A DNA stretch of 64,000 bases. Origin: Dactylorhiza incarnata (taxonomy: Eukaryota > Streptophyta > Magnoliopsida > Asparagales > Orchidaceae). Where the stretch lies: NCBI GenBank assembly GCA_033032865.1, contig JAWHQI010000079.1, positions 8,622,501-8,686,500 of the forward strand. Reading direction: 5' to 3'. The position numbers and the translations under genes were made by a program. Shown one piece after another: positions 1 through 64,000 of this stretch. How positions within the stretch are numbered: position 1 is the first letter of the stretch; each line of letters begins with the position of its first letter. The notes under the pieces are model-generated. The model did no database searches. It saw only the letters and a program-made list of their open reading frames with translations, and was not told the origin of the DNA.

Positions 1-575
1 GCTTAGAATTTGTGTATATACTAGTTTACTTTCCCCATCACCTGCTTTGCATATTACTGATATATTGCAGCTTTTCTTCCTTTCCTTCCGCCCAGTGCCT
101 TGGAGTCGCCGGGGGAGCGGATGGGAAGCCACTTAGTCTTTATGACTAACGGTTGCTACGTCCCTCTTTTTAGGAGCACATTCAGTGGTGTAGCAGCGTT
201 CAACACCGGAGGCCAGCCAGGTCAGGTGTGCAGGGCTGGGGTTTATGGTACCTTAGCTGCCGTCAGTGACAGAGGCGGGTGAGTGTTTTGAGATGTAGCC
301 CTTGGGGCATTTAGCTGGTTACTCTGATGATTTGCAGGAGCTCGCGTAGCTTTCTGCTTTCCTTTGTACTGTTTTGGACATTATTACTTATTGTGAATCT
401 TTGGCTTTTAATGCTTTCTATTATTGATGGGTTGGCGCTGTTTAGTTGGTTTGGCCGGCAGGATAGGCGTCTTGTGGGGGAGGCTAGCTCGTGCGCTGGC
501 GCTTCCGCAAGGCGGCTGTCCTGGGCATAAGACTCCCCTCGACCGTGTTGTGTGTTCCGGGAGGGGGATCTTACA
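1..575. repeat. Right end of an LTR (element R)
   Basis: No coding region is convincing here. The segment ends in GGGGGATCTTACA, which mirrors the TGTAAGACCCC start of the LTR fragment at 52013, so it is best read as the terminal part of an LTR with TGTAAGA/TCTTACA ends. It stops abruptly at 575 against copia gag sequence. The rest of the element lies left of the window. Superfamily and orientation are not determinable. Confidence 0.5.
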
Positions 576-1227
576 TGTTTCAACTTTGAAATTTTACGTT
601 TAACAAATTTAAGCACACGAAATGTAGAAATAGAATTTGTTACAAAAAGAGAATATTTAGATTTTCTTACCTTGCTATAATTTCCATCTTCTCTTTTGCT
701 TGATGTTTGGTCATCAAATGAGTCCAACATTGTGACGTTGTATTTTTCTTCCTCCAAGCATGAGTCCTCATCGATTTCTTCTCTTGGATCCATAAGGAAT
801 TCCTCGTCGATTTCACTCTTAGATTTATCATCCTCCAAGAGTGAGTCCTTGTCGATTTCTTCTCTTGGATCCATAAGGAATTCCTCTTGTTCATCATCTG
901 TAGAAGGAAGACTATAATTATTCTCAAGAAATTTCCAAACTTTATAAGCAGTAGGAAGTGTATAAATAAGTTTGAAAATATTTTGATCTAATGCACAATA
1001 TAGACTATTCATAGATTTGGCTTTTAAAACATTTCATTTTTATTTAAAACACTTGGGGGCATTTTAATTGTAATATTCCATACTTTAATATCCAAAGATT
1101 TAAGAAATTTTTCCATAAGAAATTTCCACCCATTATAATTTTTACCTTCAAATAAAGGTGGTGCTAAAGATTTTTCATTTATAAGAAAATTTCCCCTACT
1201 AGTAGAAGCGAGATCATGAGACGCCAT
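576..1227 (-). pseudogene. Copia gag, N-terminal remnant (element A)
   Basis: Remnant of the nucleocapsid (Gag) gene of a minus-strand copia element. The start codon at 1227 lies just inside the primer-binding site, as expected. The first 67 codons contain APPLFEGKNYNGWKF, the usual copia Gag N-terminus (DUF4219 type). A frameshift near 1012-1024 separates this from a UBN2-like stretch, LYCALDQNIFKLIYTLPTAYKVW shortened here to its recognisable core, TAYKVWKFLENNY. After that, an 81-bp-offset duplication (copies starting about 751 and 832) repeats EEFLMDPREEID. The gene is cut at 576 by another LTR; knuckles and pol are absent. It is clearly inactive. Confidence 0.75.
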
Positions 1228-1262
1228 TATTCCCGGTTGTTAAACCGATTTGGAATAACCTA

Positions 1263-1274
1263 GCTCTGATACCA
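1263..1274 (-). other. Primer-binding site of element A
   Basis: On the minus strand this reads TGGTATCAGAGC, complementary to the 3' end of initiator Met-tRNA, the standard primer of plant copia elements. It lies two bases inside the LTR, fixing LTR end and element orientation. Confidence 0.9.
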
Positions 1275-1276
1275 CT

Positions 1277-2579
1277 TGTTGGATCTTACGGCGCCCTTAG
1301 AGGGGGGGGGGGTGAATAAGGGAATAAAAATTCTTTTTATAATTTTAAGACAATTATTAAATTGTTTTATAATATGTGAAGGTAAAATAACAATTTAGCT
1401 AAATGAATAGAAAAATTATGATTTGCAATTTTAGAAACAAGTACTAAATTGTTTTATGATGAAAGAGATTGAAATAAACAATTTAGATTTAGAATTGAAA
1501 ACTTAGAACACAATATAATAGAGATTGCGCCAAATGAGAGAAATCAAGTAAACACAAATAGAGACATGATTATATTATACGAAAAGGTGTTTACAAAAAT
1601 TGATTTCAATATCGCTTGAAATCGGAGACGACAAATATGTAAATAATTTTTCCTTTTCTATACTGACTCGTATCCCCACGAACCGGTTGGCTTTAGCCTA
1701 TCCTTCCCTGGATAAGGCCTCAAGCCGCTCTAGCCAATCCTTCCCCAGATATGGCCTCGAGCCCCCCTAGATCTAATCACTTAGAACTAGTCGCCAACAC
1801 AAGGCGAATTTCCCCCTAAGTCCTACCCAGACCTAGTCGCCAACACAAGACGAATTCTCTAAACGGTTACAAAAAGTATGCAAGGGAAATAATGAAAACA
1901 ATAATAAAACTCCCTATATGAGATCTATGGAGTTGAAGATGAAGGATCGCTGTAGTATAAGCGAGGTTGAAGCGATCGTCCTTTAGATGTAGCGTGACGT
2001 TGTCCTCCTCTAGAATTCTCCTTTAAGCTTTTTGTGGGAGATCCATCTTCGGCAGCATAACAACACTGGAATTGTGGCACAAGCAACCTCTCTGGAAGTT
2101 CTCTTTCAAAATGAGAGAGAACACATCGTTTTATAAATATTGGAGCTAGCGCCTGCGGTAGCTGATAGCGCCTGCGGTAGCGTTCGTGTGGAGCGGTTGT
2201 GAAACCGTCGGCGGCGTGGTGCTGTGCACTGTCTTGAGCTAGCGCCTGCGGTATTGCTAGCGCTGGCGGTAGCATTAAGGAACCGCTGAGACAAAACCGC
2301 TGAGACAAAACCGCTGAGATGATCTTGAGCTAGCGCCTGGCGTTAGCGCTAGCGCTGGCGGTAGCGCTGGCGGTAGCGCTGGCGGTAGCGCTAGCGCCTG
2401 CGTTAACCTCTAGCGCTGGCGGTAGTACTCCATTCAAAAAGTTTGATTCCATGCTGCCTTCTACCTGTGGAGTATTGCACCTATAGTTCCTGCACACTAT
2501 AAACATACTACAAGCAATATCAAATACAATATGGGATTTGTTATTCTCAAACAAAGGGATGTGACATACATGTCCAACA
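1277..2579 (-). repeat. 5' LTR of copia element A
   Basis: The plus strand reads TGTTGGATC...TCCAACA, giving TG/CA ends with the inverted repeat TGTTGGA. The PBS is adjacent on the low side. Near that end is a C/G tract with GGTGAATAAGG, shared with the LTRs of H and N. A TATA box (minus TATAAAA, 2129-2135) sits just below a dense palindromic array. It abuts the gag of element B at 2580, so A inserted into B's gag. Confidence 0.85.
2144..2435 (-). repeat. Palindromic tag array, A LTR (GCTAGCGCC/GGCGGTAGC type)
   Basis: About a dozen degenerate copies of AGCGCTGGCGGTAGCGCTAG and CTAGCGCCTGCGGTAG are packed here in a GC- and CpG-rich island, very unlike the AT-rich surroundings. The array ends about 9 bases from the minus-strand TATA box at 2129-2135, so it occupies the proximal promoter. 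Confidence 0.85.
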
Positions 2580-3370
2580 GAAGATGATCAAGTATCTGTC
2601 TTTGATGAATTTGATTTTACTTCAGAAGATTTTAAATCATGCTTCAAAGATTTCTGCATTGAACATCTTAGGGTTGAAAAAGAACTAGGCATAGCTAGAA
2701 CTGAACTAGAGAACCTTAAGAAAAATGAAATGCACCTAATTAATCAAAACCTAACAAATGAAATTAATAATAAAGAGTTAGAATTGATTAAGCTTAGAGA
2801 GGAAAACACAAATCTAAAAGAAGAGCTAGCAAAGGCAAAGGCCTTTGAGGGCACACTCAATGGGTGGAGTCAGAAGCTCAAGGATATCAGAGAAAATCTC
2901 TCTTTGAGATTTAATCAACTAGGGTTAGGAGCAGAGCCCTCCACTAGCACAGAAACATCTAGGAAACAAGCCAAGAAAATCCTGTATCCTTTGTTAGACC
3001 TAGTGAGTAAAAAACAAGTGATAAAAATGTATCATCTAAGGGTAAGGCAAACAGTCACCCAGATAGGATAGATAAACCTAGAAGGGTAAATTTGAATAAG
3101 GAAGAAAAACCCCTCGGCAAGAATCATGTAAAGAAATCAAATAATCCAAACCAAAAGATTAGAGCAAGACCTAGGTTAATAAAACACTCTGCTGATCTTC
3201 TTCATTTAGATATATTTTATTCTCATTTTAAGTATCAAGATAAGAGGTTTGGGAAATCCATTTTCTATCATCCCAAAAGGTATCATGAAAGACCCTTCTA
3301 TTCTTTCATAGAACCCTACAATGGTAAAAACAAAGGGCCCAAGGTAACCTGGGTCCCTTCTAATGTTTGA
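2580..3370 (+). pseudogene. Copia gag, C-terminal part (element B)
   Basis: C-terminal half of a Sirevirus-like Gag. The frame is open from the junction at 2580 and runs through a charged, Lys/Glu/Leu-rich coiled coil (about 2690-2900) to a stop at 3071. A frameshift near 3000 moves the remainder into the frame ending at 3370 with KVTWVPSNV, the typical Gag terminus just before pol. The N-terminal domain lies left of inserted element A. No intact CCHC knuckle is visible, which is unusual for this class. Non-functional. Confidence 0.75.
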
Positions 3371-4083
3371 ATTACTTGTGCAGGGCTAGGTAGGGTCCCA
3401 CTCAGGAGAAAATGGAGTGGGAAGAAAGATGTAGAGTTTGATTAAGGAATAAGAGTTAGTCAATGGAGTGATTTCTACCTTGAATCTCTCCGAATGGTTA
3501 TTAAAAATATACTATAATCCATTTTCAATAAATATAATTGTTGAGAAAAATAGCAAGAATTTCCTAAGGAAATAGATCTGTTCATTCAGAGGTGCGTCGA
3601 ATAGAAGTCGACGTACCATCGACTGCTACTCGACGCCTACGTCAAGAAGCACATAGAGTGGACAATTCGAATAGATCTCGATGCAATATCGAGTTCCTAT
3701 CGACGTATGCATCGTATTGATCGGACGATGATCAAAGGCGAGACTGCGTCGACTGGACTACGTCGACTTAAGGTTTGGTAGACAATCTCCAAAAATCTAT
3801 TGCGTCGATTGGAGAACATCGAATATGATTCGACGCAATGTCGAATTGGCTGCGCGCCCAGAATTGCTTCTAGAAGCATTCTCGACTTATTTTTGCGCGT
3901 CAAATACTAATCCTTATTGATGGTGTGTTGACACAAACCCTAAGTTGCGACGAATTGTCTTCTTTTAAGCAACTTTAGCGTGGAAATCATTGCACTTTCG
4001 AATTTTCCTCCTCTTGCTCTCTTTCCTCCTGTGCCTCCCATTCTTTCTCTCGTTTTCTCTTTCTTTGCAGGTACATCCAATCA
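3371..4083 (+). other. Pol-less junction and tag array upstream of the B accessory ORF
   Basis: The gag stop is followed by only about 200 bases before the spacer that in element S comes after pol. Protease, integrase, RT and RNase H are therefore all missing. 3590-3900 holds repeated GCGTCGA/TCGACGC tags, the same motif as in B's LTR. A splice-acceptor-like stretch (TTTCTTTGCAG, to about 4071) precedes the ATG at 4084. No clear TATA box is visible. Confidence 0.6.
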
Positions 4084-4945
4084 ATGGCCACTTCTAAGGT
4101 TAATTTTGGGTTCGATGTGGACATTTAATCTTTCTGCGCAGTGGCCGACAACTTCAAAGCCATTCTAGGCTTGCTTCATGATGCTGACTTAACCAAACTA
4201 ATATCCACCAGGAGCAAGATACTTGATATTGAACTAACAAAACTTAAGGAGTCTGTACAAATAGGAGAAGATGGATCCCTTAATGGGAAAGTTTCTGAGA
4301 CAGACATTCACATCACAGAGGAGATGCTGAGTCAGACATTTGATCTTCCAACTTGGAGTGACTCAGATGAGCTGACAGGTGAAGAGATTAAGCAAGCATT
4401 AGAGATTATGCAGTTCAGAAAAGAGAAAGCAATCAATCTCAAGAAGATTGATTTGGGAGAAGAATACAAGTTTCTTGCTGACATTGTGGGAAAAGTGCTG
4501 CTCTGCAAAATCTCTGCTCATGATGCTATACCAAAGCAGCAGCTGCAAATAATGTGTGTTCTGGTCCTTAAGAAAAAGATAAATTGGGGAAGGTGTCTTT
4601 TGAAGATGATTGGGCATAAGTATGCTCTTAAAGAGAATGCTTATATGAGAATAATGAGCCAAGTGCTCTTTCAACATTACTCAAGCATCTGCAAGTCAAA
4701 GGGAGTGACCATTCCTCCTGGCAAAAGGATCAACATTGGAATCTTTTCCAAGTGGACCAGGCAAATTGTGAAGCTTGGACAAGCTCCAGTCTCTCCTCCT
4801 CCTTCGCCTCCTCCTCAAGAGCCAGAAAGGCACATACCAGACCCTCCAAGGGATGTTATCCCTCCTCCTCACTCTCCACCTCCACTGGACAATGTTCCAG
4901 ATATCCATCAGGATGATATTACAGCCCAACATTCACCTCAACAGC

Positions 4946-4976
<31 letters not shown>

Positions 4977-5834
4977 CCAATCCTCCTCAGCCCCTGAGCC
5001 ATCTCCTCAATCATCCCATCAACTACCATCCACTGTCATTCCAGATTATCAACCTGCTCCTCCTCCATCTCCATCAGTTCATTTCTCACCTGACTTTTAC
5101 CATCCTCTCTCCCCTATCCAAGAAGAACTCCCTCCATCACCTTCTCCATCTACTTCTCATCTCCCTAAAGTTGATCTTGAGCAAATCATCTCAAAGGCAG
5201 TTAGCATTGCCTCCTCCACATTTGCAGATCAGGTGGCCTCTCAGGCAAGAAGATTTGACAGGAAATACTCTCAAATGGAGGCTGAGCTATTAACTTTTAA
5301 AAGAACTCTCCAGATCCTAAAGGATTTTATATCTTCCTCCATGGTCACATAGGAATTCTTAACCTCACTGGCCAGCAAGGTCAAGAAGGGGGAGAACAGC
5401 TTAGAGGAAGAAAGGCAGGATAAAAGGAATGCTGATAATAAGCCTACTCCTGACAAAGTGACCACATTTTAGGATGCACAGATTCAGGGGGAGCTTCCAA
5501 CAGTTCAGGGGGAGCCTTCAAGAAAGTAGAATGAGGAAGAGAAGAATGAAGCAGATCAAGATGTGCTCCCATTGGCTCAGGGGGAGATAAGTGACAAAGA
5601 GATGGCAGATGTCATTAAGTTTCTGACAGATGAGGGGGATCCCCGAGAAATAATGAATATTGAGCAAACTGATGCAGCAGAACCGAGGGAGCCTACCCCA
5701 GATGTTCAAAGGAACCTAGATACTTAAATGGCAACTGTGAGCGCAGCAGTGGTTCAAGGGGAGCCTGAGAATGAAAAAGTGCTAGAGGAGGTTGTGCAGA
5801 TTGCTCAGGAAGCTGCCCAGGAAGCTGAAATATA
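4084..5834 (+). pseudogene. Accessory ORF ('env-like' position) of element B
   Basis: Lies between the deleted pol and the 3' LTR, where SIRE elements carry an 'env-like' ORF. The ATG at 4084 is followed by an in-frame stop at 4126-4128; from 4129 the frame stays open to 5352. The N-terminal 200 residues contain GKVLLCKISAHDAIP and NWGRCLLKMI, also found in fragment D and echoed in S (GKGLLCKTGSHDKIS). Then comes a Pro/Ser-rich region with a polyglutamine run (4938-4977) and a short coiled coil. Several stops (5350, 5470, 5527, 5725) interrupt the tail, where CAG-GGG-GAG (QGE) codons recur. I see no signal peptide or membrane segment, so 'envelope' is not supported. Function unknown. Confidence 0.7.
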
Positions 5835-6211
5835 GCACAAAGCCAGGGGGAGCTTCCCAAAGATACTACTGAAGAAAATGATGAGCTTTTGCAGATTGCC
5901 TCAAGGAAAGTCTCCTCAAAAGTATTTCCAAGATAATGAAAAACTCCTGAGAAGGACCAATGAGGCTCAGGTACTCTATAAGCAAATTTTTTTTCCTGAA
6001 AAATAGCTCTGGATATCTACATATTGCTTAACATTAGAATGGTCTGTGAAAAACAATATATTATTTTCTATATATACCAATGTTGTCTTGTATGTACTTC
6101 ATTTTCTTATGTCCAGGATATCTTGTATGTATTTAAGTTTATTTATGCAAAGAAATAAGTAAAATCACTTTATTCAATTTGTAACATTTATTAAGGTAAA
6201 TTGGGGGAGAT
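5835..6211 (+). other. 3' untranslated spacer and polypurine tract of B
   Basis: AT-rich noncoding DNA ending in the polypurine tract AAATTGGGGGAGAT (about 6198-6211), directly before the LTR's TG. Further PPT-like AGGGGGAG motifs occur upstream inside the accessory ORF. Confidence 0.8.
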
Positions 6212-7051
6212 TGTTGGGAAAAACCGCTTTGATTTAACTTAACAAATTACCTAAAAGTGATTTTATTTCTTAGGATTGAATTAACCATTGTATAGTGAGG
6301 GTAATCTGGTCATTATATGTCTTAGGATATCACACTCGAACTAGGGTGTCAAGACCAAGTCAAGAGAAGCAAAATTTGGGCAAAGTTAACACTTGCGTCG
6401 AATAGAATTCGACGCAACGTCAAGTTATTGTTGACGCTACTCTGACTAGAAGTCCAAGTAGTTCTGTCGAAGTAAACCAAGTCGACATTACGTCGAATAG
6501 ATATCGACGCAGAGGCCATGGACTTTTCGGAGTACTTGAAGAAGTCGGCGCAGCTTCTACTTCAACTCAGAGCAGAAGGAAGTGTCTGTCGGACTAATCT
6601 AAACTCGACGCAACGTCGACTTAATCTCTACGCGGATAATGAAGTTCAGAGCCAAGCGATCAACTCGATGGTTACGTCGATTGGGTATCGACGCATCGTC
6701 GATTAGCAGAGTTCAGTCAAAGCAAGGATGAATTCAAAGCTGCTCCTACAAGAACTCGAAAGCGCGTCGACGAGAGAGGAAGTGAACTCGACGCTACGTC
6801 AAATGCAGTCTGAAAAGGGAAACCCCCAACTGTCATTTTTGACTCTCTCTCATGGCCCACCTCTTTCAAGGCTGTTCCCCAATGGCTCCTTAATTGCCTC
6901 AAATGTAATGAAGAATTAACAGAGGATGGAGAAAAGCTTTCTTAGAAACAAGCTCAAATATTGGTGAACGGGTCGAGAAGTAAAGAAGGAAAGAAAGATT
7001 TATTGTTCAGACAAATATGCCCTTTCAGGACTTACCTGAAATGGAAACTGA
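6212..7051 (+). repeat. 3' LTR of element B, left part
   Basis: Begins TGTTGGGAAAAACC straight after the polypurine tract. It is cut at 7051 by gypsy element G and resumes at 14475. The two parts total about 1.77 kb, similar to the 1.55 kb LTR of the related element S. Confidence 0.75.
6394..6800 (+). repeat. Tag array, B LTR (GCGTCGA/TCGACGC type)
   Basis: Ten or more copies of CGTCGAATAG, TCGACGCAACGTCGA and variants, often in inverted pairs. The same motif family occurs at 3590-3900 of this element, upstream of its accessory ORF. Confidence 0.8.
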
Positions 7052-8266
7052 TGTAGTGGAGGATGGGACACGCATTCATTTATGCTAACGGAAGACCATC
7101 ATGACAGAAATTAAAAACAACATAGGAGGGCTCCGACCAAAAACGAACAAAAAGGGGTCGGTTGGCTCCAATATCCGATTGATAAAATTAAGCTGGACTC
7201 GATACAACATCCTTAGGACCTACCTCTCCAACAAGCACACAACTCACCGAAATCCGGACTCGATACAACGTCCTTAAGACCTACCTCTCCAACAAGCACA
7301 CAACTCACCGCACCTATACAAGCATCTATTCTTTCAACTTGAGCCGTTTCAAACGCAGCAATTAATTTATTTCGGAGCGGCGGCAAACGATTAGTAGCGG
7401 TCAAAACTTTAGTTGAGATTAACTCCCTTGTTAACACTAATTGTGCCAAATCTTGGAGAACAAGTCAAGGCTAGGCCGAGTTTGCTCCCGCAATGGATCT
7501 TCCCAATCCGGGTCACAAGAGATTCAATAACAACGAATCGAAATCAGAACTTGCAAGCGATGCATTTTAAAAATCACGGAAAGGACGGTTCGAATAAACC
7601 TCCACAAATATCACAAAAAGAAGTCACAGAATGAGAAAGAGATTACCCAACCAAGAAGATGAACACACACAAGATAAGGTGGGAGATTCACTCTCTCCAC
7701 GGATCCACCGGCGTCACACCGAATGGGGTTGCAACCTTCTTCCTTGGAGTCGCACCAAAGGAAGCCACGCCGAAGTCACACCGAACGGGATGGAGATCGC
7801 AAGGGAGGCTTCACACCAAGGGGGCGGCGGCTAGAGGAGTTCCTCCTTGTGGCCGAAATTTCCAATGAGGGAAATAGGTTTTTTTTTCTTCAATGCTTAA
7901 TCTCATCATAAAAGCCTCCTTATATAGGGGTTACAAGAAAACCTTAACCATCCATGATGGAGATGTAATCTCATCCATCTGTATGGTTAAAAACACACCA
8001 AAATAAATAAAGAGTTCAAAAATTAAAAATTACAACCAATTAATGAATATAAAAGTATCATCAAGCATGAAATAATTTTATATTTACTGATATAAAATAA
8101 AAGTGCATAAATAAAACTTTAATTTTTCACAGCGGCTTTGGCATGCCGTGGGCGGAGATTGTAACGCGGGATTCCTTCAGCATCATCATGGCACCTCAGA
8201 TCTTTGTGTCGCAGCGCCTCGGCAACCGGGTCATCATCAAGGAGTGTCGGAGTGGCCGCGCCATCA
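7052..8266 (-). repeat. 3' LTR of gypsy element G
   Basis: Plus strand TGTAGTGGAGG...GCGCCATCA. It matches 13259-14474 along its whole length. Minus-strand TATA (TATATAAG, about 7917-7924). A short internal direct repeat (ACTCGATACAACGTCCTTA, AGGACCTACCTCTCC) occurs at 7197-7300. Unlike the copia LTRs here, it has no palindromic array upstream of TATA. Confidence 0.85.
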
Positions 8267-11200
8267 ATCCTCCCCCACTCAAAATCACGTATCTCCGATG
8301 TATGGTCTGAGAGATAGCGGCGGAGAAGCTCGGTGTCCAAACGTTGAAGCTCAGTCGTGAGTACCCAAGAGTCGTCTGAGGGAGGGCGGTCACGCCAACG
8401 GATGAGGAAGAGATAGGTAGCACCATCAGGAGTAGCAAGTGGCTCAGCAACAAGGATCACATCTGGAGCGAAAAACGTCTTGGGAAACCTGGGAAACATG
8501 TCAGCAGTAGGAATAAAAGAAGACAACGTACCATCCGATGTTATACCTGCGGGGACCGAAGGAGAGAGATCATCCGAACTATCACTCCCCAACCCATTAG
8601 AATGTTTAGTGGAGGGAGAAGATGACAAGGAATCCAACTCATGCGGAGGCGAAACAAACGACGTCAAATCCGAAACATTAAAAATATGGGATATACCCCA
8701 ATCAGCCGGCAAATCTAACACGAAAAAGTTGTCACCTAGCTTCTTTATAATCCGAAAAGGGCCGGCACGCTTTGGTGCTAACTTTTTAATGGTGCCAGTT
8801 GGCATTCGTTCGGGAACTAACCGTACTAAAACCAGATTGCCGACTTGAAAGTGTGACACCCTCCGATGTAAATTAGCGTGCGTTCGATAAGACTCGTATT
8901 GATCGGTCAAGGTAGCTCGTATACGTGCATGTAAGTCATGAATATGTTGGGCGAAAGATTGTGCGAACTGACTTGTCTTGTACGTTGGGGGCAACGAAAC
9001 CAAGTCAAGAGGCACAGAGGCCTTGTACCCGTGAACAATTTCGTTTGGAGACAGACCGGTGGACCGATTTTTGGAGTTATTATAGGCCAGCTGGGCGTGA
9101 GGAAGAAGAAGATCCCACGTGCCTTTATGATCGCTCACTAGACATCTAAGGAGGTTTCCTAGGCTTCTATTGACTACCTCCGTCTGCCCATCAGTTTGCT
9201 AATGATAAGCCGCGGAGAATAGTAATTTGGTTACCAGAAGAATCCACAAGGTTTTCCAAAAGTAGCTAGTGAACTTTACGTCCCTATCCGAGACAATAGT
9301 CTTCGGGACTCCGCGGTGACTAACGACATCCTTAAAATACAGCTTCACCATGTGAGAAGCATCGTCGGTCTTACTACATGGGAGGAAGTATGCCATTTTG
9401 GAGAACCTATCCACAACGATGAAAATAGAGTCGTGAAGTTGAAGGGTGGGGGGAAGGCCTAATACGAAGTCCATGCTCACGTCTTCCCATGGGATAGGTA
9501 GAGGGGTGTACAAACCGACATTGGACTTAGTACCCTTAGAAACATGACACGTACGGCAACTGCTCACTACCCTCCCAACCATCGCCTTCAGCTTGGGCCA
9601 ATAGAATTTTTCCTCTACGAGCGTAATCATTTTGTCTCTTCTGAAGTGCCCACTCAATCCACCACTGTGTAGCTCCCAAATGATGTGGAGTCGCAAAGAG
9701 GAGCGAGGGATACACAATTTCCCATGTTTGAACAGATAATCGTCCCTAAGTGAAAAGGCCGAAATTGTCGTGGGAGAGCTATCCTGGGCGGATAGATATG
9801 GCTCCTGAAAATCAGGGCATGTGGCGTATTCATCCCTTATGCGCTCGAACCCAACCACGTGGACTTGCATAGAGGAAAGCAAGAGGGTGAGGCGACTGAG
9901 TGCGTCGGCAACTCGATTTTCAGACCCCTTAAGGTGCTTAAGATTAAATGTGTACTCTTGCAAGAAGGATACCAATTTAGCGTGGCGTGGGCTGACTTTG
10001 TGCTGACCGTTGATGAATCATAACGCTTCATGATCAGAGAGGATCACAAATTCCTTAGAAAGGAGATAGTGCCTCCAATGATGTAAACATCTAACGACCG
10101 CATAAAACTCCCTTTCGTAATTGGAATAATTTAACTTAGCGCCCGCTAATTTCTCACTAAAATAACTAATCGGGTGACCCTCTTGACTCAAGACGCCTTC
10201 AATTCCTACGCCAGATGCATCACAAGTAAGCTCGAAGACCTTGGTGAAGTCAGGGAGACGCAACACCGGTGCTTCGGTCATAAGCTCTTTTATACGATGG
10301 AATGCAAACCTGGCGGATTTCGTCCCTGTGAATTCGCCTTTTTCATACAGTCAGTAATGGGCGCCATGATACTACTAAAATCGCGTATGAAATGACGGTA
10401 GAACGTGGCTAACCTGTGGAAACTTCATACCTCTCGTTGGCTAGTGGGCTCGGGCCAGTCTCTAATCACTTGGACCTTTCCTAGGTCAACACGAACACAT
10501 TCAGAACCAACGATGTAACCCAAGAACTCGACCTCCGGAACATAAAATGTGCACTTCTTAAGGTTTAGAAATAAGGTTTTCTTTTTAAGGTGGAGAGGAT
10601 CACTTTGATGTGGGAGAGATGTTCGGTGGGGGAGGTGCCAAAGACTAGGATGTCGTCGAAATATACTACAACAAACTTCCCCATATACGGCCTAAAAATG
10701 TGAGTCATCATCCGAGAGAAGGTGTTGGGGTCATTGGATAACCCAAAGGGCATCACCAGCAACTCATACAACCCATCCTTAGATTTGAACGCTGTCTTCC
10801 ACTCATCCCCTTCCCGAATCCTAATCTGATGGTAACCACTCTGTAAGTCTAACTTCGAGAAAATAGTGGCACCTGATAGGACATGCAAGAGATCATCTAG
10901 TCGCAGAATTGGAAACCTATATTTTATAGTAATTTTGTTGAGAGCTCGGCTATCAACACACATGCGCCAAGTGCCATCCTTCTTAGGGGCAAGAAGGGTT
11001 GGGTCAGCACATGGGCTCATACTCATCCTAATGAATCCCTTACTCAGTAAATCCTCAATCTGGGTTTGTAACTCTTTATGGGCTGCGGAATTAAGCCTAT
11101 AGTGTGGTTGGTTGGGTAGGGACGATCCGGGGATAAGATCTATGGCATGTTGTATATCTCTAAGTGGTGGAAATGACGAAGGCAGCTCGTCCGGGTAAAC

Positions 11201-11778
11201 ATCCTTAAACTCTTCCAACAATACGCGTAGCTCTCGGGGTAAATCATCCATTATGCCACTATCAGTCTTTGCACTCATGAGAACGAGAGCGTACATCATA
11301 CCCTCAAGGAAGGAGTCCTTCACAAATTCTTTCCTTCCAATTAAACTCAACGCTTTCCTTTCTACCGGGACAGAGGTATCCTTAGCCAACACTACCGGCT
11401 CTTTCGGCACAGTCGGTCTCAAGGTGACGGTCTTGCCGTTGAATTTGAACTCATATATGTTGGCGCGACCATAGTGCGCACATCACGGTCGTAGAGCCAG
11501 GGGCGGCCTAACAACACATGACAAACGTCCATCGGCAGGATGTCGCACCAAACCTAATCCGTGTAGGATTTGAATGACAGGGGAACTAGGCAGTGCTGTG
11601 TAACCTTAATAGTAACCTTACTGATCCAAGCAACCTGATAGGGGGTCGGATGCGGTTCAGCAGTCAAGGACATACGCTTAACGGCGTTCTCAGAAATGGC
11701 ATTCACGCAGCTACCGCCATCAATAACTAGTTTGCAATGTTTCTCGCCACTCTTAAAGATCAGGGAAAATATACTCAT
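8119..11778 (-). pseudogene. Pol polyprotein of gypsy element G
   Basis: Reading from 11778: aspartic protease with LVIDGGSCVNA (DGGS in place of DTG/DSG); LLGRPWLYDRD linker (11490s); RT 10565-11422 with WRMCVDSRALN, LDLQSGYHQIR and catalytic VVYFDDIL; RNase H about 9990-10290 with [11 protein letters not shown]; integrase with HHCC (CRTCHVSKG) and core residues in VSMDFVLGLP, IVSDRDVKF and TDGQTEVVN; a GPFRIIKKLGDN module; and a chromodomain (YLFLIRWRDRPPSDDSW). Damage includes a TAG just before the TDGQTE motif (about 9199) and frameshifts after RT and between RH pieces. The last ~49 codons, past the polypurine tract at 8267, are encoded by the 3' LTR itself. Stop at 8119. Confidence 0.85.
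8267..8278 (-). other. Polypurine tract of G, inside pol
   Basis: Minus strand GTGGGGGAGGAT directly precedes the LTR start TGATGGCG. It is also coding (EWGRI in the pol C-terminus), so plus-strand priming site and protein sequence overlap. Confidence 0.75.
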
Positions 11779-11847
11779 CCTCTTTCAGTCGTCCACGGGA
11801 CGAGGAGTGGTCAAGATGCAACGCATCACCATAAGGTGGTGATCGTC

Positions 11848-12987
11848 CTATAAATCGCTTGGGACCCCTTCCGGGTCACTTTCCTCAGCACCCTCGTACA
11901 CGTAATCAGCAGGGTCAGTAGACGATTCTAGTAAGGTTATGGCTTTTGTCTTTGTTGGGCATTCAAAGGCGTAATGACCCTGAACACCGCAAGAATAACA
12001 TGTGGTGTTAGACTTGCTAACCATCCCAATAGGGATACGCTCACTCGCGGGGTTCTTAGTGTTTCTAGCGGTGATCACAACAGACTTTGACTCGGTGGAC
12101 CTACACTTTCCCTTATCAGGATATGTGGAAGAAGAAGCCCCAGTGGTGGACTTATTATTCGCATGAGAGTATTGAGAGTGAGCCTTAGAGGCTAGGTGTT
12201 TTTCAATGTCCAGGGCGGCATTGAAGGTCGTGTTTAAGTCCGTATGCCCATAGCGCAGGAGATTCCCTTGGATATCAGGATGAAGCCGCTTACGGAACCT
12301 AGATAATGTGACTTCCGGAATCTCCCTAAGGTTGCAACGCACCATACGGTCCTTTAGTTCTCCCATATATTCGGCTACCGAATTTGAGCCCTGCCGCAGG
12401 GTGGCAAGCTCATCGAACATTTGAGTTCGGTGGTACGCAGGGACGTACTGATCAGTGAGCAAATTCTTCATCACCTCCCAGCCTATAAGGGAAACTCCGC
12501 GACCGGCTCCTAACCTCCGTTCCTCGTTTAGACAAAATGTCTTTGCGCGACCCGCTAATTTCATTCTAGCGACTTGGACCTTTTGATGGTCTGTGAGGTT
12601 GTGCCACTCGTAATAACACTCCATGTCTACTACCCAATTAAGGAAGATCTGGGGATCTCCCAATCCGTCTTAAGTGGGTGCATTTATCTTAATGGCTCTA
12701 GTGATGTTGAAACCATGCTCGGGACGGTGTTCTCGAAGGGGCACTCGGGGATGGTCCCCATCAGAATCCGAATCAGTGACCGGTTGGTGCCGGTTGGGCT
12801 CCTCAACATCACCGGGTGGTGGTGGCGGTTCTCCTTGATTCCGTAAAATTTGTGCTAACATCGTCCTAAGCTCAGTCATTTCGGTACGTAGACCTGCTAT
12901 GGCCTCGGTGTTGGGATCAGCATGCTGATTCGCAGCCATCCTAGACGTAGACGGTGTCGTGTACTCAGTTCCTAGCCTAGTGCGCAT
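11848..12987 (-). pseudogene. Gag of gypsy element G
   Basis: Gypsy Gag (retrotransposon gag domain plus zinc knuckle), which forms the virus-like particle. Start at 12987, or the internal Met at 12942. The N-terminal ~105 residues hold a short coiled coil and a Pro-rich stretch. An in-frame TAA (12670) then interrupts; the same frame continues with DPQIFLNWVVDMECYYEW, the classic gag-domain start, and ATLRQGSNSVAEYM. A CCHC knuckle CYSCGVQGHYAFEC lies near 11990. The frame ends at 11848 and pol follows in another frame. Only one nonsense codon disrupts it. Confidence 0.85.
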
Positions 12988-13240
12988 TCAGGTTCAGGAA
13001 AAATTTGGAAAGATGATTTTTCCTAGGGCTGTAGATATATTGAAGATAGGATATTTTTATAGATTCCTGACGTGGATAATACGTAGATCGTTAAAAAAAA
13101 TTCCAGAATTTCGCTGAAAAATGACAAATTTAGCGCGCTATTCGCAGACCACCGAATTTTTTTTTTAATTTTCTAAGGATCAGAACGACCAACAAGGAAC
13201 GCAGAGAGGATGTTTGCAACGTGGGAGTTGAAACAACCTA

Positions 13241-13252
13241 TCTCTGATACCA
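13241..13252 (-). other. Primer-binding site of G
   Basis: Minus strand TGGTATCAGAGA, complementary to Met-tRNA, six bases inside the 5' LTR boundary at 13259. Confidence 0.85.
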
Positions 13253-13258
13253 AATTGA

Positions 13259-14474
13259 TGTAGTGGAGGACGGGACACACGTTCGTTTATGCTAACGGAA
13301 GACCATCATGACAGAAATTAAAAACAACGTAGGAGGGCTCCGACCAAAAGCGAACAAAAAGGGGTCGGTTGGCTCCAAAATCCGATTGATAAAATTAAGT
13401 CGGACTCGATACAACGTCCTTAGGACCTACCTCTCCAACAAGCACACAACTCACCGAAAGCCGGACTCGATACAACGTCCTTAAGACCTACCTCTCCAAC
13501 AAGCACACAACTCACCGCACCTATACAAGCATCTATTCTTTCAACTTGAGTCGTTTCAAACACAGCAATTAATTTATTTCGGAGCGGCGGCAACCGATTA
13601 GTAGCGGTTGAAACTTTAGTTGAGATTAACTCCCTTGTTAACACTAATTGTGCCAAATCTTGGAGAACAAGTCAAGGCTAGGCCGAGTTTGCTCCCGCAA
13701 CGGATCTTCCCAATCCGGGTCACAAGTGATTCAATAACAACGAATCGAAATCAGAACTTGCAAGCGATGCATTTTAAAAATCACGGAAAGGACAGTTTGA
13801 ATAAACCTCCACAAATCTCACAGAAAGAAGTCACAATATGAGAAAGAGATTACCAAACCAAGAAGATGAACACACACAAGATAAGGTGGGAGATTCACTC
13901 TCTCCACGGATCCACCGGCGTCACACCGAATGGGGTTGCAACCTTCTTCCTTGGAGTCACCCCGAAGGAAGCCACGCCGGAGTCGCACCGAACGGGATGG
14001 AGATCGCAAGAGAGGCTTCACACCAAGGGGGCGGCGGCTAGAGAAGTTCCTCCTTGTGGCCGAAATTTCCAATGAGGGAAATAGGTTTTTTTTTTCTTCA
14101 ATGCTTAATCTCATCATAAAAGCCTCCTTATATAGGGGTTACAACAAAACCTTAACCATCCATGATGGATATGTAATCTCATCCATCTGTATGGTTAAAT
14201 ACACACCAAAATAAATAAAGTGTTCAAAAATTAAAAATTACAACCAATTAATGAATATTAAATTATCATCAAGCATGAAATAATTTTAGATTTATTAATA
14301 TAAAATAAAAGTGCATAAATAAAACTTTAATTTTTCACGGCGGCTTTGGCATGCTGCGGGCGGAGATTGTAACGCGGGCTTCCTTCAGCATCATCATGGC
14401 ACCTTAGATCTTTGTGTCGCAGCGCCTCGGCAACCGGGTCATCATCAAGGAGTGTCGGAGGGGTCGCGCCATCA
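13259..14474 (-). repeat. 5' LTR of gypsy element G
   Basis: Copy of 7052-8266 with scattered substitutions, clearly more diverged than the S LTR pair, so G is older than S. Homology ends exactly at CCATCA (14474), which defines the LTR terminus. It includes the stretch that in the 3' copy encodes the pol C-terminus. Confidence 0.85.
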
Positions 14475-15403
14475 AAAACAAATTTAAATTGAACGGGAGG
14501 ACAATAAATAGGTAAGAGAAGAAAGAGAAAGATAGAGCATTGATCACAATCGGCTTCACTATTCTATTAGGGATCCTCTCCTCTCCCTCAGGAACCGTAA
14601 TATACAGTATACAGAAAAGAAAGAAAAAAAGGAGATAAACTCTTCAGTTACAATAAATGATGCTTCTTCATCAATATCTTATAGCAGCAGTCTATCTTAA
14701 GAGCAGGAAGCAAAAGGATCTAAGGCTTAACAGCCCTAGCAATCATCACTATCAAAAGATGGGGTTAATCATATATAGATCCTGAAGAGTACTAAAATAA
14801 CAGCATAGGATAGTTGTTACAGAAATCTGAAAAACAGATCTCTGAATCTTTCTTCTCCCCCTTTCTTTCTCCTTCTTTCTCCCAACTATAAAAGAGTTTT
14901 ATTAATCCCTCTTCAAAGGATTTAGTGTTTCAATATCTCCTTATCAAAAGATATGGTGGTTCAAGATCTAATTATTAAAAGATTTGGTGGTTCAAGATCT
15001 CCTTATCAAAAGATCTGGTGGTTCATGATCTCCTTATCAAAAGATCTGGTGGTAAATGATGTCCTTGTCAAAAGATCAGTGGTTCTAAGAGTCTCCTTAT
15101 CAAAAGACTCGGGCATAGTGGTGCATACCTACCAGGTGATAGAAGAGGGGAGTACCCACATTTTGGGGAACCTCTATAAAAATCTGTGTGTCTTCTGGTT
15201 TGCCAAATTCCTATGCTGCCCCTCATAGCTAGTTTACATTACTGTTTTCTGCTTTATATTTCAGCACTATTTTATTCTGCCTGAGATCTTGATTAAGCAT
15301 AAATCCTTAGATTAATTTATTCTATTCACAGTTAGAATAGGAATAATTTTTAAATTTTATGCCCCCCTCTAGAGGATTCTCAGAGGCACACTGTGCACTT
15401 TCA
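14475..15403 (+). repeat. 3' LTR of element B, right part
   Basis: Continuation of the LTR cut at 7051. A TATA box (CTATAAAAG, about 14886) precedes the tandem repeats listed next. GGGGAACCTCTATAAAAATCTGTGTG (15167-15192; core ATAAAAATCTGTGTG) matches S's LTR at 26401. A C-tract (CCCCCCTCTAGAGG, 15362) and the end CACTTTCA also match the S type. The LTR ends at 15403 and is followed directly by accessory-ORF sequence of another copy. Confidence 0.7.
14925..15110 (+). repeat. Tandem repeats in the B leader (AAAGATCTGGTGG type)
   Basis: Five to six units of about 33 bp around TCCTTATCAAAAGATCTGGT, downstream of the TATA box, so in the R-U5 leader of the transcript. S has an unrelated GATCTGAG repeat at the same place. 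Confidence 0.8.
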
Positions 15404-16641
15404 GAGAAGCAAATAAATCTCAAGAAGATTGATGTGGCAGAAGAGTACAGGTTCTTAGCTGACATGGTTGGTAAGGTTTTGTTATGCAAGATATCAGCCC
15501 ATGATGCCATTCCCAGGCAGCAGCTACAGATCATGGGAATCCTAGTTCTGCATAAGAAGATGAATTGGGGGAGGTGTCTCCTAAAGTTAATTGCTCATAA
15601 ATACTCTAATAAGAAAAATGCCTTCATAAGGATAATGAGTCAGGTGCTGCTTCACCCTTATCCTAGTGTGTGTAAGTCAAAAGGAGTGTCAATTTCTCTA
15701 GGAAAGAGAATCAACATAGGAATATTCTCAAAGTGGACCAGACATATCTTGAAGCCTGGTCAAGATCCAGCTTCACCTCCTCCCTCTCCGCCTCCTCAAG
15801 AGTCAGAGAGACATGTACCAAATCCCCCAAAGGATAATTTCCCACCTCCTCCCTCTCCAACTCCACAGAACACTGCACCAGATCCCCCAAGGGATGACAT
15901 TCCTGAACAGGAACCTGCTGCAGCACCACAAGAAAATATTCAAGATGATACTACAGTCCCAGAGCCAACACCTCAATCTACCATCCACCAACATACTCAG
16001 CAACAACCATTCATCCTACTCCCAGACATTCAATCTGCTCCTCCACCAGCACCATCATATCATATCTCTCTAGAAACCTATCAATCCCTTTCCCCTGCCT
16101 TCCAAGATCCTCCTAATCTAAATGAGAACCTCACACCTCCACCTGTCTCTACCTCCTTTTCTACACACTCCTTTAACATTGAGCAAGCAATATCTAAAGA
16201 AGTGGGGATGGCCTCAAGCACTTTTGCTGACCTACTGGCCAGCCAAGCCAGAAAAATTGAAAATAAATATTCACAGATGGAGTCTAAAATCTTAGATTCA
16301 AAAAGGTCTCTTCAAGGTCTCAAAGAGTTCATGTCTTCCTCCTTGGTAACAAAGGAATTTTTAACCTCTCTTGCCATCAAGGTTAAGAAGGGGAAGAAAA
16401 TTCAGGAGGAGGAAGGACCTACTCTAGAAATGAGTGTCCATGACAAGGGGAATGATGTTGAAGCTCCTGATCAAATTACTATATTCCAAAATGTTAAGGG
16501 GGAGTCTGCTGATCAGGGGGAGTTGGTTGAAAAAGATATGGAAGAGGTACATCAATACCTAACAAATGTCCAAGGGGGTTCTCAAGTAGAATCTCCAAAG
16601 AATCAAGGAGAACCAGCTGCAGAAACTCGGGAGGAGCTTCC
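15404..16641 (+). pseudogene. Accessory ORF fragment of a second B-like element (D)
   Basis: The frame is open throughout from the LTR junction at 15404 (starting EKQINLKKID) to the H LTR at 16642. It corresponds to B's accessory ORF from about 4420 onward, with the same GKVLLCKISAHDAIP and NWGRCLLKLI blocks, Pro-rich middle, coiled coil (ARKIENKYSQMES) and QGE/KGE repeats. Unlike B it has no internal stop in this stretch, so it shows what the family's undamaged C-terminal part looks like. Both ends were removed by insertions: B's LTR on the left (possible target GAGAA) and H's LTR on the right. An ATG at 15359 lies in the LTR and is not a true start. Confidence 0.75.
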
Positions 16642-18304
16642 TCTTGGATCTGTAGGTGCCCTTAGAAGGGGGTGAATAAGGGATTTAAAATTTTCGAGAT
16701 TATTTAGAGAAAATAATTCTATGTTGCTACCGCCAGCGGTAGTGTTACCGCTTGTCATTAGTGATAGAGAAAAAATGTTTAGGTTAAACCAATGAAAATT
16801 AGAGAGCACGACTCAGAGATGAAGAAACAAACAAATTTTCATTAATATTAAAGTGAGACAGTTATGATTACAAAAACTTTTCCCAATGACGCTTGGAAAG
16901 AGGCGACCAGTGAAAACTCTTTTGGTTTTCTATATCAACCCTTCTCCCAAGGACCGATTGGCTTTAGCCTATCTCTCCCCAGATAAGGCCTTAAGCCGCA
17001 GTAGCCAATCTATCACCAGAAAGGCCTCGAGCACCCCCTAGATCTACTCCCTAGACCCAGTCGCCAACACGAGGCGAATTTCCCCTAGTCTCCGCAAGGC
17101 CCTAGTCATCGTGTGGCGAATTCCTCTATCGAACAAAAGATAAAGTAAAAGACATACAAAACAAAAACTAAAAACTCCCTCAAAAGAAGAACTTGATGTC
17201 AATGTAGATGCGATCGGATCGGTCTTCGAGTTCTTTGCGTTCACGAACATTGACGGAGTTCTTCAGGCTGCTTGGAGAAGGCTCTCACGAGTGCTCTGAA
17301 TATGTGGCTTCAATTCGTTCTGTAACAGCAAGTAACAATGGAGGAGGCGCGCGTCTTTAAATAGAATTAGGCTCTACCGTCTGTAGTAGTACTTCCGCCT
17401 CGTGGTAGCCATATTAGGCAATGAACAAGCACACTATTCGTGGCAGATTAGGCAACATTTGAGCGCCAAACTTTGAGCTCCGACTAGCGCGCCGCGGTAA
17501 TGCTAACGCTCCGCGATAGCGAGATAACCTTCCTTCAGCCAATATCTCCTTCCATATTTGCTTCTCAATCACATACAGACGGTTGGATTCCAAAAGCTAC
17601 CGCCGGGCATTAGCCTTAATGCGCTGCGATAGTACTTGCCAAAATAGCGTGTCGTCAACATTCCTTTTTCTCCAATGTTTCCTTCCCGTCAATTGTTTCC
17701 ATTTATGCTAGCGCCACCGGTAGTTCCAATGCTCTGCGGTAGAGCACATATCTTTTCGTCGAGCGCATCTTCATCGAACGGCCTCACATTTCCTCAAACA
17801 CTGCTTTCATTTCATCGAACTCAATTTCATCGAACACCAGTTCGTCGAACGACATCAATTTTTGTCGAACACCATTTTGTCGATTAGCTAGCGCCAGCGG
17901 TAGTGCTAACGCGCTGCGGTAGAGCACATCTCTTTTCGTCGAACGCATCTTCATCGAACTGCCTCACATTTTGTCGAGCGCTGCTTTAATTTCGTGGAAC
18001 GCCATTTTCGTCGAACGCCGTTTTCATTTCATCGAACGGCATTTTCGTCGAACAGAATTTTTGTCGAACGCTGCTTTCATTTCGTTGAACGCCATTTTCA
18101 ATTCCCTAGCGCCAGCGGTAGTGTTACCTCTCCGCGGTATCAACAGAGAATCATCTTGATGTTGCTTAGTAGTCTTTCTTTTTCACACTCCTTTGGGGAT
18201 TGAATGTTGAAGATTCTGCACACTATAAACACAATGCAAGTATGATCAAATACAATAGGATTTGTTATTGTCAAACCAAGAGATGCGGAAAGCATGTTCC
18301 AACA
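16642..18304 (-). repeat. 3' LTR of H
   Basis: Plus strand TCTTGGATCTGTAGG...TTCCAACA; the first dinucleotide is TC where 37169 has TG, so one base is mutated. Minus TATA box CTATTTAAA (17356-17364). The inner end borders the polypurine tract at 18305. Matched by 43422-44556. Confidence 0.85.
17371..18142 (-). repeat. Tag array, H LTR (CTACCGCC/TAGCGCCAGCGGTAG plus TCGTCGAAC)
   Basis: Copies of CTACCGCCGGGC, TAGCGCCAGCGGTAGT and CTAACGCGCTGCGGTAG alternate with runs of TTCGTCGAACG/CATCGAAC (17755-18090). The array starts six bases from the minus-strand TATA box. It combines two tag types, one like A's and one like K's. Confidence 0.85.
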
Positions 18305-18318
18305 AACTCCCCCTTTTG
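18305..18318 (-). other. Polypurine tract of H
   Basis: Minus strand CAAAAGGGGGAGTT immediately before the LTR start TGTTGGAAC. Further AGGGGGAG copies lie nearby (about 18412-18424 and 18499-18512), the multiple-PPT habit of Sireviruses. Confidence 0.85.
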
Positions 18319-20408
18319 ATAATAACAAATCCCTTTAGAAAGAAATAGAGCAAAAGATAGGAATTGTGTTTATTAAAAAAAGGATAAGCATGAAATTTAA
18401 GACATGTGCATATGCTCCCCCTAAATGAATGCTCCTCATACAACAAAACTTCCTATGAACTTGACTTCCCCAAACATGTGAATTTCTTTCAAATTTATTC
18501 TCCCCCTTTTGGTATTATCAAAAGAGGGTGGAGAGAAAGACAAACAGGAACGTGAGCAATAAATGTGTAGAGAGGGAATGAACATGATAAAGTGATATAT
18601 GCTTAGAGAAAATACAATATATAGGAGTGAGAAAAAATGTGAAGAAATAGTCATAAAGAAACCACTTGTTGGGAAAAAAATGTATTCTTGATCGAGCATA
18701 CAAGCAGTAAAGAGGTGGAAAGCATGAAGAAATATATTTTGGAGGTGAACATCTATATAGGAATGGTGAAACATAGTAGATGATTAATAGTTTTAGACAA
18801 AAATAGATGTTGTAGCAATTTAAGTACACAAAAAATAGATGTTGTTGCAACAAACCATACACTTGTTTTGAAAGGTAAGCAATAAAGAGTACACATGGCG
18901 TAGCGAAAAAAAATATGTAAGCATGATACATCATATCAAGTCAAGATGGAACAATACAATGTCTTAAATTGAGAAATAAAGTACACGTATACATTGTATT
19001 GATCATGCAAAGCTATCTAGTGCATTTACTTAAGAATTTAGAGAATACGTGTAGATATGCAATAGACTCCAATTCTCATGAGTAGAAGGCTTACAAGTGA
19101 TAATGATGTGTACAAAATAGTGTTATTGATAAAAGTATACATATGAGTTAATCAAAACACATGACACGTATAATGGAATAAATACAACATTATTGAAAAT
19201 GCATTTTTAGAGTTACTTCTACCCACAAAGCTATATAAATTGTTCAATGCACATAGAAGAGTAGTACAACTACCAAGGTGCTCTGCACACACAATGCTTA
19301 TTAAGACTTATCAGGGTGCAAAGTAGTGCTTGGGGAATCACAATTATTATTTTGAATTTTAGTTATTTGTGATCCGGTGTACAAGAAGAAGTAGTGAAAA
19401 AAAGTGTTTGCAACAAGGCACTTTACAATTCTCTCCAAGGTGCTCAACCTCACAATACTCATTAAGACTTATCAGGAGGGTGAGTAGTGCTTGGTGGAGT
19501 TATCTTTGTCAATTATTCATTTGAATTTTTGCTTAACGACAAAGGTCTTCGAATTCACTTGTATGTGCAAACAAAAGATTTTTGAAAAGACACACTTCTT
19601 CAAAAATAAGTGCATGAAAAGGATTTTTACTTGTGGTGTAGGTAAAACTAAGCATGCATGACAATAATATTAGGTTGTTACACTACACAATCATGTAAGA
19701 GTAGATTAAATTCATATGTAATTTATAAGAAAATGTGAGTGAATAAATCATTATCAAAGGTAAACCATTTACTCATACATAGAGGCGTGCTATGCAATAC
19801 TACGCATGATTCCTATAATCAATTTCAAAGCACACATAAGATAATGATCAAGGCATGATACAAAATAATATTATTAAGATACTTGAAATACAGAATGAAA
19901 CATTGTATTCTAAACTTGGCAAGATAAACCATATCATCCTTGAAACATTGAAAATTACATCAGTTTTTATAAATTTTAAGTTTTTCAAAAGCAAAAAAAA
20001 TAAAACAAATATAAAACATGTTTTTGTTGTTTTAATTGGTTTTTCAAATTTTTAGTTGGTTTTGATATATAGAAACACAAAGCATATTTTTGGTTGGATT
20101 TTGATTTGTTTTATAGTTTTTTTTTTGTTTTTAGAATTTTAAAAGAAAATAACAGGAACTGAAAAATGAAAAAGAAAACTGGAAATTCAGAAAGACCCAC
20201 TAATGCCAGTGGTACCATGCTATCGCCGGGCGTTAGTGACAGAACTCAAATTTTTGGGAAAACATGAAATTTTTCAGAAATTTTTCTTATGAATATAGTT
20301 GTGCAGATTAGTGACAATGTGATTCAGTACAGAAATCAGATATGCGTGGTCATAAAAATGTGGGTTTTGCACGATTAAGTATGAATGTCCAAGACCCCTA
20401 GTTCTAGT
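18319..20408 (-). other. Spacer between pol and 3' LTR of H
   Basis: About 2.1 kb of AT-rich DNA with no credible ORF. It holds a block conserved with N (19410-19506, with a degenerate duplicate at 19274-19345) and a short tag cluster at 20198-20245 (GCCAGTGGTACC, ATCGCCGGGCGTTAG) of H's own LTR type, next to the pol end. Confidence 0.7.
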
Positions 20409-23401
20409 CTAAGTAGGGCCAAATCGAGAATCAGGTAGAGGCTTAGTAAAGATGTCCGCAAGTTGCGATTCAGTTTCAATGAAGTTTACATGAACATGTT
20501 CCATTTTGATGTGATCCCTAATGAAGTGGTGTCTTACGTCTATGTGTTTAAATCGTGAGTGATAAACGGGGTTGTTTGTTAAGTCAATAGCACTCTTCTT
20601 ATCACACTTAAGTTCAATATTAGTTAAATGAACACCAAAGTCTTCTAAGGTTTGAGTCATCCATAATGCTTGGGCACAACAACTTCCTAGTGCAATATAT
20701 TCTGCCTCGGTGGTGGAGAGGGCAACAGAATTTTGTTTTCTACTTGACCATACAACTAGAGAAGGACCTAAGAAACGAAAGGTACCACTAGTGCTTTTCC
20801 TATCTAATGAACAACCCGCATAATCAGAATCTGAATACCCATGCAAGAGAAAAGAATCATTATTTGGATACCAAAGTCCTAATTTAGATGTGCCGATTAG
20901 ATATCAAAAAATTCGTTTCACCGCTTTTAAATGAGATTCTTTTGGATTTGCTTGAAATTTAGCGCATAAGCATACAGCAAACATAATATCAGGTCTAGAT
21001 GCAATAAGGTATAATAGGGATCCAATCATTCCTCTATATAACGTTTGGTCAATTGAAATTCCGGCTTCATCTTTTCCGAATTTTAGTGATGCGCTCATTG
21101 GAGTACTAGCTTGTTTCAAGTTTTCAAAACCAAAACGTTTTAGCATATCATGGACATATTTGGATTGACATATAAAAATTCCATCATTTCTTTGGGTTAT
21201 TTGAAATCCTAAAAAATATGTAAGTTCACCCACTAGACTCATCTCAAATTCATTTTGCATCACTAGAACAACTTCATTACACAACTCTTCATTAGTGGCT
21301 CCAAAAATAATGTCATCAACATATATTTGTAAAATAATCAAATCATTATCAAAATGCTTAATGAAGAGCGTGTTATCGGCACTACCCATTTTATAACTGT
21401 GCTTTAATAAAAAGGATGTTAAGCGTTCATACCAAGCACGGGGCGCTTGTTTTAGACCATAAAGCGCTTTTTCTAATCTATATACATGATTTGGAAATTT
21501 TTCATCAATAAATCCGAGGGGTTGTTCAACATAGACTTCTTCTTTAATTATCTCGTTTAAGAAAGCACTTTTAACATCCATTTGAAATAATTTAAACTTC
21601 TTAAAACTCGCAAAAGCTAGAAAAATTCTAATCGATTCAAGGCGAGCAATGGGTGCAAATGTTTCATCAAAATCTACCCCCTCGATTTAAGAGTAACCTT
21701 GTGCCACTAATCGAGCTTTGTTCCTAGTTATTCTAAACTCTCCATCTAATTTATTTTTAAATATCCATTTGACACCAATAACCGGGTGATTAGATAGTCT
21801 TTCAACTAGTTTCCAAACCCTATTGCGTTCAAATTGATTCAATTCGTCATTCATAGCAATAAACCAAAATTCATCATTAAAAGCGGTGGAAACATTTTTC
21901 GGTTCTATTTCAGAAACAAAGCATAAGTTTGAAAAGGATTCATTAAAAGAAGAACATGTCGTTACCCCCTTTGATGGTTCTCCAACGATAAGCTCCCTTG
22001 GATGATCTCTGGTAAATCGAAGCACACTTGGAGGCACGAACTCCTCTTGCACCGGCTCTACTTCTTTTTCTTCTCCAAGTGGTTCATCATTATCATGCTC
22101 CAATGGTGAAAGAGGTTCATCTTCATTACCTGCACAAGTAGAATCTACACAAGGCACAAGTTCATCAAACTTCACATGAATAGACTCTCCAACCTTTTTA
22201 GATTTTTTATTATATATTCTATATGCTTTGCTAGTGGAAGAGTAACCAAGAAAAATACCGTCATCACATTTTTCATCAAATTTAGCTAATGCATCCTTGG
22301 TGTTTAGGATAAAACATTTACAACCAAAAACATGAAAATACGATACATTAGGTTTCTTTTGAAAAGACAATTCATATGGAGTTAATTTCAAGATAGGGCG
22401 AAGCATGACACGATTTATGACATAACATGAAGTATTTACGGCTTCGGCACAAAAATATCTAGGCAACCCATACTCGGATAGCATAGTGCGTGCGAGTTCT
22501 TGAAAATTCTATTTTTCCTCTCCACTACCCATTTTGTTGGGGGTGCGTGGAGCGGGAAATTCGTGCTTAATACCTAGATTATTGCAGAAAGTGGTGAAGT
22601 TATCATTTTCAAATTCCCCTCCAATATTCGATCATATACACTTGATTTTTAGATCTAATTCATTTTGAATACGATTGCAAATCTTTGTAAATTCAGAAAA
22701 CGCATCGCATTTGGAGGTAAGAAATAAGGTCCAAGTAAATCTAGAATAATCATCAATTAATACAAAAGTGTACTTTTTACCACCAAGACTACACTAATAG
22801 GTCCAAAAAGATCCATGTGAATTAGTTGTAAGGGTCTTGAGGTGGATATTTCTTTTTTACTCTTAAACGATGTTTTTGAAAATTTTCCTTTTTGGCATGG
22901 TGAGCATAAGGAAGATAGATTTCCATTTAGCATAGGCAAACCTTTAATGAGTTTATTCTTTGATAGTTTTAAGATTAACTTGGTGCTAGAGTGGCCGAGA
23001 CGCATATGTCATAATTCAAGTTCTTCATTTTTTGATATAAGACATTTGAGTGACGCACGTGATAGATCATGAAAGGCAATTAGATACACATTTTGAATTC
23101 GTGGTGGAGTGAGTACAATACTATTGGTTTTAGGATCTATAATTTTACATAAATCAGTAGAAGACTCAAATAAGACATTTAGACCTTTATCGTAAAGTTG
23201 ACTAATAGAAATCAAGTTATGTTTCAAACCTTCTACATATAAGACATTAGTAAGAGAGAAAGAATTATTACCCACAGTACCGGTGCCTAAAATCCTTCCC
23301 TTTCCATTGTCCCCAAATGTCACCATTCCTCCTTTCTTCTTAGTGAGGCTAAGGAATTTTGTTTTATCGCCCATGATGTGTTTGGAGCACCCTGAGTCCA
23401 A
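20409..23401 (-). pseudogene. Pol of copia element H
   Basis: Copia order from 23401: protease (MDSGCSKHIMG), GAG-pre-integrase (MRLGHSSTKLILKLSKNKL, CSPCQKGK), integrase core (decayed, 22485-22850), integrase C-terminus (21687-22484), RT with [19 protein letters not shown] and [12 protein letters not shown], and RNase H ([26 protein letters not shown]). Single-base damage is visible: TAA after VAQGYS (about 21687) and TGA after KRIF (about 20903), plus stops in the integrase core. The final stop region near 20409 is altered. Closest relatives in the window are M and N. Confidence 0.85.
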
Positions 23402-23712
23402 CTACCACATGTCTTCCTTTTCCTTAGCCTGCCAACATACCTAAAAAGAAGATGAGAGTAAAGATCCAGATACCCAAGTGGTTACTCCCATAGAATAGGT
23501 GGAAACCTTAGGCACCCAGATTTGCTTGACAGTACATCGACTCTTCATCTTGCAAGTGTCCAATGTATGCCCGAAGTGATGACACTTGGCACATATCACA
23601 AAAGGGGTTGAGACCTTTTTCAGTTTTTGTTGTGGACTCTTGCTGGAGGATGGGGAATCAGTAGAAAAAATTCCAGATTTATGATTATTCCATGAATTAT
23701 GAGTTTTGTTAC

Positions 23713-23757
23713 TACCGTCGGCGTTAACTATTACCGTCGGGCGGTAGTTAGTAGAGA
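23713..23757 (-). repeat. LTR-type palindromic tags inside H gag
   Basis: Plus strand holds ACTACCGTCGGCGTTAACTA then TTACCGTCGGGCGGTAGTTA, the same CTACCGCC/GGCGGTAG motif that fills H's LTR promoter. It is translated in gag between LGYV and the zinc knuckle. M carries its own, different tag at the same gag position. Confidence 0.8.
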
Positions 23758-25009
23758 CATAACCTAGCCCAGTTTTTGCACCACCATGCCTTTGGTTGGC
23801 CAAAATCATATCAAGATTTTTCTGGCCAACACCAAATTTTTCTATAGCTAAGTTAAGGTCATGGATTTAGGCTTATAATGCAAAATTTTCACTAACTAAA
23901 TTTCCGCATCTATTTGCAAAGTTTTTCTTTTCATTTTCAACATTAGAAAGTAAGAGTTTCAAATTTCTTTCTAAGTCTCTCTTTTGTTTCGAGAGTGATT
24001 CGATATTGGAGAGAGCGTTAGATAGATAGATTTTAAGTTCGCTAGACTTTGCCAAAAGATCATCATTCCTTTGGCAAGACTCCATCTCCTATCCCAAGGC
24101 AAATACTTCCTTATTTAATTTTTGATTTTGTTTTAAAAGGATTTTATTTTTAGTTTTAAGTAGATCAAGATCTTTTAAAGTTTTGCCAAAAGATTTACAA
24201 CTTTTTAAGCATTCGGAATAAAGATCATCATAGTTAGAAGGGATTACCTCAGTGTCGCTTTGGACACTGCACTCGTCATCGGTTGATTCATTACTTTTCC
24301 CCATAAGGCACAAGTTTGCCTCATCCTCATCGCTTGAGCTTGATTCACTTGAGCACCCGGAGGAAGAGTCATCCCATGTTGCAGCTTTTAAGACCTTCTT
24401 CTTCTTGAATCTTGAGTTCTACCTCATGGGTTTTGAGGTTCCCAATGAGGCTCTCAATTTGGAGCCGCCTAAGATCATGCGATTCAGAAATCACTGTCAC
24501 CTTTGGATTGAACTTTGGTGGGAGTGATCGAAGAAGCTTTCTCACCAAGTCGTCGTTTGAAAATGTTTTTCCAAGAATCTTTGAGGCATTGACGATCTTG
24601 GTGAATCGAGTGTACATGACGTCGACGTCCTCATTCGGATCAATCCTGAACCTCTCGAATTCATATTCAAGTTGGAATAGTTTTGAATCTTTGACCTGCG
24701 AGGTACCTTCATGCGTTATTTCTAATAAGTTCCAAATATCATAAGCAGTTTCACATGCACTTACTCTATTAAATTCAGTCCTATCAAGAGCACGGAACAA
24801 AGCATTCATCGCTTTCGCATTATTCTTACACCTAGCCTTATCTCCATCATCCCATATATCCCTAGGTTTTTCCACGGTTACTTCTCCAACAATATATGTA
24901 GGAGAAGAGTATGGAGTTTCAACACATGCCCATACATCTAGATCTAAGTTTATCAAGAAATAACGCATACGCGTTCTCCAGTAATTATAATTAGTTCTAG
25001 TAAACAGCG

Positions 25010-25014
25010 GAGGT
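25010..25014 (+). other. Target site duplication, left copy (GAGGT)
   Basis: GAGGT here and at 37068-37072 flank element S exactly. A 5-bp duplication is normal for copia integrase. Confidence 0.95.
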
Positions 25015-25165
25015 TGTTGGGATCATTGCTCACAATGTCCTAGATTTGGAGAAGTCCATTTCTAAGTCAAAGATATATCTCAGAATGTATTTGATATACT
25101 CTCTAGAATCAATGTGCAGGAGATCAGGTCAGGCAAAATGTTCATGGAATTTATTCAAGTTCAGA

Positions 25166-25608
25166 AGCGTCGAGACATCATACATCGCTCGACGCCTGTG
25201 ACCCAGAAGCGTTGACTCATGTCTACTACTCAAATAGACAAGGTCGCCACTGAAGTTCTGAGACCAAGTTCGGAAGCGTCGAGCCGAGGTGCATTGCTCG
25301 ACGCCTTGGAAAGAGAAGTGTCGACTTAACTTCAGTCAGCTCAGCACCAACTAGAAGTTCTGAGTTCAAGTTAGAAAGCGTCGAGCCAAGTTATATTGCT
25401 CGACGCCTTGGAATTAGAAGTGTTGACTTAACTCTTATCTGCCCAGCATCATTCAGAAGTGTAGAGATATGAAGACAGAGTTAAAAGGCGTCGACTGAGT
25501 GATGATTACTCATCGCCTGAGAAGGAGGAGCTGAGAGCTTCAGTCTAAGGAGTATGCGTCGAGTGTTGCTCGACGCCTAATTGAGAAAGTGTTGACAAAG
25601 ACAGTAAG
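25166..25608 (+). repeat. Tag array, S LTR (GCGTCGA/TCGACGCC type)
   Basis: About ten copies of GCGTCGAG...CTCGACGCCT arranged as spaced inverted pairs (for example AAGCGTCGAGCC and TTGCTCGACGCCTTGG), roughly every 60 bp, upstream of the TATA box at 25750. Confidence 0.85.
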
Positions 25609-26129
25609 CGCTCAACGCCTCTTCTACAGATAGTCTGAACTGAGGAATTTCTTCTACAGCTGGCTGAGCTTCTGTTTCTGATAAAGACCGTTGAAAACAT
25701 AACGTCATGCTGACGTGGAGGATCGTAACTGTAATTGCAGATGGCGGGCTATAAATAGAAGGCATGACCTAAGGGTTATGTAGCTAAGCATTAAAGCAGT
25801 GAAGAAAAGTTTTAAAAGCTATTATCGTTTTCGAGTAAAAGTTTGAGAAAGATTTCTGAGAAGTCATCTTCCCTTTCAGAACCAATCTGATTTGAAGAAT
25901 TCATTCAGCAATCTGGTGCTGATATCTTTTTCTGAAAGGAGGAGGTCAAGAAGGAAGAATCTGTCTTCCTAAGAAGAAGAACAGTCATCACAGCCTGTCG
26001 AATCAAGAAGATCATTTTCTGCTGCTGTTCTATTGAAGGTTTCTATCTGATCATTCAGGCAGATCAAGAAGGCTCAACAATTGCAAACCTGAGTCTAAGT
26101 ATTTGTTACTTTCTTTCTAAATTTCTGTA

Positions 26130-26335
26130 GGATCTGAGTTGTCAGATCTGAGTGTAGGATCTGTCAAGGATCTGAGTTGTAAGATCAGGTGTGATCTGAG
26201 TTGTAGGATTCAGGGGTGAATCTGAGTTGTAAGCCTAGTTATAAAGGCTGAGGTAGGATCTGTGTGATCTGAGATTGTAAGATCCTTTGGTGATCTGAGC
26301 TGTAAGACCTGTTTGTGGTCTGAGATCTGGAGGAG
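26130..26335 (+). repeat. GATCTGAGTTGTAAG repeats in the S leader
   Basis: About ten degenerate copies of GATCTGAGTTGTAAGATC in the transcribed leader downstream of TATA. The units are partly self-complementary around GATC. Confidence 0.85.
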
Positions 26336-26566
26336 TTATAAACCCTATCTAGTACACTACTAGAAGGGTAGAAGGGGGAAAGTGGATTACCCAAGATAAG
26401 GGGAACCACTATAAAAATCTGTGTGTTCTTTTCTGTGGTGTTATTTTTCTTGAAAGCTCTGATCAGATTTATCTAGGTTATGTTCAAGAACTGCAATAAA
26501 TTTAAATAACCTATTCACCCCCCCCCCCTCTAGGTGATTAGCTACCCTTAAATTAAGTCTTTCAAG

Positions 26567-26578
26567 TGGTATCAGAGG
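26567..26578 (+). other. Primer-binding site of S
   Basis: TGGTATCAGAGG, Met-tRNA complementary, two bases after the LTR end. Confidence 0.9.
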
Positions 26579-26645
26579 GAGGTTGTTCAAGAAAAGGTTT
26601 AACAGCCTGAACAAGATCTTCTAAGGATAGATTTCTGAAGTCGTG

Positions 26646-29012
26646 ATGGCTAATTCGGAGGGAAGCAAAGAATTTACATCCTTGAAGCTTCCAATCTGCA
26701 GAAAGGAAAACTTCGGAATTTGGAAAGAAAGGGTCAGACTTTTTATGGAAGCATCTGATCCTCGGATTTACATAACTGTTCTGGAGGGACCTTTTGTTCC
26801 TATGAAAGTTTCATTTACAGACGGAAATATAAAGACTCCAAAAGCCTATTCAGAGATGACAAAAGATGAAGTGATTCTGGCCTCCTTGGATAAGAGAGCT
26901 CAGAACATTATTGTTAGTGCTATTGAAGATTCAACCTTCCAAAATTTAATCCATTGTAAAACTGCCAAAGAAATGTGGGAATCTCTTATCGTTTATATGG
27001 AAGGGACTGAAGAAGTCAGAGATGACAGGAAGTCACTTCTCAATCAGCAATATGAAGCCTTCAGACAAGACAAGAAAGATTCAATTGCAGTCTGCTATGA
27101 AAAATTCTTCAAGATTGTAAATGGTCTAAAAACTTATGGAAGAACTTTCACAGATTATGAGCTGAATGATAAGTTCTTAAGATCACTGAACAAAGAATTG
27201 GATATCAAGATTTGTGCAATCAGAGAAATGGGAAATCTAGGAAACATTCAGCCACAAAATTTATATGGGAAACTATTGTCTCATGAACTTCATCTGAATA
27301 CCAGAAAAGCTGAGGAAGGACACAGCAGGGAAAATCCTATTGCTTTGAAAGCTGAAAGCTCAAAGAAAAGCAAAGAAAGAATGGTATTATCTCCCAGGAT
27401 TCCATCTGAATCAGAAGAATCAGAAACCAGTAATTCTGATTCTGAAATATCAGATGGTGAATTGGCACTCTTTACCAAACAACTAAAAAGAATGTTGAGG
27501 AGAAAACAACACTGGAAAACTAGACCCTCTCAGCTATCCAAATCTAAGAAGCATTCAAATTTGTCAGAGGGATTCAAACAAGACTCCAAGAAGGACAGGT
27601 ATAATTCTAAACACAATAAAATTAATTCAGAAGAAATTGTGTGTTTTGGTTGCAGGAAATCTGGACACATGATTGCTGATTGTCCTTCAAAGAGAAAGAA
27701 CAACAAGAAATCTGATGAAAGAAAGTACAAATCTGACAAAAGACATGAGAAGAGTCTAATAGCCAAAAAGGGCAAGATCACTCTGAGTGATAGTGAATCT
27801 CAATCATCTGACTCAGATAGTGAGGAGGCACTCATAGCTCTGATGGCTGCCAAGGAAAATGAAGACAGTCTAAATGACAGACCTATGATAAAAGCCTCAC
27901 TATCAAGGTCTGATAGTGAAGAGGATGAAGAAGAAAATGCAGGACTCATGGCATTGAGTGATCAAGAAAATCAGGAGACAACTACTGATATAAAGGTACT
28001 TGATAAAACTCCTCTTTCTGATTCTAATTCTGAAACTGAAATAAATTCATTCTCCTCTGATGAAAATGACTCACACTCTAAACTTCATATAGATGAAATC
28101 ATTGAAAAATATCAATTAATTCTCAAAGCACTTAAGAAGTGCAAAGGGAATAATAAAAGGTTGCAAAAAGAATTATCTGAATTAAAGCAAACCAATGTTC
28201 AAAACTCTGAGACAGCTGAGAGGCTGAATCAGACAAGTAAAGAACTTAGCAAGTTAAAAGTCATGTCAATTATTCACATACAAACTTTGAGCACCAAGGA
28301 AAAATTAATAAGAGAACTTGAAGCAAAACTCCTAGCAGAAAGGAAACTTGTGGAAAAGTTCTCACAACCTCAAACTATTCTTCCTATAATAGACACATTC
28401 TCTGCTCAATACAGATGTGGCATAGGATATGATAGGGATGCATATAAAAATTCCAAAATTAATGACAAAGCATCTATAGAACTTTTAAAGCTTAATAGAA
28501 TCATACCCATCACAAACAAGCATGATCAAAAAGGTGTGCATAAGTTTTATAAGGGTGAATGTTCTAATAGCAAAGATGATTTAATTCAGCCCAGTAATAA
28601 TAATGCCAAACCTCTATTTGAATTCAAAGCAAATACTAAATTCAACAGAAAGAATCTAAGACCTGAAGTAAGAATCACTAATAGAAAGAAAACTGAACCA
28701 GTAAAATTCACTAAGACAAATTACATAGCTCCTGTGAATAAGGAAATTAGGCAAAATATGAATCAACATAAAGAAATAAGAAGACCTTCAAGGAGATATA
28801 ATAGATATGAATGCTGGTGCTGTGGTAGAGTTGGACATTTTGCTCTTGATTGTTGGTTCAATCCAACTGCTCCAAGATTCAACTCTGGGAGACTAGTATT
28901 CAGACCTATGGCAAATCTCACAACACCAAGGATTATTCAACAACTAAATGTTCCAGCTCATACTAACAAGGTTCTAGGACCCAACTTGGTGTGGGCTCCT
29001 AAGAAAAGGTAA
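26646..29012 (+). CDS. Gag polyprotein of S
   Basis: Intact 788-residue Gag; ATG 26646 is preferred because the codon before it is GTG. Residues about 10-220 form the copia Gag domain (ICRKENFGIWKERVRLFM; KTAKEMWESL). Ser/Glu/Asp-rich segments follow. The first CCHC knuckle is CFGCRKSGHMIADC (about residue 333). A long coiled coil lies at about 480-570 (EKYQLILKALKKCK). A second knuckle, CWCCGRVGHFALDC, is at about 723, and the end is GPNLVWAPKKR. Two knuckles and a coiled coil are typical of large Sirevirus Gags. The gene forms the particle and packages RNA in the cytoplasm. Pol follows in a different frame just after the stop. Confidence 0.9.
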   Translation: MANSEGSKEFTSLKLPICRKENFGIWKERVRLFMEASDPRIYITVLEGPFVPMKVSFTDGNIKTPKAYSEMTKDEVILASLDKRAQNIIVSAIEDSTFQNLIHCKTAKEMWESLIVYMEGTEEVRDDRKSLLNQQYEAFRQDKKDSIAVCYEKFFKIVNGLKTYGRTFTDYELNDKFLRSLNKELDIKICAIREMGNLGNIQPQNLYGKLLSHELHLNTRKAEEGHSRENPIALKAESSKKSKERMVLSPRIPSESEESETSNSDSEISDGELALFTKQLKRMLRRKQHWKTRPSQLSKSKKHSNLSEGFKQDSKKDRYNSKHNKINSEEIVCFGCRKSGHMIADCPSKRKNNKKSDERKYKSDKRHEKSLIAKKGKITLSDSESQSSDSDSEEALIALMAAKENEDSLNDRPMIKASLSRSDSEEDEEENAGLMALSDQENQETTTDIKVLDKTPLSDSNSETEINSFSSDENDSHSKLHIDEIIEKYQLILKALKKCKGNNKRLQKELSELKQTNVQNSETAERLNQTSKELSKLKVMSIIHIQTLSTKEKLIRELEAKLLAERKLVEKFSQPQTILPIIDTFSAQYRCGIGYDRDAYKNSKINDKASIELLKLNRIIPITNKHDQKGVHKFYKGECSNSKDDLIQPSNNNAKPLFEFKANTKFNRKNLRPEVRITNRKKTEPVKFTKTNYIAPVNKEIRQNMNQHKEIRRPSRRYNRYECWCCGRVGHFALDCWFNPTAPRFNSGRLVFRPMANLTTPRIIQQLNVPAHTNKVLGPNLVWAPKKR

Positions 29013-32000
29013 ATTCTTTTTGCAGGATTGTCCAAAGACCAATCAGCTTCCAATCTGGTACTTGGACAGTGGGTGCTCTATGCACATGACAGGAACAAAA
29101 AGTCTGCTGAATGATTACTCTCCCATAAGGAATGGACCAAAGGTTATCTTTGGAGGATCTGAAAGAGGTAAAACTAAAGGTTATGGCAATATCTCAAACG
29201 GAATTGTCATCATCACCAATGTTGCTCATGTTGATGGATTGCAACACAATCTCATCAGCATAAGCCAATTATGTGATATTGGGTATGACATTTCATTCCA
29301 CAAGGATAAGTGCTTGATTAAGAAAGAGAATGAGGTAATTCTCTCAGGCACTAGGAGTGGCAATATTTACTGCTTAAATTTCATATGTTCTGATCTAACT
29401 AATTCTATATGCTTAGTAGCAGAAAATAAGATTTCTAGTAGTGTTCAATGGCATAAAAGATTAGCTCACATAAACTATAAGACTATAAATAAGCTCATCT
29501 CAAAATACCTAGTGAGAGGTGGACCTAATTGGAAGTGTGAGCAGGAGGGTCCATGCCATGCTTGTCAAATGGGTAAGCAGACCAAATTTTCATTCAAACC
29601 AATTGCTGAGAAGGATTCCATTAGATGTCTATATCTACTCCACATGGATCTATTTGGACCAATGTCAATCCATAACTTAGGATCTATTTGGACCAATGTC
29701 AATCATACACTTTTGTAATAATTGATGATTATTCCAGATTCACTTGGGTATTCTTCCTCAAACATAAGTCAGACACCTTAGAAATATTTACAAGTTTTGT
29801 AAGGCAAATCACAAATGAAATAGGAAATTATGTAGCCAAAATTAGAAGTGATCATGGGACTGAATTTCAGTCAGGTGCAATGACCAAATTCTGTGAGAAT
29901 CTAGGAATTTCTAAAGAGTTCTCATCTCCTAGAACTCCCCAACAAAATGGGGTTGCTGAGAGAAGAAATAGAACCCTCATTGAAGCTAGCAGGAGTATGC
30001 TGAGTGATTCTTCTCTTCCTGAGTATTTTTGGGCTGAAGCTGTAAATACAGCTTGTCATGTTCAGAATAGGGCTCTTATAAACAAAAGATTGGATAAGAC
30101 TCCATATGAGGTGTTGAAAGGTAGAAAACCTACTTTAGCTTATTTTAAAATATTTGGTAGTAAATGCTTTGTATTAAATAATGGAAAGCATCATCTCACT
30201 AAGTTTGCTGAAAAAGCACATGAGGCAATCTTTGTTGGGTATAGCTCTCAAAGTAGAGCTTATAGAATTTTCAATAAAAAGTCTAATAGGATAGAAGAAT
30301 CTATACATGTTGTATTTGATGAAACCAGCCTTATTCATAAGGATTTGGGAAGTCTATCTAGTTGTGCAGGTTCAACACAGAAATTAAAGGAGCTGAATAT
30401 CAATGAACAACAAAATGAGGATAATGAAGAATCAATTGAGAATACAATTGTATTAAGAGAGGATGAACCTCAAGCAGAAGACAATTATGAAGAACCTACT
30501 GCTGCTGAAGAACCACCTCATCCAGAACCTCTAGAAGAACCTACTCAAACAGATGCACCAAATTCTCAAAGGAGAAATGAAAAGTGGAGGATTGCAACCA
30601 AACATCTTAAGGATCATCCAAAGGAACAGATCATAGGAAATCCAAATGGTGGTGTGCAAACCAGAAGAGGAAACTCAATACATGAGGCCTTGCACCACAG
30701 TTTTATTTCCAAAATAGAACCTAAGAAGTTTGATGAAGCAAATAAAGACTCTTCATGGATATCAGCTATGCAGGAAGAGTTAAATCAATTTGAAAGATGC
30801 AAAGTCTGGATATTGGTCCCAAGACCAAAGAGACATAAAGTCATAGGAACCAAATGGGTATTCAGGAATAAGCTAGATGAGAATGGTGTGATCATCAAAA
30901 ACAAAGCTAGGTTGGTTGCTCAAGGATACAGACAGGAAGAAGGCATAGATTTTGATCAAGTGTTTGCTCCTGTGGCAAGATTGGAGGCAATCAGGTTATT
31001 CTTGGCAATTGCAGCTCACACTGGTTTCATAGTCTATCAAATGGATGTGAAGTCAGCATTTCTTAATGGAACAATATTGGAGGAAGTATATGCTGAACAA
31101 CCCCCAGGTTTTATTGACTCTACTCATCCAAATCATGTCTATCTTCTATTAAAAGCATTGTATGGTCTGAAACAGGCACCTAGAGCCTGGTATGAGACAT
31201 TATCTAGATTTCTTATTGAGAACAAATTCTCAAGAGGAAAGATAGATAAGACATTGTTTCTTAGGATAGTTAAAGGTAACATTATTCTAGTACAAATATA
31301 TGTGGATGATATAATATTTGGCTCTACTGATAATAATCTTTGCAAGAGGTTTGCAAACCTTATGCAAGGAAAATTTGAAATGAGCAGCATGGGTGAGCTT
31401 AAATACTTCTTAGGACTCCAAGTGAAACAGTCTGAGGAAGGAATTTTCATTTCTCAGACCAAGTACACAAAAGAAATTCTTAAGAAGTTTGGAATGGAAA
31501 ATTCCTCTGTCATGAAGACACCAATGGCAGCAAATATGTCACTGGACAAGGATGAAAAAGGGAAACCTATTGATGAAACCTTGTACAGAGGCATCATTGG
31601 ATCATTGCTATACCTAACTGCTAGCAGGCCAGACATTATGTTCTCAACATGTGTGTGTGCTAGATATCAAGTGAACCCTAAAGAATCTCACTACACTGCT
31701 GTCAAAAGAATCCTGAGATATCTGAAGGGAACTCTTAATCTTGGCCTTTGGTATCCTAGAAGCAATGATTTTGAACTAATTGGTTTTTCAGATGCAGACT
31801 TTGCAGGATGCAAGGAGGATAGAAAAAGTACATCTGGGACCTGTCAATTTCTTGGCAAAAGATTAATATCTTGGAGTAGCAGGAAGCAGACCAGTGTGGC
31901 TATTTCTACAGCAGAATCTGAGTACATCTCAGCTGGAAACTGCTGTGCTCAGCTACTATGGATTAAACATCAACTCCAAGACTATAAAGTTCAGCTAAGT

Positions 32001-32243
32001 AAATCTCCTCTATTTTGTGATTCAACTACTGCTATTGCTATAGCTAACAATCCTGTATCTCATAGCAGAACTAAACACATAGAAATAAGATATCACTTCA
32101 TTAGAGAACATGTAGAAAATTAAGACATCTCAATTGAATATGTTCCCACTGACAAACAAGTTGCTGACATATTTACTAAACCCTTGGATGAAACCAAATT
32201 CAATAATTTTAAAATTGAATTAGGTATGTTAAAAATGGATTAA
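29013..32243 (+). pseudogene. Pol polyprotein of S, one frameshift and one stop
   Basis: Protease (WYLDSGCSMHMTG, about 29061), GAG-pre-integrase (WHKRLAHINYK, CHACQMGK), integrase core ([32 protein letters not shown]), integrase C-terminus, RT ([36 protein letters not shown] near 31297) and RNase H ([25 protein letters not shown]). At 29646-29704 a 25-base stretch is copied 34 bases downstream in place of the usual GGKSYTF coding, shifting the frame just before the integrase core. A TAA at 32121 truncates the last 40 codons ([13 protein letters not shown]). Otherwise the coding sequence is intact, as expected for a recent copy. Confidence 0.9.
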
Positions 32244-32687
32244 AGTTATTTTAAATTAAATAAATGAAAATATTGATTAAGCCATATAAGGTGAGTGGAG
32301 AAGCCATCTGGCGTCGACAGACAATTCTTGGCGTCGAGAGAAATTATTTAGCGTCGAGAGAAATTATTTAGCGTCGAGAGAAATTATTTAGCGTCGAGAA
32401 GATATTTGGCGTCGAGAAGACACATGGCGTCGACTGAAGATACATGACGTCAAGCGATCTCAACGCCTATGCGAACATAGCTAGGCCGTCTCGACAGGGT
32501 AAAATTGAACCATTGGATCAATCTTGTCAAACAAGTTCAGCCCGCGGCTTCTCATCTTCTTGAATTAGAACTCCTATAAATAAGGAAGTCACTTCGTTAG
32601 CGTATATGCTGTATTTCTCTAAGTTCGAAATTAGCTGACCTAGAAAATCTCTTCATCAATTCCTTCTCTCCTCAATCATCAAAAATA
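32244..32687 (+). promoter_or_regulatory. Pol-accessory spacer of S with tag array and TATA box
   Basis: GCGTCGAC/G tags occur at 32311, 32331, 32351, 32371, 32391, 32409 and 32427, plus inverted CAACGCC at 32461. The middle ones form a tandem repeat of the 20-mer GCGTCGAGAGAAATTATTTA. CTATAAATAAGG (TATA, 32575-32583) lies about 110 bases before the ATG at 32688. Tag and TATA match the LTR promoter of this element, suggesting a separate promoter for the accessory ORF. Promoter activity is inferred. Confidence 0.65.
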
Positions 32688-35161
32688 ATGCCTCCCAAAA
32701 GCAGTGAGTATCTCTATGAAGGAAGTGAGCTTGTTCGAAATGGATTCCAATCAGCTTCTATGGAGATCAAATCAACAATCGAGTTAATCTACAATGCAGG
32801 ACTGGAGTTCGTATTGTCTGAATCAACTCTCATTTGGAAACGAGAGGTATTAGAGCTATATTCTAACATAGTAATTGACTCCGTAAATTCAAAGATTAAG
32901 ACTAGTGTGAATGGCAAGAAGATTAAGATAACTCCATCTAGACTCGCTAAGGCACTGAAACTGTCTAGGTTAAAAATGTACGAAGAAGAGGAAGAGGTGT
33001 CCTCTGAGCAGATTAGACTAGCACAAATTTGGTGCGGAATTGACACGTCAAGAGAAATCCCTGGAAGTATTCTAAGAAAAGGAATGAATCCGAAAGGCAA
33101 ACTGATAACAGATGTGATAGGAAAGGGATTGTTATGCAAGACTGGATCGCATGACAAAATATCCAGAAAAATGTTTATTCTTCTGACAAGGATCATTCAT
33201 TCTCTAAGAACAGATTGGGGAAGAGTTGTGTTTGACAGAATAGTTGAGTGTATCCAGGTACCCAACATGGGTAGGATACTGTCTCTGTATTTAGTAAAAG
33301 TGTCCCCTGACATTTTGAATAATAAACTTGGATCAAAGATAAATCATATGAAGAAAATGGATATGAGAATGATAGAGAGATGGGACAGAATCTTATCTAA
33401 CCCTCCTCCAGCAGATTCTTCTTCCAAGCAGAAGAAAGCAAAGAAGCAAAAGAAGACTAAGGTTTCTTCAAGTTCCTCTAGTACATCCTCCTCCAAGAGA
33501 AAATCCACATCTTCACCAATTCATGATCCAAATCTTACAACATCTGAAGATGTAGAAAAGAACAATGAAAGGGATAGTTCTCTTGTTACTTCTAAGGATG
33601 CAAATGAAAAAGGGGAAGAAGAAAGAGGAAGTCTTCCTTTATCCCCAACTAGATCTGAAGGGGTTCTGCCAAATGAAAAAGAGACTCAAGATGAGACTCC
33701 TGTTCAGCACGATTCCGAACTAAGCAAAGCAGCAATTGAGGGGGAGTCTCAGGATGAGATCCCTGCTCAGGATAAAATTGATTTGATTGAGGGGGAGTCT
33801 CAGGCTGAGATCCCTGATAAAGTAAATCCTGTCATTGAGGCAATGGAGGTGGAAGCAGAGCTTGAAGCAACAAAGAAATCTGCTGAGAAAGTTATTAAGA
33901 TAGAATCCTCTAGCTCTCATATGAGCCAAAGAAATGATTCTTTTCCAGGGAAGTAAGTAGCAAAGGTGTTGACATGGAAAGGGAAATCCATGTGGACCTT
34001 AGTCCTGTTCTACCTCAGCTGGAGGTGTTACTGAATAATCAAAGGAGAATGTTAGAACAATATATTGAGGAAAATAATGATAAAATGAAAAAGGAAGTGG
34101 ATTTTCAAATAAAGTTGGTTAGATTTGAAGTCAATCATCAGATGTCTGCTTTAAGGAAGGAAATGGTAAAGTTCTTTAAGAGAGCTGGTGCTTCAGTCGA
34201 TTATTCAACTGAACAGCTTAATGCCATCAAAGAAGCATCCAAGACTATTAAAGAATCACAAGCCGGAATTACTAAAACAGTGGATGATGTTCAGACAAAC
34301 CAAGGAATACTGAGTAGCAACATGCAAGTTTTGTATAAAGAACAAGTAGCACAAATTCTCACAGGTATAAATAAAATTGAAGCAAGATTACAACAGCATA
34401 ATGCTGATATGTTGGCTAAAATTGGTGAGAGCTCCACAGTTTTAAAAGACCAAGTAAAAATGCATGTAGACACTTTAGATGATCATCTTCTTAAAGTAAA
34501 GAAAAACATTGACAGTGGAGTTCTTTATTTGGAAGGTCAAGTCAGATTTCAGAAAAATATTATAAGAGATCATATTGTTGAAGAAGTCCTAAAGGGGGAG
34601 AGGTCAATGATTCAAGCTAGTTCTGAACATGCTATGTGGACCTCAAACTCTATAAGAGAAACTCTTGGATATCCTACCATAGACTCTGGGAATGATCAAG
34701 TATCTGGGACAGGGCCAATCTCTCTTACTGAGGTTCAAAAGAAGATTGCTCAAATGTATAGTCCTCAGGATAAAGGTACAAGAGAACATTTTCCTAGTGA
34801 GCAAGAAGAATCAAGCAAAAGAAAGTACAGAGAAGAGGTTCAATCAAGAGCTGATTTTGAACGTTGGTCTCCATCTTCCAGAGAATTGATTCTATCAGCA
34901 TGGGAAGCTGTGAAAAATAATCCAGATCAACGAGAAAAGTGGTATTCTGAAGCTGAGTGGTAAAAGCATAGGGCTCAAGAAGATCTAAAGATCAAATTCA
35001 AGGCTGATAAAATGGCTGGGAAAATCCAGGCAGGAGAATTGGAGCCAATCAGGTACTTCCCAAAGCCATTTGGTTATTTCGAAAGGAGAAAGGAAGTTGC
35101 TGCAGCACTCGCCAAAAGAGCCAAAAGAGGAATTGAATTCAAGGATCCTGGGCATTCTTAG
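32688..35161 (+). pseudogene. Accessory ORF ('env-like' position) of S
   Basis: ATG 32688 opens 422 codons, then a frameshift near 33935-33956 moves the reading to 33974-34963, and a TGG-TAA stop there is followed by open frame to 35161, so the ancestral gene had about 820 codons. Residues 1-235 form a globular domain with FYSNI-like LELYSNIVID, VNGKKIKITPSRLAKAL and GKGLLCKTGSHDKIS. A Ser/Lys cluster (KQKKAKKQKKTK) resembles a nuclear localisation signal. Repeated EGESQ (GAG-GGG-GAG) segments follow, then a long coiled coil (33980-34560). No membrane span is seen. It resembles the proteins of B, D and, more distantly, N. Function unknown. Confidence 0.7.
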
Positions 35162-35515
35162 AACTTTAATCTTTACTGTCTATTTCTGATGAATGTAATT
35201 AATATACTTTTGAACAATCCTGGTGAATTTCTGGTGTGATCTATTTTTCATGATTACATATATATATAAATATATATGCCTGTGATGTGATTATGGTTCT
35301 CTTCATGACATATCTTATTCTGAAATGCTTATGTTTTTATGCTTATATGAGATGTTATGTCTGAGAGAATGTCTGTGGATAGAATGTGTTGGTAATTTGA
35401 TTCTACATAGTATGATACTCCTTCTTTTTGATTATCTATATAGAAATTTGTACACATTTTTTTAAGAGAGATATATCATTGACTGAGGTTATGACTTCTT
35501 CAAATAGGGGGAGAT
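35162..35515 (+). other. 3' spacer and polypurine tract of S
   Basis: AT-rich noncoding DNA with an ATATAT run (35260-35276), ending in AAATAGGGGGAGAT (35502-35515) directly before the 3' LTR. Confidence 0.9.
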
Positions 35516-37067
35516 TGTTGGGATCATTGCTCACAATGTCCTAGATTTGGAGAAGTCCATTTCTAAGTCAAAGATATATCTCAGAATGTATTTGATATAC
35601 TCTCTAGAATCAATGTGCAGGAGATCAGGTCAGGCAAAATGTTCATGGAATTTATTCAAGTTCAGAAGCGTCGAGACATCATACATCGCTCGACGCCTGT
35701 GACCCAGAAGCGTTGACTCATGTCTACTACTCAAATAGACAAGGTCGCCGCTGAAGTTCTGAGACCAAGTTCGGAAGCGTCGAGCCGAGGTGCATTGCTC
35801 GACGCCTTGGAAAGAGAAGTGTCGACTTAACTTCAGTCAGCTCAGCACCAACTAGAAGTTCTGAGTTCAAGTTAGAAAGCGTCGAGCCAAGTTATATTGC
35901 TCGACGCCTTGGAATGAGAAGTGTTGACTTAACTCTTATCTGCCCAGCATCATTCAGAAGTGTAGAGATATGAAGACAGAGTTAAAAGGCGTCGACTGAG
36001 TGATGATTACTCATCGCCTGAGAAGGAGGAGCCGAGAGCTTCAGTCTAAGGAGTATACGTCGAGTGTTGCTCGACGCCTAATTGAGAAAGTGTTGACAAA
36101 GACAATAAGCGCTCAACGCCTCTTCTACAGATAGTCTGAACTGAGGAATTTCTTCTACAGCTGGCTGAGCTTCTGTTTCTGATAAAGACCGTTGAAAACA
36201 TAACGTCATGCTGACGTGGAGGATCGTAACTGTAATTGCAGATGGCGGGCTATAAATAGAAGGCATGACCTAAGGGTTATGTAGCTAAGCATTAAAGCAG
36301 TGAAGAAAAGTTTTAAAAGCTATTATCGTTTTCGAGTAAAAGTTTGAGAAAGATTTCTGAGAAGTCATCTTCCCTTTCAGAACCAATCTGATTTGAAGAA
36401 TTCATTCAGCAATCTGGTGCTGATATCTTTTTCTGAAAGGAGGAGGTCAAGAAGGAAGAATCTGTCTTCCTAAGAAGAAGAACAGTCATCACAGCCTGTC
36501 GAATCAAGAAGATCATTTGCTGCTGCTGTTCTATTGAAGGTTTTTGTCTGATCATTCAGGAAGATCAAGAAGGCTCAACAATTGCAAACCTGAGTCTAAG
36601 TATTTGTTACTTTCTTTCTAAATTTCTGTAGGATCTGAGTTGTCAGATCTGAGTGTAGGATCTGTCAAGGATCTGAGTTGTAAGATCAGGTGTGATCTGA
36701 GTTGTAGGATTCAGGGGTGAATCTGAGTTGTAAGCCTAGTTATAAAGGCTGAGGTAGGATCTGTGTGATCTGAGATTGTAAGATCCTTTGGTGATCTGAG
36801 CTGTAAGACCTGTTTGTGGTCTGAGATCTGGAGGAGTTATAAACCCTATCTAGTACACTACTAGAAGGGTAGAAGGGGGAAAGTGGATTACCCAAGATAA
36901 GGGGAACCACTATAAAAATCTGTGTGTTCTTTTCTGTGGTGTTATTTTTCTTGAAAGCTCTGATCAGATTTATCTAGGTTATGTTCAAGAACTGCAATAA
37001 ATTTAAATAACCTATTCACCCCCCCCCCCCCTCTAGGTGATTAGCTACCCTTAAATTAAGTCTTTCA
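35516..37067 (+). repeat. 3' LTR of S
   Basis: Near-identical to 25015-26564, with about nine substitutions by eye (for example near 35750, 35916, 36033, 36057, 36518 and 36543-36561). The C-tract is longer by two. Confidence 0.95.
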
Positions 37068-37072
37068 GAGGT
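37068..37072 (+). other. Target site duplication, right copy (GAGGT)
   Basis: Second copy of the pentamer at 25010-25014. Confidence 0.95.
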
Positions 37073-37119
37073 CTACTTATTCCCTGCCCCTCATAGAAAG
37101 CAAGGTCACAGAGTACCAT
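37073..37119 (-). pseudogene. Gag of H, first codons
   Basis: N-terminal piece of the H gag, starting with the ATG at 37119-37117, downstream (minus sense) of the H PBS. It ends in GISR at the insertion point, and PPLF follows at 25009 on the far side of S. Confidence 0.8.
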
Positions 37120-37154
37120 TATTCCTGGTTGTTAGACCGAATTTGAATAACCTA

Positions 37155-37166
37155 GCTCTGATACCA
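37155..37166 (-). other. Primer-binding site of H
   Basis: Minus strand TGGTATCAGAGC next to TGTTGGATCTGTAGG (37169-37183), the first bases of H's 5' LTR as seen on the plus strand. Confidence 0.85.
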
Positions 37167-37192
37167 CTTGTTGGATCTGTAGGCGTTGATAT

Positions 37193-37204
37193 GCTTTGAT
37201 ACCA
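37193..37204 (-). other. Primer-binding site beside the K LTR
   Basis: Minus TGGTATCAAAGC, two bases outside the LTR end CTTTCA (37207). Its position next to the LTR that also borders a polypurine tract on its other side is anomalous. Confidence 0.75.
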
Positions 37205-37206
37205 AT

Positions 37207-39005
37207 TGAAAGTGAGGTTAGATCTTAGATTTACTCTAGAGGGGGAGTGAATAGAGTATTAAAAACTTTTTGCTTAATTTTATAGCGGAATTAAAATAGT
37301 GTTACTTATATGTATATGCAGAGTAAGTTATAAAATAAAATAAAAACAAAGCACACAGCACAGCACAGAAAATAATCACAACACAGAGGACACAAGGATT
37401 TTTATAGTAGTTCCCCAATAAACCTGGGTACGTCTACTCTTCTACCACACTTGGTAGGATTCCACTCGGTTTTTGATCAGGTGCCCTATCACCAAGGGGT
37501 TTTTGATCAGGTGTCCACACACCAAGTGAGTTTTCGATCAGGTGCTCTAACCAAACCACAGGTTTTTGTTCATGTGCCCTGTCACCAAGGAGTTACCTTT
37601 TGAAGGGAGTTAAAACCATGTACAAGATGGGATAAAGAGAGGGTTATATGTTCTTCTCTGTAAATATTCTGAGAGAAGACTCTAGTGGAATGTTGTTGTA
37701 AAGCTCCTCTGTCTGGTTGAAAATGTTTGACAGTAGATGGCTGGAGCTTTCTCTTGAATGTACTGATCTTCCTGTAGCTGATGAATCTGAGAGAATAAGT
37801 TCTTCAGATTATTGTTGCTCTTTGAAGATCTGATCTTGGAGCAGAAATACTGAGAGAAGATGTTGATGTTCTCAGTGAATGAAATTGCTGCTTGAGGAAG
37901 ATGAAGACTGAAAACTTTTTCAGTATTTTCCTTTCTTCTTCCTCTTGACTGTATATCCTTCTTCTTTCTTTTTTTTGTATATCTATTTTGTAATATTTGA
38001 TCTGAAAATGTGTAACTTCTTCCTTATTCTTTTGATAATGTATCTCTGATTTGAAATCAAATCATTTAATTAACGAATATAATATTCTGAAAAGATCTTC
38101 TTGGAACTGTATCCATTAATACTTTTCCTTTTCCATGAAAGTGTCCTTTTCCAAGAATATGTCAACGTCCTCTTTACGAAATAGGAGTATAAAATAAAAG
38201 GAAATATAATATCCTTACTTATTTGGAAGAATAGAGCCGTTACTGATGAGAGATATGAGTTCAGAGAATGAAATAAAAATAATCCTTCTGAAATTCTGAA
38301 CTGAAATAAGAATTCATCGATCTGAACAAATTTCATCGAACACAATGTTGAGTTCGTCGATCTCAAGCTGAATCTGGCTGGAAGAGTTGAATTAGTTGAA
38401 CTGAGAAGAACTTTCATCGATCTGAAGGTTGAGTTCGTCGAATTGAACATCTGATACTGATTCGTCGAACACAGACTGGAGTTCGTCGATCTGAAGATTG
38501 AGTTCGTCGAACTTAAGAATTCGTCGACCACTGAGCCGCTGAATAAAATCTTCGATCGCTGAACTGAGCAAATTTGTCGGCCACTGAAACTGGATAATTT
38601 CATCGACCGCTGAGACTGAATAATTTCGTCGACCGCTGAGACTGGATAATTTCGTCGACCGTTGAGACTGGATAATTTTGTCGACCGCTGAACCACTGAG
38701 ACGCTGAGATTGAAGCAAGCCGTTCGTCGAGCGCAGAATATAAGACATTTGTCGAACGCAGAATATAAGTCATTAGTCAAACGCAGAGAGCAATTCGTCG
38801 AACGCAGAGCCTTGCCAAGTTCGTCAAACACAGGAGCATGTCGTTCGTTGAACGCAGGGTAGAGTTCGTCGAACGTAGAAAACTTGTCTTTTCTTAAGTT
38901 CTATCAGCCTAAACTCTTGACCCATAGACTATACATTGGGGTCAATTTGATCCTAGTAAACAGATAGTGATCCTAGCCCAAATCAGTAATAGGGTTGTTC
39001 CAACA
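37207..39005 (-). repeat. Complete LTR of K
   Basis: Plus strand TGAAAGTGAGG...TTCCAACA, about 1.8 kb. The conserved GGGGGAGTGAATAGAG tract lies near the low end. Repeats of GTTTTTGATCAGGTG.CC occur in the leader (37468-37585). Polypurine tract on the high side. Confidence 0.8.
38320..38875 (-). repeat. Tag array, K LTR (TTCGTCGAAC/TCGTCGACCGCTGA type)
   Basis: Over twenty TCGTCGA cores, in two subtypes: GTTCGTCGAAC and TTTCGTCGACCGCTGAGACTGG. The same core occurs in K's second LTR copy and in its spacer (40173-40303). Confidence 0.85.
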
Positions 39006-40322
39006 ATCTCCCCCTATTGGGGTTAGGACACTATTTGACAAAATTTGAATAATAAAACAAATAACAAAACAATAGAGCATGTACATCTGATAGATTTTAA
39101 ATATTTCATCAGATATGAAATATGATACTCTGAGTTCTGAAATTTACATTGAAAATAAAACTAATAAAAAGAACCTTTGATTTTCTCTGAATTCTGATAT
39201 TTTCTTCATATTGTGCTTCACCAATGCTCTGGATGCTGAATGAAGGAAGCATGGTTATGTGCACATAAATCAAAATGGATTCTTGGGTCTGCCCTCTCTG
39301 ATGTCTTTGGCTTTGATTTGAGGGCATGATTCCGCAGCAAACGCGATGGTATAGGGGGCCACTATTTCAGTGGTACTCTGTGAGCAGCCACTTTGTGCAT
39401 TTATTGTCAAAGGTTAGGTCTTTCTCCTCTGAGAGAAGCCACTTTGTGCATAGTGCCAAAGGTTAGGTCTGTTTCCAATCTTCCCCTGCCCATACCCCCA
39501 ATGATTGGGGACTATATGGGTTCTGTTGTTGTTGTTGTTGTCTGATATTTTCTTCAGCTTTCTGAATTGATTGTCTGAACTGTATCTGCTATATATGAAT
39601 TTGATATATGAGCTATATCTGCTATTTTCAGCTTTCTGAATTTGTTGATCTGAACTGTAGCTTTATAATCTGAATATGCTGTGCTACTAATCTGAATTTG
39701 AATCTGTCATAACTGAATCTGCAACATCTCCCCCTAAATCTGCAATCTGTTGTGAGCTTTATCAAGAACTGAAAACATGCTTCTTCATACATCATTTTCT
39801 CTTGATAAAACAACTCCCCCTATCATAAGGAGTTTCTTCAAAACATCTCCCCCTAACAAAAAGGAGTTTCTTCTTCAGCTTTCTCCCCCTGCCTAGTTCA
39901 TAGAACATCTCCCCCTAAGCAAAAACTGCATCATATGGAGCTTCTTCATAGAACTTCTCCCCCTACCTAGTTTTAGGAAGACCTGGAGCTAGGCCCATAG
40001 AAGAAGGGACATTAGATGGAGGTAGGGAAGGATGCAATCTTTATATTGCTATTTTTCCTGCAAAAGAAAATAGAGATCAAGTGCAAAGGAACTGGAGAGA
40101 GAAGCCATTTCTGTAGGCATTCACTTAAAATGAAAAAGATTTGATTATAATGAAAGGTACAGAAACAAAAAGCTTCATCAAAACTGGGTTCGATGAAAAA
40201 TGAGTTTTCGTCGATCTCAGTTCGACGAACTTGATGACTTCATCGATCTTCGTTCGACGAAAAACTAGATTTCGTCGATCTTAGTTCGATGAAGAATGGG
40301 ATAAGTAGAAAACTTATTTTTT
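39006..40322 (-). other. Spacer of K: polypurine tracts and tag cluster
   Basis: The minus-strand polypurine tract AGGGGGAGAT (39006-39015) borders the LTR. 39724-39970 contains at least five more TCTCCCCCT copies. A 130-bp cluster at 40173-40303 repeats TTCGTCGAT/GTTCGACGAA, the K LTR tag, right after the pol stop. No ORF is credible. Confidence 0.75.
39193..39556 (+). mobile_element. SINE-like retroposon with 16-bp target duplication
   Basis: A 332-bp insert (39209-39540) is flanked by perfect copies of TCTGATATTTTCTTCA (39193-39208 and 39541-39556). It ends in GGACTATATGGGTTCTG and a (GTT)5 tail, as in Au/TS-type plant SINEs. A ~60-bp unit (GCCACTTTGTGCAT...CAAAGGTTAGGTCT) is duplicated inside. 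I do not see a confident pol III B box, so the tRNA-derived head may be missing or diverged. Confidence 0.7.
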
Positions 40323-42331
40323 TTAGATTGAATCTCCATCTATCATTCCTAGCTGATTTATAAAGAAGATGTGTTTCTTTTCATCCAATGGCTTGGTGAA
40401 AATATCAGCTCTTTGTAAGTTAGTAGGAATGAATTCTAGGCAAATTTTATTTTTATCCACATTATCTCTGATAAAGTGGTGCCTAATTTCTATGTGTTTA
40501 CTCCTACTATGGAGAACTGGATTTTGTGCTATAGATATTGCACTTGTATTGTCACAAAATATAATTGAATTATTTAAGTTGACACCATAGTCTAAGAGCT
40601 AATTTTGTATCCACAATATCTGTGAGCAGCAACTGCCTGCAGCTATGTATTCAGCTTCAGCTGTTGATGTGGACACAGATGTCTGTTTCTTACAAAACCA
40701 AAACACAAGCCTATCACCAAGAAACTGGCAAGTTCCTGATGTGCTTTTCCTGTCTACTCTACATCCAGCATAATCAGAATCTGAGAATCCAGTTAAATCA
40801 AATTCTGATGTTGTTGGATACCAGAGTCCTAGATTAGGACAACCCTTTATATATCACAAAATTCTTTTTAACAAAATTAGGTGAGATTCTTTGGGGTTAA
40901 CTTGGAACCAAGCACAAATATAGGTAGCAAACATTATACCAGGCCTACTTGCTGTTAAATAAAGTAATGAACCAACAATTACTCTATATACTTTCTGATC
41001 AACAGGTTTCCCTGATTCATCAGTATCAACAATAGCATTTGAGGGCATGGGTGTTTTTATTGTGGAAGCATCAGACATACCAAACCTTTTCACTAATTCC
41101 TTAGCATACTTGGATTGTGATATCAATATGCCATTGGGAGATTGCTTCACTTGAAGACCAAGGAAGTATGATAATTCACCCATACTACTCATTTTATATT
41201 TAGATTGCATTAGATTAGAAAATCTTTTGCATAAATTTGAATCAGTAGAGCCAAAAATAATATCATCTACATATATTTGAACTAGTAAAGTTTGATTTTT
41301 ATGTATCCTAGAAAATAGGGTTTTATCAACAATGCCTCTACAGAAATTGTTCTCCAAAAGAAAATTTGCTAAGGTCTCATACCATGCTCTGGGAGCTTGT
41401 TTGAAACCATAGAGAGCTTTATTAAGCTAAAATACATAGGAGGAGCGAGTTGAAGAGATGAAACCTGGTGGTTGTTCCACATATACTTCTTCTTTGATGT
41501 CTCCATTCAAAAATGCACTCTTCACATCCATCTGATATACCTTGAATTTCTTGAATGCAGCAAAGGCCAGAAAAATCCTGATAGCTTCAAGTCTTCCAAC
41601 AGGAGCAAAGGTCTGATCATAGTCAATTCCTTCTTCCTGTGAATATCCTTGGGCTACCAATCTTGCTTTGTTTCTCACTATGTTGCCTTGATCATATAGC
41701 TTGTTCCTGAAGACCCATTTGGTGCCAATAACTAGATGGCCTTTTGGTCTTCGAACCAAATCCCATACCTTGTTCCTTTCAAATTGATTGAGCTCCTCTT
41801 GCATTGCAAGAATCCAATTTGGATCTTGTTCTGCAACTTTTATGGATTGAGGTTCAATCTGGGATAGCAAATAAGTGTGCATCAGATTTTGGTGTAGTTA
41901 ATGACGTGTTTGAACACCTGCTGAAATATCACCAATGACTTGTGATATTGGATGATCTCTAACTGTGATGTGATCAACAGTTGGAGTTGGTTTAGCAATA
42001 GTATCCACTTGGGGAATTTGATCAGCTGTCATTTGATTTGAATTGTCAGCAAGATCAAGATTTTCCTCTTCTTCATTGTCTTCAAGATTTTTAATTGATG
42101 GAAGTAGTGATTCTTCTTTTTGTAGATCTAGTCCATTTAGCTCTTTACATAGAGTTGGTACCTGCAAGGTATTTTTGGTAGAGGTGGTGTTCCTCTCCTC
42201 AATTAACATGTTAGTCTCATCAAAAGATACATGCATGGACTCTTCTATCTTAAGAGTAGATTTATTGTAAACTCTATATGCCTTACTAGAAAGAGAATAT
42301 CAAAAAAATATGCCTTCAGCAGCTTTTGCTG
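40323..42331 (-). pseudogene. Pol C-terminal half of copia element K
   Basis: Starts at the deletion point inside the integrase C-terminus (YSLSSKAYRVYNKS; SMHVSFDETN), then the linker (41898-42236), RT (41427-41882 and 40854-41357: [39 protein letters not shown]) and RNase H to a stop at 40323 (ending GMIDGDSI). Breaks occur at about 41890, 41426 and 40853. It is closer to S than to H in its YVDD region (GSTDSN versus GATNEE). Confidence 0.8.
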
Positions 42332-43421
42332 TAGGAAGATGAAGACTGAAAAGCTTTTTCTGTATTTCTCTTTCTTCTTCCTCTTGACTTTATATCCTTC
42401 TTCTTTCTTTTTTCTGTATATCTATTTTATAATATTTGATCTGATACTGTGTAACTTCTTCCTTATTCTTTTGATAATGTATCTCTGATTTGAAATCAAA
42501 TCCTTTAATTAAGGAATATAATATTCTGAAAAGATCTTCTTGGAACTGTATCCATTAATACTTTTCCTTTTCCATGAAAGTGTCCTTTTCCAAGAATATA
42601 TCAACGGCCTCTTTACAAAATAGGAGTATAAAATAAAAGGAAATATAATATCCTTACTTATCTGGAAGAATAGAGCCGTTGCTGATGAGAGATCTGAGTT
42701 CAGAGAATGAAATATAAATAATCCTTCTGAAATTCTGAACTGAAATAAGAATTCGTCGATCTGAACAAATTTCGTCGAACACAATGTTGAGTTCGTCGAT
42801 CTCAAGCTGAATCTGGCTGGAAGAGTTGAATTAGTTGAACTGAGAAGAACTTTTGTCGATCTGAAGGTTGAGTTCATCAAACTGAACATCTGATACTGAT
42901 TCGTCGAACACAGACTGGAGTTCGTCGATCTGAAGATTGAGTTCGTCGAACTTAAAAATTCGTCAACCGCTGAGCCGCTGAATAAAATCGTCGACCGCTG
43001 AACTGAGCAAATTCGTCGACCGCTAAAACTGGATAATTTCGTCGACCGCTCCGCTGAGACTGGATAATTTCGTCGACCGCTGAGACTGAATAATTTCATC
43101 GATCGATGAACCGCTGAGACGCTGAGATTGAAGCAAGACGTTCGTCGAGCGCAGAATGTAAGCCGTTCGTCGAATGCAGAATGTAAGCCAATCGTTGAAC
43201 GCAGAGAGCAATTCGTCGAACGCAGAGCCTTGCCAAGTTCGTCGAACACAGGAGCATGTTGTTAGTCGAAAGCAGGATAGAGTTCGTCGATCGCAGAAAA
43301 CTTGTCTTTTCTTGAGTTCTATCAGCCTAAACTCTTGACCCATAGACTATACATTGGGGTCAACTTGATCCTAGTAAACAGATAGTGATCCTAGCCCAAA
43401 TCAGTAATAGGGTTGTTCCAA
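42332..43421 (-). repeat. Truncated second LTR of K
   Basis: Matches 37893-39005, including the TCGTCGA array (42752-43290). The R-U5 side is deleted. It is fused to pol sequence around a short shared GGAAGATGAAGACTGAAAA. Confidence 0.8.
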
Positions 43422-44556
43422 TAGGGGGTGAATAAGGGATTTAAAATTTTCGAGATTATTTAGAGAAAATAATTCTATGTTGCTACCGCCAGCGGTAGTG
43501 TTACCGCTCGGCGTTAGTTACAGAGAAAATATGTTTAGGTTAAACCAATGAAAATCAGAGAGCACAAATCAGAGATGAAGAAACAAACATATTTTCATTA
43601 ATATTAAAGTGAAATAGTTATGATTACAAAAACTTTTCCCAATGACACTTGGAAAGAGTTGACCAATGAAAACTCTTTTGGTTTTCTATACCGACCCTTC
43701 TCCCAAGGACCGGTTGGCTTTAGCCTATCTCTCCCCAGATAAGGCCTCAAGCAGCTCTAGCCAATCTATAACCAGAAAGGCCTCGAGCACCCCCTAGATC
43801 TACTCCCTAGACCCAGTCGCCAACACGAGGCGAATTTCCCCTAGTCCCCGCAAGGCCCTAGTCGTCGTGTTGCGAATTCCTCTACAGAACAAAAGATAAA
43901 GTAAAAGACATACAAAACAAAAACTAAAAACTCCCTCAAGAGAAGAACTTGATGTCGATGTAGATGCGATCGGATCGGTCTTCAAGTTCTTTGCGTTCAC
44001 GAACATTGACGGGGTTCTTTGGGCTGCTTGGAGAAGGCTCTCACGAGTGCTCTGAATATGTGGCGTCAATTCGTTCTGTAACATCAAGCAACAATGGAGG
44101 AGGAGCGCGTCTTTAAATAAAATTAGCCTCTACCGCCTGCGGTAGTACTACCGCCCCGCGGTAGCCACATTAGGCAATGAACAAGCACACGAATCATGGC
44201 AGATTAGGCAACATTTGAGCACCAAACTTTATGCTTCGACTAGCGCGCCGCGGCAACGCTAACGCTCCGCGATAGCGAGATAACCTTACTTCAGCCAATA
44301 TCTCCTTCCATATTTGCTCCTCAATAATATGCAGACGGGAGGATTCCAAAAGCTACCGCCGTGCGTTAGCCTTAACGCGCCACGATAGTACTTGCCAAAA
44401 TAGCATCCCGTCGACATTCCTTTTTCTCCATTGTTTCCTTCCCGTCAATTGCTTCCATTTATGCTAGCGCCAGCAGTAGTTCTAACGCTCCGCAGTAGAG
44501 CACATCTCTTTTCGTCGAGCGCATCTTCGTCGAACGGCCTCACATTTTGTCGAACC
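43422..44556 (-). repeat. 5' LTR of H, remainder
   Basis: Begins TAGGGGGTGAATAAGGGATTT and follows 16668-17785 closely, including CTACCGCCAGCGGTAG tags and a TATA-like TTTAAATAAAA (about 44113). It stops at about 44556 (CATTTTGTCGAAC), where M-type LTR sequence begins. Confidence 0.8.
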
Positions 44557-45240
44557 CGGCCTAGTCGTCACACGCAAGGTGGTGATTTCACTACCGTTAT
44601 AAGAAAATATGAAAAGATAAAGTAAAAAAACAGAACAAAAGACTCCCTAGATTGAAGAGCGTTGAAGGAGATGTTGAAGATATGCAATGACCATGTCAGA
44701 GTTGAAGCGAGCATCCTTCTTCAAATTTGTCGTTGGAAATCTCCTTCTCACTCTTGTTCTTCAATGGTGGTGTTGGGAGTGCTCTCTGAATTTGGAAGAA
44801 ATGCTCTCTCTGAAGTATAGAATGAAGGCTTGGAATTTATCAATCTTGATCAAATGAAATCAACTCTTTAAATAGGCACGGAAGCTAACGCGCGGCGTTA
44901 AGAGTTAACGCCAGTATTAGTGTTTGTGTATAGAAACCGCTGACATCGTGCGACCGTCGAGAAAATGGCAGTTTGGGGACTCAACGCGTGTGTTAAGTGT
45001 CAACGCTGGCATTGTCAATTAGTAACCAACTATCTGTCATCTCGACGTCAAGATCCGTTGAGAATCCATCCCTATTCGACGAATGTTAATGCCATGCGTT
45101 AACTGCTAACGTGGGGTGTTATCTCACTTTTAAGAGAATCTTCATCACTCAGTATCCTGTTCATAGGATTATTTAACTATATTACCTGCACACTATAAAC
45201 ACAAGCAAGATCAAATACATAGTGTGATTTGTTATTCAAG
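44557..45240 (-). repeat. Partial 3' LTR of M with tag array
   Basis: GTTAACGCC/GCTAACGCG tags (44884-45120: CTAACGCGCGGCGTTAAGAG, AGTTAACGCCAG, TCAACGCTGGCATTG, GCGTTAACTGCTAACG) lie above the minus TATA box CTATTTAAA (44867-44875). GACTCCCTAG and the GCACACTATAAACACAAGCAA end resemble the H LTR. Both termini are missing. Confidence 0.75.
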
Positions 45241-45995
45241 AAAGAATTCAATGTAGTGTAGGTAAACTATTTATGAGATTTAAAATAAATCCTTATACGA
45301 CACAATCATGCAATAAGATTTAAAACACATGTAGATTAACGAAAAAGGTGTATGTGAGAAAATCATTATCAAAGATAAAAACTTTACTCATACTTAGAGG
45401 CATGTAAAAACATATCTACACATGTAATCTACAAGCAAATTCTTTGCACATTTTAAGATATTATTCAAGGCATGATAAAACAAAAATAATGTTTTTAAGA
45501 AACTTGAAGGTTTAAATTAAACATCATAAATAATCTTTAAGCAATATATATAATCATCCTTGAAATAAACATTTAAGCATATATTAATTTTTTGTTTTTA
45601 ATTTTTGAAAGTAAATAACAACAACAAAAAATGATTTATTTTTTAAAATAAATCAAAATACTGCAATAAAATAATACCTAAAATTTTCGATAAGGCAAAA
45701 ATAAAATTGGAGCATAAAGGCAGGCGTTAGCTTCTTAACGCCGAGACAGGTTACTAAATTTTGACTTTTTGAAAAATCTTTTTCATGATTCATTTGTATT
45801 ATAAAGAGACCTTACGGTTGAAATTTCAGACATTATGTAGTTTATTTGAAGGTTCTTTTGGTATATTTTTGTTTTTCTATATTTTTATTGATTTTGAATT
45901 TTTTTTAAAAGAAATGCAAACAAATGTAACAAAGTATATTAGATAATTTTGATAGCTCTTTATAAGGGTTAAAGTGACATTTCTAAGACACCTAA
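45241..45995 (-). other. Spacer of M
   Basis: AT-rich, no ORF. It contains one M-type tag pair (GGCGTTAGCTTCTTAACGCC, 45724-45743) just beyond the pol stop, in the same relative place as the H, K and N spacer tags. Confidence 0.7.
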
Positions 45996-46263
45996 TTATA
46001 ACCTAAGCATGTGAAAATGTGCATCGGGTAGAGGTTTGGTAAAAATGTAGGCAAGTTGTGATTCAGACCCTATAAAGCTAATTTTAACATGTTCCTTCTT
46101 AATATGATCTCTAACAAAATGATGTCGGACATCTATATGTTTAGATCTAGAATGATGTACGGGATTGTTTGTAAGATCTATAGCGCTCTTGTTGTCACAC
46201 TTTAATTCTATGTTCTTTAGATAAATACCAAAGTCAACTAACATTTGGGTCATCCATAAAGCT

Positions 46264-48314
46264 TGTAACACCCTGCCAGTACGAAAAGTATAACAGCGGG
46301 TCCGGCCGGGACCCCACGCCATACAAACCACACTAGCTATGAGTTAAAAGGTGATAAACAGAAAAGAATACAACTATACGAGAGTACAAAACGTAAGCGG
46401 AAGCATTTGATTAAAACATTTCAATTAGAACTGTCCACTATCATAGGAATGAAACCATAATATAGAGTTACGGCCTTAAGGCCTTACATTTACCAAATGT
46501 GATAAAAACTCCAAACATACATTGGCACGCAGGCCGGCAATACAAGGAAAACAGAAAAGAGGCTGGCCTTCGAGGGACAACTCAGCATAAGGGCCACCGC
46601 CCGCTATTTTCCGCTACGCTCACCTGCACCTGCATAAGAACATTACACCAAGCGGTGGCAAATAAGGTAACGGTCAGCAAAGCTGACCAAATTATAATGA
46701 CCCCACCCCTTTCCCGGGGTGGCGGAGCTTCTACCCTGCAAGCAAACCATACTAGCACATGTACTAATATAAAGAAAGTGCAACTACACAAGGTGAGGTT
46801 TCAAGCACAATCAATCTTCTAGGTTGAGCATCAAAAAGGAGGGAACCTAGGTATGCACATGATGTTGGTTGGGTTCACCCGAAGGTTCCCCACAACCGCC
46901 TAAACAACCGCATGAGGCTAACGACATCAATTCATCACAAACGTGGGTACGCACAACCGCACGCTCCATGCTCACAAGGCATGCACCAAAGGTACTTCTT
47001 CCCGAGCACCAAAACCATCATGAGTCCGAAAACTCTAGATGGAAAAGAGCTTTTGGTCGGTCTAGGCAAGACGCCCTTCCCAACCTCTCCCAAGGTCATT
47101 CGGGTTTACAAGAGATAAATCCCCCTACCGCCGCGCCTGGAAACGGGTTCAGTTTAGCCAATTCCCGTGCTCTTGTCATCGATTGAACACACAATGCGGG
47201 TATGACATCACCTCGGCCCGTAAGGATTTAGCACTCACTAGCGCTACACAAAACATAAGTTACAACACCCAAGCCTTCACGAGGACTTAGGCTTTACACG
47301 TAACCAAAAAGGAGGTACAAGACCACTCCCCAACAATTCTAGTGGTGAAGGTTTGCATTCAACCACTCACAAAGCATGGGGCTTTCGCTAGGATCTTCAC
47401 AATATGCCTACGCTTAAATCCCACAATACTATCGCATATATCACGGAGTCATTCTCCGGCATGCATTCTAGGCTTAACCTAAATGCAACGTCGCAAATCA
47501 AGCATCACCGATTCGGGCTCACGGCCACGAATAGGCTTCACACACAATGCCTAAATCCGCACGACTACCGGATTTTCTACATGCAATATGCCGGGGACGG
47601 ACACAATCAACCCGGAGTTCCGAAGAACTTGAGGAAAATCCTACACTTCACCCATTTGGTGAAAGGGATTCCTCATGCAAGCATAGAGAAATGAAAGAGA
47701 GGACAAATGACAAGTCCAAATATCGGGAGGAGAATCGTTACCCTAGGAGCATTCTTCTTCGACATAGATCCGAGATTCTAGACGGAGGGAAACGACCGCA
47801 CCGGGCTGCACTCTCCAGATCTGGAAATGGCTCGCGAAACGGAGCTCCGGAGCTCCGTCAATGGCGGGATCTCTCCTTCTTCTTCCTTGCCTCCTTCTTC
47901 TTTCTCTAGGTTTGGAGAGAGAAAGGTTTATAAATTATGAGGATTAACCTCCTCTCATCAGCCCTAAAGACCTCCAGCATCTAATCCTAGCCATTGGATA
48001 GGTTTCCAAAAGATTTGGACGGACCGATCTCCTTCTCCGCTCAAATTCACGGAGCAGAATAAACATGGTGCACGATCACAGGCGCATGATCACTGGTCGT
48101 GCACGAAGAGGAGAAATGGTCGTGCGCACTACCCGGGACAGAACTCTGATTCCTTGCGAATTAACGCACGATCATTGGCGCACGATCACTGGTAGTGCGC
48201 GAAGAGGAGAAATGGTCATGCGCAGAGAACTGCTATGGAATTTTTTTTGCCTATCCCGAGCGCAGCACTACCACTCCGCCTACCTCGCTGAACTACAATT
48301 TTTGGGGTGTTACA
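46264..48314 (-). mobile_element. Solo LTR (gypsy-type ends) in M RNase H
   Basis: Plus strand TGTAACACCC...GGGTGTTACA, 2051 bp, with perfect 5-bp duplications AAGCT at 46259-46263 and 48315-48319. The TGTAACACCC termini are common among plant gypsy LTRs. There is no PBS, polypurine tract or coding domain, so it is an LTR left by recombination or a very short non-autonomous element. Orientation minus is inferred from TTTATAAACC (about 47930) lying below the tag repeats. Confidence 0.8.
48065..48230 (-). repeat. GCACGATCA/GGTCGTGCGC repeats in the solo LTR
   Basis: Two ~110-bp units share TGGTCGTGCACGAAGAGGAG/GGTAGTGCGCGAAGAGGAGA and GCACGATCA..GGCGCA motifs. They are another CpG-rich inverted-repeat cluster, resembling the CGCACGGTCGTGCG tags of P. 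Confidence 0.7.
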
Positions 48315-51096
48315 AAGCTTCTACACAACAACTACCTAGTGCGATATATTTGGCCTCGGTGGTGGAGAGGGCAACAGAATTCTGTTTCCTACTCGACCAT
48401 GATATGAGTGAAGGGCCTATAAAATGACATGTGTAACTAGTGCTCTTACGATCTAATGAACATCTTGCATAGTCCGAATCAAAAAAATTGTGTAAAATAA
48501 AACAATCATAATGAAGATACCATAAGCCTAATCTAGATGTTTCGATTAGATATCTAAAAATATGTTTAATCGCTTTTAAATGTGATTCTTTTGGGTTAGC
48601 TGAAATCTAGTACATAAACAAACGGAAAACATAATATCAGGTCTAGATGCACTCAAATATAGCAATGAGCCTATCATTCCTCTATATAATGTTTGATCAA
48701 TAGAAATATCAGCTTCATCTTTTCCTAATTTTAGTGATGCACTCATTGGTGTATTAGCTTGTTTTAGGTTTTCAAATCCAAATCTTTTTAGAATATCTTG
48801 AACATATTTAGTTTGACAAATAAATATACCATCTGGTTTTTGAGAGATTTGAAATCCTAGAAAATAAGTGAGTTCTCCTACCAAGCTCATTTCAAATTCA
48901 TTTTTCATTACTAAAATTACTTCATTACATAACTCTTCATTAGTGGCTCCAAAAATAATATCATCCACATAAATTTGCAATATAATTAAATCATTATTTA
49001 CATGCTTAATGAAGAGTGTATTATCCGCACTTCCCATTTTATAACCGTGCTTTATTAAAAATATTGTCAATTTATCATACAAGCACGTGGCGCTTGCTTT
49101 AATCCATAAAGTGCTTTTTCTAACTTATACACATGATTAGGAAATTTTTCACTCACAAAATCGGGGGGTTGTTCTACATAAACTTCTTCTTTTATATTCT
49201 CACTCAAAAAAGCACTTTTAGCATCTATTTGAAATAATTTAAATCTTCTAAAACTCGCAAATGCAAGAAATATTCTAATTGATTAAAGGCGAGCAACGGG
49301 TGCAAAGGTTTCATCAAAATTTACCCCTTCGATTTGTGAATATCCTTGTGCAACTAGTCTAGCTTTATTCCTTGTTATCCTAGAGTCACCATCTAGCTTG
49401 TTTTTTAAAATCCACTTGACTCCTATAATCAGATGATTAGATGGCCTATCAACTAAATTCCAAGCCTTATTACGTTCAAATTGATTTAATTCATCATTCA
49501 TAGCTAAGAACCAAAATTTATCATTTAGAGCGGTTGAAACATTTTTAGGTTCTATTTTCGAAACAAAACAAAGGTTTGAAAAAGACTCATGTAAAGAAGA
49601 ACGAGTACTTACCCCTTTTGACGGTTCTCCTATCACAAGCTCCCTTGGATGATCCTTTGAAAATTGTAGCACACTTGGAGTAACATATTTCACTTGTTGT
49701 TCTTCTTTCTCCTCTTCTTTTTCTCCAAATAATTCATCATCCTCATGCTCCAAAGGGGAAAGGGGTTTGTCTTCATTTCATGTATGCTTAGCATATACAC
49801 AAGAAACAAACTCATCAAATCTTATATGTATAGACTCTTCAACTACTTTAGTTATTTTATTATATATTCTATAAGTCTTACTAGTTGAAGAGTACCTAAT
49901 GAAAATTCCCTCATCATAATTTTCATCAAATTTTCCTAGTGCATCTCTAGTTTTTAAAATAAAGCACTTACAACTAAACGTATGAAAATAAGACACATTA
50001 GGTTTTCTCTTAAAATATAGCTCAAAAGGTGTTAATTTTAAAATCGGACGAAGCATGCCACGATTAATAATATAACATGAAGTACTAACCGCTTCGGCCC
50101 AAAATGATTTAGGCAACCCATATTCACAAAGCATAGTGTGTGCTAGCTCCTGAAGGGTTATATTTTTCCATTCCACTACACCATTTTGTTGTGGGGTGCG
50201 GGGAGCGAAAAATTCATGTTTAATTCCTAAATCATCACAAAAAGAAGAAAATTATCATTTTCAAATTCTCCTCCATGATCTGAATGTATGCATTTAATTT
50301 TTAAATCAAATTTCTTTTGAATACGAATGCATAGTTTAATAAATTCAATAAATGCATCGAATTTGGAAGATAGAAATAAAGTCCAACAAAATCTAGAATA
50401 ATCATCAATTATTACAAAAGTATATTTTCTGCCTCCTAGACTAGAAGTGCTAACCGGTCCAAATAAATCCATATGAATTAATTGAAGTGGTCTAGAAGTA
50501 AAAATTACATTTTTGCTTTTAAAAGATTTTTTTGAAATCTTTCCTTTTTGGCAAGGCGTACAAAGAGAAGATAAATTACCATTAAGCATAGGCAAACCTT
50601 TAACTAATTTATCTTTTGATAATTTCAAAATAAGCTTGATGCTAGAGTGACCAAGGCGCATATGCCAAAGTCGTAATTCTTCATTTTTAGAGATAAAACA
50701 TTTTAAAGAAGAATTTAAAAGATCATTAAAAGTAATCATATAAACATTATGCATCCTGGGTAAGGTGAGTACAACATCATTTGTTTTAGAATTTATGATT
50801 TTGCAAAGATTGGTAGATGATTCAAATAATGCATTTAAACCTTTATCACATAATTGACTAATTGAAATTAAATTATGTTTTAAACCATCTACAAATAAAA
50901 CATTTGAGATTGAGAAAGAATCGTTACCCACTGTGCCGATGCCCATGATCCTTCCTTTTCCATTATCACCAAATGTCACCATCCCTCCTTTCTTCATCTC
51001 AAGGCTAAGGAACTTTGCTTTGTTGCCCATCATGTGTTTGGAGCATCCCGAGTCCAAATACAACACGTCCTCTTTGTCCATAGCCTGCCAACATAC

Positions 51097-52012
51097 CTAA
51101 AAAGGAGATGAGAGTAAAGATCCGGATACCCAAGAGGTTCCTCCCATAGAATAGGTGGAAACCTTAGGCACCCAGATTTGCTTTATAGCACTACGACCCT
51201 TTTTCCTACAAGAGTTTGAGGTGTGTCCAAATAAATGAAATTTGGCACACGATATAAAAGGGGATGAGACCCTTTTTGGAGTTTTTGATAAACTCTTGCT
51301 GGAAAATGAGGTAACATTTGAATTTTTGAATTTATTATTAACAGAATTAATATTTCTGAAATTATTGCTAACGCTGGCGTTTGGAGCTAACGTCTGGCGA
51401 TAGCTTCCAGTAACATATCCAAGGCCAAATTTGGCACTTCCACGGCATTGGTTGGCCAAGATCATGTCCAGATATCTTTGACCAACTCCAAACTTCTTAA
51501 TAGCCACATTTAAATCATGAATATGAGCTTTGAGAGCGGTGTTTTTCGCTACCAACATAACGCATTGATTCACAAAACTCTTCTTTCCTTCTTCTATTTG
51601 AGAAAGAGAGGATTTTACAGTTCTTTCTAAATCCCCCTTCTCCTTAGTAAGAATTTCAATATTGGAATGGGACTTAAAAAGAGCTTCTTCAAATTCTTTC
51701 ACTCTTGCCAAGGAGTGATTGCACTCTTGGCAAGATACATTCTCTCCCTAATTGTTTAGATAAAATTTTTTTTTCTTTTAACAAAAGTTTATTTTCAGAA
51801 TTTAGAAGATCAATATCTTTTAAACTTTTATAAAAAAAATTGCATGTTTGTAAATACTAAATATATAAATCATCATAAGAAGTAGGGAGAGTTACCTCAG
51901 TGTCTCTTTGGATACTGCTTCAGCCTAGGATGTCTTGTTACTTTTTCCCATAAGGCACATATTTGCCTCTTCTTCATCGCTTGTGGATGAGCCACTTGAA
52001 TCCTCGGAGGAG
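51097..52012 (-). pseudogene. Gag C-terminal half of M
   Basis: Coiled coil (about 51590-51711), a tag-encoded segment at 51365-51412, and a knuckle with a lost second cysteine, CAKFHLFGHTSNSC (about 51240). The C-terminus IWVPKVSTYSMG matches H. A separate piece, 51925-52012, carries the Ser/Glu-rich ANMCLMGKS stretch; 51712-51924 is frameshifted. The N-terminal domain lies beyond the inserts to the right and outside the window. Confidence 0.8.
51365..51412 (-). repeat. LTR-type tags inside M gag
   Basis: Plus strand GCTAACGCTGGCGTTTGGAG and CTAACGTCTGGCGATAGC, variants of M's GTTAACGCC LTR tag, located between LGYV and the zinc knuckle exactly as in H. Confidence 0.75.
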
Positions 52013-52610
52013 TGTAAGACCCCCCCCCCTCCCAAATCAGCGGTCCGACTGAGGAATCTTATGGCACACCACCCTTTTTGCATGGCGCCGAAGCGATCAC
52101 GAAGGGTGAAGGTACTAGCTTCTCCAACCCCCTTCCTTGAACACTCTATTGTCATGCATAGGGGTGATGTTAAGCGAATGTCACTACACATCAACAGAGT
52201 AGGGAAGCAGTATTCTAGCGGAAGACATCAACAAAGAGTGCAATTTATAGCACTTAGCGGAAGACGTAGTATTATAGCGGAAGATTAACTATTATAGAAA
52301 CCTCAAACTCAAGACCTATACGAATAATTTCAACATCTCTGCCACATTAAATCCTAGCAATCAAGGATCTGTTGCCAATATATAGATACCAAGAGATATG
52401 GCACCACAAAAAGGGGATGCGGCTTAACAACTTGTACCTGAAGTTGCCTGCTCTGTGGCTTCATCCACATATGGGTGTTGTCGCTCATCCGCACCTATCA
52501 CCTGTGTTAAAGGCAAGTTATTAGAACCACGAACAGAATCCAACCCCCACTAACATAATATAACATTTATAAGGGAGGGGATGTCTGGACTCTTATTGGG
52601 CTGAGGTAGT
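52013..52610. repeat. LTR fragment Q (TGTAAGACCCC start)
   Basis: Starts TGTAAGACCCCCCCCC and cuts M's gag. It has AGCGGAAGA repeated at 52217, 52258 and 52278 and no ORF. It is cut at 52611 by P. Ends of this type also close fragment R at 575. Confidence 0.5.
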
Positions 52611-54202
52611 TGATGAGTCCCAATTATATACACTTTTATAGACTCATCTGGGTCGATTTTATAGTCTTTGCACCACACTTTAGGCATATTTTCGTACATA
52701 TTTACATTCATATTTGTTATTCCCTGTTAGGTGCATTCTTAGGCCGTTTTGGTGTGCAATTGCACGCTTTGCTGTTGGGGGCAAGCACTTGGTGCTCCCC
52801 AATCTATTTTCTGTGTTTATTAGGTGCTGGAGGTATTCCCAGCTGGGTTGCATTGTATGCAGGTGACCTGATCATCATGTTTTCCCCAGAATTCATGTCT
52901 GTGCATATCGCACGGTCGTGCGTTTCCTTGACGCACAGTCGGTTACGGTCGTGCGTTTATGTCTGGGCAGAAAACAGAGCGTCGGAGTCTACTCGTGCGT
53001 TTTCACGCATGGGCAGTTTGCCCGTGCGTGAGTAAAATGCACGGTCGACCTATGTATTCTTGATTTCAGAGCATCGGATTTTGCCCGTGCATTTGTACGC
53101 ACGGGCGGTGTTGATCGTGCGTGAGCAATTCGCACGGGCGGCGCAGCGTCTTCCCCAATTCATGTTTTATCATTTAATAACGCACGGTCTGCGCACAGTC
53201 GTGCGTTGGACCGTGCGTGACCATTTTCTGACAGAATTTCTATTTAAGCCGCAGGTCTTGCCCTACTCCGATCGATCTTTTTTCCCGCTCCCAGAGCTCC
53301 AGTTCTGCGCCCTTTTCGCCGTCCAACGCCGCCCACCTTCAGGAGGTGCTCCGGGACTATTCTTCATGCCTATCTTGAGCCTGGAGATCATCTCGGCCTC
53401 CTCCTTCATCCTATAGCTTCAAAGGAAGATTTAGCCGCCATTGCCATCAAACAAGGGGAAGTTTGTAACCTTTACCGGATCATGAGACGATGAAGACGGG
53501 CTCATTGGAGAGTCGTGACAGCTCTCTCTACCCCGAACATAGTTGAGGACCGAGCTTGGACGCGGATTGACAACCCGGCATTTCCAACCGTGAATCTACA
53601 ACGAGCCTTCGGATTCGGTCGATTTCTTGCCTTGTTCTTCTCTTATTGATGTGTATATGTTGTAGATCTCTAAATATTATGATGAAGTGGCACATAAACT
53701 TGTTTGTATTTCTATATTTCATGTCTATGTGAAATGCTTTTGTGGTTTATGTGATTTGAGGAGCGCCCCATTCCATCCTCCATCCCACCTTCGCGTTCGT
53801 TTGCCGCACTAGCAATTGCTAGTGGCGTGCTTGTCGAAGAGGTTCTTGCGACCCTCATTCCATTTGCCTACTCGTCTATCCTCCCTTACGAAGTAGCGCG
53901 CTCAAGTCCTACATAGTTTTCATCCCCCCTGGCGAAGCATTGCATAGCGGCATTGCATAGGAGTAGTTATTGTTGCTTTTCATTATTTTCCACAAACCAA
54001 ATCACCCACTTTCGCACCCATCCGACTAAAGGACATCAATTTCAAGTCCTGCCTCAATAGTAAACTCCACCTTACTGTGTTCCTTTGAGATCGATACTTG
54101 GGGATTCACTCTCATTTTATATTACTTGAACGATCGGTACACTGCCGTTTCGTGCCGCAGTCTTACTACCGCCTATAGCGGTGTGCTAAGATTTACGCAT
54201 CA
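52611..54202 (+). repeat. 5' LTR of P
   Basis: TGATGAGTCC...TTTACGCATCA, with TGATG/CATCA inverted ends, followed by the PBS. Tag array 52909-53221; TATA box CTATTTAAG at 53240-53248. From about 52840 to 53690 it matches 57112-57968. Confidence 0.8.
52909..53221 (+). repeat. Tag array, P LTR (CGCACGGTCGTGCG type)
   Basis: Around ten copies of GCACGGTCGTGCG, GCACGGGCGG and their inverses, ending 18 bases before the TATA box. Duplicated at 57189-57500 in the second LTR copy. Confidence 0.85.
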
Positions 54203-54208
54203 AGTTTT

Positions 54209-54226
54209 TGGCGCCGTTGCCGGGGA
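54209..54226 (+). other. Primer-binding site of P
   Basis: TGGCGCCGTTGCCGGGGA, known as the primer site of plant Athila/Tat gypsy elements, six bases after the LTR end. Confidence 0.85.
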
Positions 54227-54420
54227 ACACAGACGTGTGAGTTTTCTGGAGAGGGAGAATCTGAGATTAAAGCCCTTCCATTTGTGTATTGCATCCTTTC
54301 TTTATTTTATTTCTTGTTATTCCTTTTTCCTGTTTTATATTAGGTTGCTTAGTAAATTATTGTTGGGTGTAGCATTTTGCACAATAGTATTTTTATTTTG
54401 AATCATTTTATCTTCACACT

Positions 54421-55655
54421 ATGTGGGCTTCATTCAATATTCGTTGTCGTTGGTGTGGAGATATTTCTCATGCTAGTGATAGATGTCCAAAGGGAGATAA
54501 TAGCCCTAGCACTCAAGGCCCAGCATATGGAGCACCGACTTCGTCTGGTACTCCATATGGTGCGCGTAAGTCCTATAGCTAATCTGCCGAGCCTTTACCG
54601 TCACACTTCTTTTCGGCTTCAGCTCCTGCTATGCCAAAGAAGCCCGCAAGGTCGTGCTTGTTTTGTCAAAGCACGGATCATGCCTTGAAGGATTGTGCTG
54701 CATTCTGTCTCCAATTGGACGAGGATGACGAGCCGGATACCCGGATCGTCCCAACTCCTACTTCTGGCAGCACACCTTCAACATCCGGTTATGTGTCCAT
54801 TTCACCTTCAAGTTTAGGGATTGATGAGGACACAATCACCATATATGTGGCTGATCTAGACTCTGCCATTGCAGAGCCCATCTCCCCTGTACATATATCA
54901 CCATGCATAGATTCGATTCGTTGTGAGGAATCGGTGCTGATTCTTTTTCAAGCCCTATTCCTCCCCCTATTGTGCATCCTATTACATTTATTTCTGATAA
55001 CATTGTTGAAGATGCGTCGCAAGAGGAGGCGGGCGATCTTTGTGTTGTGCCTATTCCTATGGAGGAGTACAACCTTCTGGGTGATGAGGATTTTTCCTCA
55101 ACACCGGTGGAGGAAGTGTGAATCCTGGAGAAGGCCACCATCGATCCCACCGAACCTTGCGGCATTGTCAACAATGTCGACATTATTTTACTTCCCCAAT
55201 CTGATGGGAGTGAGTCCGGGACCACTCCCCCGCTTGATTTTTATTTATGTTCTTCTTCTTGTTTATTTCTTGATCCTCTTTCTCTATCTGAGCCTGTGAG
55301 GGTTCAGTCTTCACAGGTACATCAGGAGGACTTGGAGCATTCTGCTCAAGTCAATGATGAGTGCATCCTCTTATGTGAGGAGGTTGATCCCCCCTCCATA
55401 GAGGAAGCCCCACTCATTGCCTTCTCCTCCTGCTGCCTCCCTGGAAATGATACCTTGCTGGGCAAGGATAGTTTTGGTGAGTTGAGTGAGGATTCCTCCT
55501 CTTCTTACTTTTTATTCCCTCTACCTGTGACGAGCAGGTATTATTTATATTCGGGTAGAGGCGTGACTGTTTTGTCGCCGTATCGGTACCCGCTACCGAC
55601 ACGCATATTAGAACAGTTACCTGTGCACTTTTCTTTTCATAGACCCATTAGCTAG
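54421..55655 (+). pseudogene. Zinc-knuckle (gag-like) ORF of P
   Basis: From ATG 54421 the frame encodes a CCHC knuckle, CRWCGDISHASDRC. It meets a TAA at about 54580 but continues in the same frame to a second knuckle, CLFCQSTDHALKDC (about 54655), followed by an acidic Thr/Ser/Pro-rich region. A frameshift near 54940 carries an acidic frame on to 55655 (with a TGA near 55120) through VNDECILLCEEVDPP and LSEDSSSS. The two knuckles suggest an RNA-binding Gag remnant; no capsid domain is recognisable. Alternatively it is a lineage-specific protein of Tat-like elements. Inactive as read. Confidence 0.55.
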
Positions 55656-57111
55656 AACTGTTTTCAATTTGAATAAGTCGTGCTGGGAGGACAATAACTC
55701 CAGTAGTTATCTTACTTTTCCTGCATTTTTATTTCTTCTAATCATGTTTAGTTAGCAGTAGTTTATTTTAGTTTGTCCTTTTCTTTTGTTTTTGCGGAGC
55801 TCACCCCTACAGGTCCTTCTTCTGCATCTTTTTCTTGGTTTCCACGCCAATCTTCTGGTATGCTCATTTCTGAGCATTGGGTACTCTCTTCCCCTAGCTC
55901 TTTCCTGAATCTCATAGATATATATTGTGTGTATTGTCTAGTTTAAGTCTTGGGGAGAGTAGTTTTGTATGCCCACCCACGTGCACTATAGCATTGCATG
56001 CTAGAAGTATTTCTATTTCATTTATTTAGTATTGTTCATTTTCTTTGCACACCACAGCACCCACTTGAGCGTGCGCTTAGCTGTTGGCACGTCGCGAGTC
56101 GAATTTGTCTCTTCTGTGTGATTTGAAAAATCATCATGCTGGCTTAGGATTATGAGGCGGAGTAAGATGTTGACTCCTGTAGTGCTCCTAGTCGAGTGCT
56201 CATGCCTCGTATAAAAATTCGTGTAGATTCAATTTCTTTTTATGCTTTTAGATTATATTTTTCTATTAGTGTAGATATTGTTTACTTTACTCAAAAAAAT
56301 TGGTGAATCCGGTGTGAATCAAACGGTAGCATAGGGATGTGTGTAAAAGATCGCTAGACTCGTATTGCTTGAGTTGGGAGAAAGGATTATCTTTCTCGGT
56401 GGCTAAGAACTTGCCCCAAGCGACTCTTGAAGCAAGGGTATATGGTTAGTCAATCGCGTGAATGTGATATAGGCCATCATTTTGGCCCGGTTGAGCTTTT
56501 GTGCCCATTCCTATCGCTCTATCCTCGTTAGCCCAGTTGTGCCTACCCGTTCTTTGATTCAGCCCCACTTTTATCTCACCAAAGCCTAAAAGCCAATCCT
56601 AGTCGCACACCCAAATTTGAGCTTTAGTTGTTTATTATTTTCATGATTGGGGTGTTGATGTGGTGATTTTTTTTGTGAAAATGTGGATGCGCTTCATTGC
56701 TATCTTGCTGAAAATGTGTTGAAAAGAAAAGAAAAAAAATGAGAAAAAGTAAAGAAGTAAAAAAGAAAAGAAAAAGAAGCAGTGCTTAATTGAAAATCTT
56801 TATAGATTTGTGATTGGGAGTAGGCGGTGCACACACCCATGTAGTCAAGTCCAAGTCTGGGGGTGTGGTGTACCCGCGTATCTTTTTGTGGTGCTTGAGG
56901 ATAGTTTTTCGTGCTAGCTCATTTGGGTTTAGTGCTTGAGCCGTCGTTTTTATCATTGTATACCTCACCTAAACCCAAGCCTCATCTAAAACCTAAAGTC
57001 CTATTGATTCACGCAGTTGAGTCAAACCTGTGTCGTGGAGAGAGTGCGAACGGGCAAGCTTATGGTCACCGACATTGATGGATTTCAATGGAGGTTGTCT
57101 CGAGCCCCGAT
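55656..57111 (+). other. Noncoding interior of P
   Basis: No credible ORF. It has two polypurine-like motifs with shared context (AAGTCTTGGGGAGAG at 55950, AAGTCTGGGGGTGTGG at 56853) and a 90-bp A/G-rich run (56705-56790) of GAAAAGAAAAG units. The first ~230 bp expected for the 3' LTR are absent or rearranged at about 57000-57110. Confidence 0.55.
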
Positions 57112-57970
57112 CTTTGGCAATGCTGGGTTGCTTTGTATGCAGGTGACCTGATCGTCCTGTTTTCCCGAGAATTCATGTCTTTGCATAACGCACGGTCGTG
57201 CATTTCCTTGACGCACGGTCGATTGCGGTCGTGCGTTTGTGTCTGGGCAGAAAACAGAGCGTCGGAGTCTACTCGTGCGTTTTCACACACGGGCGGTTTG
57301 CCCGTGCATGAGTAAAACGCACGGTCGACCTGTGTATTCTTGATTTCAGAGCGTCGGATTTTGCCCGTACGTTTGTACGCACGGGCGGTGCTGATCGTGC
57401 GTGAGCAATTCGCACGGGCGGCGCTGCATCTTCCCCAAGTCAAGTTTTATCATTTAATAATGCACGGTCTGCGCACGGTCGTGCGTTGGACCGTGCGTGA
57501 CCATTTTCTGACCGAATTTCTATTTAAGCCGCAGGTCTTGCCCTATTCTGATCGATCGTTTTTCCCGCTCCCATAGCTCCAGTTCTGCGCGCTTTTCGTC
57601 GTCCATCGCCGCCCACCTTCAGGAGGTGCTCCGGGACAATTCTTCACGCCTATCTTGAGCCCGGAGATCATCACGGCCTCCTCCTTCATCCTATAGCTTC
57701 AAAGGAAGATTTAGCCGCCATTGCCATCAAACAAGGGGAAGTTTGCAACCTTTACCGGATCGTGAGACGAAGAAGACGGGCTTATTGGAGAGTCATGACA
57801 GCTCTCTCTACCTCGGACGTAGTTGCGGACCGAGCTTGGACGCGGATTGACAACCCGGCGTTTCCAACCGTGAATCTACAACGAGCCTTCGGATTCGGTC
57901 GATTTCTTGCCTTGTTCTTCTCTTATTGATGTGTATATGCTGTAGATCTCTAAATATTATGATGAAGTAG
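57112..57970 (+). repeat. Partial 3' LTR of P
   Basis: Matches 52845-53690 of the 5' LTR at high identity, including tags and TATA (CTATTTAAG, about 57519). It is cut at 57970 (GATGAAGTAG) by N's LTR; the rest should lie beyond N. Confidence 0.8.
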
Positions 57971-59245
57971 TGTTGGATCGTGTGACGCCCTTAGAGGGGG
58001 GGTGAATAAGGGTGTGTTTAAAAATTAAATTTTTACTTAGTAATTTTTTAAAGAGATTTTACTTTACTAAAAAGTTACTTATAAATAATTTTAAACCAAT
58101 GTAATTTTTGTATTTAACAAAACACAAATTTCTAAGATAAAGATTAAAGCAGACAAATTTGCAATTAGTGAAAAGAGCATAATTATATTAATCATGAAAT
58201 TTGCATACAATAAAAATGATCTTAACAATGCTTAAGATCAAGGCACAATTATGATAATAAAAAATTCAATAATTTTGGTTTACCAATCCTTCACCCAAGG
58301 ATCGGAAGGCTATCACTTGTCTCTCCCAAGACCAAGCCCAAGCCTATCCTCTAGATCTTCCCAAGATCTAGACGTAGCACACAAGGCCACGATTTCCCAC
58401 CAAGCCACGCAAGGACTTGGACGCTCCGCACAAGGAAGCGATTTTCCCTTAAGCCGCGCAAGGACTTAGACGCCGCACGCAAGACGACGATTTCTCTACC
58501 AATTCAAAATGAAAAATATGTGAATGAAAATACAATATGAAAAGAACAACTCCCTAGAAAATCAGATCTCTGAACGGATTGTTGAAGCCTCGAGATGATT
58601 GATGATGTAGAAGCGCGCCCGATCTCGTCTTCAATCTTCAATCCTTCTTTGCACAAATGGGAGTTGAGGAGGTTCTGGATCTCTCTGGTTCATATGCACT
58701 CAGGAAAGGACTGGAATTCTCAAAAGCTTGGAATGCACGAACCAAAGGAACCAATTTATAGAAATTCACTGTCGCCTGGGCGACAGTGACTGTCGGAATT
58801 TTCCGACAGTGCTAAACTGCCACTGGAGTGTCGTCGTGGGTGGAGTCGTGGGCAGTTGGTGTAACCGTCGAGTTGTCGCCTGGGCGACATCGATGTCGGA
58901 TTTCCGACAGTGCAAAACTGCCGGTCGTGGGTGGAGACGTGGGCAGTTGTTGTAACCGCCGAGCTGTCGCCTGGGCGACATCGCTGTCGGAATTCCGACA
59001 GCGCAAAACTGTCTTTCGTCGATCTGCCGTGGAGGGAAGTAGTTGTAACTTCTCTGCTGTCGCCTGGGCGACAGTGGCTGTCGGAATTTTCTGACAGTGA
59101 AATTTTCCCACATTCAATTTTAGCTCCAGCAGCAATGTGAACATCTCATACCTGTTATCTGCACACCATTAATGAAAATAGAATCAAATACAAAAGGGAC
59201 TTTGTTATTATCAAACCGGAGGAGTGCGAAATGCATGCTCCAACA
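57971..59245 (-). repeat. 3' LTR of N
   Basis: Plus TGTTGGATCGTGTGACGCCC...GCTCCAACA, 1275 bp, with GAGGGGGGGTGAATAAGGG near the low end as in A. Minus TATA box TATAAAT at 58754-58760. Polypurine tract on the high side. Confidence 0.9.
58767..59102 (-). repeat. Tag array, N LTR (GTCGCCTGGGCGAC and TCGGAATTCCGA)
   Basis: Four composite units at about 58767, 58873, 58962 and 59057. Each pairs CTGTCGCCTGGGCGACAG with CTGTCGGAATTCCGACAG-like palindromes. The last palindrome ends six bases from the minus TATA box (58754-58760). Confidence 0.9.
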
Positions 59246-60580
59246 ATCTCCCCCTTTTGATAATAACAAATCCATATAAAAAGAAATCACGTCTATTTAG
59301 ATTGTTGATTTTAACCTTTGGTGTGCACACAAAATTAACATGATATACATTTCTTGAAAATAAATGATCTACCTTTAGATGAAAGCTCCCCCTAAATGAA
59401 AGCTCCCCCTACATATATGCTCCCCCTAAATATATGCTCCCCCTAAATATATGATGTATTGTGTAGGTGGAATATTTAGGTGTAATAGATTTGTGATTGT
59501 TCTTTTTATACTTTAAATTCTCCCCCTTTTGGTATTAGCAAAAATGAATATTAGATAAAAGAGTAGCTTTTAAGGGAAAGGTAATAGAAAATAGAAATGA
59601 AGAGTAAGCGGAAGCAATTTGTTGGTAATGATTGAAGTCCATGAAATAATAGGAATATGCCATAGTTTGAATAAGCCCATGAAGTGACGGTATAGCCATA
59701 TGAATTAATGAAAGAAAATAACTTAAACATGAGAAAGGTCATTTGAAAGTATCATAGAAAGACACAATAGTGTATAGATATATGGAATATTTTCGGTCCA
59801 ATTCTCATGAGATGAATGTTTATATAACATAATGATGTGTACATGTGATACTTAAATCAAACATATGAAGTTATTTAATTTACATGATCATTAAAATGTA
59901 GAATATAATAAAAGCATATAAAGGCAACTTTGACTTTGAAGATATAGCACAAGATGAATAGAAAACCATGTTTCTTTTGCACAAGACACTTTACAATTCT
60001 TTCCAAGGTGCTTAACCTCACAATGCTCATTAAGACTTATCAGGAGGGTAAGTAGTGCTTGGTGGAGTATCCTTGTCTTTATTTTTATTTTTTTTGATCA
60101 CAGACGTTGTGATATCTTAATTGTGATATATTGATATATTTTTTTTTAAATGACCAAGGATCTCCGAATTCACTTGAATCGCAAAAGATGGTGTATATTT
60201 TGTTGTGCTAACAAATCAATGTTGAAAGTTGTATTTAAGAAATGCTATTTTATTATGTGAAAGCAAATATGATCCATGTATTAAATAAAAAGACATACGT
60301 ATTGATCAAAAGAAGTGAACGTGATAGTTCATTATGATAGATAAACAATTTCTCATACTTAGAGTCATGCGAAAACAATTTCCAATGGTCTAAACAACTA
60401 AGTAGAAGTGTCAATACGATGGTAGCTTGGAAATGAAATCATATAAACATGTAAGTCATTTTTTTTTAAATAAATAGCACATGGTTTGTCATCAAGTCAT
60501 GAGGTGAAGCATTACTAATGACATATAACTATTGTAGATCATCAAAGGGACCTAAAATTGGAGTTTTGTTAAAATGGGAG
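59246..60580 (-). other. Spacer of N: polypurine tracts and conserved block
   Basis: The polypurine tract (minus AAAAGGGGGAGAT, 59246-59258) borders the LTR. Five GCTCCCCCTA-type units (59385-59450) are tandem PPT-like copies. 59978-60077 is strongly conserved with H 19410-19506. No ORF. Confidence 0.75.
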
Positions 60581-60637
60581 CTGTCGGAAATTTCCGACAG
60601 TCACTGTCGCCTGGGCGACAGTGAAAAATATAAATAG
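60581..60637 (+). promoter_or_regulatory. Putative promoter of the N antisense ORF
   Basis: A perfect 20-bp palindrome CTGTCGGAAATTTCCGACAG (60581-60600), then a GTCGCCTGGGCGAC palindrome (60601-60624), then TATAAATAG at 60629-60637, four bases on. In the LTR the same palindrome is five bases from TATAAAT. Tag and spacing are thus duplicated in opposite orientation. Activity is inferred. Confidence 0.7.
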
Positions 60638-61272
60638 GGCTGGGGACCGAGTCAAACCCTATTGTGCATCATTTCCTGGAGTTAAAAACGAGAGGAAGGC
60701 TGTCGGAAGTCGGCGACATCCCTAGATCTAAGATATGGGTTTTTGATTTTGGTGTTTTTAACTCAAAAAAATTTTTAGGGATTTGTGATTTTGATAGTAG
60801 AGAAGAAGGAAAATGTAGTTTTCATGTTGATTTTTGATGAATGGTGTAGGTTTTGAAATTTTTTTGATTTGAAAAATGTAGATCTAGTTTAAAACAAGTG
60901 GATCTTGGTGGATCTTTGCTAAAATTTTTATCTTTGTTAAATTTCTTTTTGATTTGGTGATGAAGGTTTCCATTTGTTCATTTTCTAAAGGATTTTTGTA
61001 GATCTAGTTTAGAGAAGAAGGTGGAAGATGATGAATAGTAAGGGATTTGTAGAATATGTTGATTTAAAAAAAATATTTTTTTTAAAAAAAAAAACTTGAT
61101 GTTGAAATAACATTTATTTTGAGTAGATCTGGAAGTATATGTAAAAATTTTGAGAGAAAATCACTTGGAGGGCTGTCGGAAATTTCCGACAGTCACTGTC
61201 GCCTGGGAGACAGTGTTCCAGTGCACAATGTGATACCATGTTTAATCAAAATTTTTTGTATGTTATTGCAGA
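60638..61272 (+). other. Leader of the N antisense ORF
   Basis: T-rich sequence with another tag pair (61173-61215) and a splice-acceptor-like TATGTTATTGCAG ending one base before the ATG, so a 5'-UTR intron is possible. Donor not identified. Confidence 0.5.
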
Positions 61273-62388
61273 ATGGCTTCCAGTTCCAAAGCTCGAAAGA
61301 GTACTTCGGAAGATGCATATACTTCATATCAAGTTTTTCCGGGGGTGGAGAAGGCTATTGTTGGAATAGCGAAGTATGTGGAATTTGAGTCGCCAAAGCA
61401 CGATCATATCTATGATCGGCTTGCGAACGCAGGTATAATTTCAATAATCACACCAGAGGGGTTTTCTTCCTTTTTCATTCGTGAATTTTATAACCATTTG
61501 GAAGACCCAAATTTCACTGAATTGGATGGCGGAGTGAGATCAAAGATCCAAGGTCAACATGTGGAAATAACACATGTTGATCTTCGAGAGGAATTTGGAC
61601 TAGTGATGAGTGAGAATATGCCTGATATAGTGGAGAATTATCGAAAGGATAGAGATTGGACCCTTGTAAACATGAGTTTACATGGGAATCAAAAGAAGAC
61701 TCTTACCACCGAAGTTACGTCACTTACTCCGGATGCTTTCTTAGTCCAAGATATATTAAGGAATTCAGTGATGTTAAAGAGTGGAGATACAAGAAGCATT
61801 ACGGCTCAGTTGACCCTCTTTACATACTATATTATGGAGGATGAGCTTTTTGATGTGGCGGACTTCATACTCGCCCAGATTAGGTATGCGTATAGATTAA
61901 AGCATCCAAGATGGATGAAGGTTCATACGCTGCCAATGGGGGCGGTAATACAGCGTGTACTCTACAAGAAGTATGGATGGATAGTGCAAGGTGCTTATTT
62001 GGATGATTGTTACCCGGAAATATATTATACGGGTTCAATGAAGGTGAAGAAGCCGCAGAGAAAAGCTCATCCGGGGATTGAGATTAGAGAGCCGACCATT
62101 TCTAGGGCAGGATCACTACGAGAGTCCATTGATGATTTGCGTGATTCATTAGAGGATCACAAGAGGGAAGTGAAGAAGGACCGTAGTCGAATGCAGAAAT
62201 TTATGAAGTTTCTCGTCAAGGGTCTGAAGTTAAAGCCAACTCCGGAGGAAGAGGCCGAATGGCAAGTTCCGGACGAAGAACCGCCACGCCAATCAGTGAG
62301 GCGGACTCGCCGTGGCAAAGCTGTGAGACGAGGACCTCCAGAAGATTGTCCAGAGAGAAGCGGGGCTGGTTATGAAGATTCAGAGTAG
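61273..62388 (+). CDS. Antisense accessory protein of N, 371 aa
   Basis: Intact ORF antisense to its retrotransposon, tail-to-tail with pol (about 300 bases from pol's stop). Residues 20-250 look globular: FSSFFIREFYNHLEDPNF, VRSKIQGQHVEITHVDLREEF, SLTPDAFLVQDILRNSVM, YYIMEDELFDVADFILAQI. This layout is like the 'putative plant transposon protein' domain found beside plant retrotransposons and resembles the N-terminal halves of the S and B accessory proteins. Residues 275-320 form a charged helix; the C-terminus is Arg-rich (RRTRRGKAVRRG) and could bind nucleic acid or act as a nuclear signal. It has its own TATA box and tags. Antisense genes at this position are known (maize Grande1), but the function is unknown. 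Confidence 0.8.
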   Translation: MASSSKARKSTSEDAYTSYQVFPGVEKAIVGIAKYVEFESPKHDHIYDRLANAGIISIITPEGFSSFFIREFYNHLEDPNFTELDGGVRSKIQGQHVEITHVDLREEFGLVMSENMPDIVENYRKDRDWTLVNMSLHGNQKKTLTTEVTSLTPDAFLVQDILRNSVMLKSGDTRSITAQLTLFTYYIMEDELFDVADFILAQIRYAYRLKHPRWMKVHTLPMGAVIQRVLYKKYGWIVQGAYLDDCYPEIYYTGSMKVKKPQRKAHPGIEIREPTISRAGSLRESIDDLRDSLEDHKREVKKDRSRMQKFMKFLVKGLKLKPTPEEEAEWQVPDEEPPRQSVRRTRRGKAVRRGPPEDCPERSGAGYEDSE

Positions 62389-62686
62389 TTTAATGTTGCT
62401 GCTGCTGCTGGGCGATGTCGGAAAATTCCGACATCCACTGTCGCCTGGGCGACAGTGAACTTCTTTAAATTTCTGCTTTTGTTTAATGAACTTGATCCTT
62501 AAGTTGTTTCTACTGTTTTTTTTTATTTGAACAATATTGATGTAGTATGAATGATGTTGAATTTTTGTTAAGTCTTTTGAAATTTAATGTTTTGATTTTT
62601 AAGATTTTGGCTTTTTCTTTGTACATTGTTTATGTTTTGTGATAATTTTTTTTTTAAAATTTTATAGGCTTTAAATAGTGATATAT
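62389..62686 (-). other. Tag pair between N antisense ORF and pol
   Basis: 62410-62457 carries GATGTCGGAAAATTCCGACATC and a GTCGCCTGGGCGAC palindrome (each core under 20 bases), closing the antisense gene on its 3' side. The rest is T-rich. Confidence 0.75.
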
Positions 62687-64000
62687 TCATTGTGAAATGT
62701 CGAGAATTCCCAATTCTAGCCTAAGCATAGAAAAACGGGAATCCGGTAACGGCTTAGTGAATATATCCGCTAGTTGATTTTCCGTGCCTATAAAGTTGTT
62801 TTTTATATTACCCTTCTTAATATGATCCCTTATAAAATGATGTCGGACATCTATATGCTTAGATCTAGAATGTAATACGGGATTGTTAGTTAAGTCTATA
62901 GCACTTTTATTGTCACACTTTAATTCTACACTACTTGGTTGTATGCCAAAATCTTCTAATGTTTGTGACATCCAAAGAGCTTGGGCACAACAACTACCTA
63001 GTGCAATATATTCGGCCTCAGTAGTTGAGAGGGCAACAGAATTCTGTTTCCTACTCGACCATGAAATAAGTGAAGGGCCGATAAAGTGACAAGTGCCACT
63101 AGTGCTTTTCCTATCTAAGGAACATCCCGCATAATCCGAATCCGAAAAACCATGTAAAGTAAAAGAATCATTATGAGGATACCATAAACCTAATTTTGAT
63201 GTGCCTATGAGATATCTAAAGATACGTTTCACCGCTTTTAAATGTGACTCTTTAGGATTAGCTTGAAATCTAGCACATAAACAAACGGCAAACATAATAT
63301 CAGGTCTAGATGCGGTTAAATACAATAACATCCCTATCATACTTCTATAAAGGGTTTGTTCAATTGAAACACCACTTTCATCTTTTCCTAATTTTAGTGA
63401 AGTACTCATAGGAGTGTTTGCATGCTTAAGGTTTTCAAATCCAAATCTTTTTAACATATCATGAATATATTTGGTTTGACATATAAAAATTCCATCATGT
63501 TTTTGTGTAATTTGAAAACCTAGAAAATATGAAAGTTCTACAACCATACTCATTTCAAATTCATTTTTCATAATTTGAACTACTTCATTACACAACTCTT
63601 CATTAGTGGCTCCAAAAATAATATCATCAACATAAATTTGTAAAATTACTAAATCATGATTAATTTGCTTAATGAAGAGTGTAGAATCAGCACTTCCAAT
63701 TTTATAATCGTGCTTTAACAAATATTGAGTTAATCGATCATACCAAGCACGAGGCGCTTGTTTTAATCCATAAAGCGTTTTATCTAATTTATAAACATAA
63801 TTTGGATATTTCTCATTTATAAAGCCAGGGGGTTGTTCTACATAAACTTCTTCTTTTATATACCCGTTTAAAAATGCGGTTTTGACATCCATTTGATATA
63901 ATTTAAATCTTTTAAAACAAGCAAATGCAAGAAATATTCTAACCGCTTCTAATCTTGCTACGGGTGCAAAAGTTTCATCAAAATCTACCCCTTCAATTTG
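62687..64000 (-). CDS. Pol of N, RT-RNase H end (partial)
   Basis: Open reading frame from the window edge ([20 protein letters not shown]) to a stop at 62687 (LGILDISQ). It contains the RT half with [23 protein letters not shown] and catalytic [14 protein letters not shown] (about 63618-63645), and RNase H with [43 protein letters not shown] and [13 protein letters not shown]. No stop or frameshift in 437 codons, whereas H and M are broken here. It makes cDNA from the element's RNA. Protease and integrase would lie beyond 64000. Confidence 0.9.

Follow-up and report, generated by a model that had tools for sequence, protein, structure and literature searches.

Element N, a Sirevirus-type Ty1/copia retrotransposon in the genome of Dactylorhiza incarnata, appears to encode an accessory gene that runs antisense to pol and is preceded by a copy of the promoter arrangement of its own long terminal repeat (LTR). 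At both sites the TATA box is preceded by the same two palindromes at nearly the same spacing. This observation supports the explanation that we consider probable: a backwards accessory gene with its own RNA polymerase II promoter, composed of an LTR-type palindrome cassette and a TATA box and switched together with the LTR. The sequence features of N provide good support for the antisense gene and its promoter; from these features we infer that the gene is transcribed and co-regulated with the LTR.

An antisense accessory gene in element N

The window, by which we mean the entire 64,000-nucleotide stretch of this 3.27-Gb genome that was analyzed, contains N on its minus strand. Judged by its sequence, N is a Sirevirus-type member of Ty1/copia: its pol gives an RVT_2 match (E 7.7e-45), and it displays several Sirevirus traits, including multiple PPT-like CTCCCCC repeats on the linker side of the 3' LTR (59249–59262, 59396–59440, and 59519–59530), a polyC-rich integrase signal near the LTR 3' end (TTAGAGGGGGGGTGAATA at 57991, plus strand), and palindromic CGG-CCG repeats upstream of the LTR TATA box. 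The RT-RNaseH end of pol (62687–64000, minus strand) continues beyond the window edge. The 3' LTR (57971–59246, minus strand) was delimited using the PPT-like repeats, the poly-G/C signal, and the alignments of 20 other fetched copies, all of which start at 57965–57971. A 94% identical repeat pair lies nearby, at 52842–53688 and 57122–57968; its right copy stops 3 bases from the end of the N LTR, so N may have landed within another repeat or at its border.

Between pol and the 3' LTR, the plus strand carries an open reading frame (ORF) of 371 amino acids (61273–62388; from the window ORF list). It weakly matches PF20167 Transposase_32 (30.1 bits, E 5.4e-07), under the curated cut-off of 45. 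Twenty further copies of N were found with the promoter as query, and two that had lost the ORF region (L011 and L017) were excluded. Among the remaining 18, the ORF was free of gaps, insertions, and stops in 11, had one stop in four, and had an indel in three. With the window copy included (19 sequences), pN/pS was 0.26 for the antisense ORF and 0.20 for RT-RNaseH; the linker gave 1.00 and the intron described below 1.41. The other five frames of the ORF gave 1.10, 1.13, 1.07, 1.27, and 0.39, the last being an opposite-strand frame that has its third positions in common with the ORF frame. A genome search with the ORF protein returned 9148 first-look candidates, 110 of which were scored (96%–100% identity); no internal stop was present in 94 of these 110, a figure biased towards intact copies, as the 110 are the best-scoring of the 9148. 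By these measures, the antisense ORF behaves as a real gene under protein-level constraint.

A leader intron of 539 nt is predicted upstream of the ORF (60733–61271, plus strand) from splice sites in other copies. A canonical donor and a CAG acceptor occur in all 18 of these, and the window copy is without a canonical donor. Since the genomic RNA is of the other strand, an intron in the orientation of the ORF could pass through retrotransposition intact. Together, the recurrence of the promoter arrangement in other copies, the constraint on the ORF, and the conserved leader splice sites suggest that N likely contains a genuine antisense transcription unit.

When the ORF protein was searched against a protein database, none of 1244 candidates reached E 0.001 or better, and an IMG/VR scan revealed no relative. 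An AlphaFold2 model based on an alignment of four window sequences was unusable (mean pLDDT 34.6); this very-low-confidence model includes a long helix at residues 283–317, and the sequence has a basic tail. Candidates from a genome search with PF20167 (150 of 8771 scored) were rejected. Palindromes were listed for 30 of these loci and ORFs were read in three, two of which encode an integrase-like ORF on the strand of the PF20167 ORF and so looked like other, sense elements; one locus from this search (L049) was merely adjoined by an N-type LTR piece.

Palindrome cassettes at two TATA boxes

Two palindromes, palindrome 1 (TGTCGG..CCGACA) and palindrome 2 (TGTCGCCTGGGCGACA), together form what we term a cassette. 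Cassette 1 (60581–60624, plus strand) contains TCGGAAATTTCCGA at 60584–60597 and GTCGCCTGGGCGAC at 60606–60619; its full palindrome 2 spans 60601–60624 and ends 4 bases before the TATA box of the antisense ORF, TATAAATAG (60629–60637, plus strand). On the minus strand, the LTR cassette closest to the LTR TATA box (58766–58810) has a palindrome at 58766–58789, which is followed after 5 bases by TATAAAT (58760–58754); no column between 58752 and 58765 varies in 19 copies. Both spacings had been pointed out in an earlier note on this DNA, which we confirm and find to have understated the pattern. N carries seven cassettes, four in the 3' LTR and three in the linker around the antisense ORF, and five of them (three LTR, two linker) are additional to those already noted. 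The other LTR cassettes lie at 58874–58909, 58965–59003, and 59057–59098 (minus strand). Cassette 2 (61173–61216, plus strand) falls within the predicted leader intron just 5' of the ATG, with one palindrome 2 arm imperfect in the window copy. Cassette 3 (62414–62457, plus strand) directly follows the ORF stop codon; it falls within a 69-nt stretch that matches the LTR core promoter in inverted orientation (84%) and has a degenerate TATA. With at most one mismatch, the two palindromes match 4 and 7 times in the window, vs. 0.00 and 0.01 expected from shuffles.

In all seven cassettes, the order from palindrome 1 to palindrome 2 follows the direction of the gene served. These cassettes look like duplicates of one another rather than independent events, and we therefore rejected treating them as seven independent proofs of polarity. 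Two of the three linker cassettes are upstream of the antisense ORF in the gene's own direction, and the third is behind the gene. The two-base center of palindrome 2 reads TG on the plus strand in every cassette; since the center keeps one strand sense throughout, a linker cassette is not a plain inversion of an LTR cassette. The 5' leader exon contains, at 60701–60718, a hybrid palindrome with the left arm of palindrome 1 and the right arm of palindrome 2, which is found in most copies whose fetched stretch covers that site.

Because the first 20 copies had been found using the promoter itself, a second sample was drawn by the ORF protein. Taking every fourth of 79 of the 110 listed places gave 20 copies, none overlapping with the first 20, from each of which 251 bases were fetched. 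TATAAA[TA]AGGG is present in 21 of 21 sequences when the window is included, strict palindrome 2 in 19, and strict palindrome 1 in 17 (20, 18, and 16 of the 20 copies without the window), and the distance from palindrome 2 to the TATA box is constant in all 19 sequences with a strict palindrome 2. Diversity in this sample is 4.9% across the cassette and TATA box, vs. 19.0% over the 36 bases that precede this block and 22% over the 10 that follow it. Low values also occur further upstream (3.7% at 60510–60544) and in the leader (6.8%), indicating that the cassette is one conserved block among several.

Nine of the 20 ORF-chosen copies, picked from diverged subfamilies, were also compared one by one with the window copy. 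In six, the cassette had changed less than the sequence on either side of it (p 0.00038 to 0.0022), although four of these six are near-identical and the flanks were picked with the alignment already in view; the remaining three showed no significant difference (p 0.057, 0.24, and 0.74). Several of the nine come from a single subfamily; in most subfamilies compared, the flanks next to the cassette have diverged. Among the recent, promoter-selected copies, with cassette 1 excluded, variability at non-CpG sites is slightly lower within palindromes (1.7% vs. 2.8%; permutation p 0.046); the same test on the LTR alone gave p 0.31. CpG sites within palindromes are no less variable in these copies (4.8% vs. 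3.8% in other noncoding CpGs). By eye from the alignment, the palindrome 2 nearest TATA and a TATAAA box are present in all 11 further LTRs from the 20 copies. Cassettes 2 and 3 recur in each of the four other copies fetched there, one cassette 3 having a changed arm.

Proposed mechanism and alternatives

In the explanation we favor, the accessory gene of N, reversed relative to pol, would have an internal RNA polymerase II promoter in which the family-specific palindrome cassette and the TATA box are arranged as in the LTR promoter. Transcription would start approximately 25–35 bases past the TATA box, near 60655–60665, after which the 539-nt leader intron would be spliced out and the 371-amino-acid protein made. 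Palindromic sites would suit a dimeric DNA-binding protein. We suggest that one such factor, encoded either by the host or by the element, recognizes the cassettes in both places and may thereby switch the genomic RNA and the accessory mRNA together. One regulator common to both promoters is the simplest reading of the shared palindromes. Counting against this explanation are the locations of cassette 3 behind the gene and of cassette 2 in the intron, neither of which a plain promoter needs.

A more specific possibility, which we consider unlikely, is that the antisense gene is the family's own regulator. Its product would be a nuclear dimer that binds the cassettes and either activates the LTR promoter and its own gene or protects both from silencing; that gene would carry binding sites in its promoter, intron, and 3' end. 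The long helix in the very-low-confidence model and the basic tail suggest that the ORF protein may be this factor, in the role that VANC plays for VANDAL21 of Arabidopsis, where the cited portions of the reports describe a proven motif-binding protein with an anti-silencing function (PMC5735166, PMC10398659). VANDALs, as presented there, resemble N in that short motifs specific to the family occur in their noncoding sequence, among other places in introns and upstream of the genes that the element carries; they differ in being DNA transposons, and the motifs of N are palindromes. The comparison is one of motif layout alone. Were this reading true, the palindromes of a Sirevirus family and its accessory gene would evolve together as target and factor, in a retrotransposon analog of VANC, which would explain why both differ between families.

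The linker cassettes might instead be by-products, pieces of the LTR core promoter that reached the linker in inverted orientation when reverse transcription switched templates, and that now hitch-hike there with no regulatory role. Such an origin would fit cassette 3, with its 69-nt, 84% match to the LTR core promoter and degenerate TATA, and the duplicate character of the seven cassettes. We nonetheless regard it as unlikely: the ORF-chosen copies retain the TATA box and its spacing from palindrome 2 while the adjoining bases differ, the ORF is constrained and needs a promoter, and the center of palindrome 2 is unfit for plain inversion. The protein constraint and the TATA spacing would also be left unexplained if the palindromes and convergent transcripts mainly yielded double-stranded or hairpin RNA, and hence small RNAs that silence or limit N, with the shared sequence acting as a silencing handle rather than an activator site. 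This role is compatible with the promoter explanation and has several points in its favor: N holds convergent promoters inside one element, small RNAs are reported to map preferentially to the palindrome-rich parts of maize Sirevirus LTRs (PMC5311732), and double-stranded RNA from antisense accessory transcripts is proposed in a portion of PMC7264820; as the main function of the shared sequence we judge it distinctly unlikely.

Very improbable, in our assessment, is that the cassettes serve as recombination points for the exchange of accessory modules. The gene lies between direct cassette copies (61173 and 62414), and similarity to N ends at 61171, just before cassette 2, in L017, which is one of 20 fetched copies. 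L017 is a single case, however, similarity in the other broken copy (L011) ends at 61069, outside a cassette, and the spacing to TATA would be left unexplained. L017 retains the antisense promoter and, past window position 61171, continues with gag-pol-like ORFs on the other strand.

Known systems and other elements of the window

The interpretation in the earlier note is supported in part: the arrangement common to both promoters exists and is found again in further copies, and it is less novel than that note supposed. In the portions cited here, Bousios et al. 2010 (PMC2829016) describe family-specific CGG-CCG palindromes (RM boxes) clustered upstream of TATA in Sirevirus LTRs. In elements with an env-like gene such repeats also occur in the linker, where 77 of 79 copies precede the gene; four elements without such a gene have none there. 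The same portions cite the idea of an internal promoter to 2002 and state that one had not been conclusively identified by 2010. N likewise has LTR palindromes upstream of TATA that are repeated in the linker upstream of an accessory gene. Compared with those portions, it differs in that its gene is antisense to pol, whereas env-like genes share the direction of pol; that its repeats lie at the inverted 5' end, beside a TATA box; and that it pairs in a second palindrome type and has one cassette behind the gene. N can be viewed as a natural inversion test of the internal-promoter idea. In sense elements the repeats stand on the opposite side of the gene; in N, the repeats and TATA box are found at the reversed gene's own 5' end, and this placement separates the view that the repeats belong to the linker from the view that they belong to the gene. 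With many ORF copies in one genome, direct tests are possible of where transcription starts, of co-expression with the LTR, and of protein binding.

Antisense accessory ORFs (aORF-3R) are also known, from maize Grande (gene23), rice RIRE2, and Retand (PMC7264820; Retand, PMC11963269), and a promoter upstream of Grande gene23 is reported. The N gene resembles these in being an antisense ORF between pol and the 3' LTR that is kept in many copies. Grande, RIRE2, and Retand are other elements, however, and the cited passages do not describe the sharing of an LTR promoter motif. In N, the promoter of the antisense gene is a putative one, recognized by its sequence. N is of SIRE type and yet has its ORF in antisense, unlike the SIRE trait recorded in the cited part of Neumann et al. 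2019 (PMC6317226), a forward ORF in 74% of elements. In sum, it was already known that palindromic repeats occur both in Sirevirus LTRs and ahead of env-like genes, and that other retrotransposons have antisense accessory genes. What we did not find in the open-licence literature searched is the combination of the two, in which the repeats accompany the reversed gene and lie next to a TATA box at its 5' end. Literature searches limited to open-licence papers likewise returned no description of an antisense Sirevirus gene that carries palindromes of the LTR type. Palindromes of maize Sirevirus LTRs are reportedly the subject of a 2016 Genome Research paper.

The window also contains a complete sense-oriented Sirevirus-type element, S (25009–37067; LTRs 99.2% identical). 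Its accessory ORF (32688–33956) likewise weakly matches PF20167 and is preceded by a TATA box, TATAAATA at 32575, behind tandem GGCGTCGA units, and the GGCGTCGA word recurs, on either strand, in the S LTR before a TATAAATA. In this arrangement, S is a sense counterpart of N. LTR and linker have 34 CpG 9-mers in common in N (controls, 0–2) and 10 in S (controls, 0–1), those of S being mostly one tandem GGCGTCGA unit. Local alignment of LTR to linker scored 59 for N, vs. a shuffle maximum of 28, and 24 for S, below the shuffle maximum of 33. Two further elements, K and M, are without a linker ORF of at least 150 codons in the window ORF list, and neither rises above controls: LTR and linker share five CpG 9-mers in K, whose LTR shares seven with M pol and four with N pol, and one in M, vs. 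10 with its own pol. The off-diagonal alignment of the M LTR to the S linker scored 28 (shuffle maximum, 27). A link between LTR motifs and an accessory promoter thus appears strong in N and suggestive in S and is not established in K and M; with N clear, S partial, and K and M not above controls, this window does not establish a general rule.

Soon after the end of pol, M and K have weak LTR-like palindrome remnants (20195–20240 and 45720–45750), about where N has cassette 3; these occur despite the lack of a long linker ORF and are not above controls. Two other repeat pairs in the window resemble LTR pairs of other retrotransposons: 7045–8267 with 13252–14475 (96%) and 37889–39003 with 42327–43421 (92%).
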